The notes under the pieces are model-generated. The model saw nothing but the letters and a program-made list of their open reading frames with translations, was not told the DNA's origin and did not search any database. A stretch of 64,000 bases of DNA, from assembly GCA_033762255.1 (NCBI GenBank), contig JANRLT010000007.1, positions 124,001 through 188,000 on the forward strand. The letters run 5' to 3'. The DNA comes from Pirellulales bacterium (GTDB taxonomy: Bacteria > Planctomycetota > Planctomycetia > Pirellulales > JALHPA01). The position numbers and the translations under genes were made by a program. Shown here piece by piece: positions 1 through 64,000 of the stretch (position 1 is the stretch's first letter; the number at the start of each line of letters is the position of its first letter).

Positions 1-717
1 GGCCTGAACTTCGGCGGAGGAAGTGTTGTCGCCGACAAAAATAAAATTACTTAGCCCATACGGATCAGAGGGAAAACCATTGCTGGGATATTGCCGCAAG
101 GGCCCCACCATGGGGTTGGCCATGCCCGGGGCAAAAAACGCATAGCTGTCGCCAAACACCGATAACGTATAATTTGTGATCGCCGCCGTGGTGTCGTAGA
201 GTGCTTCCTCGGCATGGGTAAAGGTCGTGCTTTGGGCAAAGACGCGATCCTCCCAAAAACCAATTTCGATCCCGCGATTGTCGTGGCCCAGCACGATCAA
301 GCTCCAACCGGCGCGGTCATTGGTGTTGTGATTTTCGTTGGTGATTTGCACGTTGATGCTTAGCGAATAACCCAGCGTGCGGTCCAGCACCACACCCGGA
401 GGGACCGGCGTGACGCCGGGAATGCGGCTATATCCGGCGCGATCGGTTATGGGATCGGCCGTGTCAAACAGCATGGTGTTCCCCAGGTTGTTTTCGATCA
501 CGGACTGCGGCGGATCAAAAGTCGTCGCCCCCGTGGCCAAATAAAACCAACCCTGGTCTTGCGGCTTTTGGCCAGTCGTGGAATTGTACAAAATTATGGG
601 CATGGCCTGGGCCACGCTACCGCCACCCGCCAGCAGCAGCAACCCGATCAGTAACAATCGCCGCCAGCCAATTTGCCGCCGCCCCGTTCCGCTGAACTGA
701 CCAAAGAATGCCGACAT
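1..717 (-). CDS. secreted protein, 3' end beyond the window (choice-of-anchor-type domain)
   Basis: The reverse strand is open from an ATG at 717 to the window edge, 239 codons without a stop, so the C-terminus is missing. The N-terminus reads MSAFFGQFSGTGRRQIGWRR, then a hydrophobic stretch (LLLIGLLLLAGGG) ending at an Ala-x-Ala-like site, which is a signal peptide. The mature part contains GWSLIVLGHDNRGIEIGFWE followed by FAQSTTFTHAE, a beta-rich segment I associate with secreted planctomycete and cyanobacterial proteins with a C-terminal sorting tail (choice-of-anchor type Y, from memory). A PEP-CTERM tail may lie to the left of the window. Function unknown; probably exported and surface-linked. 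Confidence 0.7.
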   Translation of the reverse strand, partial: MSAFFGQFSGTGRRQIGWRRLLLIGLLLLAGGGSVAQAMPIILYNSTTGQKPQDQGWFYLATGATTFDPPQSVIENNLGNTMLFDTADPITDRAGYSRIPGVTPVPPGVVLDRTLGYSLSINVQITNENHNTNDRAGWSLIVLGHDNRGIEIGFWEDRVFAQSTTFTHAEEALYDTTAAITNYTLSVFGDSYAFFAPGMANPMVGPLRQYPSNGFPSDPYGLSNFIFVGDNTSSAEVQA

Positions 718-1147
718 GCTTGACCCTTTTACAAAGTTGAATCGTCAGTTGATCTGTTAGCCCAAAAGTGATATCGCCTTCGATACCGGTAACACGCAGA
801 GATCGTCTTCATGTATGGTAATTACCTGTCCCCTCGGATAGGCGCGATTTGCCATCAAAACGTCTAAAAAAGCCAGGGCAATCGTGACTGCAGGGGTATC
901 GTGGCAACGCCGGTTCGTAACTTAACCAGCAATTACCCGACTAAAACACCGAAACACCCCAAAAAGATGCGGCAAAAGAGCCGCGCAAAGGGGGGATAGA
1001 ATGTATGCGGTAGCGGACTCCCACACAAAAAACGGGGAATAGCAAAACGTGCTGACACCGCCATAAAATTCCCATGACGGCAGGTCAGGCTCCCTTATAG
1101 CATGCACCCGTGCCAAAAATCAAGCGAATTTGAGGGGTAACACGGCA
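718..1147. other. intergenic region without recognisable gene
   Basis: About 430 bases between two reverse-strand genes. A reverse-strand ORF of 64 codons (922-1116) is present but has no ribosome-binding site, no family resemblance and overlaps nothing conserved, so I do not call it. The promoter and leader of the partial secreted-protein gene should lie just to the right of 717. Confidence 0.5.
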
Positions 1148-1180
1148 GAAAAACCCCGGCGGGGAAAGCCCGCGGGGTTT
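1148..1180 (-). terminator. intrinsic terminator of the low-complexity lipoprotein gene
   Basis: Read on the reverse strand, the arms AAACCCCGCGGGC and CCGCCGGGGTTT form a GC-rich stem followed by a run of five T. It lies about 90 bases beyond the stop codon of the gene ending at 1271. Confidence 0.75.
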
Positions 1181-1270
1181 ATTGACTTGGCGTTTGCCGA
1201 TTTTTGGCCATGTGGGGAAAAGCGCGTTGGTAATTGGCTCTCTTCCCATGCCCAGCCGACGGAGGCGGGA

Positions 1271-2650
1271 TTAGCGATACAGACTGCCCGAGGCGCCTGT
1301 TCCGCCATTGGCGGTGCCACTGCCAACGGTGCCGCCGCTGGCGGGCAGGTAACTGTGTGAATAACCTTGCGTGGCGGTTGTTGCCGGGCTGGCCCCCGTG
1401 GGGGAGCTGCCGGCACCGGCAGTTAAGGAATTTGCCGGCAGACAAACGCCGTTTTCACAAACCACGCCACTCGGCAGGCTGCCACTGGCGGCGGCGGGCA
1501 AATTGGGACTGCCGCTGGCCTGCAGGGCATTCATGTTGTATTGGCCGCTCGCCGTCGTGGGCGTGGCCAAACTGCCGTTTTGTGTGGCTGTGCCAGGGGT
1601 TGCTTCATAGTTCGCCGGTTGTACGGTATTTCCCTGCTGCCCATTGTTCAGAGCGGTGGTAGATCCCGCCGTCCCTAAATAGTTGTAATTACTGGTCCCG
1701 CCGGGGCGATAAGAACTGGCGGCGGCGGCAGTCGTTACCCCGCGGTTGCCGTACTGATAGTTAGGGACTTGATAGCCATTGTTTCCCGGCTGGTAATTTG
1801 GCTTGTCAGCCATACTGGCCGAGGCGATCGATTGGTTGTTTTGCGCCGCGTCCAAACCCGCTTGGCTGTTAAAGGGGGTGCCGCCAGCCGGTGTTGTTGA
1901 CAAAGGATAACCGGTGGAAGATACCGTGCCTGTCGCGGAGGTCGTGGCGGCGTTGTTGTTCCAACCACTACCGGTCGCCGCTCCTTGATAGCCGGTGCCA
2001 CCACTGGTATTCGGGGCAAATCCCGGATTGCTGGGGGGCGTGTAAGGATATAAGCCACCGGCGGGCGCGCTCCCCGCAGCGGGGTTACTCGCGGGATAAC
2101 TGGCCGGGGCCACCCCACTGCCGGGGGCCATGGTCGCCGTGGGATTGACGGCACCGGTTTGATTCATAGCGCCGGGTTGATTATACGACCCAAAACCGCT
2201 GGCCATGTAATTTGCCTGCGCGGGATAAGCGGGCGTAGAGGGGGTACTCATCGCGGTGTAGGCCGCGGCGCTGGTTGGTCCTCCGGGCGTCGTCGTGGCA
2301 TTTCCCATGACCACCTGTGCCGGACCATAAGGCGTGTTGGGGGCTTGCGTGTAATTTGCCACCGGCGTGGAGGTTTGCGGGTAATTGGCGTTGCCGGCGG
2401 CCAGGGTGGAGGTAGAGGGCGTGCCACCTGGCGTGGACGCGCCTGTCGAGGTTCCCTTGGTGGTGTTGGTTGTGGTGTTATCCGCCAGGGCTTCCCGCGA
2501 AGGAAGATTGGGCTTGCCGGTGCCGGCCAGGGCGGTATCTTTTTTGGCCCAGGGATTCCAACTCCAACTGCCGCCGCCGCCGGACTGGCAACCGCTGACA
2601 CCCAAACTAACGGCGATCAAGGCGGCCAACTGAACTTTGCTGCAACGCAT
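1271..2650 (-). CDS. low-complexity lipoprotein, function unknown
   Basis: 459 residues. The N-terminus has a lipoprotein signal peptide with lipobox VSGC, so Cys21 would be the lipidated residue. Gly- and Trp-containing sequence follows (GGGGSWSWNPWAKK). The remainder is very rich in Ala, Thr, Ser, Gly, Asn, Pro and Tyr with many QNY, ANY and SxG motifs and no predicted globular domain. Such chains are expected to be disordered and envelope-tethered. It is a single-gene unit with its own terminator. The biased composition creates long false ORFs on the other strand. No enzymatic function is suggested. Confidence 0.75.
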   Translation of the reverse strand: MRCSKVQLAALIAVSLGVSGCQSGGGGSWSWNPWAKKDTALAGTGKPNLPSREALADNTTTNTTKGTSTGASTPGGTPSTSTLAAGNANYPQTSTPVANYTQAPNTPYGPAQVVMGNATTTPGGPTSAAAYTAMSTPSTPAYPAQANYMASGFGSYNQPGAMNQTGAVNPTATMAPGSGVAPASYPASNPAAGSAPAGGLYPYTPPSNPGFAPNTSGGTGYQGAATGSGWNNNAATTSATGTVSSTGYPLSTTPAGGTPFNSQAGLDAAQNNQSIASASMADKPNYQPGNNGYQVPNYQYGNRGVTTAAAASSYRPGGTSNYNYLGTAGSTTALNNGQQGNTVQPANYEATPGTATQNGSLATPTTASGQYNMNALQASGSPNLPAAASGSLPSGVVCENGVCLPANSLTAGAGSSPTGASPATTATQGYSHSYLPASGGTVGSGTANGGTGASGSLYR

Positions 2651-3333
2651 ACACGCACTTCCTTGTGTGTGATTCGGGAAACATCCGCTAGCACCGGATT
2701 TGCCATTCTCCCGCGTCTATCCGGGCAACTTGATGAGTTTTTTGATAGCCGAGCGGGTATCTATTTTCACTATCGGGCGGGCAACCCGCGAAATCCATAT
2801 ATTCCGCAAAGTTTTGGCAATCCCGCTCCTCAAGACCCCGCCCCCGGTCCACCCCCGCCTGCTAGCAGGGGGCCTGTGGCTGCCCGCGGCGGATGATGGC
2901 AAACTACCGCGATTGACGATTACGGCGCGGCTTCCCGGCGGGGGGGGATCATAGGGAGAGCATTAAAAGTCGTCAATGCCGATTACAATGTGTCAAAATT
3001 GTCAGTATTTTATGAAAGCCGGATTTAGATTTGCCCCATCGACATGGCGGAAAACCCGCGGCTGATTGGTCCGCCAGACGGCAATTATGCGGTATCTGCG
3101 GACTATAACGGGCACCCTGGCTCCCCCAGCATGTCTCATTCATAAAATTATGTCAGCGAATTTGCCAGCCGTTGGCCTAGGGTTTAAGATAATATCTGTT
3201 AAATTTTTGGTGTGGGATCGGACCGGATCGTTACCAAGCACGGATGGCGGGATGTAGCGTTGGGCTGTTATTCCGGGCCTGTTGATATTCCACGTGTTTT
3301 GGTTTTTCATTTCCTTGTCTGTCTGGTAATTCC
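2651..3333. other. intergenic region between divergent genes
   Basis: About 680 bases between the lipoprotein gene (leftward) and the SseB-like gene (rightward). No coding frame is convincing. It includes a C-rich stretch around 2830-2870, and it must hold the promoters of both genes, but I could not place a clear -35/-10 pair. Confidence 0.45.
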
Positions 3334-3891
3334 ATGTCCAACGAACAATTTAATCCGACTGGTTCGATGTCTTCCAATCAAGCGGGTGGCCTGACCCCCG
3401 CCAACCCCGCGTTTGTTGCCACTTCGCCCCTCGAACAATTACTCGAAGCCGCCTGCACCAACAAAATGCAGATGGAAGTTTTTCTCAATCAATTCATCAA
3501 CAACCATGTGCTGGTTCTGCTGAATGAAGACCCCGGCAATCCGCCCCAAATGAATAAAATCTCCCCGGTTACCTTTAATCGAGGGGACGGCCAGCAATAT
3601 GTGGTCACCTTTACCTCCGCCGAACGGGTCAAGCCGTTTGTCGAACAATTTCCGCAGTTTAAACATGCCCTGGGCATGCACGCCGGTTTTATTGTGCAAT
3701 CCCTCAATAACAATATCGGCATTGCGGTGAATCCTGGCTGCCCCATCGGCTTTGAATGGCATGCTCCGGGCGTGCAACAAGCCAAATCCAACATTGACTG
3801 GTCCAAGGCCCCCTGGAATCAACAACAAGCCGCGGCCGCGCAATCAATGAATCCCGCGGGCGGCATGGCTCCGCCGCCGTCCAACGCCTAA
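3334..3891 (+). CDS. SseB N-terminal-domain-like protein
   Basis: 185 residues, cytosolic, no signal peptide. Residues about 30-145 resemble the SseB N-terminal domain: a leading helix (LEQLLEAACTNKMQMEVFLNQF), a strand (NHVLVLLNED), then VVTFTSAERVKPF, the hallmark of the family, and a late NNIGIAVNPGCPIGFEW strand with the usual NPG turn. The first 30 and last 30 residues are Ser/Asn/Gln/Pro-rich and probably flexible. SseB proteins are small proteins of unclear role, linked to sulfur metabolism or secretion in other bacteria; I do not assign a role here. It is followed by a strong terminator, so it is probably monocistronic. Confidence 0.7.
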   Translation: MSNEQFNPTGSMSSNQAGGLTPANPAFVATSPLEQLLEAACTNKMQMEVFLNQFINNHVLVLLNEDPGNPPQMNKISPVTFNRGDGQQYVVTFTSAERVKPFVEQFPQFKHALGMHAGFIVQSLNNNIGIAVNPGCPIGFEWHAPGVQQAKSNIDWSKAPWNQQQAAAAQSMNPAGGMAPPPSNA

Positions 3892-4002
3892 GCGTGGCGC
3901 GGAGAGCGCGGACTTTTGTTGCGAGTGCCCGTTTGACCCGGCCGTAGGCGATAAGACCGCCACGGTAATTTCATCTGCCGCGCTCTTTGGACCATTTATT
4001 AT

Positions 4003-4033
4003 CAACCCAGGGTTGCAGCGCAACCCTGGGTTG
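4003..4033 (+). terminator. intrinsic terminator after the SseB-like gene
   Basis: A perfect 13-base inverted repeat (arms CAACCCAGGGTTG and CAACCCTGGGTTG) with loop CAGCG, followed by TTTGTTG. It lies 110 bases past the stop codon. Confidence 0.8.
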
Positions 4034-4579
4034 TTTGTTGAGGTAGTGGTGTGTTCAGGTAAAGCAGGTTTAGACGCCTTGTAAAAATAACACCTAAACT
4101 TTTAGTGCTGTCCAAAAATTTGCATTGGCAGGACTCCCTTTGGTTCAAGGGCATTTAATCCCTTTGCGGGCCAAAAGTCCGATTCATTCTACTGGGAGAC
4201 TCTCAATTTGGCTCTTAAGCTATAAGTCTCGTGCCAAAGCCCCAAACACGAAAATCGTGATAAACACAGTGAGGTAAATTTGCTCCCAGGCTGGCGTTGC
4301 GGGGTGAAATGCTGTTTGCCCCTTGCTCACGCTGCGGGCTGATTGCTTATCCAAATTTCTCAAAATTTTCCATCCTTTGTGTTTGATTTTGTGCCAAAGG
4401 TTGTGCTACAGTCACGCGTATTGCAAATGTACTTATGTACATTTATTGATGGTGGCCGACCTGCGGCCTATGCCGCAAACCGCTGTCGCCCGCACTATTT
4501 CTGAATTTCGGTTTGGGCAAACACACGCGCCATTGACCGGAATCTAGCTCCCGCACCAACCACATAAAAAGGGGACGCC
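4034..4579. other. intergenic region with one REP-like copy
   Basis: About 550 bases without a credible gene. It holds a copy of the CCCTTGCTNACGCTGCGGGCT repeat at 4319-4342, which recurs in the phage-like block, and the palindrome at 4425-4444. Confidence 0.55.
4425..4444. promoter_or_regulatory. perfect palindrome, possible operator
   Basis: Arms AAATGTAC and GTACATTT with spacer TTAT, about 135 bases upstream of the next start codon. It is AT-rich in GC-richer surroundings. It could be a regulator site controlling the C39-like gene; there is no cognate regulator next to it. Confidence 0.35.
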
Positions 4580-5209
4580 ATGCGCGCACAGCTTTGTTGG
4601 CCGCTTATCTGTATCAAAGTCATCTTTGCCGGCGCGGCGGTGCTTGCGGGGAGTTGTCGTGTTGGCATCGCGGCCGAAATACGCGCCGGATCCCCCGCTT
4701 CCCTGGCTCCGCCCGCCGCGCAAATGATGCAGCTTCCCCCCGCTGTCCGCCAATGGTACCGCAATCCCGATGGCTCTTGCGTGCAATGCAGTATCGGCAT
4801 GTGCGGTGTCTGGTCCAACATTCCCGCCGCCAGCACCCTACTCTGGAACACCCCCTACGGCCCCGCGATCCGCGGCGGCTCTTGGCCCAGCCGTGTTAGC
4901 GACTACGCCCGTCGTCGCGGCATTCCCCTGTACAACATCACCGGCGCCACCACGCTGGATTGGCTGCGTTGGGCGGGACGGACGGGCCGATTTGCGGCCA
5001 TGGCCGCGGGGCCAGCGCACTTTCAAACGCTGTACGGCTATGACCCCGCGACCAACAGTTGGCAGGTCTGCAATAACAACTCCCCCCAACGGATCGATCA
5101 TTACTCCGACGCGCAATTTCGCCGCCTGCATGCCAGTGGCGGTCCCTGGGTGGTGATCCTAGATGCTCCGGCCAGTCCAGCCGTGCCGCAGTATCGCCGC
5201 TGGTGGTAG
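4580..5209 (+). CDS. secreted C39-like cysteine-peptidase-fold protein
   Basis: 209 residues. A Shine-Dalgarno AAGGGG lies just before the ATG. Residues 1-32 are a signal peptide. The mature part has Cys67 and Cys70 in GSCVQCSIGMCG, His147 in GPAHFQTLYGYDP, and Asn165-167 in CNNNSPQRIDHYSD. A Cys, a late His before a strand, and an Asn/Asp before a loop is the order of the papain-like C39_2 fold. The match is by eye only: the usual Gln before the Cys is unclear, so it may be a non-peptidase relative. It opens the co-oriented block that leads to the phage-head genes and may act on the cell wall or on exported peptides. Confidence 0.5.
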   Translation: MRAQLCWPLICIKVIFAGAAVLAGSCRVGIAAEIRAGSPASLAPPAAQMMQLPPAVRQWYRNPDGSCVQCSIGMCGVWSNIPAASTLLWNTPYGPAIRGGSWPSRVSDYARRRGIPLYNITGATTLDWLRWAGRTGRFAAMAAGPAHFQTLYGYDPATNSWQVCNNNSPQRIDHYSDAQFRRLHASGGPWVVILDAPASPAVPQYRRWW

Positions 5210-5230
5210 GTTTGCGCTAACCAGCGGCGA

Positions 5231-5299
5231 TCTACTACTCCACATCTCCTCTACTCCATTTCTAACCACTACCCACTAACCACCATCCACTTTCTTCCC
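5231..5299 (+). promoter_or_regulatory. 69-base G-free leader directly before the start codon
   Basis: From 5231 to 5299 there is not a single G; the sequence is made of C, T and A, ending TTTCTTCCC next to the ATG. No Shine-Dalgarno is possible in it. Related CU-rich leaders precede the terminase, portal, protease, capsid and LamG genes. Confidence 0.7.
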
Positions 5300-6622
5300 A
5301 TGCGACTCACATTCTGCTGCTTATTGTTTGTTCCCCTGTTGCAACTTGCGGCCCAAGTCACCACGGGGCCGGAAATTGACGTTCAAGAAATTCACCGTCG
5401 GGGTGATACCGTCGAGTATGTAACAGGGGACGCACAATCCACCGAAAGCGCCGCTTCCGAAACCGCGCTTGCGGCGCTGGCACCCCCCGCGGATGACGAC
5501 CACAAATGGTTTATCACCGTCATTAAGCAGGATAATTGTCCGCCGTGTCAGCAATTATTGACCGATCTGAGCCAGGATCCCCGGCTGTTGGCGTTTGTCC
5601 AGCCCGCCAAACCCCCAGAGTCCTGGGCTCACTTTAATGTGTATGCCCGCGAGGATGAAACGCAGGCCTGGCGATGGGAAAAAATTCGGTTGCGGGGTTA
5701 TCCCACGCTCTTGGTGCAACCCCCCCGCAACGGCCGCTATGGCCCAGCGGCTACGGTCGTCCTGCAAAAGACCGGTTATGGCGGTGATGCCGCCGCCTTG
5801 GCACGGCAACTCCGCACGGCGATCACCGACTATGCCACCAAACACCAGGCAACCCCGGCTGACGCGGCGCTGATAACCGGCGTATCGGCAAATACGCGGT
5901 CCAGCAATCACCTCCCCTTAATCACTGCCAACACGTTGATTCCCGATGAGCCGAGCGACCTCGGCAACGCAGCGCCTGCTCCATTTGCGCCTCCCGCGAT
6001 TCCCGAACCGCTACCTCATGATCCGGCGCCAGGGCCATTGGTCGTTCCTCCGCAGGTGGATCCGGACGCGCGTCCCGCGCCGCAACCTGATCCCGCTCCC
6101 ACACCATCCCCCGCGCCGCGAATCGCTCCCGCTGTCCCCGGTCCGTTCCCCCAACACCCCGAAGCGGTCGTCATTGTCGACAAATTCGCCGACAGTATGA
6201 CCGATGAGCGGACCTGGGCGCGCGTCCGCGCGGTATTGCAGCGGCTGCAAAAAGAACGCCCCGGCCTGATCGTGCGGCTGCTGGATATTCGCGACGCCGC
6301 GCAATATCCCATTTCCCCCGGCGAATTGCCGGCGGTCATCACCACCAGCGAAGGACGCATCGAAACCAAGCTCGACCGCCGCTTGCTGCCGCTCTTGCAG
6401 GCTGACCTGCAAACCTTTCCCTGGGAAGCATTACTCTCGTTTTTTACGCTCGGCTTTAACTGGGCCGGACTGGCGGCGATCGGCATTTGGCTGGCGGCGC
6501 TTGTTCGTCAATGGCGCAAGGCCCGCGGCCAGCGGTTATTACTCGATGAACAGTCGCTGTCGCAATTGCGCGAATTGCTGGCCAAACTGCTGAAAAGCGA
6601 TACGCCTCCCACAAATACATAA
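5300..6622 (+). CDS. secreted thioredoxin-fold protein with C-terminal membrane anchor
   Basis: 440 residues. Signal peptide (residues 1-18). Residues about 66-175 form a thioredoxin-like domain with the active-site-type motif NCPPC (Cys80, Cys83) and a later cis-Pro-like GYPTLLVQP. A long Pro/Ala-rich linker (about 215-290) follows, then a second alpha/beta segment that could be a degenerate thioredoxin fold (VVIVDKFADS ... LPAVITTS), then one membrane segment (about 380-401) and a basic tail. Predicted role: thiol-disulfide chemistry outside the cytoplasmic membrane. It begins 90 bases after the C39-like gene and may be co-transcribed. The CPPC dipeptide is unlike CGPC or CPHC, so the redox direction cannot be guessed. 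Confidence 0.6.
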   Translation: MRLTFCCLLFVPLLQLAAQVTTGPEIDVQEIHRRGDTVEYVTGDAQSTESAASETALAALAPPADDDHKWFITVIKQDNCPPCQQLLTDLSQDPRLLAFVQPAKPPESWAHFNVYAREDETQAWRWEKIRLRGYPTLLVQPPRNGRYGPAATVVLQKTGYGGDAAALARQLRTAITDYATKHQATPADAALITGVSANTRSSNHLPLITANTLIPDEPSDLGNAAPAPFAPPAIPEPLPHDPAPGPLVVPPQVDPDARPAPQPDPAPTPSPAPRIAPAVPGPFPQHPEAVVIVDKFADSMTDERTWARVRAVLQRLQKERPGLIVRLLDIRDAAQYPISPGELPAVITTSEGRIETKLDRRLLPLLQADLQTFPWEALLSFFTLGFNWAGLAAIGIWLAALVRQWRKARGQRLLLDEQSLSQLRELLAKLLKSDTPPTNT

Positions 6623-6680
6623 ATGCTGGCGTGGTCGAGGAATCGCAAGCAATATACCTCATAGAAAGAGAATCATCGCG

Positions 6681-6878
6681 ATGACATGCGTGAATCATGC
6701 CGGTACAAGGTCCAATAAAAAGCCTTTACCCAAATCTCATCAGCGTATCCAGTCTGAGAAAACCATACCGCAATTGTTTCAGATTGTGATTGAATGTCCC
6801 GACGAACCCACACAAGCCGCGCTCTATGCGCAATTAAAAGCGCAAGGGCACCGCTTGCGGTTGATCGCATTCACTTAG
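6681..6878 (+). CDS. small conserved-type protein upstream of the ATPase-GNAT gene
   Basis: 65 residues. After a basic, Ser/Lys-rich N-terminus the C-terminal half (FQIVIECPDEPTQAALYAQL then GHRLRLIAF) has the strand-helix-strand pattern of a small domain I recall next to phage-type ATPase/ParB genes, where an ECxDExxQ motif is followed by a helix. A purine-rich sequence (AGAAAGAGA) lies before the ATG. It ends 41 bases before the next start, consistent with an operon. Function unknown. Confidence 0.55.
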   Translation: MTCVNHAGTRSNKKPLPKSHQRIQSEKTIPQLFQIVIECPDEPTQAALYAQLKAQGHRLRLIAFT

Positions 6879-6919
6879 CCCGCCACATTTCAGCCCGCAG
6901 CGTTAGCCAGGGACCATTA

Positions 6920-8083
6920 ATGATGCCTATTGAACCTCTATTGCCTTCCCTGCAATTGCACCTGCATCGGCAGACGCCACTGGCCGATTCCTTTCGCACG
7001 CGACAAATCGCCGGCCAGTATGGTCTGACATTGGCGGAGACTTTAACTGAATGCATCGTGTGTGATTTACCCGACCTCCGGCGGCCCTGGCGAATCGGGC
7101 TAATCACGGGTCCCTCGGGCAGTGGCAAATCTAGCGTCGCTCGGCAGTTATTTGGTGAAAGTGTTGCCACCCCGGCTGATTGGCCGCGCGACAGGGCCAT
7201 CATCGATAGCCTGGGCGAGTTAACCACCCGTCAGCTCGCGCGGTTGCTAACCGCCGTGGGGCTAGGGAGCATTCCGGCGTGGCTCAAGCCGTATCATGTG
7301 CTAAGCACCGGGCAGCGCTTTCGGTGTGATTTGGCGCATGCTTTTGCCAAGTCGGTCGCCGAACCCGGCAAAATGACATCCGTGGCAAAAGACCCACCGC
7401 CGATACCGACGGTGGTTTACGACGAGTTCTCTAGCACGATTGATCGGACCGCGGCGCGGATGGTGGCGGCGACAGTGGCAAAAGCGATACGCCGGGAGCA
7501 TCTTTGCTGTCGATTTGTCGCGGTCACCTGCCATGACGACGTGGCCGTGTGGCTTGCGCCGGATTGGACGTTGGATATGGGGACGGGACAATTCGCACGG
7601 AGGTCGCTTCGGCGGCCCCCCATCAGTTGCGAGATCTATCGTTATGACAACGGAGCCTGGCGGTTATTTCGCCACCATCACTATCTAAGCGGCAAGTTAT
7701 CGCCACAAGCGCGATGTTATGTCGCCCTGTGGAATAAGCGGCCCGTTGGATTTTGCGCGGTGTTACCGGCGCTTGGCCACCGCGGGCTATGGCGGATCAC
7801 GCGATTGGTGGTCTTGCCGGACTTCCAGGGCCTGGGGCTGGGGATGCGACTGGCGGAGGCGATAGCCGCGGGCTACCAGCGGCAGGGGCTGCGGATGAAC
7901 ATCTCCGGCGCGCATCCGGCGCTGATCGCGCATTGCCGCCGCTCGCCCTGCTGGCGTTGCACGGCGGTTTACAAGTATGGCCAACGCGGGTCGCCCGCAT
8001 TTGAAGGAACGTTTCGCGGTTCATACGGACGACCCACGGTAACATTTAGCTATGTGGGCGAGTGTAATCCTCTCACTCCGTGA
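6920..8083 (+). CDS. ABC-type ATPase fused to a GNAT acetyltransferase
   Basis: 387 residues from the ATG at 6920, which follows AGGGA; the frame is open further upstream but overlaps the preceding gene. N-terminal ABC ATPase: Walker A GPSGSGKSS (64-72), signature LSTGQ (128-132), Walker B VVYDEF (165-170) followed by the D-loop-like SSTIDR, and switch His in VTCHDD. The C-terminal third is a GNAT fold with the acetyl-CoA loop LPDFQGLGLGMRL near residue 300. There is no membrane segment, so it is a soluble ABC enzyme and not a transporter. Placed directly before the terminase genes it may modify or remodel a DNA-packaging or capsid component. Similar fusions occur in phages as far as I recall. 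Confidence 0.7.
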   Translation: MMPIEPLLPSLQLHLHRQTPLADSFRTRQIAGQYGLTLAETLTECIVCDLPDLRRPWRIGLITGPSGSGKSSVARQLFGESVATPADWPRDRAIIDSLGELTTRQLARLLTAVGLGSIPAWLKPYHVLSTGQRFRCDLAHAFAKSVAEPGKMTSVAKDPPPIPTVVYDEFSSTIDRTAARMVAATVAKAIRREHLCCRFVAVTCHDDVAVWLAPDWTLDMGTGQFARRSLRRPPISCEIYRYDNGAWRLFRHHHYLSGKLSPQARCYVALWNKRPVGFCAVLPALGHRGLWRITRLVVLPDFQGLGLGMRLAEAIAAGYQRQGLRMNISGAHPALIAHCRRSPCWRCTAVYKYGQRGSPAFEGTFRGSYGRPTVTFSYVGECNPLTP

Positions 8084-8087
8084 GAGG
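8069..8087. repeat. covarying palindrome, copy 1 (reverse orientation)
   Basis: CCTCTCAC-TCC-GTGAGAGG: 8-base stem, 3-base loop. The stop codon of the ATPase-GNAT gene lies inside its right arm, so the palindrome encodes the last residues of that protein. Confidence 0.8.
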
Positions 8088-8088
8088 A

Positions 8089-8145
8089 ACAGCGGGAATT
8101 TACTATAAAACAAGCATGATTTCCCGTAATGACCGCTGTTTTTTT
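8089..8145 (+). terminator. probable intrinsic terminator between the ATPase-GNAT and terminase genes
   Basis: Outer arms ACAGCGG (8089-8095) and CCGCTGT (8133-8139) enclose an inner pairing CGGGAA / TTCCCG and are followed by seven T (8139-8145). Inner and outer pairing share three bases, so two forms compete. It would make the head genes a separate transcription unit or give partial read-through. Confidence 0.55.
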
Positions 8146-8155
8146 AGACACCTGA

Positions 8156-8172
8156 ATCACACGGAGTGTGAT
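8156..8172. repeat. covarying palindrome, copy 2
   Basis: ATCACAC-GGA-GTGTGAT, 30 bases upstream of the small-terminase start codon. Confidence 0.8.
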
Positions 8173-8201
8173 GAGTACAACGCACCAGCGGGAGAATACG
8201 C

Positions 8202-8645
8202 ATGCCAGAATCCGCCGGGGCGGGCAAATTGACCAAGGCCAAACAGCAAGCGATCGGCACCATCTTGGCCGTGGGGGGAACGCTTAAAATGGCCGCCGAC
8301 CATTGTGGTTGCCTGGTCAAGGATATTAAAGCCGCTGCAAAAGCCGATCCCCGGTTTGCCACGCAACTGCGGCAATACCAGTTGCGGCCGCAGTTGGACA
8401 CGCTGACTTGCTTATTCACCGCCGCCCGCGATCCCAAACAGTGGCGCGCCGCGGCCTGGGCGCTCGAACGAATGTATCCGGCGCGCTACGGTCCCCGCAA
8501 GGCTGACACACTCACCCGCGTGGAACTTGCTCGATTTGTCAAGCACCTGGTCAAAATCCTGGCCGCCGAAATACCCCAGGCACGCACGCGGCAGCGTATT
8601 GAACGTCAATTAGCTGAATTGATGACCGCGCATGGACCGCATTAA
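8202..8645 (+). CDS. terminase small subunit-like DNA-binding protein
   Basis: 147 residues, Shine-Dalgarno GGGAGAA 6 bases before the ATG. The N-terminal third reads as a helix-turn-helix (KQQAIGTILAVGGTLKMAAD ... VKDIKAAAKADPRF), in which a disappearing-phase gap and the xIxxAAxxDPxF ending are typical of homeodomain-like small terminases. The middle part has AAAWALERMYPARYGP, the W-x-L-(E/K)-R-x-x-P-x-x(W/Y)G motif common after the HTH in that family. Position directly upstream of the large subunit supports the call. It should recognise the packaging start on DNA. Confidence 0.7.
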   Translation: MPESAGAGKLTKAKQQAIGTILAVGGTLKMAADHCGCLVKDIKAAAKADPRFATQLRQYQLRPQLDTLTCLFTAARDPKQWRAAAWALERMYPARYGPRKADTLTRVELARFVKHLVKILAAEIPQARTRQRIERQLAELMTAHGPH

Positions 8646-8716
8646 GAATAACCCCTTTACATTTTCAGTGCGGACGGCACTTATTCTGGCTCGCAACTTT
8701 TTCTCCGCGTTTCCCT

Positions 8717-10315
8717 ATGGTATTTTTCAACTCTATGCAACGCCGATTGCTAGGGCAAATACAGTCCGAATGGCAAGAACGGCTTATCGTCGGAAAGCGA
8801 TCGCGCGGTACGCGGCGGCGGCGTCAGCGCGAGGCAAATCTGCTGAATTGGGGGCGATACTATCTGCCAGAGCACTTTCGCCGGACGCCGTCGCATCTGC
8901 ACACCTGGCTGGCGGAATGGTTGGATCAACCGCGGAACAATGGCTGGCGGCTAAATGTGCTGGCTCCCCGCGGCGCGGCAAAATCCACGCTGGTTACGCT
9001 GGCCTATGTCCTGCGCACGGCGCTAACCGGTCAGGTGCCGTTCATCTGGATTGTCAGCGACACCCGCGCTCAGGCCGCCGGGCATCTGGCCAATCTGCGG
9101 GCGGAGCTAACCTGCAACACACGCCTGGCACGCGCGTACCCCGTGACCTGCGGCGCGGGACCAGTCTGGCGCGCGATGCAACTGCAACTGCGCAATGGCG
9201 TCACCCTAGAGGCAATCGGCACCGGTCAACGCGTCCGGGGCAAACGCCACCGCGCCGCCCGCCCCGGATTGATACTCTGCGATGATTTACAAAATGATGG
9301 GCATGCCTTGTCGCCGCGATTGCGCGAGCTTTCCCGCCGTTGGTTCTTTGGCATGTTGCTCAAGGCTGGAACCAAGCGGACAAACATCGTCAATCTGGCG
9401 ACGGCGCTGCATCGGGACGCGCTCGCGCTCGAGCTGACGCGCACCGCCGGCTGGCAGTCACGCACCTTTGCCGCTATAGAAAAGTGGCCCACGCGGATGG
9501 ATCTCTGGGCGGCCTGGGAGCGGATTTATTGCAATCGCGATCTGCCCGATCCGGCGGCCGACGCGCTGCGATATTATGAGGAACATCAAGCGGAGATGGA
9601 GGCGGGCGTGGAACTCTTGTGGCCCGCCGAGGAAGACCTGTACACGCTGATGCGGCAGCGGTGCGAAGGGGGCCGCGTCGCGTTTGACCGCGAAAAGCAA
9701 AATATCCCCGCCAACCCCGACAGTTGCGAATGGCCCGCCGAATACTTTGGCGATCATCTGTGGTTTGACGAATGGCCACGCGACGCGCGGGTGCGGGCGA
9801 TCGCCATTGATCCCAGCAAGGGACGCACGGACCGCGTTGGAGATTACTCGGCCATTGTGCGTCTGGCGATCGATCCGCGCGGTGTGGTCTATGTGGCCGC
9901 GGACTTGTCGCGCCGTACCACCGAAATCCTGGTCGCCGATGGCATCGCCTGGTACCGGCAGTTTCAACCCCAGGTGCTAGGCATCGAGGCCAATCAATTT
10001 CAAGAACTACTGGCCGCGCAATTGATTGCCGAGCTGACCCGCCAGGGCCTCCCCGCCATTCCCGTGATCCCCGTTGAAAACACCCTGGCCAAGGTAGTGC
10101 GCATCCGTCGCTGGGGGCCGCTGCTTGCTCAGCAGCGCGCACGGTTTTTAGCAAATTGCCCCGGCACAAAGCTGCTGGTCGAGCAATTGCGGGACTTTCC
10201 GCATGGCGCGCATGACGACGGACCCGACGCGGCGGAACTGGCCCTGCGCCTGGCCTGCGAATGGTTAACCGAACCAGCCGCCGACGGCCTGGGAGGCAAT
10301 CTACTAAGGGGATAA
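8717..10315 (+). CDS. phage terminase large subunit (packaging ATPase-nuclease)
   Basis: 532 residues, normal length. ATPase: Walker A LAPRGAAKST (about 82-91), Walker B LILCDD (185-190), then the coupling segment NIVNLATALHRD. RNase-H-like nuclease: AIDPSKG (Asp near 363), GIEANQF (Glu near 423), and HDDGPDAAELAL (Asp near 498-502); all three acidic positions of the family are present, so it looks active. The alternative ATG at 8735 (MQRRLLG) is equally possible; neither has a Shine-Dalgarno and the bases before 8717 are pyrimidine-rich. It starts 71 bases after the small subunit. Confidence 0.9.
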   Translation: MVFFNSMQRRLLGQIQSEWQERLIVGKRSRGTRRRRQREANLLNWGRYYLPEHFRRTPSHLHTWLAEWLDQPRNNGWRLNVLAPRGAAKSTLVTLAYVLRTALTGQVPFIWIVSDTRAQAAGHLANLRAELTCNTRLARAYPVTCGAGPVWRAMQLQLRNGVTLEAIGTGQRVRGKRHRAARPGLILCDDLQNDGHALSPRLRELSRRWFFGMLLKAGTKRTNIVNLATALHRDALALELTRTAGWQSRTFAAIEKWPTRMDLWAAWERIYCNRDLPDPAADALRYYEEHQAEMEAGVELLWPAEEDLYTLMRQRCEGGRVAFDREKQNIPANPDSCEWPAEYFGDHLWFDEWPRDARVRAIAIDPSKGRTDRVGDYSAIVRLAIDPRGVVYVAADLSRRTTEILVADGIAWYRQFQPQVLGIEANQFQELLAAQLIAELTRQGLPAIPVIPVENTLAKVVRIRRWGPLLAQQRARFLANCPGTKLLVEQLRDFPHGAHDDGPDAAELALRLACEWLTEPAADGLGGNLLRG

Positions 10316-10428
10316 AAGTCCGCAAGGTGAGACAAGTCCGTGGGGGGACAAGCCGAAATAATCAACGCTCGGGCCATTACTTCACGACCGCGATGTCCCA
10401 CAGAATGACACGACATAGAACATGCATT

Positions 10429-10557
10429 GGGCCGTTGGCCCACATGAACAGAGTCACGTTAATGTCTGGTTCCATTTTACTGAATACCAGCAACCAAAAA
10501 CCATATTCCTAAAACCACTCCTCCGTACTCCATTTCTCCATACTCCACTACTGCACC
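10429..10557 (+). promoter_or_regulatory. intergenic element: GGCC hairpin and CU-rich leader before the portal gene
   Basis: A GGGC-CGTTG-GCCC hairpin at 10429-10441 is followed by a leader (10490-10557) with only two or three G in about 68 bases and repeated TACTCCA / TCTCCA units ending at CACC-ATG. The same order, hairpin then CU-rich leader, occurs before the LamG gene. Confidence 0.6.
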
Positions 10558-11916
10558 ATGCCCTCCCCAATTTCCCAACGCCTGACCGAAGCTTGGTCCG
10601 CGCTACTCGACACCCTGGTCGATCCGCACGAGCCGTTCCTGGACGATGCCTCCGCCGCCTGGCTGCCGCTCGCCAGTGATGCCGCGCCTGGCGACATGAC
10701 GATCCCATCCGCCGCGCAGTTACAAGAAACCCGCAATCATTGCCGGATGCTGGCCCTTACTAATGAATTTGCCATCAATGGGCATGAAAACCGGATTAAC
10801 TTTATCGTCGGGCCGGGGCATTCTTATCGCGTGACGGCGGTTCGCGGCCAGCAGCCCGCGCGGACGCTGCTACTGGACGCGATGCAAGAGCTGAATCGCT
10901 TCTTGCGGGAAAATCAGTGGCCGCTGCGCCAGGCCGAGATTGTTCGCCGCCGCGACCGCGATGGCGAGGTCTTTCTGCGCTTCTTTACCAGTCCCGCCGG
11001 TGTCCTGCAATTGCGGTTTGTCGAACCGGCCGCGGTGGCCACGCCCCCCCGCTATGCCGCGCAACCGGGTGTGCGGCTGGGGATCATGACTCTCCCCCAG
11101 GATGTTGAGACCGTACAAGCGTATTTGATTGACGGGAGCATCGTTCCCGCGGATGAAATTCAGCATCGCAAGCTAGGGGTCGATGCCAATGTGCTGCGCG
11201 GGATGCCGCTATTTTATCCAGTACGCAAGAATCTGCGCCGTGCCGAAAAGCTGCTGCGGAACATGAGCACCGTGGCCGAGATTCAATCGGCAATCGCGTT
11301 GATTCGCAAGCATCGGGCGGCGGGACGCGGCGGAGTGGAGGCCTTTGTGGCGGGACAAGCCGATGCCACCGCGCCGAACATGGGAAGTGGCGGCGGTGCG
11401 CGCAGCCGAACATGGCAGCATTTTTCGCCGGGGACCATCTTGGACGCTCCCGGCAGCATTGAATATGAATTTCCCGCCGCGCAACTTAACGCCGGCAGTT
11501 ATGTCGCGATATTGCAGGCGGAACTGCGGGCGATTGCCAGCCGGCTGGTCATGCCAGAATTTATGCTAACGAGCGACGCCTCCAACGCAAACTACAGCTC
11601 GACGATGATCGCCGAAGGTCCGGCGATGCGCATGTTCGCCCGCCTCCAGGCGGAGCAAGTCGCGGCTGACCAGGTCGTGCTAGAAAAAGCACTGCAAACG
11701 GCCATCACGGCGGGCCGTCTGCCGCGGGACACGCTGGAATTGTGCGAAATTACCGCCGTGCCGCCATCGCTGGCCGTGCGCGATCAACTGCAAGAAACAC
11801 AACGACGCAGAATTGAATATCAAAGCGGCATCTTGTCCGCGCAAACCTGGTCGCAGCAGACGGGCTTGGACTATGACCAGGAACAAGCCTTACGGAAAGC
11901 CCACGCGGCAATTTAA
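10558..11916 (+). CDS. phage portal protein
   Basis: 452 residues, usual size for lambda-type portals. Features of the family: an early helix with NHCRMLALTNEFAINGHENR, the wing segment around IVRRRDRDGEVFLRF, the RGMPLFYPVRKNLRRAEKL helix, a flexible Gly-rich stretch (about 275-290), and the late LVMPEFMLTSDASNANYSS segment where portal proteins carry their P-x-x-L-(S/T)-x-D-x-(S/T)-x-AN motif. It would form the dodecameric DNA channel at one capsid vertex and bind the terminase. The start is preceded by no Shine-Dalgarno. Confidence 0.85.
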   Translation: MPSPISQRLTEAWSALLDTLVDPHEPFLDDASAAWLPLASDAAPGDMTIPSAAQLQETRNHCRMLALTNEFAINGHENRINFIVGPGHSYRVTAVRGQQPARTLLLDAMQELNRFLRENQWPLRQAEIVRRRDRDGEVFLRFFTSPAGVLQLRFVEPAAVATPPRYAAQPGVRLGIMTLPQDVETVQAYLIDGSIVPADEIQHRKLGVDANVLRGMPLFYPVRKNLRRAEKLLRNMSTVAEIQSAIALIRKHRAAGRGGVEAFVAGQADATAPNMGSGGGARSRTWQHFSPGTILDAPGSIEYEFPAAQLNAGSYVAILQAELRAIASRLVMPEFMLTSDASNANYSSTMIAEGPAMRMFARLQAEQVAADQVVLEKALQTAITAGRLPRDTLELCEITAVPPSLAVRDQLQETQRRRIEYQSGILSAQTWSQQTGLDYDQEQALRKAHAAI

Positions 11917-12135
11917 GCCCGGCGCGTATTAGCCCGCAGTGCCTTAGCCCGCAGCGTTAGCAAGGGACGGAAGGCGGGAGACGAGAGACGGGAGGCGAGA
12001 GACGAGAGACGCGACATCAGCCCACAGCGTCAGCCTGTGTCAACACGTCCCCTATCGGCGACAGAGTCGCCTCCTACAGATCCCTCGCCGCCGCCTCGGA
12101 CTATCAACTTACTTTTTCCTTTTTTCACAGCTACT
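11917..12135. repeat. intergenic REP-like repeats upstream of the protease gene
   Basis: AGCCCGCAGCGTTAGCAAGGGAC at 11946-11968, then purine-rich near-repeats (GGCGGGAGACGAGAGACGGG) to about 12015, then a second repeat family with CGGCGACAGAGTCGCCTCCTA around 12057-12077 (self-complementary core GGCGAC/GTCGCC). The last 30 bases before the ATG at 12136 are pyrimidine-rich. Confidence 0.6.
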
Positions 12136-13104
12136 ATGTCCACTTCAGAAAACTTGATTGAATACGCGGCGGCGTTATCCGCCACCAGCCGGATCGATCG
12201 CGCGGCGAATTGCCTGCGCGGAGTAAAGGTGCTTGGTTTAAACTCTACCAACGGACGGCAATACACGCCGACCGCGCTCGAACAAGCCGTCCCCCTCTAT
12301 GCCAATGGCAAGGTAAACATCAACCACCCCAAGGGGGCGCCGCACGGTCCACGCGATTACCAAGACCGGTTGGGGCATTTACAAAATGTCCGCTACGAAC
12401 CCGCGCGGGGCTTGTACGCCGATTTGTGCTACAACCCCCGGCATCCATTGGCGGAACAACTGCTATGGGATGCCGAGCACGCGCCTAGCCAGGTCGGTTT
12501 GTCGCATAATGTCATGGCGCGCACGCGGCGAGAGGGAGAGACGCTGATCGTGGAGGAGATTTTATCCGTGCAAAGCGTGGACCTGGTGGCTGATCCCGCC
12601 ACGACGCGCGGCCTGTTTGAAGCGGAGCCTTCTCCAACCCTCGAGGTTATCGCTCCAGCCGCGCAACTCGCGCTTTTAGAGGCCGATAATCAGCGTTTGC
12701 AGGCGGAACTGCAATCTGCCCAAACCGCCGAACGCCTGGCCCGGCGGCGCTTGCTCATCGCCCGCGCGCTGCGCTCCGCGGGTTTGCCCGATCCCGCGGA
12801 AGCCCGTGGGCCGGCGCGGGCGATTGTGGATGATGCCTGGCTAGAGGCCCTGGAAAATGCATCGTGTGACGAGGATGTGCGGGAACTGGTCCGCGCCCGC
12901 GCGGAGCTATTGTGGGAGGCGCGGCGTTGGGGGACGGAGCTTGCCACACAAGGATCCTCTGCCTGGGAACCATGCAAGAGCGCTGTTTTTCTTAACCTTC
13001 CCCGTTCGCGCGAGCAAGGGTCTGAGCCGGGAGGGCCCGCGGAAATATCGACAACCAGCCGGGGCAAGGCATTCGCCAGGGCGTTGCTTATGGCGGGGCG
13101 GTGA
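12136..13104 (+). CDS. capsid maturation protease fused to a scaffold-like coiled coil
   Basis: 322 residues from the ATG at 12136; an upstream ATG at 12037 would translate repeat DNA. Residues 1-165 match phage head proteases of the Mu-I/U35 type: VKVLGLNSTNGRQYTP, GKVNINHPKG (His-containing strand), LGHLQNVRYEPARGLYADL, QVGLSHNVMA (Ser in the S-H segment) and SVQSVDLVADPATTRGLFE near 160. A probable coiled coil (about 180-225, LLEADNQRLQAELQSAQ) and an acidic helical part follow, as in protease-scaffold fusions. Its place between portal and capsid genes is the canonical one. It would assemble and then process the procapsid. Confidence 0.7.
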   Translation: MSTSENLIEYAAALSATSRIDRAANCLRGVKVLGLNSTNGRQYTPTALEQAVPLYANGKVNINHPKGAPHGPRDYQDRLGHLQNVRYEPARGLYADLCYNPRHPLAEQLLWDAEHAPSQVGLSHNVMARTRREGETLIVEEILSVQSVDLVADPATTRGLFEAEPSPTLEVIAPAAQLALLEADNQRLQAELQSAQTAERLARRRLLIARALRSAGLPDPAEARGPARAIVDDAWLEALENASCDEDVRELVRARAELLWEARRWGTELATQGSSAWEPCKSAVFLNLPRSREQGSEPGGPAEISTTSRGKAFARALLMAGR

Positions 13105-13108
13105 TTTT

Positions 13109-13278
13109 AGCCCGACGCGTCAGCGAGGGACCTGTAGGAGGCGACTCTGTCCCCGATATTACCCGACGCGTCAGCGAGGGATCTGTTGGTGACTCTGTCG
13201 CCGAAATGGCTGGCGTTGTCCCTTGCTTACGCTGCGGGCTGAATGATTATCTCCCCTGCTTACGCTGCGGGCTGAATT
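13109..13278. repeat. cluster of four REP-like repeat copies
   Basis: Forward copies AGCCCGACGCGTCAGCGAGGGA at 13109-13132 and 13161-13181, each followed by CTGT and a TGACTCTGTC/GCGACTCTGTC segment, and reverse copies CCTTGCTTACGCTGCGGGCT at 13219-13244 and 13253-13278. The inverted pairs can fold against each other. It fills the space between the protease and decoration genes. Confidence 0.75.
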
Positions 13279-13346
13279 TGCTGCGAGATGTCTGATCCAA
13301 AATTCTTTTGTTCTGACTGCACACTTTACTCTAAGGAACCTGTTTT

Positions 13347-13820
13347 ATGGCAAACATGATGCGTTGGCGTTATGGCGACACGCAACCGGTGATGCTGCCG
13401 GTTGATTCGGCCACAGTGATTGAGATTGGCGATTTGGTTTATCTGGATACCGATGACGCCAAACCAGCCGGATCCCAGGCCGATGCCGGCACCGAAGCCG
13501 CCAATCAAGAAGCCTTTCACGACAAGTTCGCCGGCGTGGCCCTGCAACGGTCCCGCGCGGGCGATACCGCGCCGGTGCGCGTGGCCACGCGGGGCGTCTT
13601 TGAATTTGATTGCCCCTCCACCGCCTGCGAGGTCGGCGCGCTCTTTGGAGCCAGCGAAAACTCCGGCGGAACCGCGCTGCTCAACCAGCAAATCGAAACC
13701 GTCGCCACGGTCAATCTGGCGGTCGGACGCTGCGTGCAGCGAAATTCTCCCGCGGGGACCAAGGCCTTGATCGAGATCGTCAGCACCGTCGTGCATGGCG
13801 GCCCGCAACCCGTGGCGTAA
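13347..13820 (+). CDS. capsid decoration-type protein (DUF2190-like)
   Basis: 157 residues with a Shine-Dalgarno AAGGA 9 bases before the ATG. It is an all-beta sequence: SATVIEIGDLVYLDTDD, FAGVALQRSRAGDTAPVRVATRGVFEF, CEVGALFGASEN, VNLAVGRCVQRNSPAGTKALIEI. The order of a G-D-x-V-Y strand, a G-V-A-L strand with x-x-G-D, and a late AVG-R-x-V strand is that of small phage head proteins such as DUF2190 and lambda gpD relatives. Directly before the major capsid gene, it probably stabilises the mature shell. Confidence 0.65.
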   Translation: MANMMRWRYGDTQPVMLPVDSATVIEIGDLVYLDTDDAKPAGSQADAGTEAANQEAFHDKFAGVALQRSRAGDTAPVRVATRGVFEFDCPSTACEVGALFGASENSGGTALLNQQIETVATVNLAVGRCVQRNSPAGTKALIEIVSTVVHGGPQPVA

Positions 13821-13887
13821 GCAGATTTGAGATTTGCAAATTTCCAATTTCAGATTTTGCAACTAAATCCATAAACCAAAATCGTTT

Positions 13888-13935
13888 CATCACACGGAGT
13901 GTGATGATTACGTATTCCTCTCACTCCGTGAGAGG
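13888..13935. repeat. covarying palindromes, copies 3 and 4, side by side
   Basis: CATCACAC-GGA-GTGTGATG at 13888-13906 and CCTCTCAC-TCC-GTGAGAGG at 13917-13935, in opposite orientation, 10 bases apart, between the decoration and capsid genes. Confidence 0.85.
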
Positions 13936-14003
13936 ATCTGCATGAAGGGCTTTTGAGGCAGAACAATCATTTATCCCTTCGAGGAGCAACCTTTTTTCAT
14001 TTT

Positions 14004-14022
14004 CATCACACGGAGTGTGATG
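14004..14022. repeat. covarying palindrome, copy 5
   Basis: CATCACAC-GGA-GTGTGATG, 31 bases upstream of the capsid ATG. Between it and the ATG lies a CU-rich leader with very few G. Confidence 0.85.
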
Positions 14023-14053
14023 ATCACATTTCTCCAACCTTCACTACGACTCC

Positions 14054-15211
14054 ATGACTATTTCCTATCGTGAACTGAAACGTCGTTATGACCTTGATGG
14101 GCCGGCGGCCACGGTATCGCATTTACGAGCGGCATTGACCGAACGGCATCTCCAACCCACGGATTTTTCCCTGCGCGATCTGGCGGAAAGCCTGATCCCC
14201 GATGGGGGGGAATGGGTCCGCGCGCTTGACCCGCGGCAGAGCGCCGGCGTGGCGCTTTTGGAAGCGGGTGACGGCGTCGACTTGACGGCGTTCCTCAACG
14301 TGACCGGCCAAATCATCTACAACCGCATCCTGGATGCCTACCGCCACGAAAGCTTTGTCATGTCGCGGCTGGTCGAGACCATTCCTACTCGTCTGGATGG
14401 CGAAAAGCTCCCCGGCGCGGCGAATCTGGCCGACAGCGTGACGGAAATCGCCCCCGGCATGCCCTACCCCCATGCCGGCTTTGGCGAGGATTATATCGAA
14501 ACGCCCAGCACCGCCAAACGGGGCCTGATCGTGCCGGTCACGCGCGAGGCGATCTTTTTTGACCGCACGCATTTGGTGTTGCAGCGGGCCGGCGAAGTGG
14601 GCGAAATCCTGGGCCTCAATAAAGAAAAACGCTTGCTGGATGTCGCGCTAGGCGTGACGAACAACTACAAGTGGCGCGGTGCAAGTCATAACACTTATCA
14701 AACCAGCACGCCCTGGAAGAATGTCCTTTCCACGAATGAGCTGGTCGATTGGACGGATATTGACGCCGCCGAACAACTGCTGGCCGAAATGCTCGACCCC
14801 AACACCAACGAGCCGATCCTGATTCAGGCGAATAGCATTTTGGTCATGCCCGCCTATCGCCACATCGCGCAACGGGTCGTCGGAGCCACGTTTATCGAAC
14901 AAGCCGATGGATCCAGCAACACCCGCGCGCCCAACCCGCTGGCCAACTATCGCGTGTATGACAGCCGCCTGGCGTATCGGCGGTTGGTCGCTAGTGGCGT
15001 GGCGGCGGACACAGCCAAAAAGCACTGGTATCTGGGCGATTTTCGCAAGGCGTTTGCCTATATGGAAAATTGGCCGATCACCGTGACTCAATCCGCGGTC
15101 GGCAGCGAGGCGGACTTTGCCCAGGATATTGTCCTGCGGTTTAAAGCCAGCGAACGGGGCGCGGCGGCGGTACTCAATCCGCGCTGCGTTATCAAATGTT
15201 CCGCCCCTTAA
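14054..15211 (+). CDS. major capsid protein (HK97-type)
   Basis: 385 residues. An N-terminal helical segment (about 1-70) is followed by a body with segments typical of HK97-fold capsids: FLNVTGQIIYNRILDAYRH, KRGLIVPVTREAIFFDRTHL (the P-loop/N-arm strand region), the long spine-like helix RAGEVGEILGLNKEKRLLDVALG, PILIQANSILVMPAYRHIAQ and a C-terminal strand FAQDIVLRFKASERG. No close family name is certain, but the position after protease and decoration genes and the length fit. No Shine-Dalgarno precedes the ATG; a pyrimidine-rich leader does. It is likely the most abundant product of the block. Confidence 0.8.
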   Translation: MTISYRELKRRYDLDGPAATVSHLRAALTERHLQPTDFSLRDLAESLIPDGGEWVRALDPRQSAGVALLEAGDGVDLTAFLNVTGQIIYNRILDAYRHESFVMSRLVETIPTRLDGEKLPGAANLADSVTEIAPGMPYPHAGFGEDYIETPSTAKRGLIVPVTREAIFFDRTHLVLQRAGEVGEILGLNKEKRLLDVALGVTNNYKWRGASHNTYQTSTPWKNVLSTNELVDWTDIDAAEQLLAEMLDPNTNEPILIQANSILVMPAYRHIAQRVVGATFIEQADGSSNTRAPNPLANYRVYDSRLAYRRLVASGVAADTAKKHWYLGDFRKAFAYMENWPITVTQSAVGSEADFAQDIVLRFKASERGAAAVLNPRCVIKCSAP

Positions 15212-15229
15212 CGCGGCTCCCGTGTCAGC

Positions 15230-15262
15230 GCGGACAAGGGACCAGGTCGGTCCCTTGTCCGC
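15230..15262 (+). other. perfect hairpin directly after the capsid gene
   Basis: 14-base perfect arms GCGGACAAGGGACC and GGTCCCTTGTCCGC with loop AGGTC, 18 bases past the capsid stop codon, without a T-run. It could protect the capsid mRNA 3' end or end transcription in a Rho-assisted way. Confidence 0.6.
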
Positions 15263-15304
15263 CGTGACGGTCAAGTAGTTGTGAAAGCGTTAGATTCGAG
15301 TAGG

Positions 15305-15328
15305 GCAAATCAGCCGCTGGGCGCTAGC
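15305..15328. repeat. dispersed repeat (AAATCAGCCGCT / GGCGCTAGC family)
   Basis: The same 24 bases with one change occur in the opposite orientation at 41597-41620, far outside this block, so this is a genome-wide family and not part of the phage-like cassette. Confidence 0.6.
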
Positions 15329-15406
15329 CCTCGGTTGCTGCCGCACCAAACGCGGGCTATCGCCCGCACGATAATCTGCACTGCAAATTTTTGCAAAGGA
15401 GCAACC

Positions 15407-15730
15407 ATGCGTATTCGACGAGCCACGCTGGCTTTTATAAACGTGAATGTCTCGGCCACATTGGCGGAATGTACCGAGTTGGACCTGCGAGAGGCGGCGG
15501 CAGGATCGGTGCTGATCCCCTCGGGTTCTGGCCTGACCACACTGACCCCCTATGCCGCGCGCGAGCCGGGGGGAACGTATCTGCCGCTATATGATGCGCA
15601 GGGCCTGGCGGCGGCCTGGACCGTGGCGGCTGGGCAATGCCATCCCTTGCCCGAGGCCGTGGCCGCGGTTGGCGCGCTGAGGTTGGTGGGGAACACCACA
15701 GGCAGCGTGGAAGTCGTGCTCAAGGGGTGA
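15407..15730 (+). CDS. small head-associated protein of unknown function
   Basis: 107 residues from the ATG at 15407, which has an excellent Shine-Dalgarno (AAAGGAGC). The frame is open further upstream but that part is a repeat. The sequence is hydrophobic-beta with Ala/Gly runs: TLAFINVNVSATLAECTELD, AAGSVLIPSGSGLTTLTPY, YLPLYDAQGLAAAWTV, ALRLVGNTTGSVEVVLKG. The pattern suggests a small beta-sandwich, as in head fibre or minor decoration proteins. Its place between capsid and LamG genes fits that. I recognise no family. Confidence 0.55.
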   Translation: MRIRRATLAFINVNVSATLAECTELDLREAAAGSVLIPSGSGLTTLTPYAAREPGGTYLPLYDAQGLAAAWTVAAGQCHPLPEAVAAVGALRLVGNTTGSVEVVLKG

Positions 15731-15762
15731 TTTGATTTCAGATTTGTGAAAGAGTTATGCTC

Positions 15763-16024
15763 GGAATTCAATACCGTTCGTCGCGAAATCCTCCTTACTA
15801 AATATCAACAGCCAAATACCACACTCCATTGCTGCAACCACTGTAGACGATGAATCGGGCCGTTGGCCCTGCCATTTTGAATTTAATCTAACCTAGGGCG
15901 ACGCTGCGCTTGCCCTAGGCTGGGATAGGTCCGGCCGTTGGCCCGCAAGAATTCAATACCGTTTGTCGCTAGACCCTCCTTACCAAAAACCAAAAGCCAT
16001 ACTCCATTCCTCCATACCCCCACC
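15763..16024 (+). repeat. duplicated leader DNA with a CCTAGGGC hairpin
   Basis: GAATTCAATACCGTT followed by TCGC and CCTCCTTAC occurs at about 15764 and again at about 15949; each copy continues into an A/C-rich stretch with ACTCCATT motifs. Between them are GGGC-CGTTG-GCCC (15857-15869) and a hairpin CCTAGGGC...GCCCTAGG (15892-15919). The second copy ends at the LamG start codon. Confidence 0.65.
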
Positions 16025-17503
16025 ATGCCCCCATCCCATTTGCAGCTTCGAGCGCGAGCGTTTGATCCGCGACGTTTTCGGCAATTACAGCTTTGGCTGG
16101 ATCCCCGCTGGACGAATGGCATGCGGCTGAGCCGCGTGGCCGAATTTCGCCGCGCGACGGGCGCGTACCTGAGCACTCCCGCGGCGGCCCCTTTGCAGGC
16201 CACGACAGCCTTGACGGTGGAGTTCTGGAAAAATAGCGTCAGCCTGGGATTGGATCGCGCTTATGTCGGCCATGGGTCATATAACACCAGCGGGGGAGGA
16301 GGCTGGAATATTAGTAGCGGCGATGGAGTAAACGGCGGCAACTCCATCAAGGTCTACCTGGCGCTGAACGCCAACTTTTCGGTAATCGCCTCGGGCGTGA
16401 CACCCCAAGCGACATTGGCCGCCGACTGGTCCCAATGTGTCGTCGTCTATAACGGCGGTGGCGCTACCTCCGCCGATCGACTGAAGGTTTACCTGGATGG
16501 CGTGGCTCAGTCGTTGACCTTTAGCGGGACCATTCCCGCCACGCTCTTTTTGCCGACGGTCCCCCTGGAGGTGGGTCGGTTCGCGGGCTTGCCCGGTCGT
16601 GAACTGGACGCCGGTATGCAGCGATTACGCTTGTGGACCGTGGCCTTATCCGCGGCGCAGGCCAGCGCGCTATATAACACCGGCGCGGGACACAGCCATG
16701 CCCAACTCGCGGGGATTTCTGGCTTAGCCGCGCCGGCCGCGGCGTGGGAATTGCAAGAATCCAGCGGCGCGCGCGCGGACTCTGGCCCATCTGGGTTAAC
16801 CTTGCAACAACAAAATGGGACCGTGGCCAGCGGTTTACTAACCACCGAGGTACGCGACCGCGGACCGCGACAATTGGTGCTAACCGCTCCGCTGGGCACC
16901 GCCCCCCGCTGGTCGGAAAGCGAGATCACGGGGAAACCCGGTTGGCGCACGCATGGGCGGCAGTTTCTTAGCGGCACAATCAGTGATTGGCTAACCGCGC
17001 CGACGGGGGATCTGCTGCAAGTGGCGGTCCCCCTCGCGCTCGAAAGCGCGCCCGGCTCTCCTTATGATCACGGGCTATTGGCCAGCGGAGTTAGCGGCAG
17101 TACGGACCGTTATGCGTTTAGCTTATTTTACAAGGACACATCCAATGTGCTAACGCCGCGCCTGCGAATACGCAACCAAAGCGCGCCGAATGGCTTTGTG
17201 ATTGGCAACTCGGCGTTAACCCTGGGTCAGCGGTATGTGCTGAATTGGCGGGGAGCGACGGGCGGGACCGATGGTTATGCCCTGCGCCTCAATGGGCAGG
17301 CCGTGGGCTTGACGGTCCAAAGCGGTCTGGCGAATACCTGGTTTGACGATGTACCGGCGCGGGATAAAGTCGCGCTGGGGGCATTTATCACCGGGGCGAT
17401 TGTTCAAGGGATGGGCCAATACCAGTTTGGCCAGCAACTCGCCTTTGGTCCCGGCCTCAGCCAGAGCGCCAACCGCGCGGCGGAGCGTTGGCTGGGAGTT
17501 TAG
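16025..17503 (+). CDS. LamG/concanavalin-like surface protein of the phage-like block
   Basis: 492 residues from the ATG at 16025; translation upstream would read through the CU-rich leader (SHTPFLHTPT). Residues about 60-240 form a LamG-type jelly roll: LTVEFWKNS, YLALNANFSVIA, WSQCVVVYNGGG, LKVYLDGVAQSLTFSG, LEVGRFAGLPGRELDAGMQR, LRLWTVALSAAQASALYNTG. A second, looser beta domain follows (about 300-480) with QRYVLNWRGATGG and YALRLNGQAVGLTV, probably another jelly roll. There is no signal peptide, so it is cytoplasmic until release: a head fibre, tail-spike substitute or receptor-binding protein is likely. The last 30 residues resemble a C-terminal capping helix. Confidence 0.7.
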   Translation: MPPSHLQLRARAFDPRRFRQLQLWLDPRWTNGMRLSRVAEFRRATGAYLSTPAAAPLQATTALTVEFWKNSVSLGLDRAYVGHGSYNTSGGGGWNISSGDGVNGGNSIKVYLALNANFSVIASGVTPQATLAADWSQCVVVYNGGGATSADRLKVYLDGVAQSLTFSGTIPATLFLPTVPLEVGRFAGLPGRELDAGMQRLRLWTVALSAAQASALYNTGAGHSHAQLAGISGLAAPAAAWELQESSGARADSGPSGLTLQQQNGTVASGLLTTEVRDRGPRQLVLTAPLGTAPRWSESEITGKPGWRTHGRQFLSGTISDWLTAPTGDLLQVAVPLALESAPGSPYDHGLLASGVSGSTDRYAFSLFYKDTSNVLTPRLRIRNQSAPNGFVIGNSALTLGQRYVLNWRGATGGTDGYALRLNGQAVGLTVQSGLANTWFDDVPARDKVALGAFITGAIVQGMGQYQFGQQLAFGPGLSQSANRAAERWLGV

Positions 17504-17639
17504 TTTACGGTGTATGGTATATGGTTTTTCGAAATCGAGGGTGGGACAAGCGGTGCGCGGACATGTAATACGTGCCAGCGTAATCAGCGCACTCTTCCCC
17601 GCGTGCTGCAATTCTAAGCATGGACTATAAAGCATAAAA

Positions 17640-17658
17640 CATCTCACGGAGTGAGATG
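17640..17658. repeat. covarying palindrome, copy 6
   Basis: CATCTCAC-GGA-GTGAGATG, 45 bases upstream of the next ATG, again followed by a CU-rich leader. Confidence 0.85.
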
Positions 17659-17703
17659 AATACAGTTCTCCACTTCTCTATTACTTCATCCTTCACACCG
17701 CCC

Positions 17704-17916
17704 ATGACAGATACTCAACAATACGCGTTGATCAAGAGCTTATGCTTGCAGCAGCTTGCGGATTTACGTTTTTCACCGAAGCCGACCTATGAACTTGATG
17801 GCCAGCGCGTGGCGTGGGAGAGTTACGCGCTGTCGCTGCAACAGACGGTGGATTGGTGCGACCAAAAGCTGCGCGACCAGGAGGTGTACGAGGTACAATC
17901 CGCGGGGTTAACCTAA
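17704..17916 (+). CDS. small protein of the phage-like block, unknown
   Basis: 70 residues from the ATG at 17704; the frame continues upstream into the palindrome and leader, so this start is preferred. Helical, moderately acidic, with YALSLQQTVDWCDQKLRDQE. I recall a small YxLxxxxLxxL-type head-tail connector or spacer in such positions, without being able to name a family. No Shine-Dalgarno is present. Confidence 0.5.
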   Translation: MTDTQQYALIKSLCLQQLADLRFSPKPTYELDGQRVAWESYALSLQQTVDWCDQKLRDQEVYEVQSAGLT

Positions 17917-17954
17917 ATTGTGATACGTACCGGTTTTTCATAGCATAGGATAGC

Positions 17955-18284
17955 ATGATGGCGACATTTGATCCCACGACGGACTTGCGGTTGGTGGCGG
18001 ATTTGCAGCAACAGGTGACGTTGCGGCGGTTTGACACATTGGTGGAGGAGGTGATCCCCCACGCGCTGCACCGCGCGCTGAGTTTATCATTGCTTAACCA
18101 GGTCAATGGGATGATTCACGGCGAAGACGCGCGGTTTCACCTTTTGGAACTGACCGACATTGCCCCGCCCCGGCCAAATGATCAGATTATTGACGCCGAG
18201 GCGCGGCGGTGGCTGATTCGCGAGGTGCAGTACGCGGTCGAGGGTTCGCGTTGGTCGTGCCTATGCCGGTTGATAGAAACTTAA
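17955..18284 (+). CDS. small protein at the 3' end of the phage-like block, unknown
   Basis: 109 residues (one fewer from the second ATG at 17958); AGGATAG precedes the start. A helical N-terminal half (LRLVADLQQQVTLRRFDTLV) and a later LLELTDIAPPRPNDQIIDAEARRW segment. It ends 17 bases from the stop of the convergent CinA-C/NadD gene and so closes the block. No family recognised; tail or connector genes would be expected after this point in a complete phage and are absent. Confidence 0.55.
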   Translation: MMATFDPTTDLRLVADLQQQVTLRRFDTLVEEVIPHALHRALSLSLLNQVNGMIHGEDARFHLLELTDIAPPRPNDQIIDAEARRWLIREVQYAVEGSRWSCLCRLIET

Positions 18285-18301
18285 CTATGCCAAAAGCGGG
18301 C

Positions 18302-19549
18302 TTAGGGGGACGCGGGACTGGCCGTCTCCGGGTTGGGAGGGATCAATTCGGAGTCCAACCGCAGATCGGTGGAAGAGACATCCATGCGAAAATCGGCTTC
18401 CGGGACTTCGATGCACAGGGCGAGCAATTCGGGGGGCAGTTGCAATTGGCTGACGGATTCAAATTTGTTATCGCGCGGATTGCGCCGTCCAAAGACCAAA
18501 AACCGGCAACCGGCGGCGGCGATTTCAGCCAAGGACGCGAGCATCTCGGCGGTGGAACCGCCGTAATAGCGCGGCTGGCCGATGCGTTCGACGGTATCGG
18601 CCCCCACGATAAAAGTAGCTCCGGTAAAGAGCCGCGATTTTTCGACAAAGGTGGGAGCAGCGGTTAGCCATAGGCACTCGCTTTTGGTGAACTGCGCGGC
18701 GCGTTCAGCGATGGTTGTGTAATCGAGCGGGGGTTTTTCCACGTTGACCAGGCTGATTTCCCATTCTACGGGCAAGTCCAGCCGCTGCGCCGCGTACACG
18801 GCCATGGCGGTGTGTCCGGTGTGGCGCGGCTCAAAGGATCCGGGAAAAACCAATCTCGCGCCGGAGAGTGTTTGTTCGGAAGTGACGCGTTCCAGGCCGT
18901 GGCTAGCGCAGGCGCGCAGCCTGCCGCCAATGACATCGCGCCAGGCGGGAAGGCCGGTGGTCAGTTTGGCGACGATATGTTCCCCCTCGAGCAGGGTGGG
19001 CGCGTACGCCGTGGCAACACCGGCGGCGCGGGCCAGTCCCGCCAGCAACAAGTCCGCCACCACGCGTTCTTCTTGTTCGCGGTCGCGTTCCCCCTTGCGC
19101 AGTTCCAGCGACCAGGAACCGGTTTCTTCCCAGGTCTGCCAGGCGACATGCATGCGGTGCGCGCCATGCTTGACACGGCTGCTAATAAGTCCGGCGGTGG
19201 CCGCCAGACCGATCACCGGGAGAAAAGGGGAAACCGGCCGGGGGGGCGAATCCTGCAGCAAAAGCTCTTCCCGCGCCAGGGAGAGCGCCTCCCGCCAGGC
19301 CGCCATGCCCATTTGCCGCGCGGTGCGCACACTGCAAAATTGCCCCGGTGTCGCCAACAAATACCGGCCGAGCGCCGTCGCCGAGTAGGGAACATGCGCG
19401 GCTAATAGCATTTTCGCGGATCCGGGGACCGAAAGCAGGTCGGAGATCGCCAGCGAGCCACCCCCCGTGACCGTAATAACCGTCGGGGCGCACGATTTGT
19501 GCAACTGATGAATCAAGCGGTTGCGGCCGAGATGCGTTTCGCTGCTCAT
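18302..19549 (-). CDS. CinA-C domain fused to a NadD-like nucleotidyltransferase
   Basis: 415 residues from the ATG at 19549. Residues about 1-190 resemble the CinA C-terminal (nicotinamide-nucleotide amidase) domain: TVTGGGSLAISDLLSVPGSA, YSATALGRYL, GLAATAGLISSR, HRMHVAWQTW. Residues about 215-405 are a HxGH nucleotidyltransferase: LVFPGSFEPRHTGHTAMA gives the ATP-binding loop, and MDVSSTDLR is the family's C-terminal SxTxxR motif. Known members of this kind act in NAD turnover; an NMN deamidation followed by adenylylation would be a direct link but that is inference. The usual Gly-x-(D/N) at the HxGH start is replaced by SFEPRHTGH. Confidence 0.7.
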   Translation of the reverse strand: MSSETHLGRNRLIHQLHKSCAPTVITVTGGGSLAISDLLSVPGSAKMLLAAHVPYSATALGRYLLATPGQFCSVRTARQMGMAAWREALSLAREELLLQDSPPRPVSPFLPVIGLAATAGLISSRVKHGAHRMHVAWQTWEETGSWSLELRKGERDREQEERVVADLLLAGLARAAGVATAYAPTLLEGEHIVAKLTTGLPAWRDVIGGRLRACASHGLERVTSEQTLSGARLVFPGSFEPRHTGHTAMAVYAAQRLDLPVEWEISLVNVEKPPLDYTTIAERAAQFTKSECLWLTAAPTFVEKSRLFTGATFIVGADTVERIGQPRYYGGSTAEMLASLAEIAAAGCRFLVFGRRNPRDNKFESVSQLQLPPELLALCIEVPEADFRMDVSSTDLRLDSELIPPNPETASPASP

Positions 19550-19833
19550 AGCAGTTGGTATACCCCAAATGCGGGGCGATTTACCAGGGGAACTGCCCAA
19601 AAGCGGTCAAGTCACCCGAAATCCGCCCCCTGGTGGATGAATCTTTTTTATAGGACAACTTTGCGGAAAGGGCAACGCGCGTTAAATTTATAATCACGCT
19701 TTAGCCGGCGGCCAACTCAAAATCCCCTATATTGCCCCGTGGGGCAGGCGCATGCCGCGAAAATTTTTCATGGACACGCGTCGTTTGCACGACTTACAAA
19801 TTTGCACGACTTACTTTGTCGCGGGAAGTTGCC

Positions 19834-20961
19834 TTGATTACAGTCCAGCCCGTTCATACCCGGCAAGAGCAACGGCAGTTTGTGGATTTTCCCTGGAGGC
19901 ATTACGCGGGGGATTCACTGTGGATTCCACCCCTCTTGGTCAGCATCCGCGAAGCACTTAATTACACACCTAATCCTTTTTACGATCAAGCCGCGATCCA
20001 AACTTTTTTAGCCCGCGAGGGAAACCGCGTGGTGGGCCGGATCGCCGCGATAGAGAATCGGGCGCATAATCAACGCTATCATGAGGAACGGGCGTTTTTT
20101 GGCTTTTACGAAGCGGGCGAAGATCCCGCCATCACCGCCGCGCTCTTGTCCGCCGTACGCGATTGGAGCCGCGCCCGCGGACTGCGCACGCTCCGCGGAC
20201 CGGTCAATCCCTCGCTTAACTATGAACTAGGCTTGTTGGTTGACGGCTTTCATAAACCGCCCGCCTTTATGATGAGCTATAACAAACCCTACTACGCGGC
20301 CCGCCTGGAAAGCTGCGGACTAGCCAAAAGCCAGGATTTGTATGCGTTTTATGGCCATGTCAATATGCTAGGGACGCTGGATAAAAAACTTCAGTCGATG
20401 GTGGACGCCGCGAAGGAACGCTTTGGCGTCAAGCTGCGCGCGTTGGATAAACGCCGCTTCTTGGACGAAGTCCGAATGTTCCTGGATATCTATAACCGAT
20501 CGCTTGTCAATACTTGGGGGTTTGTGCCATTATCAGAAGGGGAAGTCCGCCATCTGGCCGCTGGGTTAAAGCATTTGATCGTGCCAGAACTGTCCATCAT
20601 CGCCGAAATCGAGGGCCAGCCCGTCGGTTGCTGCTTTGCCCTGTTGGACTATAACCCCCGCATCAAGCAAATCAACGGGCGGCTCTTTCCCTTTGGCTTT
20701 TTACGCCTCTTGTGGAATCGCCGCGCCATCAAACAGATGCGCGTCATCAGCGCCAATGTCATTCCCGAATACCAGCGCTGGGGGCTGGGCCTGGTCCTCT
20801 TAAATGGCTTGGTCCCCAAAGTAATGGAATGGGGCATCCAAGAAGCGGAATTCTCCTGGGTGCTAGAGTCCAACCATCTGTCCCGCGCCAGTCTGGAAAA
20901 GGGGGGGGCAAAGCTGGACAAGACCTATCGATTGTATGACGGTCTAGTGGATGCGGATTAA
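19834..20961 (+). CDS. GNAT-superfamily protein (YghO-like)
   Basis: 375 residues from a TTG at 19834 that follows GGGAAG; the longer ORF beginning at 19732 adds 34 residues with no coding character. The start gives MITVQPVHTRQEQ, the usual N-terminus of this family, then FVDFPWRHYAGDSLWIPPLL, typical for YghO-like proteins. The C-terminal half has a GNAT-type core: PVGCCFALLDYNP, VIPEYQRWGLGLVLLNGL, AEFSWVLESNHLSRASLEK. Substrate unknown. Convergent with the barrel-protein cluster, 16 bases apart. Confidence 0.75.
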   Translation: MITVQPVHTRQEQRQFVDFPWRHYAGDSLWIPPLLVSIREALNYTPNPFYDQAAIQTFLAREGNRVVGRIAAIENRAHNQRYHEERAFFGFYEAGEDPAITAALLSAVRDWSRARGLRTLRGPVNPSLNYELGLLVDGFHKPPAFMMSYNKPYYAARLESCGLAKSQDLYAFYGHVNMLGTLDKKLQSMVDAAKERFGVKLRALDKRRFLDEVRMFLDIYNRSLVNTWGFVPLSEGEVRHLAAGLKHLIVPELSIIAEIEGQPVGCCFALLDYNPRIKQINGRLFPFGFLRLLWNRRAIKQMRVISANVIPEYQRWGLGLVLLNGLVPKVMEWGIQEAEFSWVLESNHLSRASLEKGGAKLDKTYRLYDGLVDAD

Positions 20962-20976
20962 CCGCAAATATCCAAA

Positions 20977-22272
20977 CTAATAGATCAGCATCAATCGCGC
21001 GGCCAGCGTGTCTCCCGGTTCGTAATCGGGCGTGGTTTCGCTTTCAAATTCGTACACCCGGCTAAAGACATAACCTAGTTCGGCCTTCATCCCCCAGCCG
21101 CCGTCAAATCGCTTTCGTTCCCAGCCAATCAGCAGCCGATAATCCCGCGCGGACAGGACGTCCGTGGTGTTGTCGCTGCGCTGGAACGCCCATTGTCCCC
21201 CGCCAAATTCGCCGCTGATGCTCAGCCAGTCCTCGCTGTGACCCGTCGCGCGGATTCGGCGCAGGTAGCGCGGCCGCGGCATCACAAATTCCCACGTGGT
21301 GTCCTCGTTGGGTGAATAAATCAAACCCACCGCCGGTAAAAACGGAATATCCTGGCGATCAAGATACACCACGCCCAGGATGACCTTGAGTTGGGGGTTG
21401 CATTCATAAATGCCAAAGAGCTGCGCCGGGACGCGGAGCGCGTCATCGCTGCCGGTTTGCCAGTCGGAGTACCAGCCCGGGATGACCGCGGCATTGAGCA
21501 TCCAGCGGTCGGAGACCTTGCGCAGCCAGCGAATCGAAAGATAGGCATCGTACAGGGTCGAGGGCAAATCCGGCGCGGCGGGGCCTTCGAGCAGATGCAC
21601 GTTAAAGCCGGGAGACAGCAGCAAAGGTGATTCGCGGCTGGGGAGCGGAAATCCCAGCGTAAAACTGTGCTCCAGATCCAATACCGAAAAGCCATCATCA
21701 GCCAGATCGGGCAAATAGGTCGCGCTGATATTGATCGCCTGTAGCATGCCAGGCTTTACCCCGCGGGGTGGCCCGCCGCGCGGCCGCGGATTCTGATCAG
21801 AGGGGGACTCGCAGGTATCGCAGCTTTCGTCAATTAACACCGCCTCCGGGGTCACCGTGGTGGCGGGACCATCCACCAGCGGTGGTGGATCAAATGGCGG
21901 CTCGCTACCGGGATAGGCCACGGCCGCCCCCGCCGATCCGGGTGGCGGACCGCCTCCCCGTCCATAGCCCAGGGGCGCCCCCTCGGCCGTGGTGGGTCCG
22001 GGATAGCCGCTGGGATACCCCGGCGGAAAGAACGACGCGGGTTCGATGGTGGAATATGCCCCAAAGGCGGGAGTGGAAGTCTGCTGCCCGCCTGTTGGTG
22101 TCCCGCTGGCGCTTGCTCCCGCCAGGGTTGGCGCGACGGCTGGCCCGCTTTGTCCAGCCATAGGCAATTGTTGCGCGGTCCCGTTGCCCGTGGAAAAAAT
22201 CGCCGTCCCCAGCAACAGCGGCCAAAAGACACCCCACCGCGCGACTTGGCAAAACAACGGATTCTTACGCAT
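20977..22272 (-). CDS. outer-membrane barrel protein, DUF6268-like, paralogue 3
   Basis: 431 residues: signal peptide; a Pro/Gly/Ala/Thr/Tyr-rich linker (about 40-185); then a barrel-like domain. Shared with its two neighbours: LPDLADDGFSVLDLEHSF, LLLSPGFNVHLLEGPAAPDL, TLYDAYLSIRWLRKVSDRWM, YLDRQDIPFLPAVGLIYSP, FVMPRPRYLRRI, and EFGGGQWAF. The C-terminus ends in a strand with terminal aromatic (LAARLMLIY), as outer-membrane barrels do. Furthest downstream of the three. Confidence 0.7.
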   Translation of the reverse strand: MRKNPLFCQVARWGVFWPLLLGTAIFSTGNGTAQQLPMAGQSGPAVAPTLAGASASGTPTGGQQTSTPAFGAYSTIEPASFFPPGYPSGYPGPTTAEGAPLGYGRGGGPPPGSAGAAVAYPGSEPPFDPPPLVDGPATTVTPEAVLIDESCDTCESPSDQNPRPRGGPPRGVKPGMLQAINISATYLPDLADDGFSVLDLEHSFTLGFPLPSRESPLLLSPGFNVHLLEGPAAPDLPSTLYDAYLSIRWLRKVSDRWMLNAAVIPGWYSDWQTGSDDALRVPAQLFGIYECNPQLKVILGVVYLDRQDIPFLPAVGLIYSPNEDTTWEFVMPRPRYLRRIRATGHSEDWLSISGEFGGGQWAFQRSDNTTDVLSARDYRLLIGWERKRFDGGWGMKAELGYVFSRVYEFESETTPDYEPGDTLAARLMLIY

Positions 22273-22330
22273 AAATTCTCTTTCAAAAAATTATCCGCGG
22301 CGCGTCCCCGGGGAACCGCGCGGCAAAGAA

Positions 22331-23533
22331 TTAATAATTCACGCCCAAGCGCAGTAACACGGTATCGGCCGGTTCGTAGTCGGGATCGCCGGTTTGCTGG
22401 TATTGATACTTGCGGGCAAAGACATAACCCGCCTCGGCCACCCACCCCATCCCACCCGCGCGGCTGCGTCGTTCAATACCGGCGACCAGGCGGTAATCTT
22501 GCGCTGAAAGGACGTCGTCGCGACCATCGGCCCGCTCGATCGCCCATTGCCCGCCGCCAAACTCTCCGCTGATGGCCAGCCAATCATCAAAGCGGCTAGT
22601 TTGTCGGAAGCGAAAGAAGGCTCCGGGGCGGGGGATCATGGCCTCGATGCGCACATTTGGCGACGGAGTCCAGATAAACCCGATCGCGGGCAAAAAATTG
22701 ACATCGTCCCGGTCTAGATACACCAGCCCCGCGATAAATTCCCACTGCGGGGAAATGTCATAAATAATAAAGCTTTGAGCGGGAGCGCGGATCGCCTGGG
22801 TACTGTTGGTGCGAAAGTCCGAAAACCAGCCCGGCTTGACGCTGCTGTTGAGCGTGATGCGGTCGGACAAACGGCGCAGGTAACGCACCTCGAGCGAAGT
22901 ACCGTACAAACCCGGCGGCAAATCGGGGGCTTCCGGACCGCTAAGGAGATAGGCATCTATATTCGGCGAGACCAGCAAGGCGGAGTTCCAGTCGGGAAAG
23001 GGCATGGCCAGCGTGGCCGAATTTTCCAACTCTAGTTGGGTAAACCCGCTGCTGTTCCAGTCTGGCAAATAGCGGGCCGAGCTTTTGACGCCTTGAAACA
23101 GTTCTTGCCGCACGATGCCGGGCAAATCGCTTTCGGTAATGTCAAAATCCTGCACGTAGAGGGTATTACTGCCTAGTAAAAGCGGGTCGTTCGTGGCGGA
23201 CGCTTCTTGGATCAAAACATAATCCGGCATGACCACCGCGGTGGCGCTTGGTGTCGCCGACTGGCTCCACACGGATTCCACCGGGGTCTCCGGGGACATG
23301 CTGGTGGGCGGCTCCACCGACCACGGATCAACATCGGCAACGGGATGCTGTCCAGGCGAGGAATCGCTCGTGCCATCATATTCCCCTGCGGAAACAGCGT
23401 GTGGGCTGTCGGACACGATATAGTCGGGTGGAGGATCCGAATGGTCGGTGTAATTTTGCGCGTGCGTCGGCGCGACCCCATGGGCCAGGACCAACGCCAG
23501 AAACCAGCGAAAAAGATGCGGCAAGTGTAACAA
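22331..23533 (-). CDS. outer-membrane barrel protein, DUF6268-like, paralogue 2
   Basis: 400 residues: signal peptide, a shorter acidic/Ser-rich linker (about 25-135), then the same barrel domain: LLVSPNIDAYLLSGPEAPDL, GTSLEVRYLRRLSDRITL, YLDRDDVNFLPAIGFIWTP, EAMIPRPGAFFRF, EFGGGQWAIERADGRDDVLS and C-terminal VLLRLGVNY. It starts 21 bases after the stop of the gene upstream (paralogue 1), so all three are likely one transcription unit. Confidence 0.7.
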   Translation of the reverse strand: MLHLPHLFRWFLALVLAHGVAPTHAQNYTDHSDPPPDYIVSDSPHAVSAGEYDGTSDSSPGQHPVADVDPWSVEPPTSMSPETPVESVWSQSATPSATAVVMPDYVLIQEASATNDPLLLGSNTLYVQDFDITESDLPGIVRQELFQGVKSSARYLPDWNSSGFTQLELENSATLAMPFPDWNSALLVSPNIDAYLLSGPEAPDLPPGLYGTSLEVRYLRRLSDRITLNSSVKPGWFSDFRTNSTQAIRAPAQSFIIYDISPQWEFIAGLVYLDRDDVNFLPAIGFIWTPSPNVRIEAMIPRPGAFFRFRQTSRFDDWLAISGEFGGGQWAIERADGRDDVLSAQDYRLVAGIERRSRAGGMGWVAEAGYVFARKYQYQQTGDPDYEPADTVLLRLGVNY

Positions 23534-23554
23534 AGATAAGAGTGCCCACCGAAA

Positions 23555-40976: not shown

Positions 40977-41525
40977 ATGTCCACGTCCCATCTATTTTCC
41001 GTCCCCGCCCGCGCTGATGTTTCCGAGTCAAATCGCGCGATCTTTGACAAGCTTCAAAGCGGATTGGGAATGGTTCCCAATCTGTACGCGACATTCGCCC
41101 ATAGTCCGACGGCACTTGGCGATTACCTTGCGCTCCAAAACCGGAAGTCGTCGCTCAGCGGCAAAGAGCGCGAAGTGATCAATCTGGTTGTCAGCCAGGT
41201 CAACGCCTGCGAATACTGCCTGGCGGCCCATACGATCCTAGGAAAAAAGGCGGGGTTCACCGACGCGCAAGTGTTGGAAATTCGCCGGGGAGTTGTGACT
41301 TTTGACGCGCGCCTGCAAACCCTGGCGGCGTTTGTCAAAGAGGTTGCCGAGCAACGCGGCAAACCTGCTGAATCACAGACCAGGGCCTTGCTCGAGGCGG
41401 GTTATACCCGGGAGAACGTCATCGACATTATTATCACTATTGGAGACAAAGTGATCACGAACTATTTGCACGGCGTGACGCGGGTTCCCGTCGATTTTCC
41501 GCCGGCACCTCCCCTTTCGCGCTAG
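40977..41525 (+). CDS. second AhpD-like carboxymuconolactone decarboxylase family protein
   Basis: 182 residues from the ATG at 40977; ribosome-binding site GAGGAG. Canonical AhpD motif: REVINLVVSQVNACEYCLAA followed by HTILG, with Cys-x-x-Cys and His three residues later. The upstream helix SGLGMVPNLYATFAHSPTAL matches its paralogue at 39730 ([19 protein letters not shown]). Unlike the paralogue it lacks the Cys-rich tail and keeps the His. The two diverged copies in one operon suggest different partners or substrates. Confidence 0.85.
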   Translation: MSTSHLFSVPARADVSESNRAIFDKLQSGLGMVPNLYATFAHSPTALGDYLALQNRKSSLSGKEREVINLVVSQVNACEYCLAAHTILGKKAGFTDAQVLEIRRGVVTFDARLQTLAAFVKEVAEQRGKPAESQTRALLEAGYTRENVIDIIITIGDKVITNYLHGVTRVPVDFPPAPPLSR

Positions 41526-41596
41526 TGCTGTGTCAACAATTAGTTTTAGCTGTACCAGAGGTCGCTAGTCCGCGGTGGGAGTACAATGAACCGTGA

Positions 41597-41620
41597 GCTA
41601 GCGCCTAGCGGCTGATTTGC
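41597..41620. repeat. dispersed repeat, reverse copy of the one at 15305-15328
   Basis: GCTAGCGCCTAGCGGCTGAT followed by TTGC; one base differs from the reverse complement of the 15.3 kb copy. It lies in a 245-base gap between the second AhpD-like gene and the pyridoxamine-oxidase-like gene. Confidence 0.7.
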
Positions 41621-41770
41621 GCAACTCGAATTTATAACTATGAGTCACACTCGCTTTGACCCTCGCGATTTTTTTGCCGTAAGACGATCCGGGGGGTGAT
41701 GGCGGAACGACGAATCTTTACCGGGATTTTTCCGCTCCGCCCCCCTGTATTTTTTCCTAGGATTTTCGTC

Positions 41771-42376
41771 ATGTATGATTATTCCAGCGATGTTGCGTTT
41801 ACCCCCGCGGTAAAAGCCATTCAAACCGAAAAAGGCTCCCGCGCAAGCTATGCCCGGATGGAACAGGGAGGGAGCTGGCAGACCACCGTGACCCCGGAAC
41901 TGAAAGCTTTCCTCTCGGAATTGGATATGTTTTATCTGGGAACGGCGAACGCCGAAGGGCAACCCTATATCCAGTATCGGGGGGGTTCGCCCGGCTTTCT
42001 CAAGCCAGTGGATGAGCGTACCTTGGGCTTTGCCGATTTCGGCGGCAATCGCCAGTACATCACGTTGGGAAATTTGCGCGACAATCCCCGGGCGTTTATT
42101 TTTTTGATGGATTACGCCCAGAGCCGCCGCATCAAGCTTTGGGGCCAGGCCCGCGTGGTGGAAAACGATCCGGCGCTGTTGGAGCGCCTGCGCGATCCTT
42201 TGTATCCCGGCAAGGTCGAGCGGGCGATCCTGTTTGAGATTGAGGCTTGGGACGTGAACTGTCCCCAGCACATTCACAAGCGATTTTCACAAAAGCAAGT
42301 AGCGCCGGTAATTGAGCAACTGCAAGAGAGAATCGCGGAACTAGAAGCCGAAGTGCAGCGGCTCCGGAAATCTTAG
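41771..42376 (+). CDS. pyridoxamine 5'-phosphate oxidase family (FMN-binding split barrel) protein
   Basis: 201 residues from the ATG at 41771. FMN-binding split-barrel pattern: LDMFYLGTANAEGQPYIQYR, GGSPGFLKPVDERTLGFADF, GGNRQYITLGNLRDNPRAFI and a dimer strand IKLWGQARVVEND. The first 20 residues (YSSDVAFTPAVKAIQTEKGS) and a C-terminal coiled-coil helix (VIEQLQERIAELEAEVQRLR) are typical of the FMN-binding PPOX subgroup with the conserved GSRASYARM. Predicted to reduce or oxidise a small substrate with FMN. Separate from the TetR set by 245 bases. Confidence 0.85.
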   Translation: MYDYSSDVAFTPAVKAIQTEKGSRASYARMEQGGSWQTTVTPELKAFLSELDMFYLGTANAEGQPYIQYRGGSPGFLKPVDERTLGFADFGGNRQYITLGNLRDNPRAFIFLMDYAQSRRIKLWGQARVVENDPALLERLRDPLYPGKVERAILFEIEAWDVNCPQHIHKRFSQKQVAPVIEQLQERIAELEAEVQRLRKS

Positions 42377-42552
42377 TGCAGCCAATTCCCTTGAATACGA
42401 GCAATAGAAACTTAAGCCTGAAGCGGGGCGACGGAATACATAGTAAGAATAAAGATATTCTTTCTTTGAATAACCAGTCAAACATGGAACGTTATCAACT
42501 GCACAAAATGCACGTTAGCGATTGACTAATAGGACTTCGGTTAGAAATGGGT

Positions 42553-42924
42553 CTACTCCTTGGCACTATCCTTTTTTCGCATGAGTCTCAATTCACGCTG
42601 ATGCTTCACTGCCCAGTCCGCTAAGGCAGTCACCGGTTGCAAAATGCTTTTTCCAAGCGCCGTCAAACGGTATTCCGTCCTTGGCGGCACGACGGGGTAA
42701 ACTTTACGGGAGACGAGACCAGCTTGTTCCAGTCTCCTTAATGTTTGCGTCAACATCTTCTTACTGACACCTGGGATCTGTCGTTGGAGATCGCTATACC
42801 GTTTCACATCCTCGCCAATTACAAACAAAACGCTGCTCGTCCAGCGATCTCCCACTAAATCGAACATTTGCCTTAGTGGACAGTTTTCATCGAGAATGCA
42901 CAATGGTACATGGACTTTATCCAT
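42553..42924 (-). CDS. HxlR-family transcriptional regulator
   Basis: 123 residues. HxlR winged helix: CILDENCPLRQMFDLVGDRW, TSSVLFVIGEDVKRYSDLQR, QIPGVSKKMLTQTLRRLEQA, GLVSRKVYPVVPPRTEYRLT, ALGKSILQPV. Cys9 and Cys15 in the N-terminal arm may sense redox state or electrophiles, as in related regulators. It is divergent from the old-yellow-enzyme gene with a shared 120-base intergenic region and should control it. Confidence 0.9.
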   Translation of the reverse strand: MDKVHVPLCILDENCPLRQMFDLVGDRWTSSVLFVIGEDVKRYSDLQRQIPGVSKKMLTQTLRRLEQAGLVSRKVYPVVPPRTEYRLTALGKSILQPVTALADWAVKHQRELRLMRKKDSAKE

Positions 42925-42940
42925 TTCTGGTCTCCATTAA

Positions 42941-42996
42941 GTGCCTATGGCACCAAAAAGTTCCTAATTGACACGTTTCTGACCATAACCTAATTT
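42941..42996 (+). promoter_or_regulatory. promoter and likely HxlR operator of the old-yellow-enzyme operon
   Basis: -35 TTGACA (42968-42973), 17-base spacer, -10 TAATTT (42991-42996), a near-consensus promoter 50 bases before the GTG start. An inverted repeat GTGCC-TAT-GGCAC at 42941-42953 followed by CAAAAAG lies just upstream, between this promoter and the regulator gene, a plausible HxlR site. Confidence 0.7.
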
Positions 42997-43045
42997 GGCC
43001 AGATTGAGAAGACTGTAGTCTGACCAAAGTTTAAAGGAGTCAGTT

Positions 43046-44128
43046 GTGAGCAATCTTTTGACCCCTTGCCGTCTTGGCATTATCGAACTTCCCAATCGCA
43101 TGGTGATGTCGCCGATGACTCGGAGCCGATCCGGGGAGCAGGGGATTCCCACAGAACTCAACGCCACGTATTATCGGCAACGGGCTTCGGCAGGTCTCAT
43201 CGTGGCTGAGGGAACTCAGGTTTCCCCGCAAGGTATCGGTTACCCTTTAACGCCGGGGATTTACTCCCAGGAGCAAGTCGCTGGCTGGAAGCTTGTTACC
43301 AAAGCCGTCCATGATGCTGGCGGAAGAATCTTCCTCCAACTTTGGCACTGCGGAAGGGTCTCGCATTCATTCTTTCACAATGGCAAACTGCCGGTTGCTC
43401 CCTCGCCAATTGCAATTAATGGAAAGACGCTTCAGTTCCGAGGCGATGGGGGTGTGCCATTCGAGGTCCCACGTCCGCTGGAGATTTCCGAGATTCCTGA
43501 CGTTGTGGATCAGTACCGACAAGGGGCGAAAAATGCCAAGGAGGCCGGATTCGACGGCGTGGAGATTCACGGAGCATTCGGTTATTTGCCCGATCAGTTT
43601 CTTCAAGATGGTACGAACCGGCGTCAGGACGAATACGGCGGCTCGGTCGAGAATCGGGCAAGGTTTTTGCTGGAAGTAACCGCTGCCGCGGTGGAAGTCT
43701 GGGGAGCGGATCGCGTGGGAGTCAAGTTATCTCCGTCGAACACCTACAACGAAATGCGAGACAGCGACCCCGTGGGAACTTTCACGCATGCCGTGTCAGC
43801 CTTGAGCAAAATGGGTATCGGTTATGTTCACATCATGGAAGCGAGTGCCTCCGACCTCCGGCATGGCGGTAAGGCTATTCCAGTCAGTGTATTCCGCCCG
43901 TACTTTGAAGGCACGTTAATTGTCAATCAGGACTACGATCAGGCCAAGGCCGAGGCCGTGCTGGCCCGTGGCGATGCCGACCTCGTTTCCTTTGCACGGT
44001 TGTTTCTTGCCAACCCTGATCTGCCAAATCGATTCGCAAAGAGAGCAGCCCTAAATACCCCCGATCCCACGACGTTTTACGGGGGTGATGAAAAGGGCTA
44101 CACTGATTATCCATTCCTAGATTCGTAA
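43046..44128 (+). CDS. old yellow enzyme-type alkene reductase (NemA-like)
   Basis: 360 residues from a GTG with strong ribosome-binding site AAAGGAG. FMN barrel motifs: LTPCRLGIIELPNRMVMSPM followed by TRSR, the strand-loop LWHCGRVSH with the His and Cys, GAKNAKEAGFDGVEIHGAFG, YLPDQFLQDGTNRRQDEYGG (DQFL-x-DGxNxRxDxYGGS), SFARLFLANPDLP. This is the family of enoate and nitro-ester reductases; NADPH-dependent reduction of electrophilic C=C bonds is expected, although the true substrate is unknown. First gene of an operon with three downstream partners. Confidence 0.9.
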   Translation: MSNLLTPCRLGIIELPNRMVMSPMTRSRSGEQGIPTELNATYYRQRASAGLIVAEGTQVSPQGIGYPLTPGIYSQEQVAGWKLVTKAVHDAGGRIFLQLWHCGRVSHSFFHNGKLPVAPSPIAINGKTLQFRGDGGVPFEVPRPLEISEIPDVVDQYRQGAKNAKEAGFDGVEIHGAFGYLPDQFLQDGTNRRQDEYGGSVENRARFLLEVTAAAVEVWGADRVGVKLSPSNTYNEMRDSDPVGTFTHAVSALSKMGIGYVHIMEASASDLRHGGKAIPVSVFRPYFEGTLIVNQDYDQAKAEAVLARGDADLVSFARLFLANPDLPNRFAKRAALNTPDPTTFYGGDEKGYTDYPFLDS

Positions 44129-44147
44129 CCTTTGCGGGAACCGTATC

Positions 44148-44759
44148 ATGTCTCGACTTGATCCGACATTTTCTTCCTCCAGTGCGGCGTTGCTGCTCAT
44201 CGATCATCAAGTGGGCACAATGCAACTGATTAAGAACCTGCCTCTTGATTTGGTCCGGCGCAACACACTGGCATTAGCCAAGACAGCGAAAATCCTGGGA
44301 ATGCCAATCATTCTCACTAGCTCGCAGGAAGACAATGTGCAGGGCTCGCTTATGCCGGAACTACAAACGATGCTGCAAGTTGAATTTGAGCAGCGTGTCC
44401 GGCGTGCGGGAACCGTCAACGCATGGAATGACCCAAAATTCGTCGCTGCGGTGCGAAGCACGAATCGACAACATCTAATTATGGCTGGGGTCACGACTGA
44501 TGTCTGCTTGGTTTTTCCAGCTATTAGTGCCGTACGAGAAGGATTTTTTGTTCAGGCCGTGATGGATGCCTCGGGATCACCATTCGATTTGTCGGAAGAA
44601 ATGTCTCGACGTCGAATGGAGCGTGAAGGCGTCGTGCTAACGGCAACAAACACGCTCATTGCCGAACTTGCTCAAGACTGGAGCCGACCCGAAGGCGAGC
44701 AACTTTTGGGAATTCTGTTCGGCGATCTTTTGCCAAGTATCCAACCAAAGTTAAGGTGA
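44148..44759 (+). CDS. isochorismatase-family cysteine hydrolase
   Basis: 203 residues. Catalytic Asp in LLIDHQVGTM, Cys in AGVTTDVCLVFPAI; the Lys between them is not obvious (QRVRRAGTVNAWND). The TTDVC motif and a downstream VMDASGSPFDLSE are typical for the subgroup related to YcaC. Members hydrolyse amide or ester bonds in small substrates. Starts 19 bases after the reductase stop codon and overlaps the next gene's upstream region. Confidence 0.8.
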   Translation: MSRLDPTFSSSSAALLLIDHQVGTMQLIKNLPLDLVRRNTLALAKTAKILGMPIILTSSQEDNVQGSLMPELQTMLQVEFEQRVRRAGTVNAWNDPKFVAAVRSTNRQHLIMAGVTTDVCLVFPAISAVREGFFVQAVMDASGSPFDLSEEMSRRRMEREGVVLTATNTLIAELAQDWSRPEGEQLLGILFGDLLPSIQPKLR

Positions 44760-44764
44760 CGTTT

Positions 44765-45154
44765 ATGCGTGAAAACAAGTCCGCTATCGATGCTTTAAGA
44801 GCCAGCGAGGGGCGGCTCCGGAAGTTTTTTTACGTCGTTACCTCCAAGGCAAAAGGAGGATTCGCTCCGATTAAGGAAAATATCCAAGCTCACTTAGAAT
44901 ACCTGGGAACACTGGAGGCCAATGGAACACTTTTCATGGCGGGTCCGCTTTTTAACGAAGACCCGGATTCATGGTCTGGAGACGGCCTGTTGATCTATAA
45001 TGTTTCATCTCTCATAGAAGCAACCCGAATCGCCGAAAATGACCCACTTCATCGATCAGGTGCTAGAACATTCTCAATCAGTCCTTGGCTCTTGAATGAT
45101 GGATGCATGAATTTTGTATTTCGATTATCCGATCAAAAACTTTCGGTTGAATAA
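44765..45154 (+). CDS. YciI-family small protein
   Basis: 129 residues from the ATG at 44765, whose ribosome-binding site AAGGTGA overlaps the preceding stop codon; a GTG at 44756 (GTGA overlap) is the alternative. The ferredoxin-like YciI fold is suggested by LRKFFYVVTSKAKGGFAPIK, ENIQAHLEYLGTLEANGTLF, MAGPLFNEDP and the GDGLLIYNVSSLIEATRIAE motif with NDPLHRSGARTF. YciI proteins are small, often fused to oxidoreductases; activity unknown. Translationally coupled to the isochorismatase-like gene. Confidence 0.8.
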   Translation: MRENKSAIDALRASEGRLRKFFYVVTSKAKGGFAPIKENIQAHLEYLGTLEANGTLFMAGPLFNEDPDSWSGDGLLIYNVSSLIEATRIAENDPLHRSGARTFSISPWLLNDGCMNFVFRLSDQKLSVE

Positions 45155-45166
45155 GGAGCAGTCTTC

Positions 45167-45739
45167 ATGGGTGACCGTCGCACGTTCTTGACGAACACCG
45201 CAAGCGGAATTGTTACCGCATCTATCTTGCCTCAGTTTGCCCTTGCTCAGGGTGCAGATAAGCCAAACTCAGGCATACCCAAAATCGTCAGCAAGGGAGA
45301 TGGTACTCAGGTTTGGGCGATGGGTGTTCTTGTCACTGTCATGGTCACGGCTGCGGATACAGGTGGCGCCTATTCCGTTTTTGAGGATTTTATTCCACCG
45401 GGAGCAGGTCCCGTTCCCCATACGCATACAAAAGAAGACGAGACTATCTTCGTTCTCGAAGGCAAATTAAGGGCATGGCTGGGTGGAAAGCAGTACGACG
45501 TAAAGATTGGTGATTTCGTCCACATGCCACGGGGCGTGCAGCACTACTTCAAAAATGTGTCAGATGAACCAACACGGATGCTGCTAACCTACACGCCCGG
45601 TGGATTCGAGCAATGGTTTCTCGACATTGGTAAGGCCGCCACGCCCGATTCGAAGGTCGCCCCTGTGATCACACCGGATGACATTACTAAGGCTGTGGCT
45701 CAAGCTAAAAAGTATGGCGTGCAATTTACAATGCCCTAA
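45167..45739 (+). CDS. cupin-domain protein with Tat signal
   Basis: 190 residues; ribosome-binding site AAGGAG. N-terminus GDRRTFLTNTASGIVTASIL has the twin-arginine motif and ends at ALAQ, so it is exported folded. The cupin core is complete: PVPHTHTKEDETIFVLEGKL (two His, one Glu) and GDFVHMPRGVQHYFKNVSDE (third His), which binds a metal such as Fe, Mn, Ni or Cu. Resembles quercetinase-like and small ring-cleaving cupins. Closes the HxlR-linked operon and adds an extracytoplasmic step. Confidence 0.85.
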   Translation: MGDRRTFLTNTASGIVTASILPQFALAQGADKPNSGIPKIVSKGDGTQVWAMGVLVTVMVTAADTGGAYSVFEDFIPPGAGPVPHTHTKEDETIFVLEGKLRAWLGGKQYDVKIGDFVHMPRGVQHYFKNVSDEPTRMLLTYTPGGFEQWFLDIGKAATPDSKVAPVITPDDITKAVAQAKKYGVQFTMP

Positions 45740-45956
45740 TAAATTGCCTAAGCCGCTCTATGGATGGAAACAGTTCCTAGACAAGCGCGAGTCATTCCCG
45801 GCAATCTCCCGGCAGGTCCGACCAGAAGTGGATGACTAGCAAGTGACAGGCTTAAAAAATCTTGTTCCAGTCTTTATAAAGGCAACAGTTGCTTAAAGGT
45901 GGAGTCTACCGCAATCCCAAGAGGAGAATGCCACCATGATCGATACCGACCGCGAC

Positions 45957-47096
45957 TCACCTCTCCCCGGCAAAGCGATTCATGGCGAACATGCCAATGG
46001 GGAGCGCGGTTTTGCCCGTTAACGCCAGATCGGCCAGGATTTCTCCCACCACGCTGGCAAACTTGAACCCATGACCGGAAAATCCCGCCGCCAGCACCAC
46101 CTGCGGCCACTGGGGATGCCGGTCGATCACAAAATGCCGATCCGGCGTCAGCGTGTACAGGCAGACCGCGCTCTCATACGGTTGCGCGGCCAGGTGCGGC
46201 AAATACCGCGCAAAAAACGCCTGGGCGGGACTAGCCTCCACCGGGTCAATCGCGCGGTCCACGTATTCCGGCCCGGGCAGTTCCCGCGCTCCATAGTGCC
46301 GGGCCACCTTAAGCCCGCGCTGGTCCACATGGGGAAAGCCATAAAACGCGCCAGCGGGGGTTTCGACCATGTAGCATGGAAAATGATCCGCTGTCCACAT
46401 CCCCCCCGGCGGCGGGCTAAACCAATGCGAAAGCTGCCGCATCACCGTTAGCGGCAGACCCAACCCCGCCAACAAATGTCCGGCCCAGGCCCCGGCGGTA
46501 ATGATCAGCCGGGCGGCGTGATACTCTCCGTGGATCGTGCGGACGGAGACATCCGTTTGGCCCGCCCGCCAGGAAATAACGGCTTCATTCTCTAGCAGCG
46601 CCGCGCCCCGCGCGGAGGCCAATCGCAGATACGCGCGCACGCATTCCTCCACCAGCAAATATCCGGCCGCGGGTTCAAATAGGCCCACGTGTTCCTGGGG
46701 AATGGTAAATTGCGGCCAGCGCTGTTGAATTTGCCCGGCGGTGTAGGGATCGACTCGCAACTGATGCTCTGCGGCGGAACGCTGAATCCCCTGGATCAAT
46801 TCGCCCGTCGGATGGCCAATGCTTAGCAGTCCGCATGGAAAAAGCAGTTGTTGCCCGCCGTGGTCGGCCAGTTCGGCCCACCTTTCGTAGGCCCGCAGCA
46901 ACAATGGGACATAGTCGGGATGCTCATAATAGGCCTGCCGGATGATGCGGGTGTGGCCGTGGGAACTCCCCAGATGATGCCCTAACGGAAATTGCTCGCA
47001 CACGAGCACGCGTTCTCCCCGCGCGGCCAGTTCGGCGGCGGCGGCGGAGCCCATACCTCCTCCGCCAATCACAATCGTGTCAAAAACCTGGGCCAT
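45957..47096 (-). CDS. solA: sarcosine oxidase/N-methyl-L-tryptophan oxidase-type flavoenzyme
   Basis: 379 residues. FAD motif DTIVIGGGGMGSAAAAELAA; SSHGHTRIIRQAYYEHPDYV is the typical substrate-side signature (HGxTRxxRxAYxEHPxY). The CLYTLTPDRHFVIDRHPQWP segment contains the Cys that carries covalent FAD in monomeric sarcosine oxidases (C-x-Y-T-x-T-x-D-x-H-F). AAGFSGHGFKFASVVGE is the C-terminal FAD motif. It oxidises secondary N-methyl amines; the exact substrate is not determined. Not part of an obvious operon with the neighbours. Confidence 0.85.
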   Translation of the reverse strand: MAQVFDTIVIGGGGMGSAAAAELAARGERVLVCEQFPLGHHLGSSHGHTRIIRQAYYEHPDYVPLLLRAYERWAELADHGGQQLLFPCGLLSIGHPTGELIQGIQRSAAEHQLRVDPYTAGQIQQRWPQFTIPQEHVGLFEPAAGYLLVEECVRAYLRLASARGAALLENEAVISWRAGQTDVSVRTIHGEYHAARLIITAGAWAGHLLAGLGLPLTVMRQLSHWFSPPPGGMWTADHFPCYMVETPAGAFYGFPHVDQRGLKVARHYGARELPGPEYVDRAIDPVEASPAQAFFARYLPHLAAQPYESAVCLYTLTPDRHFVIDRHPQWPQVVLAAGFSGHGFKFASVVGEILADLALTGKTALPIGMFAMNRFAGER

Positions 47097-47117
47097 GTCA
47101 GTCCGCGCTAAAGTAGG

Positions 47118-47537
47118 TTAATCTCGTTCTAGATCGGGGGAATCATCTGGCAGCACGGTGGTATTGTCACAATGCGGGCACAACCACTGCTCGGGAGGCA
47201 TATCCGGTGGAAAAGAGGCGATTTCGCCGCATTGATCACACAGCACATCCACCCAGGCGGAATCATCCAGGGCGTTGGGGCCGGGGGTGGAGTTTTGGGC
47301 TGTGGCCTCAAATTCGCGCAGGAGTTGTCGGGCGCGGGGGGCGTCGGCCGCGTCGACCAGCACCTTGGGTCGATAGAGTTGGGTGGCGACGCCAGGCCCC
47401 CAGATGGTTTGATAGATATTGGTGACATCCTCGATGGCGAATGCGTTGATCCCCTCGCTTTCGAGAAATTGCTTGAGCATGCGGGCCTGAATGTTATTTA
47501 AGGCCCGATAGACCACGACGGGTTTCTCGAGGGACAT
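47118..47537 (-). CDS. DUF2007 domain protein with a C-terminal zinc ribbon
   Basis: 139 residues. The DUF2007 half: VVVYRALNNIQARMLKQFLE, SEGINAFAIEDVTN, PKVLVDAADAPRARQLLREF. The tail has two CxxC pairs (VLCDQCGE, WLCPHCDN), a zinc ribbon. Such proteins are often annotated as putative signal-transducing; no ligand is known. Spaced 64 bases from the TPR gene upstream and 21 from solA downstream, so co-transcription is likely. Confidence 0.8.
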   Translation of the reverse strand: MSLEKPVVVYRALNNIQARMLKQFLESEGINAFAIEDVTNIYQTIWGPGVATQLYRPKVLVDAADAPRARQLLREFEATAQNSTPGPNALDDSAWVDVLCDQCGEIASFPPDMPPEQWLCPHCDNTTVLPDDSPDLERD

Positions 47538-47601
47538 GGGTATTTTTCCTGGCGGATAACCAAGATTCCCGCAAAAGGGACCTTGGAGTTCGTGTGTGAT
47601 G

Positions 47602-48765
47602 CTACTTTCGATACGCCCGGCGCTCTTGAAACAATTTTAACCGCGCTTGCAGGTCGGCCTGTTCGCGCGCGGGGGCCGCGGCGATGGCGGCCGTTTGGGT
47701 TTTGATCGCCGCGGCAAAGTCGCCATTCGCCGCCTGACACGTGGCCAAGGTATCCAAAAACGCATGATTCCGATAAGCGTCCCAGTCGCACGCGGCCTGC
47801 GCTAGCTTCAGCGCATTGGACGGATCATAAAATTTTGCCTCGGGGCTGGTCGCCTTGATCCAGGCCAGGCTGTTTCTCGCCGCGGCGGACAATGGATTCA
47901 GCTGCAACACTTTTTCAAAGTCGGCCATGGCCGCCGCCGTTTCGCCCCGCGCATCGGCGATCCAGCCCCGGATCAAATAGGCCAAATCATAACCCGGATC
48001 GGACTCCACCGCGCTGGCCGCGGACTTGGCCGCGTCATCGTATTTTTGGAGGGAGTAATACGCCCAGGCCCGCAAGGTCAGCGCCGGGGCGGATTGGGGG
48101 TTGGCCGCCAAGAGGTCCGCGCAATCGGCCAGGGCTTCGTCCGGTTTATGGGCCTCGATGCGCGCTTCCGCGCGGGCCAGCAGCGACTCCGCGGGGGGCG
48201 GCGTCGCATCCACGATCGCCCGGGTAAAGTCCTCTCCCGCGCGGTCAAACTTGCCCTGTTTATGATAGACCAGGCCCCGCAGGTGCAGCAGCTTGCCCGC
48301 GGGCTGTTGTTGCTCCGCCGCTGTCGCAATTTGCTGTGACAACTGCTCCACCGCGGTCTCTAACAAGAGCACATCCTGCGCTCTTAAGACTCCGCCGCGC
48401 GTCTGCAAGTATAATGTGCCGTCCACCAGGCGCTCGTCATGGACCTGAAGCACCGTGCCGATGGTTAAGGGATATTTTTTTTCTCCCCCTTGGCCATACG
48501 CTGGAGTCAGCGTGGTGTGCAGGATCACCAACTTGCCCAAGTATCCCTGGTTGGGCTTTGGCAACGATTTATCCCCCGCCGCTGGCTGCGCGGGGGCGGG
48601 AGGAATGGTAATAGCGGCGGAAGGGGATGGCGCGGAGGGGCCCGGCTTGTCGTTATCTTGCGCCCCGCAGGGCGCTGCTATTGCCCACCATAATCCCGCG
48701 CAGGCTGCGGATGCCCCCAACATTCTGGCAACACCGCCGCGTTTTTCTCCTTGTCGATTTGGCAT
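47602..48765 (-). CDS. exported TPR-repeat protein
   Basis: 387 residues. N-terminal signal sequence after a short basic start (MLGASAACAGLWWAIAAPCG), a Pro/Ser linker, a beta segment with an SH3-like look (KYPLTIGTVLQVHDERLVDG, TLYLQTRGGVLRAQDVLLLE), then tetratricopeptide repeats from about 150: AGKLLHLRGLVYHKQGKFDR, ESLLARAEARIEAHKPDEAL, PALTLRAWAYYSLQKYDDAA, DLAYLIRGWIADARGETAAA. Likely a periplasmic scaffold for protein interactions. Confidence 0.75.
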   Translation of the reverse strand: MPNRQGEKRGGVARMLGASAACAGLWWAIAAPCGAQDNDKPGPSAPSPSAAITIPPAPAQPAAGDKSLPKPNQGYLGKLVILHTTLTPAYGQGGEKKYPLTIGTVLQVHDERLVDGTLYLQTRGGVLRAQDVLLLETAVEQLSQQIATAAEQQQPAGKLLHLRGLVYHKQGKFDRAGEDFTRAIVDATPPPAESLLARAEARIEAHKPDEALADCADLLAANPQSAPALTLRAWAYYSLQKYDDAAKSAASAVESDPGYDLAYLIRGWIADARGETAAAMADFEKVLQLNPLSAAARNSLAWIKATSPEAKFYDPSNALKLAQAACDWDAYRNHAFLDTLATCQAANGDFAAAIKTQTAAIAAAPAREQADLQARLKLFQERRAYRK

Positions 48766-48905
48766 GGTTATTTATCTTGAATTTGTAAAAAATTTGATAC
48801 GCTTTCATTGACGCCACCAATCATGCTAGCGCGCATCTTACCGGGGATCAAGGCGACCACAGGGACCAACAAGATCCCTTTACCTAAATTAGGGACAATT
48901 CCCAG

Positions 48906-51254
48906 TTAAAAATCACGCACATGGATAAACCAACAGCCCAGGCCCAGCATGCATGCCAAAAAAACCGCGTGCGAGATTAAAGGCTCCCAAATTTGGGTCA
49001 GTTCGCGCGTGGCGCGCAGCCCGCCGGTCAATTGACCCCGTAAGGATGTCTGCTGATCGGTTAGCAAATAATTGACCAGCGCATCGGCCGAGCCGGGCTT
49101 GGGCAAAAACGCATACAACGGCCGGAGCAGATATAAATCCAATAACTCTAGCCAATGCGCGTCGTTCTGAACCACGGTGGAGGACGTCCATTTTGGCACT
49201 TGATAGCGCGTCGCCCGGTGCCAGGCGTCCACCACCCATAATTGCCCCGCGGCATCCCAACTGGCGGCCGAGATGTCCCCCTGCCCGGACACGGGGGCCC
49301 TGGTCCAGCGGTCCGCCGCCACCTCGTATATCCACAAACTGCGATCGTGCAATACCGCTGTCACCCGCTGGCCATCCGGCGCGGCCTCTAAAAATCGCAC
49401 CGGCACGCCCGCCACCGGCGTCTGGGTAGAGACCCGCTGCAACGTCGGCAGGTCGCAGCGCACCACTTGCCCATCGTCCAAGGCAATTAACACCGTCTTA
49501 TCCGCCAAGGCGACCAAACCCTGTTCATGACCGGAAAATGCCTGCTGCCTCGTTTCCACATACCGCCCCTCGTTCAGGCCACTGGTGGCCAGTTCAAATA
49601 CCTGCAATCGTCCCCGCTGAAATACGGCCCAGATGGTCCCTGTCGGGTTACTTGCCGCAGAGATTGGGGCAACCCAGGTTTGCGTGGGCGTGAGCAACGT
49701 AAATTCCGCAGCGGGAGTCCCCTGGGCAAAATTGGGAAGGGTGATTTCCACACCGAGGATTTTTGCCCCGCGTTTTTCGGGAGTGGCCACCGTGGCAAAA
49801 TTACCCGGATGCCGCCAGAGGCCGTTCATTCCGACCACCAGTAGGTTGCCTTCGGCATCCTGGCCCAAGTGGCACGCTCCGGCGGGTGCGGGGGGGCCTT
49901 CGTGGCGGCGAAACTGGTCTTCGGGCCCGCCATAGATTAGCGGCGTTCCCCCCCCCACCCAACTATTCCAGCGACGGGCGGTCCGCTGCGCCAGGATCAA
50001 GCGCTGGGTGGCGGTGTGATAGAGCGGTCCCGCCTCGACCGCGCTTCCGCCTCCGGCGCGCAGGCGGCGAGGGTTGTCAGGCAAGAGGATTTCATCCCAA
50101 TGCCGGTTTTCGACATTCCAGCGAAAGACCTGCCCGGATTCCGCTAGCGAAAATAATTCCCCTGGCTCGCTGGCGGAGGATTCACCCCAGACGGCGGTCA
50201 CTTGCACTAAGCGGGTGGGATCCAACAGCGCCCCTTCGATGACGCTCTTTTTAACAAAGGCCAGGAGCGCGCAGACCCCCCATAGGCAAATGGTGATCGT
50301 CACCGCCACGATCGCGTTTCGGGACCACAGTCCGATCAGCGCGGAGACCGAATAAAACACCATGAACCAAAATAAAAAGACCGGCACGCACAAGGGGAGC
50401 GTCCACATCCACACTCCGTGCCGCAGCCCCACCAGCACAAACAACCCCCCTAACAAAAACAGGGTATTCAACAGCACAAACATGCACCCGCCGACAAATT
50501 TGGTCAGGTACAGGCCGACGCGCACTATTGGCTTGCTCAGGAGTAAATCGACCGCGCCGGGTTCAAAGGTCTGGGGAATGAGGGCCGAGGTGACGATCAG
50601 GCCCGCGAACAAGCCGAGAAATCCTAGAAAGAAGCTACTGATGATGCCAGCGGCGGTTTTGATCAGATAATCCCGCCGGAGCAGCGGCAAGCCCCCCGTG
50701 GGAATCTCTAATCCGTAGTAATTGATAAAGAGTTCCCGTTCGCGGCTGGGAGCCAGTTCGCGGGGAAAGGCCGCTTCTAATAGCAGCCGATTCAACCGCG
50801 CTAGCTCCACCGCGTTTAGATGCTCCGCCCCTTCACGCAACAAATCCATCGCCTCCGCATCCAGGCGCTCTTGCGGCCACGCGCGTTGCTGATCTAACTG
50901 CCGCGCTTGCAACAGTCGATTGAGAATTCCCTGCACCGGATCGACAAATCGCTCGGCCGGCGCATTCGTCGCCAGCAAATCCGCCAAACGCGCCCGGGCA
51001 TCCTCGTCCAATGCTCGCCATATCACCCCCGCGGGGGTGTTCTCTCCCCGTTTGCCAGCGGTCTGCCAGGACTTGGCCAGTCCCAGCGGATCATATAAAT
51101 CGCTGGGTGCAAAATACGCTCCGGCCCGTTCCTCCAGCCCAAAACCCGCCAAGCCAGCCAGCACCACCGCGGTAATCAAGAGCAAGATCCACAGCACGCG
51201 CGAGGCGAGCGCTTCGCGAAAGGAATCTTTCAAAATGGCCAAATAAGGACGCAT
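48906..51254 (-). CDS. ABC-2-type permease with a large propeller-like insert
   Basis: 782 residues, about twice a normal ABC-2 permease. Membrane segments: near 20-40 (VLWILLLITAVVLAGLAGFG), 205-235, 250-285, 295-330, 335-355, and one at the C-terminus (HAVFLACMLGLGCWFIHVRD). Between about 370 and 700 sits a soluble part with repeated WD/YVTN-like strands: LFSLAESGQVFRWNVENRHW, DAEGNLLVVGMNGLWRH, GTIWAVFQRGRLQVFELA, KTVLIALDDGQVVRCDL, QRVTAVLHDRSLWIYEVAAD, which looks like a beta-propeller. It lies downstream of, and with the same orientation as, the ATPase gene at 51345, so they form one exporter. Confidence 0.75.
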   Translation of the reverse strand: MRPYLAILKDSFREALASRVLWILLLITAVVLAGLAGFGLEERAGAYFAPSDLYDPLGLAKSWQTAGKRGENTPAGVIWRALDEDARARLADLLATNAPAERFVDPVQGILNRLLQARQLDQQRAWPQERLDAEAMDLLREGAEHLNAVELARLNRLLLEAAFPRELAPSRERELFINYYGLEIPTGGLPLLRRDYLIKTAAGIISSFFLGFLGLFAGLIVTSALIPQTFEPGAVDLLLSKPIVRVGLYLTKFVGGCMFVLLNTLFLLGGLFVLVGLRHGVWMWTLPLCVPVFLFWFMVFYSVSALIGLWSRNAIVAVTITICLWGVCALLAFVKKSVIEGALLDPTRLVQVTAVWGESSASEPGELFSLAESGQVFRWNVENRHWDEILLPDNPRRLRAGGGSAVEAGPLYHTATQRLILAQRTARRWNSWVGGGTPLIYGGPEDQFRRHEGPPAPAGACHLGQDAEGNLLVVGMNGLWRHPGNFATVATPEKRGAKILGVEITLPNFAQGTPAAEFTLLTPTQTWVAPISAASNPTGTIWAVFQRGRLQVFELATSGLNEGRYVETRQQAFSGHEQGLVALADKTVLIALDDGQVVRCDLPTLQRVSTQTPVAGVPVRFLEAAPDGQRVTAVLHDRSLWIYEVAADRWTRAPVSGQGDISAASWDAAGQLWVVDAWHRATRYQVPKWTSSTVVQNDAHWLELLDLYLLRPLYAFLPKPGSADALVNYLLTDQQTSLRGQLTGGLRATRELTQIWEPLISHAVFLACMLGLGCWFIHVRDF

Positions 51255-51344
51255 AAAACCGGAATGTCGATGTTGTAAAAGATCGGCAGCGCCCCCAACC
51301 AGGGGTATGCCGCCCCGCGTGAAGCGGCTGGCTGAGTGGGGGGA

Positions 51345-52397
51345 TTATGTTTTTTCCAGCGCGGCCAAAAACGTGCTTTCCAGGGTCTGGCGGTGTCGTG
51401 TTAGCTCGACCACGCTGACATTTGCCGCGCGTAAGGCGTCGATGATCTGATCTAAACCGGCCTGGGGCAGATCCGGCAAGTTCACCGTCAATTGTTCGGA
51501 GGAATGAGAAATAATTGTGGAGGCAAGGGGGGCCGGTGGCGTGGATTCGGCTGAATTTGTCTCGCTGGATGAGCGGGGCACGTCGGAGCCAAGCTGGTCC
51601 ATGGCTTTTCCGTGTCCCAGTTCAACCAGGATGTGCTGTACGGCCGCCACGTTACCGCGCATGGTTAACCGTAATTGGGAATGCGCGGTCAACTCCGCTA
51701 GTCTTCCTTGGCGGACGACTTCCCCTTTGTTCATGATCGCGACTTGATCGCAGACCAATTCCATCTCTTGCAAATGATGACTATTGAGAAAGATCGTTTT
51801 ACCCGCTTGCTTTAACCGCAGCAGCACATCCCGCAATTCCGCCCGGCCCACGGGATCCACGCCATCGGTCGGTTCGTCCAAGATGACTAGTTCGGGATCA
51901 TGAAGAATCGCCTGTGCCAGGCCCAAGCGTTGTTGCATCCCTTTGCTAAATTGTCTGACGGGCGTATCGGCCCAGCGGCCCAGGCCGACCAAATCCAGTA
52001 GCGCGGGCTGGCGTTCTTTGACTTGTCGGGGGGAGAGTCCGCTTAGCCCGCCATAGTATTCGAGTGCGGTCGCGGCGGTATGGTGGCGGGGAATGCGGTT
52101 ATTTTCCGGCAAGTAGCCAATCCGCCGCCGCGCGGCCAACGACCCGGCGGGTAGGGCCAAGATTTCGGCTTGGCCAGCGGTCTTGCGCACAATGCCCAAG
52201 AGCACCTTGATCAGGGTGGTTTTTCCCGCGCCATTGGGCCCCAGGAGGCCAAAAATTTCGCCCCGGGAAACGGACAAGGTCACGCCGCCCAACGCCGGGA
52301 CGAGACGGGGTTTCCACCAGCCGGACACAAAGGTCTTTGTCAGTCGCGAGACGGAAATGACGGAGGAACGCATAACGGATGGGGAAAGGTTGATCAT
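51345..52397 (-). CDS. ABC transporter ATP-binding protein
   Basis: 350 residues (342 from the second ATG at 52373; neither start has a Shine-Dalgarno). Walker A LLGPNGAGKTTLIK, Q-loop YLPENNRIPRH, signature FSKGMQQRLGLAQAIL, Walker B LVILDEPTDGVDP, H-switch LNSHHLQEME. The C-terminal 90 residues form an extra domain typical of exporter ATPases with Ser/Thr linker. It belongs with the permease gene downstream, whose start is 90 bases past this stop. Function: export of unknown cargo or regulation of membrane lipids. Confidence 0.9.
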   Translation of the reverse strand: MINLSPSVMRSSVISVSRLTKTFVSGWWKPRLVPALGGVTLSVSRGEIFGLLGPNGAGKTTLIKVLLGIVRKTAGQAEILALPAGSLAARRRIGYLPENNRIPRHHTAATALEYYGGLSGLSPRQVKERQPALLDLVGLGRWADTPVRQFSKGMQQRLGLAQAILHDPELVILDEPTDGVDPVGRAELRDVLLRLKQAGKTIFLNSHHLQEMELVCDQVAIMNKGEVVRQGRLAELTAHSQLRLTMRGNVAAVQHILVELGHGKAMDQLGSDVPRSSSETNSAESTPPAPLASTIISHSSEQLTVNLPDLPQAGLDQIIDALRAANVSVVELTRHRQTLESTFLAALEKT

Positions 52398-52565
52398 TGT
52401 TGATTACCAACACAGGTATAATGTCATTTTAGTGCTCCACTGTCTGATGCGGGAAAACAAAACAGACTTCGTAGTAATTTTTTGCCACGAATTAGCGCTG
52501 ATCTGCGCTTATCAGGACAGTAGGCTTCGTGAACTGCCAATTTGTGAACTTTCCGCCAGAAAAAT

Positions 52566-52892
52566 TTATTCCCTGCCGGATTTGCGTAGTTGATCCAGCA
52601 ATTCCTGGCGGCGGTGATGGATGTCGTGCAATTTGCGGTTGAGCCGCGCGGTCCGTTGCCAGCCAATCGGCAGGGCCAAGACGATCCCCCCGATCGCGAA
52701 GGTGCCAGCCACTTGCCACCACGGACTTTGCCGCAACGGTGCAAAACCGGGTATCAAAAAATAGACCGTCATGCCCAATAAAAATCCGCCGATGGCCGCC
52801 GACACGCACCAGAGGAACAAAATGACGGTCACCATGAGCCAGCGGCGCGGCCGGTCGGACGTCACTTGCGGAGATTCGTACGGATTTTGCAT
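52566..52892 (-). CDS. small membrane protein with NPYESP N-terminus
   Basis: 108 residues. MQNPYESPQVTSDRP is a motif seen at the start of many planctomycete membrane proteins. Two membrane helices: WLMVTVILFLWCVSAAIGGF (about 18-45) and VAGTFAIGGIVLALPIGW (about 61-78), followed by a short basic coiled tail. Function unknown. It lies divergent from infA, with its promoter in the 200-base gap at 52893-53108. Confidence 0.7.
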   Translation of the reverse strand: MQNPYESPQVTSDRPRRWLMVTVILFLWCVSAAIGGFLLGMTVYFLIPGFAPLRQSPWWQVAGTFAIGGIVLALPIGWQRTARLNRKLHDIHHRRQELLDQLRKSGRE

Positions 52893-53108
52893 GGCTTTTG
52901 GGCACGAATTAACAATAAATTGTCTTTAACCCCCGGCACAGCAGAGCCAGGGCCCTTTGTTCAATGTACGGGTCGGCCCCGCTTTGGCAAACACCCACCC
53001 GGTTTTTGATGGTTTTCGCATTCGCCGCGACTCTGCAAAACGTCTTTTGCCCCGATGAACTTCGCTTCCCGGGAGCGCTTTGACACCGCTGGACGTTTGC
53101 CCGTTAAG

Positions 53109-53117
53109 TGTTATAAT
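53109..53117 (+). promoter_or_regulatory. extended -10 promoter of infA
   Basis: TG-T-TATAAT with a perfect -10 hexamer at 53112-53117. The best -35 (TGGACG at 53090) is poor, so the extended TG motif probably matters. The transcript would have a leader of about 230 bases before the infA ATG. Confidence 0.6.
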
Positions 53118-53166
53118 GCAAGGACTTGAGGCGGGAGCATTGCATACTTGTCGGGTAGTTATCAGG

Positions 53167-53260
53167 GCCGCTGGCGCTATTCACTGTTGTCACTGTCGTA
53201 CTTAACAGTTGCCAGCGGCGTTGTTTTTTTGGCCAGCGAAATTGGTAACTGCCGCTGGTC
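53167..53260 (+). promoter_or_regulatory. attenuator-like leader of infA with four complementary segments
   Basis: Segment 1 GCCGCTGGC (53167-53175), segment 2 GCCAGCGGC (53211-53219), segment 3 GGCCAGCG (53231-53238), segment 4 GCCGCTGGT (53251-53259). 1:2 is a perfect 9-base stem with inner pairing ACTGTT/AACAGT, directly followed by TTGTTTTTTT (53221-53230), which is an intrinsic terminator. 2:4 pair over nine bases with one wobble, 3:4 over eight, 1:3 over seven. The 2:4 pairing excludes the terminator stem. Confidence 0.65.
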
Positions 53261-53353
53261 AATGTATTTTGCCCCCACCAAGTACCCAAACTTGGCTAGC
53301 CCCGAGTTCGTTGATATTTAACCCTGCTTTATTGGGAATTGCCCGCGGAGCTT

Positions 53354-53575
53354 ATGGCGGAAAAAGAAGAAGCCCTCGAACTCGAAGGGGTTGTTTTACA
53401 AGCCCTGGCCAACACCAGCTTTCATGTGCAGCTGGATGGGGGGCATATTGTCACGGCCTATGTCGCGGGCCGGATGCGTAAAAATTTTATTCGGATCGTG
53501 CCGGGGGATAAGGTCAAAGTCGCTCTCTCGCCGTATGATTTGACCAAAGGGCGGATCGTCTTTCGCGAACGCTAA
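53354..53575 (+). CDS. infA: translation initiation factor IF-1
   Basis: 73 residues. The OB-fold of IF-1: [65 protein letters not shown]. Sequence pattern and length are those of bacterial IF-1, including the [10 protein letters not shown] and LTKGRI motifs. Start chosen at the ATG preceded by GGAG; a longer ORF start at 53339 lacks any signal. Unlike most bacteria it is not in a ribosomal-protein operon, and it has its own promoter and regulated-looking leader. Essential protein. Confidence 0.95.
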
Positions 53576-53580
53576 ATTCT

Positions 53581-54384
53581 CTACATTCCCATTTTCCGCC
53601 GGCGCAGGACTAGCACTGCGTCATTTAAGCGGTTATCCAGCGGCAACGGCGAGTCCAGTTCGTACCAATAGTCGTACGTCGCCACATGTTCCCACTCGGG
53701 GACCTTGGCTAAAAGCTGCCTTAGCTGCGCGACGGTATAGAGCCGCAAGTCAAATTCGTCTCGATAACGCTCGCTCGTTTCCACCCCCGCGCGTGTGCGG
53801 CGTTTTATCAACATGCTGATACGCAGTCGCTCGGTGCGCAACTTGCGGCTGGCGGCAACCACCCGCAGTGTGGTCGTGACCCGCGTCCCCCGCGCGGTTT
53901 CACTCCAGCGCTCGGTGCAGTCCAGACTGGCGTCCGGCGGCAACAGGTGCAAGCCCAGCGTGTAGATTCCCCCCGGAGCCACCGCCGCCGCCATGCACCG
54001 CAAGTGGGCGAGCGCCGTTTGCTCCGATAACAAATGCCGAAAACTATCCAAGAGGCAATATGCGGCATCGACCGGCCGGGATAGTGAAAAATCCGCCATA
54101 TCTCCGGCATTGATGCTCCCCCGCAAGCCGTGGCGGCGCAAACGGTCAGCTGAGTAGGCGACCATTTCGGGCTGTCGGTCAAAACCGCGCAGGCGATACC
54201 CCCGCGCGGCCAGTTCCGTCAGCAGCCGCCCCGTGCCGCACGCCGGTTCCAGGACCGTCCGCACCGGACGCTGGGCGTATCGCTTCCATGCCAATGGCAA
54301 AAACTCCGCCTCCAGCGCGGTCTCCCCTTGCATGGCGATGTCATAATACCGCGGCAGGGCATACCAAGAAGTCGATTGCGGCAT
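53581..54384 (-). CDS. SAM-dependent class I methyltransferase
   Basis: 267 residues from the ATG at 54384 (the ORF is open 27 codons further up, without coding character). SAM motif TVLEPACGTGRLLTELAARG, then YRLRGFDRQPEMVAYS (Asp after strand 2), GSINAGDMADFSL, AAYCLLDSFRHLLSEQTALA. An N-terminal helix with YDIAMQG fits the subgroup. The lack of a Shine-Dalgarno is notable: the leader is the CU-rich TCTTCTCTCCCTCCCCCAGC. Convergent with infA, 5 bases between stops. Substrate unknown. Confidence 0.8.
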   Translation of the reverse strand: MPQSTSWYALPRYYDIAMQGETALEAEFLPLAWKRYAQRPVRTVLEPACGTGRLLTELAARGYRLRGFDRQPEMVAYSADRLRRHGLRGSINAGDMADFSLSRPVDAAYCLLDSFRHLLSEQTALAHLRCMAAAVAPGGIYTLGLHLLPPDASLDCTERWSETARGTRVTTTLRVVAASRKLRTERLRISMLIKRRTRAGVETSERYRDEFDLRLYTVAQLRQLLAKVPEWEHVATYDYWYELDSPLPLDNRLNDAVLVLRRRKMGM

Positions 54385-54530
54385 GGAGTTGCTGGGGGAG
54401 GGAGAGAAGAGAGCTATGATAATTGTGCACGAAGAGATTTTATCACGGAGTAACGGAGTCGACACGGAGCCTCACGGAGAAGATTGTTGGTTTTACTCCG
54501 CTCGCACCACTGCTTGGTTCAAGGTATTTT

Positions 54531-54796
54531 AACAAAAGTTAACGAAGGTAACTAAGATAGACTCTGATGGCTGCTATTCTGAAATTTCAAATCTCGGAAT
54601 TCAGATATTGAACACGAGGGAGCAGAGATTTCAATTCCTGTATTTCTCTGCTCTCTCCGCTACCTCCTGTTCAAAGAATAGAATTTTACAAAAGTTAACG
54701 AAGGTAACGAAGAGTGAGTTTGTGGGATGGCAAACTGATTTATTTTATCACCAATTTCAAATCTCGGAATTCAGATTTTGAACAAGAGGGAGCAGA
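54531..54796. repeat. direct duplication in an intergenic region
   Basis: ACAAAAGTTAACGAAGGTAAC occurs at about 54532 and about 54688; AATTTCAAATCTCGGAATTC occurs at about 54584 and 54753, each followed by AGAT(A/T)TTGAACA(C/A)GAGGGAGCAGAG. The two blocks are about 160-170 bases apart. The region (54385-54913) has no gene; it is AT-rich and includes runs like CACGGAGACGCCGAGA. Confidence 0.6.
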
Positions 54797-54913
54797 GGAA
54801 GCAGAGGGATTTTTAGCACGGAGACGCCGAGATAACACAAAGTCTCACGGGGTAATTCGTTTGTAACGCTCCGCGCATTCCCCTGCCGCCTGTTCAACTG
54901 AAATGCACTGATA

Positions 54914-55891
54914 TTACTGTTTTACCGTGGATTTGGTCCGTAGCAACCTTGGAAAAACGATCGCAATAAGGAACAGCAACCCCAGCCAGAGATGCGGAGC
55001 GGGTTCGGGAATAAATTCCACGCCGGTGAACGAGCCGGGGAGGAAGGGCTCATTGATACGTCCGGGTAAGCTATTTGAAAAAGAGCCATCTTGGCTGTAA
55101 TTTGCTCCTCCCGCAGGAGAAGGCGCTTGGGAATTAGCACGATTCCGATGATAGGAGAATGGCGTAAATTTAGTCGTTCCACCGGGGGCAACTGCGTTGA
55201 GCGTGATTGTAAAGTGGCCAATCAGAACTTCCCAGGCATTGGGACGGACTACCGATGCTTGCGAGATTCCGTCATTGAGTGTTGTTCCTGGAAAAAATGG
55301 CTGAGTAAATCTCCAGTTGTAGGAACGTGTCACCCCTGATTGTGTACTCGGAGGGACTGGTGGGATTATTCCTCCTTGAAAGTAATTTGCTAAATTAGGA
55401 TTTGTGATACTCGCATTGCCACCCGCATTAATATAGCGCTCATCCGCCCCCCAATCTAAAATGCCATCGGTTACGTAAACCACTTCCGCCAAATTGGAAT
55501 TAGGCGGTAGGACACCATTCATATCACGCTGTAAGTCCCCGGCTGTATCCCTGTTTGTCGCGAAGCTCAAATTCGGCGTCGGCAATTCCGGACTTCCCGG
55601 CAAGCTGCGCGCGGTGACACCGCTATTGGTCCCCGGCACAACCGACCCGCCGCCGGTGTTCTCGCTATAGATATTCACCAAGCCGCCAGTAATCGAATCA
55701 TTTTCATAGGTGTCATCCCCCCGGTCGATCACCGCGTATAGTTTGACAATGTAGCTGCCGACCTGGGCTGGTTTGACACGGGTCCCATCCTCAAACCGCA
55801 GATCATAGGTCATGGCCCCCCCGGCAAAGCCCGGCGCAGAAAGCGCAATCACCCAGAGCATCCCCGCCAACCCCAATTTTTGCCAACGCAT
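54914..55891 (-). CDS. secreted PEP-CTERM protein
   Basis: 325 residues from the ATG at 55891, preceded by AAGGGG; the ORF upstream is not coding. Signal peptide (GLAGMLWVIALSAPGFAGGA). Mature part begins MTYDLRFEDGTRVKPAQVGS and is beta-rich with Asn/Gly/Pro-rich loops. C-terminus EFIPEPAPHLWLGLLFLIAI followed by VFPRLLRTKSTVKQ is a PEP-CTERM tail with an atypically long basic end. Function unknown, presumably sorted to the cell surface by an exosortase elsewhere. Confidence 0.75.
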   Translation of the reverse strand: MRWQKLGLAGMLWVIALSAPGFAGGAMTYDLRFEDGTRVKPAQVGSYIVKLYAVIDRGDDTYENDSITGGLVNIYSENTGGGSVVPGTNSGVTARSLPGSPELPTPNLSFATNRDTAGDLQRDMNGVLPPNSNLAEVVYVTDGILDWGADERYINAGGNASITNPNLANYFQGGIIPPVPPSTQSGVTRSYNWRFTQPFFPGTTLNDGISQASVVRPNAWEVLIGHFTITLNAVAPGGTTKFTPFSYHRNRANSQAPSPAGGANYSQDGSFSNSLPGRINEPFLPGSFTGVEFIPEPAPHLWLGLLFLIAIVFPRLLRTKSTVKQ

Positions 55892-56167
55892 GAGCGGCCC
55901 CTTTTTACTGTTTGTTGTGGCAATGTTGTGGAAGTTCTTAGTTTCCGCAGGTGATATTGTCTTTGATCCTGTGGATGTTTGCAATCGAATGGCAACAACG
56001 AAGAGTGGGCTAATCGAAAACTAATACTAACCGCAAGTAATCATAGCGCGGTTTTTTAACCCAGTTTACCAAGAGATTCCGCAACTCCGTTGGAGTAGGA
56101 TTTCTTTGGTTTTGCCCTTTTTCCCAGGGTTGTTCGCTGCGCTCCAACCCGTGGGCTATGTTCCAGA

Positions 56168-56280
56168 ACCGCGTTGCGGTAAATGGGTACCGCGAAGCGG
56201 TTACGGAACTCAGCCCTGGATTGCCGCGCAGCGGCTATCCAGGGAATACCGCAAGCCAAAAAATTCTACCGCAACGCGGT
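56168..56280. repeat. four ACCGC-type palindromes
   Basis: ACCGC-GTT-GCGGT (56168-56180), ACCGC-GAA-GCGGT (56189-56201), GCCGC-GCA-GCGGC (56223-56235), ACCGC-AAC-GCGGT (56268-56280). One outer pair changes from A:T to G:C with stem kept. Loops vary. Confidence 0.7.
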
Positions 56281-56401
56281 TGCGTCACCTAGTTTTAACC
56301 CATGAATGCTGGGTACCTTCACAAATTGCTAGCCGCACTACATTTAACTAGAAAGCGTATAGTAACGGCGGTCAAGGGTTTTGGGGGCTGCGGTGCCTAT
56401 C

Positions 56402-56431
56402 ATCCGTGAAAATCCGTGCCCATCCGTGGCT
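56402..56431. repeat. ATCCGTGCC-ATCCGTGGCT repeat, copy 1
   Basis: The block TCCGTG-n4-ATCCGTGCCCATCCGTGGCT recurs with one to three changes at the right edge of the window (63970-63999). Confidence 0.6.
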
Positions 56432-56457
56432 ATAAAGAATTTCATGTGTCAGTTAGG

Positions 56458-56515
56458 GGAATTCTTGCGAATTCCGCTACGCCGTGAATCCCGGAATTCT
56501 AGCGAATTACGCTAC
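56458..56515. repeat. GGAATTCT-GCGAATT repeat pair
   Basis: GGAATTCTTGCGAATTCCGC followed by TACG and GGAATTCTAGCGAATTACGC followed by TACC, about 40 bases apart; near-identical, directly repeated. They lie at the 3' end of the DadA-type gene, up to its stop codon. Confidence 0.55.
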
Positions 56516-56520
56516 CGACA

Positions 56521-57783
56521 TCAGATCGTTTGAAACCGCGCCAGTCGATACGGCCGGGGATTGATATGCGGCTGGCGGCCGGTGATCAGTTCCATCGCCA
56601 GTTTGCCCGTGGCGGGGGCCATGCTCAGGCCCAGCATGTTGTGCCCGGCGGCAATCAGGCAATTTTCATAGAGGGGCGTGCGATCGATAATGGGCCTACT
56701 GTCCCAGGTCAGGGGCCGCCAACCGAACCATTTTTCGACGACTGGTTCGCAATAAGGCTCATGCAGGTAGTCCCGCGCGCCTCCCCGCAGTAGTTCCAGC
56801 CGCTCCGGATGCAAAGTGGCGTCGTACCCGGCCAGTTCCATGATCGACCCCAGCCGATACCCGCTTTGCCACGGTGTGACCGCCACGCGATGTTCCGGAA
56901 ACAACAGCGGATGCGTGGGGCAAATCCGGGGCCGCGACATTGTTAATGAATAACCCTTACCCGGTTGAATGGGAACCTTGCAACCTAGGTGCTCTTGCAA
57001 AAACGGCGTAAGCGCACCGGCGGCGACGACCACGTGATCGGCGGCAAATTCCCCGCGCGATGTCTGGACCGCGGCGACCCGCTCATTTCTGGCGATAAAG
57101 CCGCGGAATTCGCATTGCTCGAGGATTTCCACCCCCGCTCCGCGCAGCTTTTCTTTCCAATTTGCCATGAGGCGATCCGGGCGCAGATGGGCGTCTTGCT
57201 CATAAAACCAGGCTCCCGCCAAACCTGGCTTGAGCGCCGGTTCCATCACGGCTAGCTCGTCCGGTTCGATCCGGCGATGCCCGGCGTCCAGCACCTCGGT
57301 CAGCAGGCGGTTGACCTCGCCAAATTTTTCAAAGGCCCCCCGCGTGCGATAGACAAACAGGCCCCCCCGCTTTTGCCAATCACAGTCAAAGCCTTCGCTT
57401 TCCAGCATTTGCTCGTACAACCCGCGCGAAGAGTTAAGCAGCGCCTGAATGGCGATCGCGCTTTCGATCATATCCTGGTGATTGCATCGCAGGCCAAATT
57501 GCACCAGCCATTGCCACAAATCCCAGCTCCAGCGGGGCTTGATCATCAGGGGGGCATTTGCGGCAAACATGGCGGAAAGTCCCAGGCCCAAGACACCGGG
57601 CTCGGCCAGCGGCAGCACATGGCTGGGCGAGATCAGCCCGCAGTTGGCATGGGAGCAAGCCGCGCCAAAGCGGTCTTTTTCGACCACGGTGACCCGTAGA
57701 CCCGCCCGAACCAAATGATGCGCGCATGCCGCGCCAACGACCCCGCCACCGACAATCACAACCTGCTTCACCGCGGAAACCAT
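56521..57783 (-). CDS. D-amino-acid/D-hydroxyproline dehydrogenase (DadA family)
   Basis: 420 residues. FAD-binding VVIVGGGVVGAACAHHLVRA near 8-27 and the DadA-type motif AACSHANCGLISPSH; VPIQPGKGYSLTMSRPRICP and WFGWRPLTWDSRPIIDRTPL, AAGHNMLGLSMAPATGKLAM are the family signatures (GW-RP-x-xDxxP; GH-x-x-GxxxxPxTG). Together with the hydroxyproline epimerase encoded just upstream (62 bases) it suggests oxidation of cis-4-hydroxy-D-proline, the second step of hydroxyproline degradation. A D-alanine role is the alternative. Confidence 0.85.
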   Translation of the reverse strand: MVSAVKQVVIVGGGVVGAACAHHLVRAGLRVTVVEKDRFGAACSHANCGLISPSHVLPLAEPGVLGLGLSAMFAANAPLMIKPRWSWDLWQWLVQFGLRCNHQDMIESAIAIQALLNSSRGLYEQMLESEGFDCDWQKRGGLFVYRTRGAFEKFGEVNRLLTEVLDAGHRRIEPDELAVMEPALKPGLAGAWFYEQDAHLRPDRLMANWKEKLRGAGVEILEQCEFRGFIARNERVAAVQTSRGEFAADHVVVAAGALTPFLQEHLGCKVPIQPGKGYSLTMSRPRICPTHPLLFPEHRVAVTPWQSGYRLGSIMELAGYDATLHPERLELLRGGARDYLHEPYCEPVVEKWFGWRPLTWDSRPIIDRTPLYENCLIAAGHNMLGLSMAPATGKLAMELITGRQPHINPRPYRLARFQTI

Positions 57784-57844
57784 AAGCTATTCATTAAAAG
57801 TGTCGGCTCATTCAGCCACTGCCAAAAATACAATCGCCACCGCT

Positions 57845-58888
57845 TTAGAGGCCCCAACAAAACGGGTCCTCCGGGTCCAGCACCAACGTCGCCGCGCTGG
57901 TGACATAGGCCGCACCGGTAATCCTAGGCAGGATCATTGGTTTGCCAATATCCGGCCAGGATGTCAGACCCGGCGGGATATGACTCGGTGCTGGGGATGA
58001 ATGTTCCCGCGCTGCCTCATGCCGCGTTGCTTCGAGCTTAGCAGATTCCCCCTCCCAGCGATATTCCCCAGAAAATACCGTCCCCAGGATGCTTTCTTGC
58101 CGCCAGGGTTGTCCCGCCGCCAGTTTGCCCCGCGCCGCCAGGCAGGCCAGTTTAGCGCTGGTCCCCGTGCCACAGGGGGAACGGTCGTATTCGCCGCCGG
58201 GACACAACACAAAGTTGCGACTATTGTTGGCCGGATTGACCGGCGGCCCAAATAGCTCAATATGGTCGATCTCGGCCCCGTCATCCCCCGTGATTCCACT
58301 CGCGGCCAGAGCCCGCCGCACACGCAGGCAATACTCTGTCAAATCGGCGGTGTTGGCCAGCTCCAACCGCTGGCCATGCTGTTCGATCAAATAAAACCAA
58401 TTTCCCCCCCAGGCCACATCACCCATCACGGCGCCGATTCCCGGCACGTCCACCGCGACATCCCGCGCGTGGCAATAACTGGGAACATTGGTTAGTGTCA
58501 CGCGCTTATCAGTGTGATACATCACACCCACCTCACCCACGGGCGTGTCAAATTTCCATTCCCCGGGCGTGATCTGACCCAAGTGTGCCAGTGCCGCGAC
58601 CACGCCGATCAGCCCGTGGCCGCACATGCCCAGGTAGCCGACATTATTAAAGAAAATAACACCGTGGGTGCAGGCGGGATTGTGTGGAGGGACCAGCCAG
58701 GCCCCGACCAGCACGGGCCAGCCGCGGGGCTCATGAATGAGAGCCCGGCGATACTGGTCAAGGTTTGCGCGCACCTGCGCGACGCGGCTGGACAAGGGGC
58801 CAACGCCAAGCTCCGGCCCGCCGGCATAAACCACGCGGGTGGGCTCGCCCGCGGTATGGGTGTCGAGATATTGCAGGGTTGGATGCAT
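57845..58888 (-). CDS. 4-hydroxyproline 2-epimerase / proline racemase family
   Basis: 347 residues from the ATG at 58888. Catalytic pair: Cys in VGYLGMCGHGLIGVVAALAH and the second Cys in YDRSPCGTGTSAKLACLAAR; both are present, so this is the racemase/epimerase and not the Thr-containing dehydratase. YLDTHTAGEPTRVVYAGGPE is the N-terminal signature. FFNNVGYLGMCGHG and DHIELFGPP are normal. The first Cys context and the linked dehydrogenase favour hydroxyproline over proline. No Shine-Dalgarno; the bases before the ATG are CGCCCCCC. Confidence 0.85.
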   Translation of the reverse strand: MHPTLQYLDTHTAGEPTRVVYAGGPELGVGPLSSRVAQVRANLDQYRRALIHEPRGWPVLVGAWLVPPHNPACTHGVIFFNNVGYLGMCGHGLIGVVAALAHLGQITPGEWKFDTPVGEVGVMYHTDKRVTLTNVPSYCHARDVAVDVPGIGAVMGDVAWGGNWFYLIEQHGQRLELANTADLTEYCLRVRRALAASGITGDDGAEIDHIELFGPPVNPANNSRNFVLCPGGEYDRSPCGTGTSAKLACLAARGKLAAGQPWRQESILGTVFSGEYRWEGESAKLEATRHEAAREHSSPAPSHIPPGLTSWPDIGKPMILPRITGAAYVTSAATLVLDPEDPFCWGL

Positions 58889-58984
58889 GGGGGGCGTATA
58901 TGTTTTGCTGTCGAAATATAGAGTTGAAAACAAAAAATTGCTGCTAGAAGCATTTTAGTAGATATCCTCTCCCCCACAAACGAC

Positions 58985-59016
58985 CGCAGGGGACCCATTT
59001 TGGCGGGTCCCCTGCG
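58985..59016 (-). terminator. hairpin terminator between two reverse-strand genes
   Basis: Perfect 12-base arms CGCAGGGGACCC and GGGTCCCCTGCG. It lies 87 bases past the 3' end of the gene at 59103-59477. No long T-run on the reverse strand, so efficiency is uncertain. Confidence 0.55.
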
Positions 59017-59102
59017 AGTGTTCTCTTAAATCACTAAATAAGCTGGGGGTGGGTGGGGGCGAGCCTTGTCGAGCCACCCGCGAAATTGATCCAGCCAACC
59101 GA

Positions 59103-59477
59103 CTAAAACTGGTCCAGGATAAAGTGATGGCCGCTGTGGTATTTGCCGCCGCCTGGAGGCCCATGATAGGTGTGGATGTAGCGGTTCCAAGTGGCCCCTT
59201 CGGGGAACATGTTATGCCATTGGCGGTTGTACACCGGCACTCGCATTTCCGGGGGATACCGAAAGTACAAACTCTCGGAGCTTTTGTAGTATTCCTTCGA
59301 ATAGTAATTCTGAGGGTAATACACGTAGGGATAGTGGTAAAACCGATCCCAATCCTGGCTATTGTATGTATGGGCCCATTGGCGACCGAACGCCTGTTGG
59401 GCGGAACATTCGCTGGGACCGGCAAAGGCCCAGGCGGCGGCGGTCAACGCCACGAGGATCAAGCAGCGACGCAACAT
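59103..59477 (-). CDS. small secreted Tyr/His-rich protein
   Basis: 124 residues. Signal peptide (LILVALTAAAWAFAGPSECS). The mature part is dominated by Tyr, His, Pro and Trp: QQAFGRQWAHTYNSQDWDRF, YHYPYVYYPQNYYSKEYYKS, LYFRYPPEMRVPVYNRQWHN, YHGPPGGGKYHSGHHFILDQ. I recall similar short proteins in other planctomycetes under vague names, always with the YxxPYVYYPQN and PPEMRxPVYN motifs. Function unknown; the Tyr/His content might suit metal or heme binding or cross-linking. Confidence 0.7.
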   Translation of the reverse strand: MLRRCLILVALTAAAWAFAGPSECSAQQAFGRQWAHTYNSQDWDRFYHYPYVYYPQNYYSKEYYKSSESLYFRYPPEMRVPVYNRQWHNMFPEGATWNRYIHTYHGPPGGGKYHSGHHFILDQF

Positions 59478-59957
59478 GAAAACGACTCCTGGGAAAAATC
59501 GACGGGCACAGCGGTCGCGAGGTCCTCGTTTCCGCTATGCAGGTCATCGACTATCGCTAAGACCGGTATGCAGCGAAGATTCGTTACGAAGGGCACATTT
59601 TTCCAAAGGAATGTCAAGGCGTGCCGCCCAGGTGAACTGTGCGGACAGGCAAGAGTGGCGGGACTTTTCCGGCGGGGTAAGCGCCGTAAAGTTTGTCGCC
59701 AAAAAACGTGCTAGCACGCAAGTGTCCCTACCTCCCATCTCTCGACCCGCGCCTCTCGTTCCGCCGATACCATCGGCGGCTTTGTATTTCTGTTCCCCCC
59801 TCTCCCCAGCACCCCAGCTCCCCCACACTCCGCCTCCCGTCTCCAGCTCCGCCAACTCCACCGGCGGCTTTGTGCGATAGCCAAAATACCACCACGAGCT
59901 ATAAAATTGACTTGACTAATAGGATAGCGAGCAACCTGACAGCATCAACCGAATTTC
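59478..59957. other. 480-base intergenic region with a CCGCCGAT hairpin
   Basis: Between divergent genes. Contains CCGCCGAT-ACC-ATCGGCGG at 59761-59779 followed by CTTTGTATTTCTGTTCCC and a CU-rich stretch, as at 61.6 kb. Confidence 0.55.
59761..59779. repeat. CCGCCGAT hairpin repeat, copy 2
   Basis: 8-base perfect arms, loop ACC, followed by GGCTTTGTATT. Near-identical to the copy at 61628-61646 and the inverted copy at 25120-25138. Confidence 0.75.
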
Positions 59958-61133
59958 ATGGGCCAACTTTCCCAATCATCCGAAAGTGCTAGCACGCCAG
60001 ACTGGCTTTTAGCGCGTGAGGCGGCGCTCTTGGCTCCTTACGCGATGGCAAGCGCACACAGTCGGGGACGGGTCCACCCAGAACCTCCCCATCTTTATCG
60101 CGGGCCGTTTCAGCGGGACCGCGACCGCATTTTGCATTGCGCCGCGTTTCGGCGTTTGGCCCAAAAAACGCAGGTTTTTACTGGTCATGGACTAGGGGAT
60201 TACCACCGCACACGGTTGACACACACGCTGGAGGGGACTTCTATTGCGCGGACGATTGGCCGCGTCCTGCGCTTAAATGAGGACTTGATCGAAGCCCTGA
60301 TGCTGTTGCATGACATTGGACATCCCCCCTTTGGTCACGCCGGAGAGGATGCACTGGACGACTGCCTGGCCGGGCAGGGGGGCTTTGACCATAACGCGCA
60401 GGCCTTGCGGATTGTCACGCTACTAGCCCAGCGGACACCGCGGTATCCGGGGCTAAACCTGAGCCAGGAAGTGCTGGCGGGACAGGCCCGCCGCGTCAAA
60501 AACTCTGTGGCCAATCCGTTAGCCGGGCAATCCGGGTTGCTAGCTAGGATAGCAACCGTGGAAGCGGACGTGGTCGATGCGGCCGACAGCATCGCCTATG
60601 ATTCGCACGACCCGGACGATGCCCTGCATTATGGGTTGATTTCTCTCGCTGAACTGAATGAAGTGCCGCTCTGGGCGTTGGCCGCGCGGCAAGTTCGCGC
60701 TCGGCACGCCAACTTGGATAATCGAGAGTTGCGCCAGGCCGTCGTGCATGAACTTATCAATCTCCAAGTCGTCGATTTGATCCAAACCAGTCAGGCGCGC
60801 TTGGGGGGAGCAGATGTCACCGCGACCGACGCGGCCACAAGCGGCTCCGGGGTTATTGGCATGAGTAGCGAGCTGACCGAATTATGCCTGGGATTAGAGC
60901 GGTTTTTATACGAACGCGTGTATCGGCATCCACAGCTACTGTCCGCGCGCAGTCAGTTCGAAGCGCAGTTGCGGACGCTGTTTGCGGTGTATCTGGCCGA
61001 GCCCGAATTATTGCCGCCAAAATTTCAAATTTGGGCGGGGACCTTTGGCCTGCCCCGGGCCATCGGGGATTACATCGCCGGCATGACGGACCGATTCGCG
61101 CTGGCCGAGCACGGAAGGCTGAGTGGGGGGTAA
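59958..61133 (+). CDS. dgt: deoxyguanosinetriphosphate triphosphohydrolase-like HD protein
   Basis: 391 residues. HD metal centre: YHRTRLTHTLEGTSIARTIG, ALMLLHDIGHPPFGHAGEDA (HD), VEADVVDAADSIAYDSHDPD (second Asp). The N-terminal FQRDRDRILHCAAFRRLAQK and TQVF motifs are typical of dGTPase. NHNAQALR-type sequence (GGFDHNAQALRI) and QARRVKNSVAN complete the family. It cleaves dGTP to deoxyguanosine and triphosphate. Predicted cytosolic. The long ORF has no Shine-Dalgarno visible. Confidence 0.85.
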   Translation: MGQLSQSSESASTPDWLLAREAALLAPYAMASAHSRGRVHPEPPHLYRGPFQRDRDRILHCAAFRRLAQKTQVFTGHGLGDYHRTRLTHTLEGTSIARTIGRVLRLNEDLIEALMLLHDIGHPPFGHAGEDALDDCLAGQGGFDHNAQALRIVTLLAQRTPRYPGLNLSQEVLAGQARRVKNSVANPLAGQSGLLARIATVEADVVDAADSIAYDSHDPDDALHYGLISLAELNEVPLWALAARQVRARHANLDNRELRQAVVHELINLQVVDLIQTSQARLGGADVTATDAATSGSGVIGMSSELTELCLGLERFLYERVYRHPQLLSARSQFEAQLRTLFAVYLAEPELLPPKFQIWAGTFGLPRAIGDYIAGMTDRFALAEHGRLSGG

Positions 61134-61217
61134 GGGGCATTCCTTAAAAAGCCGTGTATTATTGGACAACTCCTGAGTTCTTTTGGCTCGCGGACCAAAC
61201 TATACACAACTTGGTTA

Positions 61218-61233
61218 ACGGGCTAAAGCCCGT
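61218..61233 (+). terminator. short hairpin after dgt
   Basis: ACGGGC-TAAA-GCCCGT followed by ACTATTTTATTT, 85 bases past the dgt stop; the element resembles a dispersed planctomycete repeat as well. Confidence 0.5.
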
Positions 61234-61243
61234 ACTATTTTAT

Positions 61244-61525
61244 TTAGGGCAAAGTCGATACTCCCCCCCGCACCGCGCAGACCACACAGGGCAGGTACAC
61301 CATGCCGCCACAGCCGCGGCAGCGCACCGGGGGGGCGGTCGGTTGCAGGGCCAAGTGCTCGGCGCGGCGGACGGCGGGATTGTGCAACCGCTCGGTCCGC
61401 TTGCGCAGCGCGATCGCCAGCACGGTTCCTCGGCTAATGCCCAGCCGCGCGGCGATGGCCCGCTGCGAGTAGCCACCGTCAGCTAATAAAATTTCCACCT
61501 CGCGGACGATTCCTGGCTTGAGCAT
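61244..61525 (-). CDS. small HTH protein with CxxC pairs
   Basis: 93 residues. HTH of resolvase/AsnC-like type: PGIVREVEILLADGGYSQRA and IAARLGISRGTVLAIALRKR. C-terminal RCRGCGGMVYLPCVVCAVRG has two CxxC pairs, a zinc-binding module. Could be a small regulator. Reverse-strand gene with its 5' end next to the 61.5 kb repeat; its leader lacks a clear ribosome-binding site, although a CAACC sequence precedes the ATG. Confidence 0.6.
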   Translation of the reverse strand: MLKPGIVREVEILLADGGYSQRAIAARLGISRGTVLAIALRKRTERLHNPAVRRAEHLALQPTAPPVRCRGCGGMVYLPCVVCAVRGGVSTLP

Positions 61526-61627
61526 GGTTGGTAAATTCAGATTTAAGATTTCAGAGTGTAGGCACGGAACGAACTCGCGTCGCGGCTAACCCTAATTTGC
61601 CGCGTCTCTCGTCTCCCGCCTCCCGTT

Positions 61628-61646
61628 CCGCCGATACCATCGGCGG
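61628..61646. repeat. CCGCCGAT hairpin repeat, copy 3
   Basis: Same arms and loop as copy 2, preceded by CTCGTCTCCCGCCTCCCGTT and followed by GGCTTTGTATTCCCTGTTCC. Confidence 0.75.
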
Positions 61647-61696
61647 CTTTGTATTCCCTGTTCCCTACCCCTCATCCCTGTTCCCTATTCCCTCGC

Positions 61697-62248
61697 TCAG
61701 TCCCAGGTGTCGCCTTCCGGTAGCCAATAATCGCACTCTTCGGGCAGGGATTCTTCGGGTTCTTCCCAGTCCTCCTCAATCCAGGCCAGCGCGGCGGTGC
61801 GCGCGTAACCCGCGGCGGCCGACCCATAGTCGGCATCATTCGCGCTATAAGCTTCCTCATCGTCCACGGTTTCTTCCCATTCATCATCAAACTCGTCTTC
61901 CCGCGGCGTGGATTCGGTTCCCGGCTCATCCTCTTCCGCAACGGTGGCTGTTACTGCGGGGCTGCGGCTTACTTTGCCCACCGCGTACTCGGGGGCAGGG
62001 GGGGCGGCGCCTAGCAGCAGCCATATCAGGCGCTCCCCCAGCGGCCAGGCGGGAGGAACGATTTCCCAAGAATTTGGCCATGGAGCGGCATCCGCGCCAA
62101 AAGTCGCGCGGGAAGGGGCCGCGAAAGGACAAAGGGGGGACAGATCCTGCCGTCTCCCCCTGGTCAGAGGCGGACAGGCGGGAACAGCCAGGGCAACCAA
62201 ATGATTAGCAGCAGGGGTTCGCCGACCAAGAGGAACAGACAGCGCCAT
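61697..62248 (-). CDS. acidic hypothetical protein
   Basis: 183 residues from the ATG at 62248, which follows CACGAGG. The C-terminal half is highly acidic (EFDDEWEETVDDEEAYSAND, WIEEDWEEPEESLPEECDYW); the N-terminal half is Pro/Arg-rich without clear domains. In the next frame the first 25 codons read a hydrophobic LFLLVGEPLLLIIWLPWLFP peptide ending at a stop, so a membrane peptide or a frameshift is possible. The call is weak; the protein may not be made as drawn. Confidence 0.35.
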   Translation of the reverse strand: MALSVPLGRRTPAANHLVALAVPACPPLTRGRRQDLSPLCPFAAPSRATFGADAAPWPNSWEIVPPAWPLGERLIWLLLGAAPPAPEYAVGKVSRSPAVTATVAEEDEPGTESTPREDEFDDEWEETVDDEEAYSANDADYGSAAAGYARTAALAWIEEDWEEPEESLPEECDYWLPEGDTWD

Positions 62249-62611
62249 AAAAACCTCGTGGAAAAAATGCCGGGAGAGAAAACAAAAGAATAGTGTACAT
62301 TGGTACACAATACCCTGGCACAATTTCAAGCGCGGCGGGCAAATTTTTTACAGGTTTTATGCTCCAACGGAGGGGTAGAAGGCGGGTGATCGACGGTAAA
62401 CTTCTGCCGTTTCACGCTTTACACGCGGAAGTCGCTGGCGGGAACCCCCGCTGGTCGGTAAAATAAATTTTGATCCTCAGTCCCGGCCCGGCTAAAACAA
62501 GACCCTTGCGGTCGTTTTATCCTGGGCCTTAGGATTGCGACAACCATTACCAGCTTGGCCAGAGGTTCAGGCCAGGACGATTTGCATTTTTTACCGACAG
62601 GTGTGGAAATT

Positions 62612-62917
62612 ATGGCCAGACGGGTTGTAAATCGAAAGGAATTGCGGGCGGAAAACGACGCGGCGGAAGCCCTGGAAGGGGAAGCTGGCGCCACCAAAGC
62701 CAAAAAAGCTAAAAAGGCCCCCGCCAAAAAAGCCAAGAAAGTGCCCAAGGAAGTGCGTTTGAAGGCATTTTGGGGGGTGTTCAATCAATCGATGAAGCGC
62801 GTGGCGCTGTTTGAGTATGCCGAGCTAAAAAAAGCCGAGAAAAAGGCGGAGGAACTCTCGACCAGCGCAAAGACGCCGCATTTTGTCCAAAAAGTTAAGG
62901 AAGTCATTGAGGAGTAG
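62612..62917 (+). CDS. small basic Lys/Ala-rich protein
   Basis: 101 residues from the ATG at 62612, ribosome-binding site AGGTG. Residues 1-45 are charged and repetitive (ATKAKKAKKAPAKKAKKVPK), like a disordered nucleic-acid-binding tail. Residues 48-100 look folded: VRLKAFWGVFNQSMKRVALF, EYAELKKAEKKAEELSTSAK, TPHFVQKVKEVIE. I have seen this pattern in planctomycete proteins without assigned function. It might bind DNA or ribosomes. Confidence 0.7.
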   Translation: MARRVVNRKELRAENDAAEALEGEAGATKAKKAKKAPAKKAKKVPKEVRLKAFWGVFNQSMKRVALFEYAELKKAEKKAEELSTSAKTPHFVQKVKEVIEE

Positions 62918-63042
62918 CCAATCCCTTCGTATCGTGGAACGTAGAGAGCGCGAAAAGGATAAGTTGCGGGCCGGGGGGATGTCTGAACTAAACCGTTAAG
63001 CGTCAATTTTGTTTCTGGGTGGATCGGGCAAGAGGTGGAATT

Positions 63043-63846
63043 ATGCGCTTGAATTTGTGGATGATGGCATTACTATGCGCCGCATTGTGCCTGCCGGGCT
63101 GTGGCGAGGAAACCACAACCGTCAAAAAAGTCGACAAATTTCCGGCCTCGGTCACACCGGCGGAGTTGGATGATTCCAAGGCCAACGTCTCGATCGCGGG
63201 GGGCTTCCTCAAAGTCGGTTTTCCCAAGGATTGGAATGAAACCCTAAATAAGAAAAAGGAATTTGCGATCATCATGCGTCCGGCCAACGCCAGCAGAAAT
63301 CCCACGCTGGCCATTCTGGATTTTTCCGAGAACTCCCCCTTTGACGAAGTGACTGACGCCAACAAGCAAGAGTTTCTCGACTATGTCAAAAAGATGCCCT
63401 ACTTTGGCAAGTTTAAGGGGCACAAAATCGTGCAGCCCCACAAGCTGATCAAGCTGGGGGATCGGTATGGCGTCTTGTTTCGAGTAAACCACGCCGCCAA
63501 GACCACCACCGAAATTGTCTATTTGGCGACCGCCGAAAAGAAAAAGCTGTATCTGGTCGAGCTGCGGGCGGACGAAAACCAATCCCCCAAGAACTGGCCC
63601 GCCATGGTCGCGCTGTTTAACTCAATGGCTATTTCGGACACCCCGGGGGGAAATACGGACAACATCGACTTTAGCGTGGTGGCCGACAGTGCCGAGCCTT
63701 CCTTTGACGAGGATGGCGAAATGCCGGCCAAGGGGGCGGGGGATAAATCGGATAAAAGCTCCGACGAGCCGAGCTTTGACGAAGGGGACGACACACCCAA
63801 AAAGAAAACCGATAAACCGGGGGACGAGCCCAAGTTTGATGAGTAA
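63043..63846 (+). CDS. lipoprotein with acidic FDE repeats
   Basis: 267 residues from the ATG at 63043, ribosome-binding site AGAGGTGG. Signal peptide with lipobox LPGC at the Cys near residue 20. A folded part with VSIAGGFLKVGFPKDWNETL, ILDFSENSPFDEVTDANKQE, YFGKFKGHKIVQPHKLIKLG and TTTEIVYLATAEKKKLYLVE resembles a small beta-alpha domain. The tail repeats PSFDE- and PKFDE-type units (AEPSFDEDGEMPA, SDEPSFDEGDDTPKKK, GDEPKFDE). Envelope protein, function unknown. Confidence 0.7.
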   Translation: MRLNLWMMALLCAALCLPGCGEETTTVKKVDKFPASVTPAELDDSKANVSIAGGFLKVGFPKDWNETLNKKKEFAIIMRPANASRNPTLAILDFSENSPFDEVTDANKQEFLDYVKKMPYFGKFKGHKIVQPHKLIKLGDRYGVLFRVNHAAKTTTEIVYLATAEKKKLYLVELRADENQSPKNWPAMVALFNSMAISDTPGGNTDNIDFSVVADSAEPSFDEDGEMPAKGAGDKSDKSSDEPSFDEGDDTPKKKTDKPGDEPKFDE

Positions 63847-63969
63847 GGGGGTATGCTTTTTTATGCATTGACGGGGACACACAGTTCAGAATTCGCAAAT
63901 TCAGCCACGGATGAACACCGATTTGAACGGATGTTTATGAATACAGCAGCGATCAAAAAATACACTTTA

Positions 63970-63999
63970 TCCGTGTTTGATCCGTGCCTATCCGTGGCT
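63970..63999. repeat. ATCCGTGCC-ATCCGTGGCT repeat, copy 2
   Basis: See the copy at 56402; this one runs to the window edge and is preceded by CCACGGATGAACACCGAT (63904-63921), a partly complementary sequence, so an inverted pair is likely. Confidence 0.6.
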
Positions 64000-64000
64000 G

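Follow-up and report, generated by a model that had tools for sequence, protein, structure and literature searches.

A phage-derived head and packaging gene cluster without tail genes in a Pirellulales genome, and its relatives across the order

Described systems and the cassette in the window

GTAs of the RcGTA type, which are viriforms, are built on phage-derived head and packaging genes that occur in single copy, carry a vertical signal, evolve under purifying selection, have their parts distributed over several loci and come without mobility genes. The tail is a defining part of the known GTA particles (PMC11841831). FpGTA I of Faecalibacterium, whose tails are not identifiable, forms proven particles that package host DNA, and its cluster encodes short-tail-type proteins (PMC12946183). 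Capsid-forming PICIs encode capsid, portal, protease, terminase and connectors of their own and no tail genes, and these mobile satellites use tails supplied by a helper (PMC10690885). Encapsulins are defined by an HK97-fold shell and cargo loading (PMC8346489). As for GTA clusters, Redfield and Soucy argued that gene transfer and recombination cannot explain their persistence (PMC6209664). The literature searched, which took in neither subscription papers nor preprints, yielded no account of a GTA from Planctomycetota, so that a domesticated cluster present throughout an order of this phylum would be a new, independent case.

The window analysed here is a stretch of 64,000 nucleotides from the genome of a Pirellulales bacterium (G000; genomes, families and loci are numbered G, f and L). 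Its positions 6681-18284 hold an intact head-packaging gene set, collinear on one strand and with all frames open (Table 1). A first-pass annotation had described head genes in canonical order, in a single orientation and with intact ORFs, and family profiles together with the ORF list bear this out. The cassette had been taken to begin at 6681. The head set is real, and of its first ORF only the C-terminal end of a ParB-like gene is left (tblastn with residues 165-196 of a relative's ParB, E 4e-4; phrog_28816, 6.7e-7), a gene that is complete in relatives and precedes the ATPase-GNAT gene there. Besides most of ParB, the window copy is without the small c9 gene. Its composition is that of the host, with a GC3 of 0.679 in the cassette versus 0.673 in the other genes of the window.

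Table 1. Features of the cassette, with positions in the window.
Feature	Position	Strand	Basis and remarks
ParB-like stub, 65-aa ORF	6681-6878	+	overlaps ATPase-GNAT start
ABC-type ATPase + GNAT acetyltransferase fusion	6794-8083	+	phrog_11143 3.2e-88, Acetyltransf_7; start at 6941 favoured by coding potential
Terminase small subunit (TerS)	8202-8645	+	phrog_4102 4.2e-6; syntenic in relatives
Terminase large subunit (TerL)	8717-10315	+	phrog_38 4.6e-73; Terminase_6C
Portal, lambda type	10558-11916	+	PF05136 (Phage_portal_2) 3.8e-17; phrog_21 5.5e-30
Prohead protease, scaffold-like C-terminus	12037-13104	+	NHP / GLSH / VDLVADP motifs; phrog_29592 3.6e-6 (weak profile match); start likely about 12154
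Head decoration (cement) protein	13347-13820	+	PF09956 (Phage_cement_2) 9.7e-8; phrog_122
Major capsid protein, HK97 type	14054-15211	+	PF25209 (Phage_capsid_4) 6.3e-13; 55-70% identity to 18 relatives
Small protein u149	15281-15730	+	likely start 15404; cluster u149 in L135, L121
LamG/concanavalin-like protein	15938-17503	+	virion structural phrog_19943 6e-4
Small conserved protein u86	17656-17916	+	likely start 17704, 70 aa; adjoins connector gene u109
u109, single stopper/head-completion-like domain	17955-18284	+	equals N-terminal half of relatives' two-domain protein
Right border	18285-18301		second stopper domain and all tail genes missing; converging host gene 18302-19600 next

Two small genes gave no family match in profile searches: u149, common to the window, G001 and G033, whose product is possibly a capsid-surface protein, and u86, found in 38 of the 79 loci compared. 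Homologues of the LamG protein sit at the equivalent place in relatives' clusters, and this protein is probably a capsid-surface lectin.

The ATPase-GNAT gene had been singled out as the cassette's own. The gene is there, and it is not special to this locus, since nearly all relatives have it and it also occurs in 50 phage records, in some of which, such as Gordonia phages, it is among the first genes; it is a component of the inherited phage module. The model of its product (pLDDT 85) has an N-terminal domain that matches the ABC ATPase fold (E 5e-8), with Walker A, signature and Walker B mostly invariant among 31 sequences. A role in packaging would be a guess. A sequence search of the PDB with the ATPase-GNAT protein or the capsid returned no match.

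No integrase, repressor or regulator gene was found in the cassette or its flanking genes, and no lysis gene was recognised in the cassette or adjoining it. Directly upstream (4580-6622) are two collinear secreted-looking genes, for a 209-aa protein with Cys, His and Asn motifs and a thioredoxin-like protein, which are absent beside the cluster in relatives. Elsewhere in the window, the minus strand carries three tandem paralogous genes (20977-24928) for secreted proteins of about 400-457 aa, outer-membrane-barrel-like by eye, and an IS3-like integrase-core transposase ORF (36945-37892, by eye) unrelated to the cassette.

Compared with the described systems, the window has the head and packaging genes of a GTA and no tail, which about half of its relatives do have. 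Because a tail was searched for and not found, we leave the element in the window outside the GTAs; its tailed relatives are good GTA candidates. The cluster shares with RcGTA-type elements the traits listed above apart from the tail, with purifying selection seen in relatives. It differs in a likely separate origin, suggested by its lambda-type portal and order-specific distribution, and in the loss of any tail in the window and two other families. FpGTA I resembles it in its unidentifiable tails, whereas no tail gene at all was found here. As in the capsid-forming PICIs, head, connector and terminase genes are its own; unlike them, it has no integrase or other mobility genes and follows the host phylogeny. 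Encapsulins, too, are HK97-type shells kept by the cell, but the window has portal, terminase and prohead protease, which are not known as parts of encapsulins.

A cluster found throughout the order

Searching other Pirellulales genomes for the same gene order, as the first-pass annotation had proposed, showed that the cluster recurs throughout the order. Among 57 relatives, 38 have a TerL match (45-59% identity, E below 1e-110) and 42 a capsid match (E below 1e-140), the capsid being single-copy in nearly all; genomes of the order without the element altogether also exist. Beyond the order, the capsid has weaker relatives only (14 of 294 genomes of the phylum at E <= 1e-30, of which 4 lie inside the order), and viral contigs yielded just five relatives of TerL, all distant. 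The reported integrity of the TerL Walker A, Walker B and nuclease residues was confirmed: the Walker A K/S/T, Walker B D and nuclease D/E/D positions are kept in 37-38 of 38 genomes, and the window TerL keeps them. The H, S and D of the protease are invariant in 37 relatives, and all three are present in the window copy.

The full layout in relatives begins with a secreted-protease module, followed by ParB, ATPase-GNAT, TerS, TerL and portal, then by c9, protease, decoration protein, capsid, surface proteins, u86 and u109, and finally by tail terminator, c15, tail tube, c19 and fibre-like genes. It ends at HTH24, a host regulator gene on the opposite strand. HTH24 forms the right end of the cluster in eight families (f20, f13, f2, f15, f9, f3, f19 and f7), which points to a single ancestral site. 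The window copy sits at another site, among host genes. In f19, f15, f9, f10, f11, parts of f18 and G036, the cluster is divided after the portal into a module A, from ParB to portal, and a module B, from protease to tail, and both parts are kept. The survival of such a two-locus split fits a resident system acting in trans, and would be unexpected for a mobile phage. The secreted-protease module upstream of ParB depends on the family and consists of a subtilase S8 with c11 and c12, or of a trypsin with c17 and c16 (examples are L049 16916-19998 and L047 121-3125).

Tail loss, inheritance and selection

Two unrelated tail modules occur across the family. The first, made of terminator, c15, tube and c19, is present in about half of the genomes (tube in 24/58, c19 in 30/58), and the second, a phrog_290 tail protein with its partner, was found in G014, G029, G046, G021, G011 and f16. 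In relatives with the first module, a tape measure could be recognised neither between tube and c19 nor farther along the loci read; L049 (2204-7077), L044 and L052, for instance, have the terminator, tube-like and c19 genes without a recognisable one. Among 80 more capsid loci from another collection, partly of the same organisms, 34 carried a tail of the first type and 2 one of the second, and 16 showed none. Ten of these 16 end directly at the HTH24 gene, and the 16 include, as seen at the level of the locus, the named isolates Bythopirellula polymerisocia, Aeoliella straminimaris and Botrimarina colliarenosi.

Profiles for tube, c19, c15 and the two proteins of the second module had no match in the 5.47-Mb genome G000, and PhageMin_Tail and Sipho_tail found nothing there either, so that a tail of these kinds at another locus of this genome was rejected. 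Elsewhere in a genome there could be tail genes of families other than the ones covered by these profiles. Both modules are matchless genome-wide, with head genes present, in eight genomes: G000, four of f7 and three of f19. They were also unmatched in G001, which keeps c15, and in G009 and G030, all three being limited by their assemblies. Within f7, intact heads without a tail extend over four genera.

The absence of tail, lysis and integrase genes reported at first therefore holds beside the cassette, and for tails it is genome-wide within the reach of the profiles used. Conserved tail or integrase genes close by had been named as evidence against a domesticated particle. No integrase was found; tail genes are lacking in the window, and their conservation near the cluster in about half of the relatives means that taillessness is derived by loss and that the family is not tailless by origin. 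Since f1, the family of the window, and f19 stand apart from f7 in the RpoB tree, the tail was lost at least twice.

Known GTAs scatter accessory genes over the genome (PMC11841831), the cluster occupies two loci in several of the families studied, and two unrelated tail modules already exist in the family. The cassette might accordingly be part of a full GTA with its tail encoded elsewhere, by genes unrelated to the profiled ones. We consider this improbable, as the genome matches neither tail module nor the two general tail families, and as the outer stopper domain, on which a tail would be mounted, is missing.

Distances between head genes followed those between host RpoB sequences, with Mantel r of 0.51 for TerL, 0.52 for portal, 0.64 for capsid and 0.60 for ATPase-GNAT (p 0.001), and 0.26 for the protease (p 0.02). 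In a tree built from the TerL, portal and capsid sequences, ten families (f3, f7, f9, f10, f13, f14, f15, f18, f19 and f20) form clades, and within f10, f18 and f19 the internal order equals that of RpoB. Deep branches are poorly resolved and disagree with RpoB, and G000 and G001, of the window's family, are not sisters; some exchange between families is possible. The Mantel correlations and family clades show vertical inheritance of the cluster with its host, up to these deep branches.

In close pairs, dN/dS of head genes was 0.03-0.34, leaving aside one f7 pair from different genera (G024/G048, 0.25-0.56), which is not comparable as RpoB itself gave 0.19; all these figures are rough because dS is often 0.8-2, near saturation. 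For the tailless same-genus pair G019/G035 (f19), values were 0.057 for TerL, 0.056 for portal, 0.041 for capsid and 0.11 for protease, with 0.036 for RpoB. Head genes are no faster in tailless than in tailed genomes (p 0.46-0.91). In relatives, tailless ones included, the dN/dS comparison of terminase, portal and capsid that had been suggested indicates purifying selection on the head genes, whereas in the window lineage, for which a close relative is absent from the set, the genes are fast.

Single copy, vertical signal, split loci and purifying selection together support the earlier idea of a domesticated DNA-packaging particle without a tail, the best supported of the three readings then offered, with the difference that it applies to an order-wide family and not to this locus alone. 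Our preferred reading, to which we assign a probability of about 0.6, is that a phage captured by a Pirellulales ancestor has been passed on vertically as a domesticated, GTA-like element, that the cassette represents its head half, and that the tail was lost and the head kept here, in f7 and in f19. It rests on gene content, synteny, vertical signal, split loci, tail loss, active sites and selection in relatives. A satellite-type element, another of the three, is not supported, given the absent mobility genes (neither integrase nor repressor) and the vertical signal of an order-wide distribution.

Decay of the window copy still has to be considered, because its head genes are fast and because ParB and c9 are lost. 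By mean distance it ranks 34/35 for TerL, 32/37 for portal, 30/35 for capsid, 32/32 for protease and 34/34 for ATPase-GNAT, whereas its genome is ordinary for RpoB (15/36). The window could then hold a remnant of the order-wide element in which the tail went first and ParB and c9 after it, the head frames being open by chance. The losses, which also include the second stopper domain, the rapid head genes and the existence of genomes without the element all agree with this. Every head frame is nevertheless open with its active-site residues retained, the f19 pair, from a family whose three genomes are all tailless, has its head genes under strong purifying selection, and f7 heads are intact over four genera. 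Ordinary decay therefore appears unlikely to us. The 'dull' alternative of the first-pass annotation, a prophage remnant with lost tail genes, was right on history and, in those lineages that allowed a test, wrong on decay.

The connector and the proposed heads

The u109 protein of tailed relatives is about 210 residues long and has two domains, as seen in a model of a full-length relative (pLDDT 89), in which both domains resemble neck stopper/head-completion proteins. For the N-terminal half the match is 2kz4 (Z 11.1, rmsd 3.1, 96 aligned), and for the C-terminal half it is the RcGTA particle protein 6tba_3A (Z 11.2, rmsd 3.1, 103 aligned), a further likeness between tailed relatives and RcGTA; sequence search with the C-terminal half gave 2kz4 and SPP1 gp16 at E 0.012-0.23. 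The window's protein was placed on this model by an alignment of 33 sequences, in which it and those of nine relatives end at the domain boundary. In the window, the short protein retains a single stopper-like domain, which could close the portal, and is without the part expected to contact a tail. As a strict mark of taillessness the short form was rejected: it is shared by genomes with the second tail type and by the related prophage L055, and some tailless f7 genomes keep the long form.

Under our preferred reading, the most probable mechanism is that capsid, protease and decoration protein assemble a procapsid on the portal, which TerS and TerL would load by headful packaging. The cargo would presumably be host DNA, because replication and mobility genes are absent from the cluster and several families have it divided between two loci. 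The one stopper-like protein left would seal the portal, giving DNA-filled heads unable to inject, which may be released from the cell. Candidate benefits are DNA export to competent neighbours or to the surrounding matrix, or an intracellular role. Going further, we propose, tentatively and at somewhat less than even odds, that the order domesticated a phage and that several families cut it down to a tailless, sealed DNA-packaging head, held under lasting selection for a benefit other than injection. The tailless branches matter more than the new order-wide case: if the proposal is true, packaging was kept under selection and injection discarded, which would separate packaging from transfer, and the question of persistence would become testable, including in the named isolates with a tailless locus.

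Alternatively, a head-only system might borrow its tails from resident prophages or helper phages. Its gene set is of the PICI kind, with head, connector and terminase genes and tails to be supplied by a helper (PMC10690885), relatives contain related prophages with head genes of their own, and some f7 members retain the two-domain stopper though without tail genes. For the window we judge this very improbable: the outer stopper domain, where a tail would naturally dock, is missing, its own genome has no tape measure or Sipho_tail gene, integrase and regulator are absent, and the distribution is vertical, not mobile. Borrowing from a second phage-like element of G000 (contig C4) was rejected, since in that element the portal is shortened, an integrase directly follows the capsid gene and the 18.7 kb covered carry no tail gene. 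This locus (L077, 3-13741) also encodes a serine recombinase, a tyrosine integrase, ParB-like genes, a protease-capsid fusion and a 766-aa terminase. Related elements with longer structural regions are found in G026, G009 and G042.
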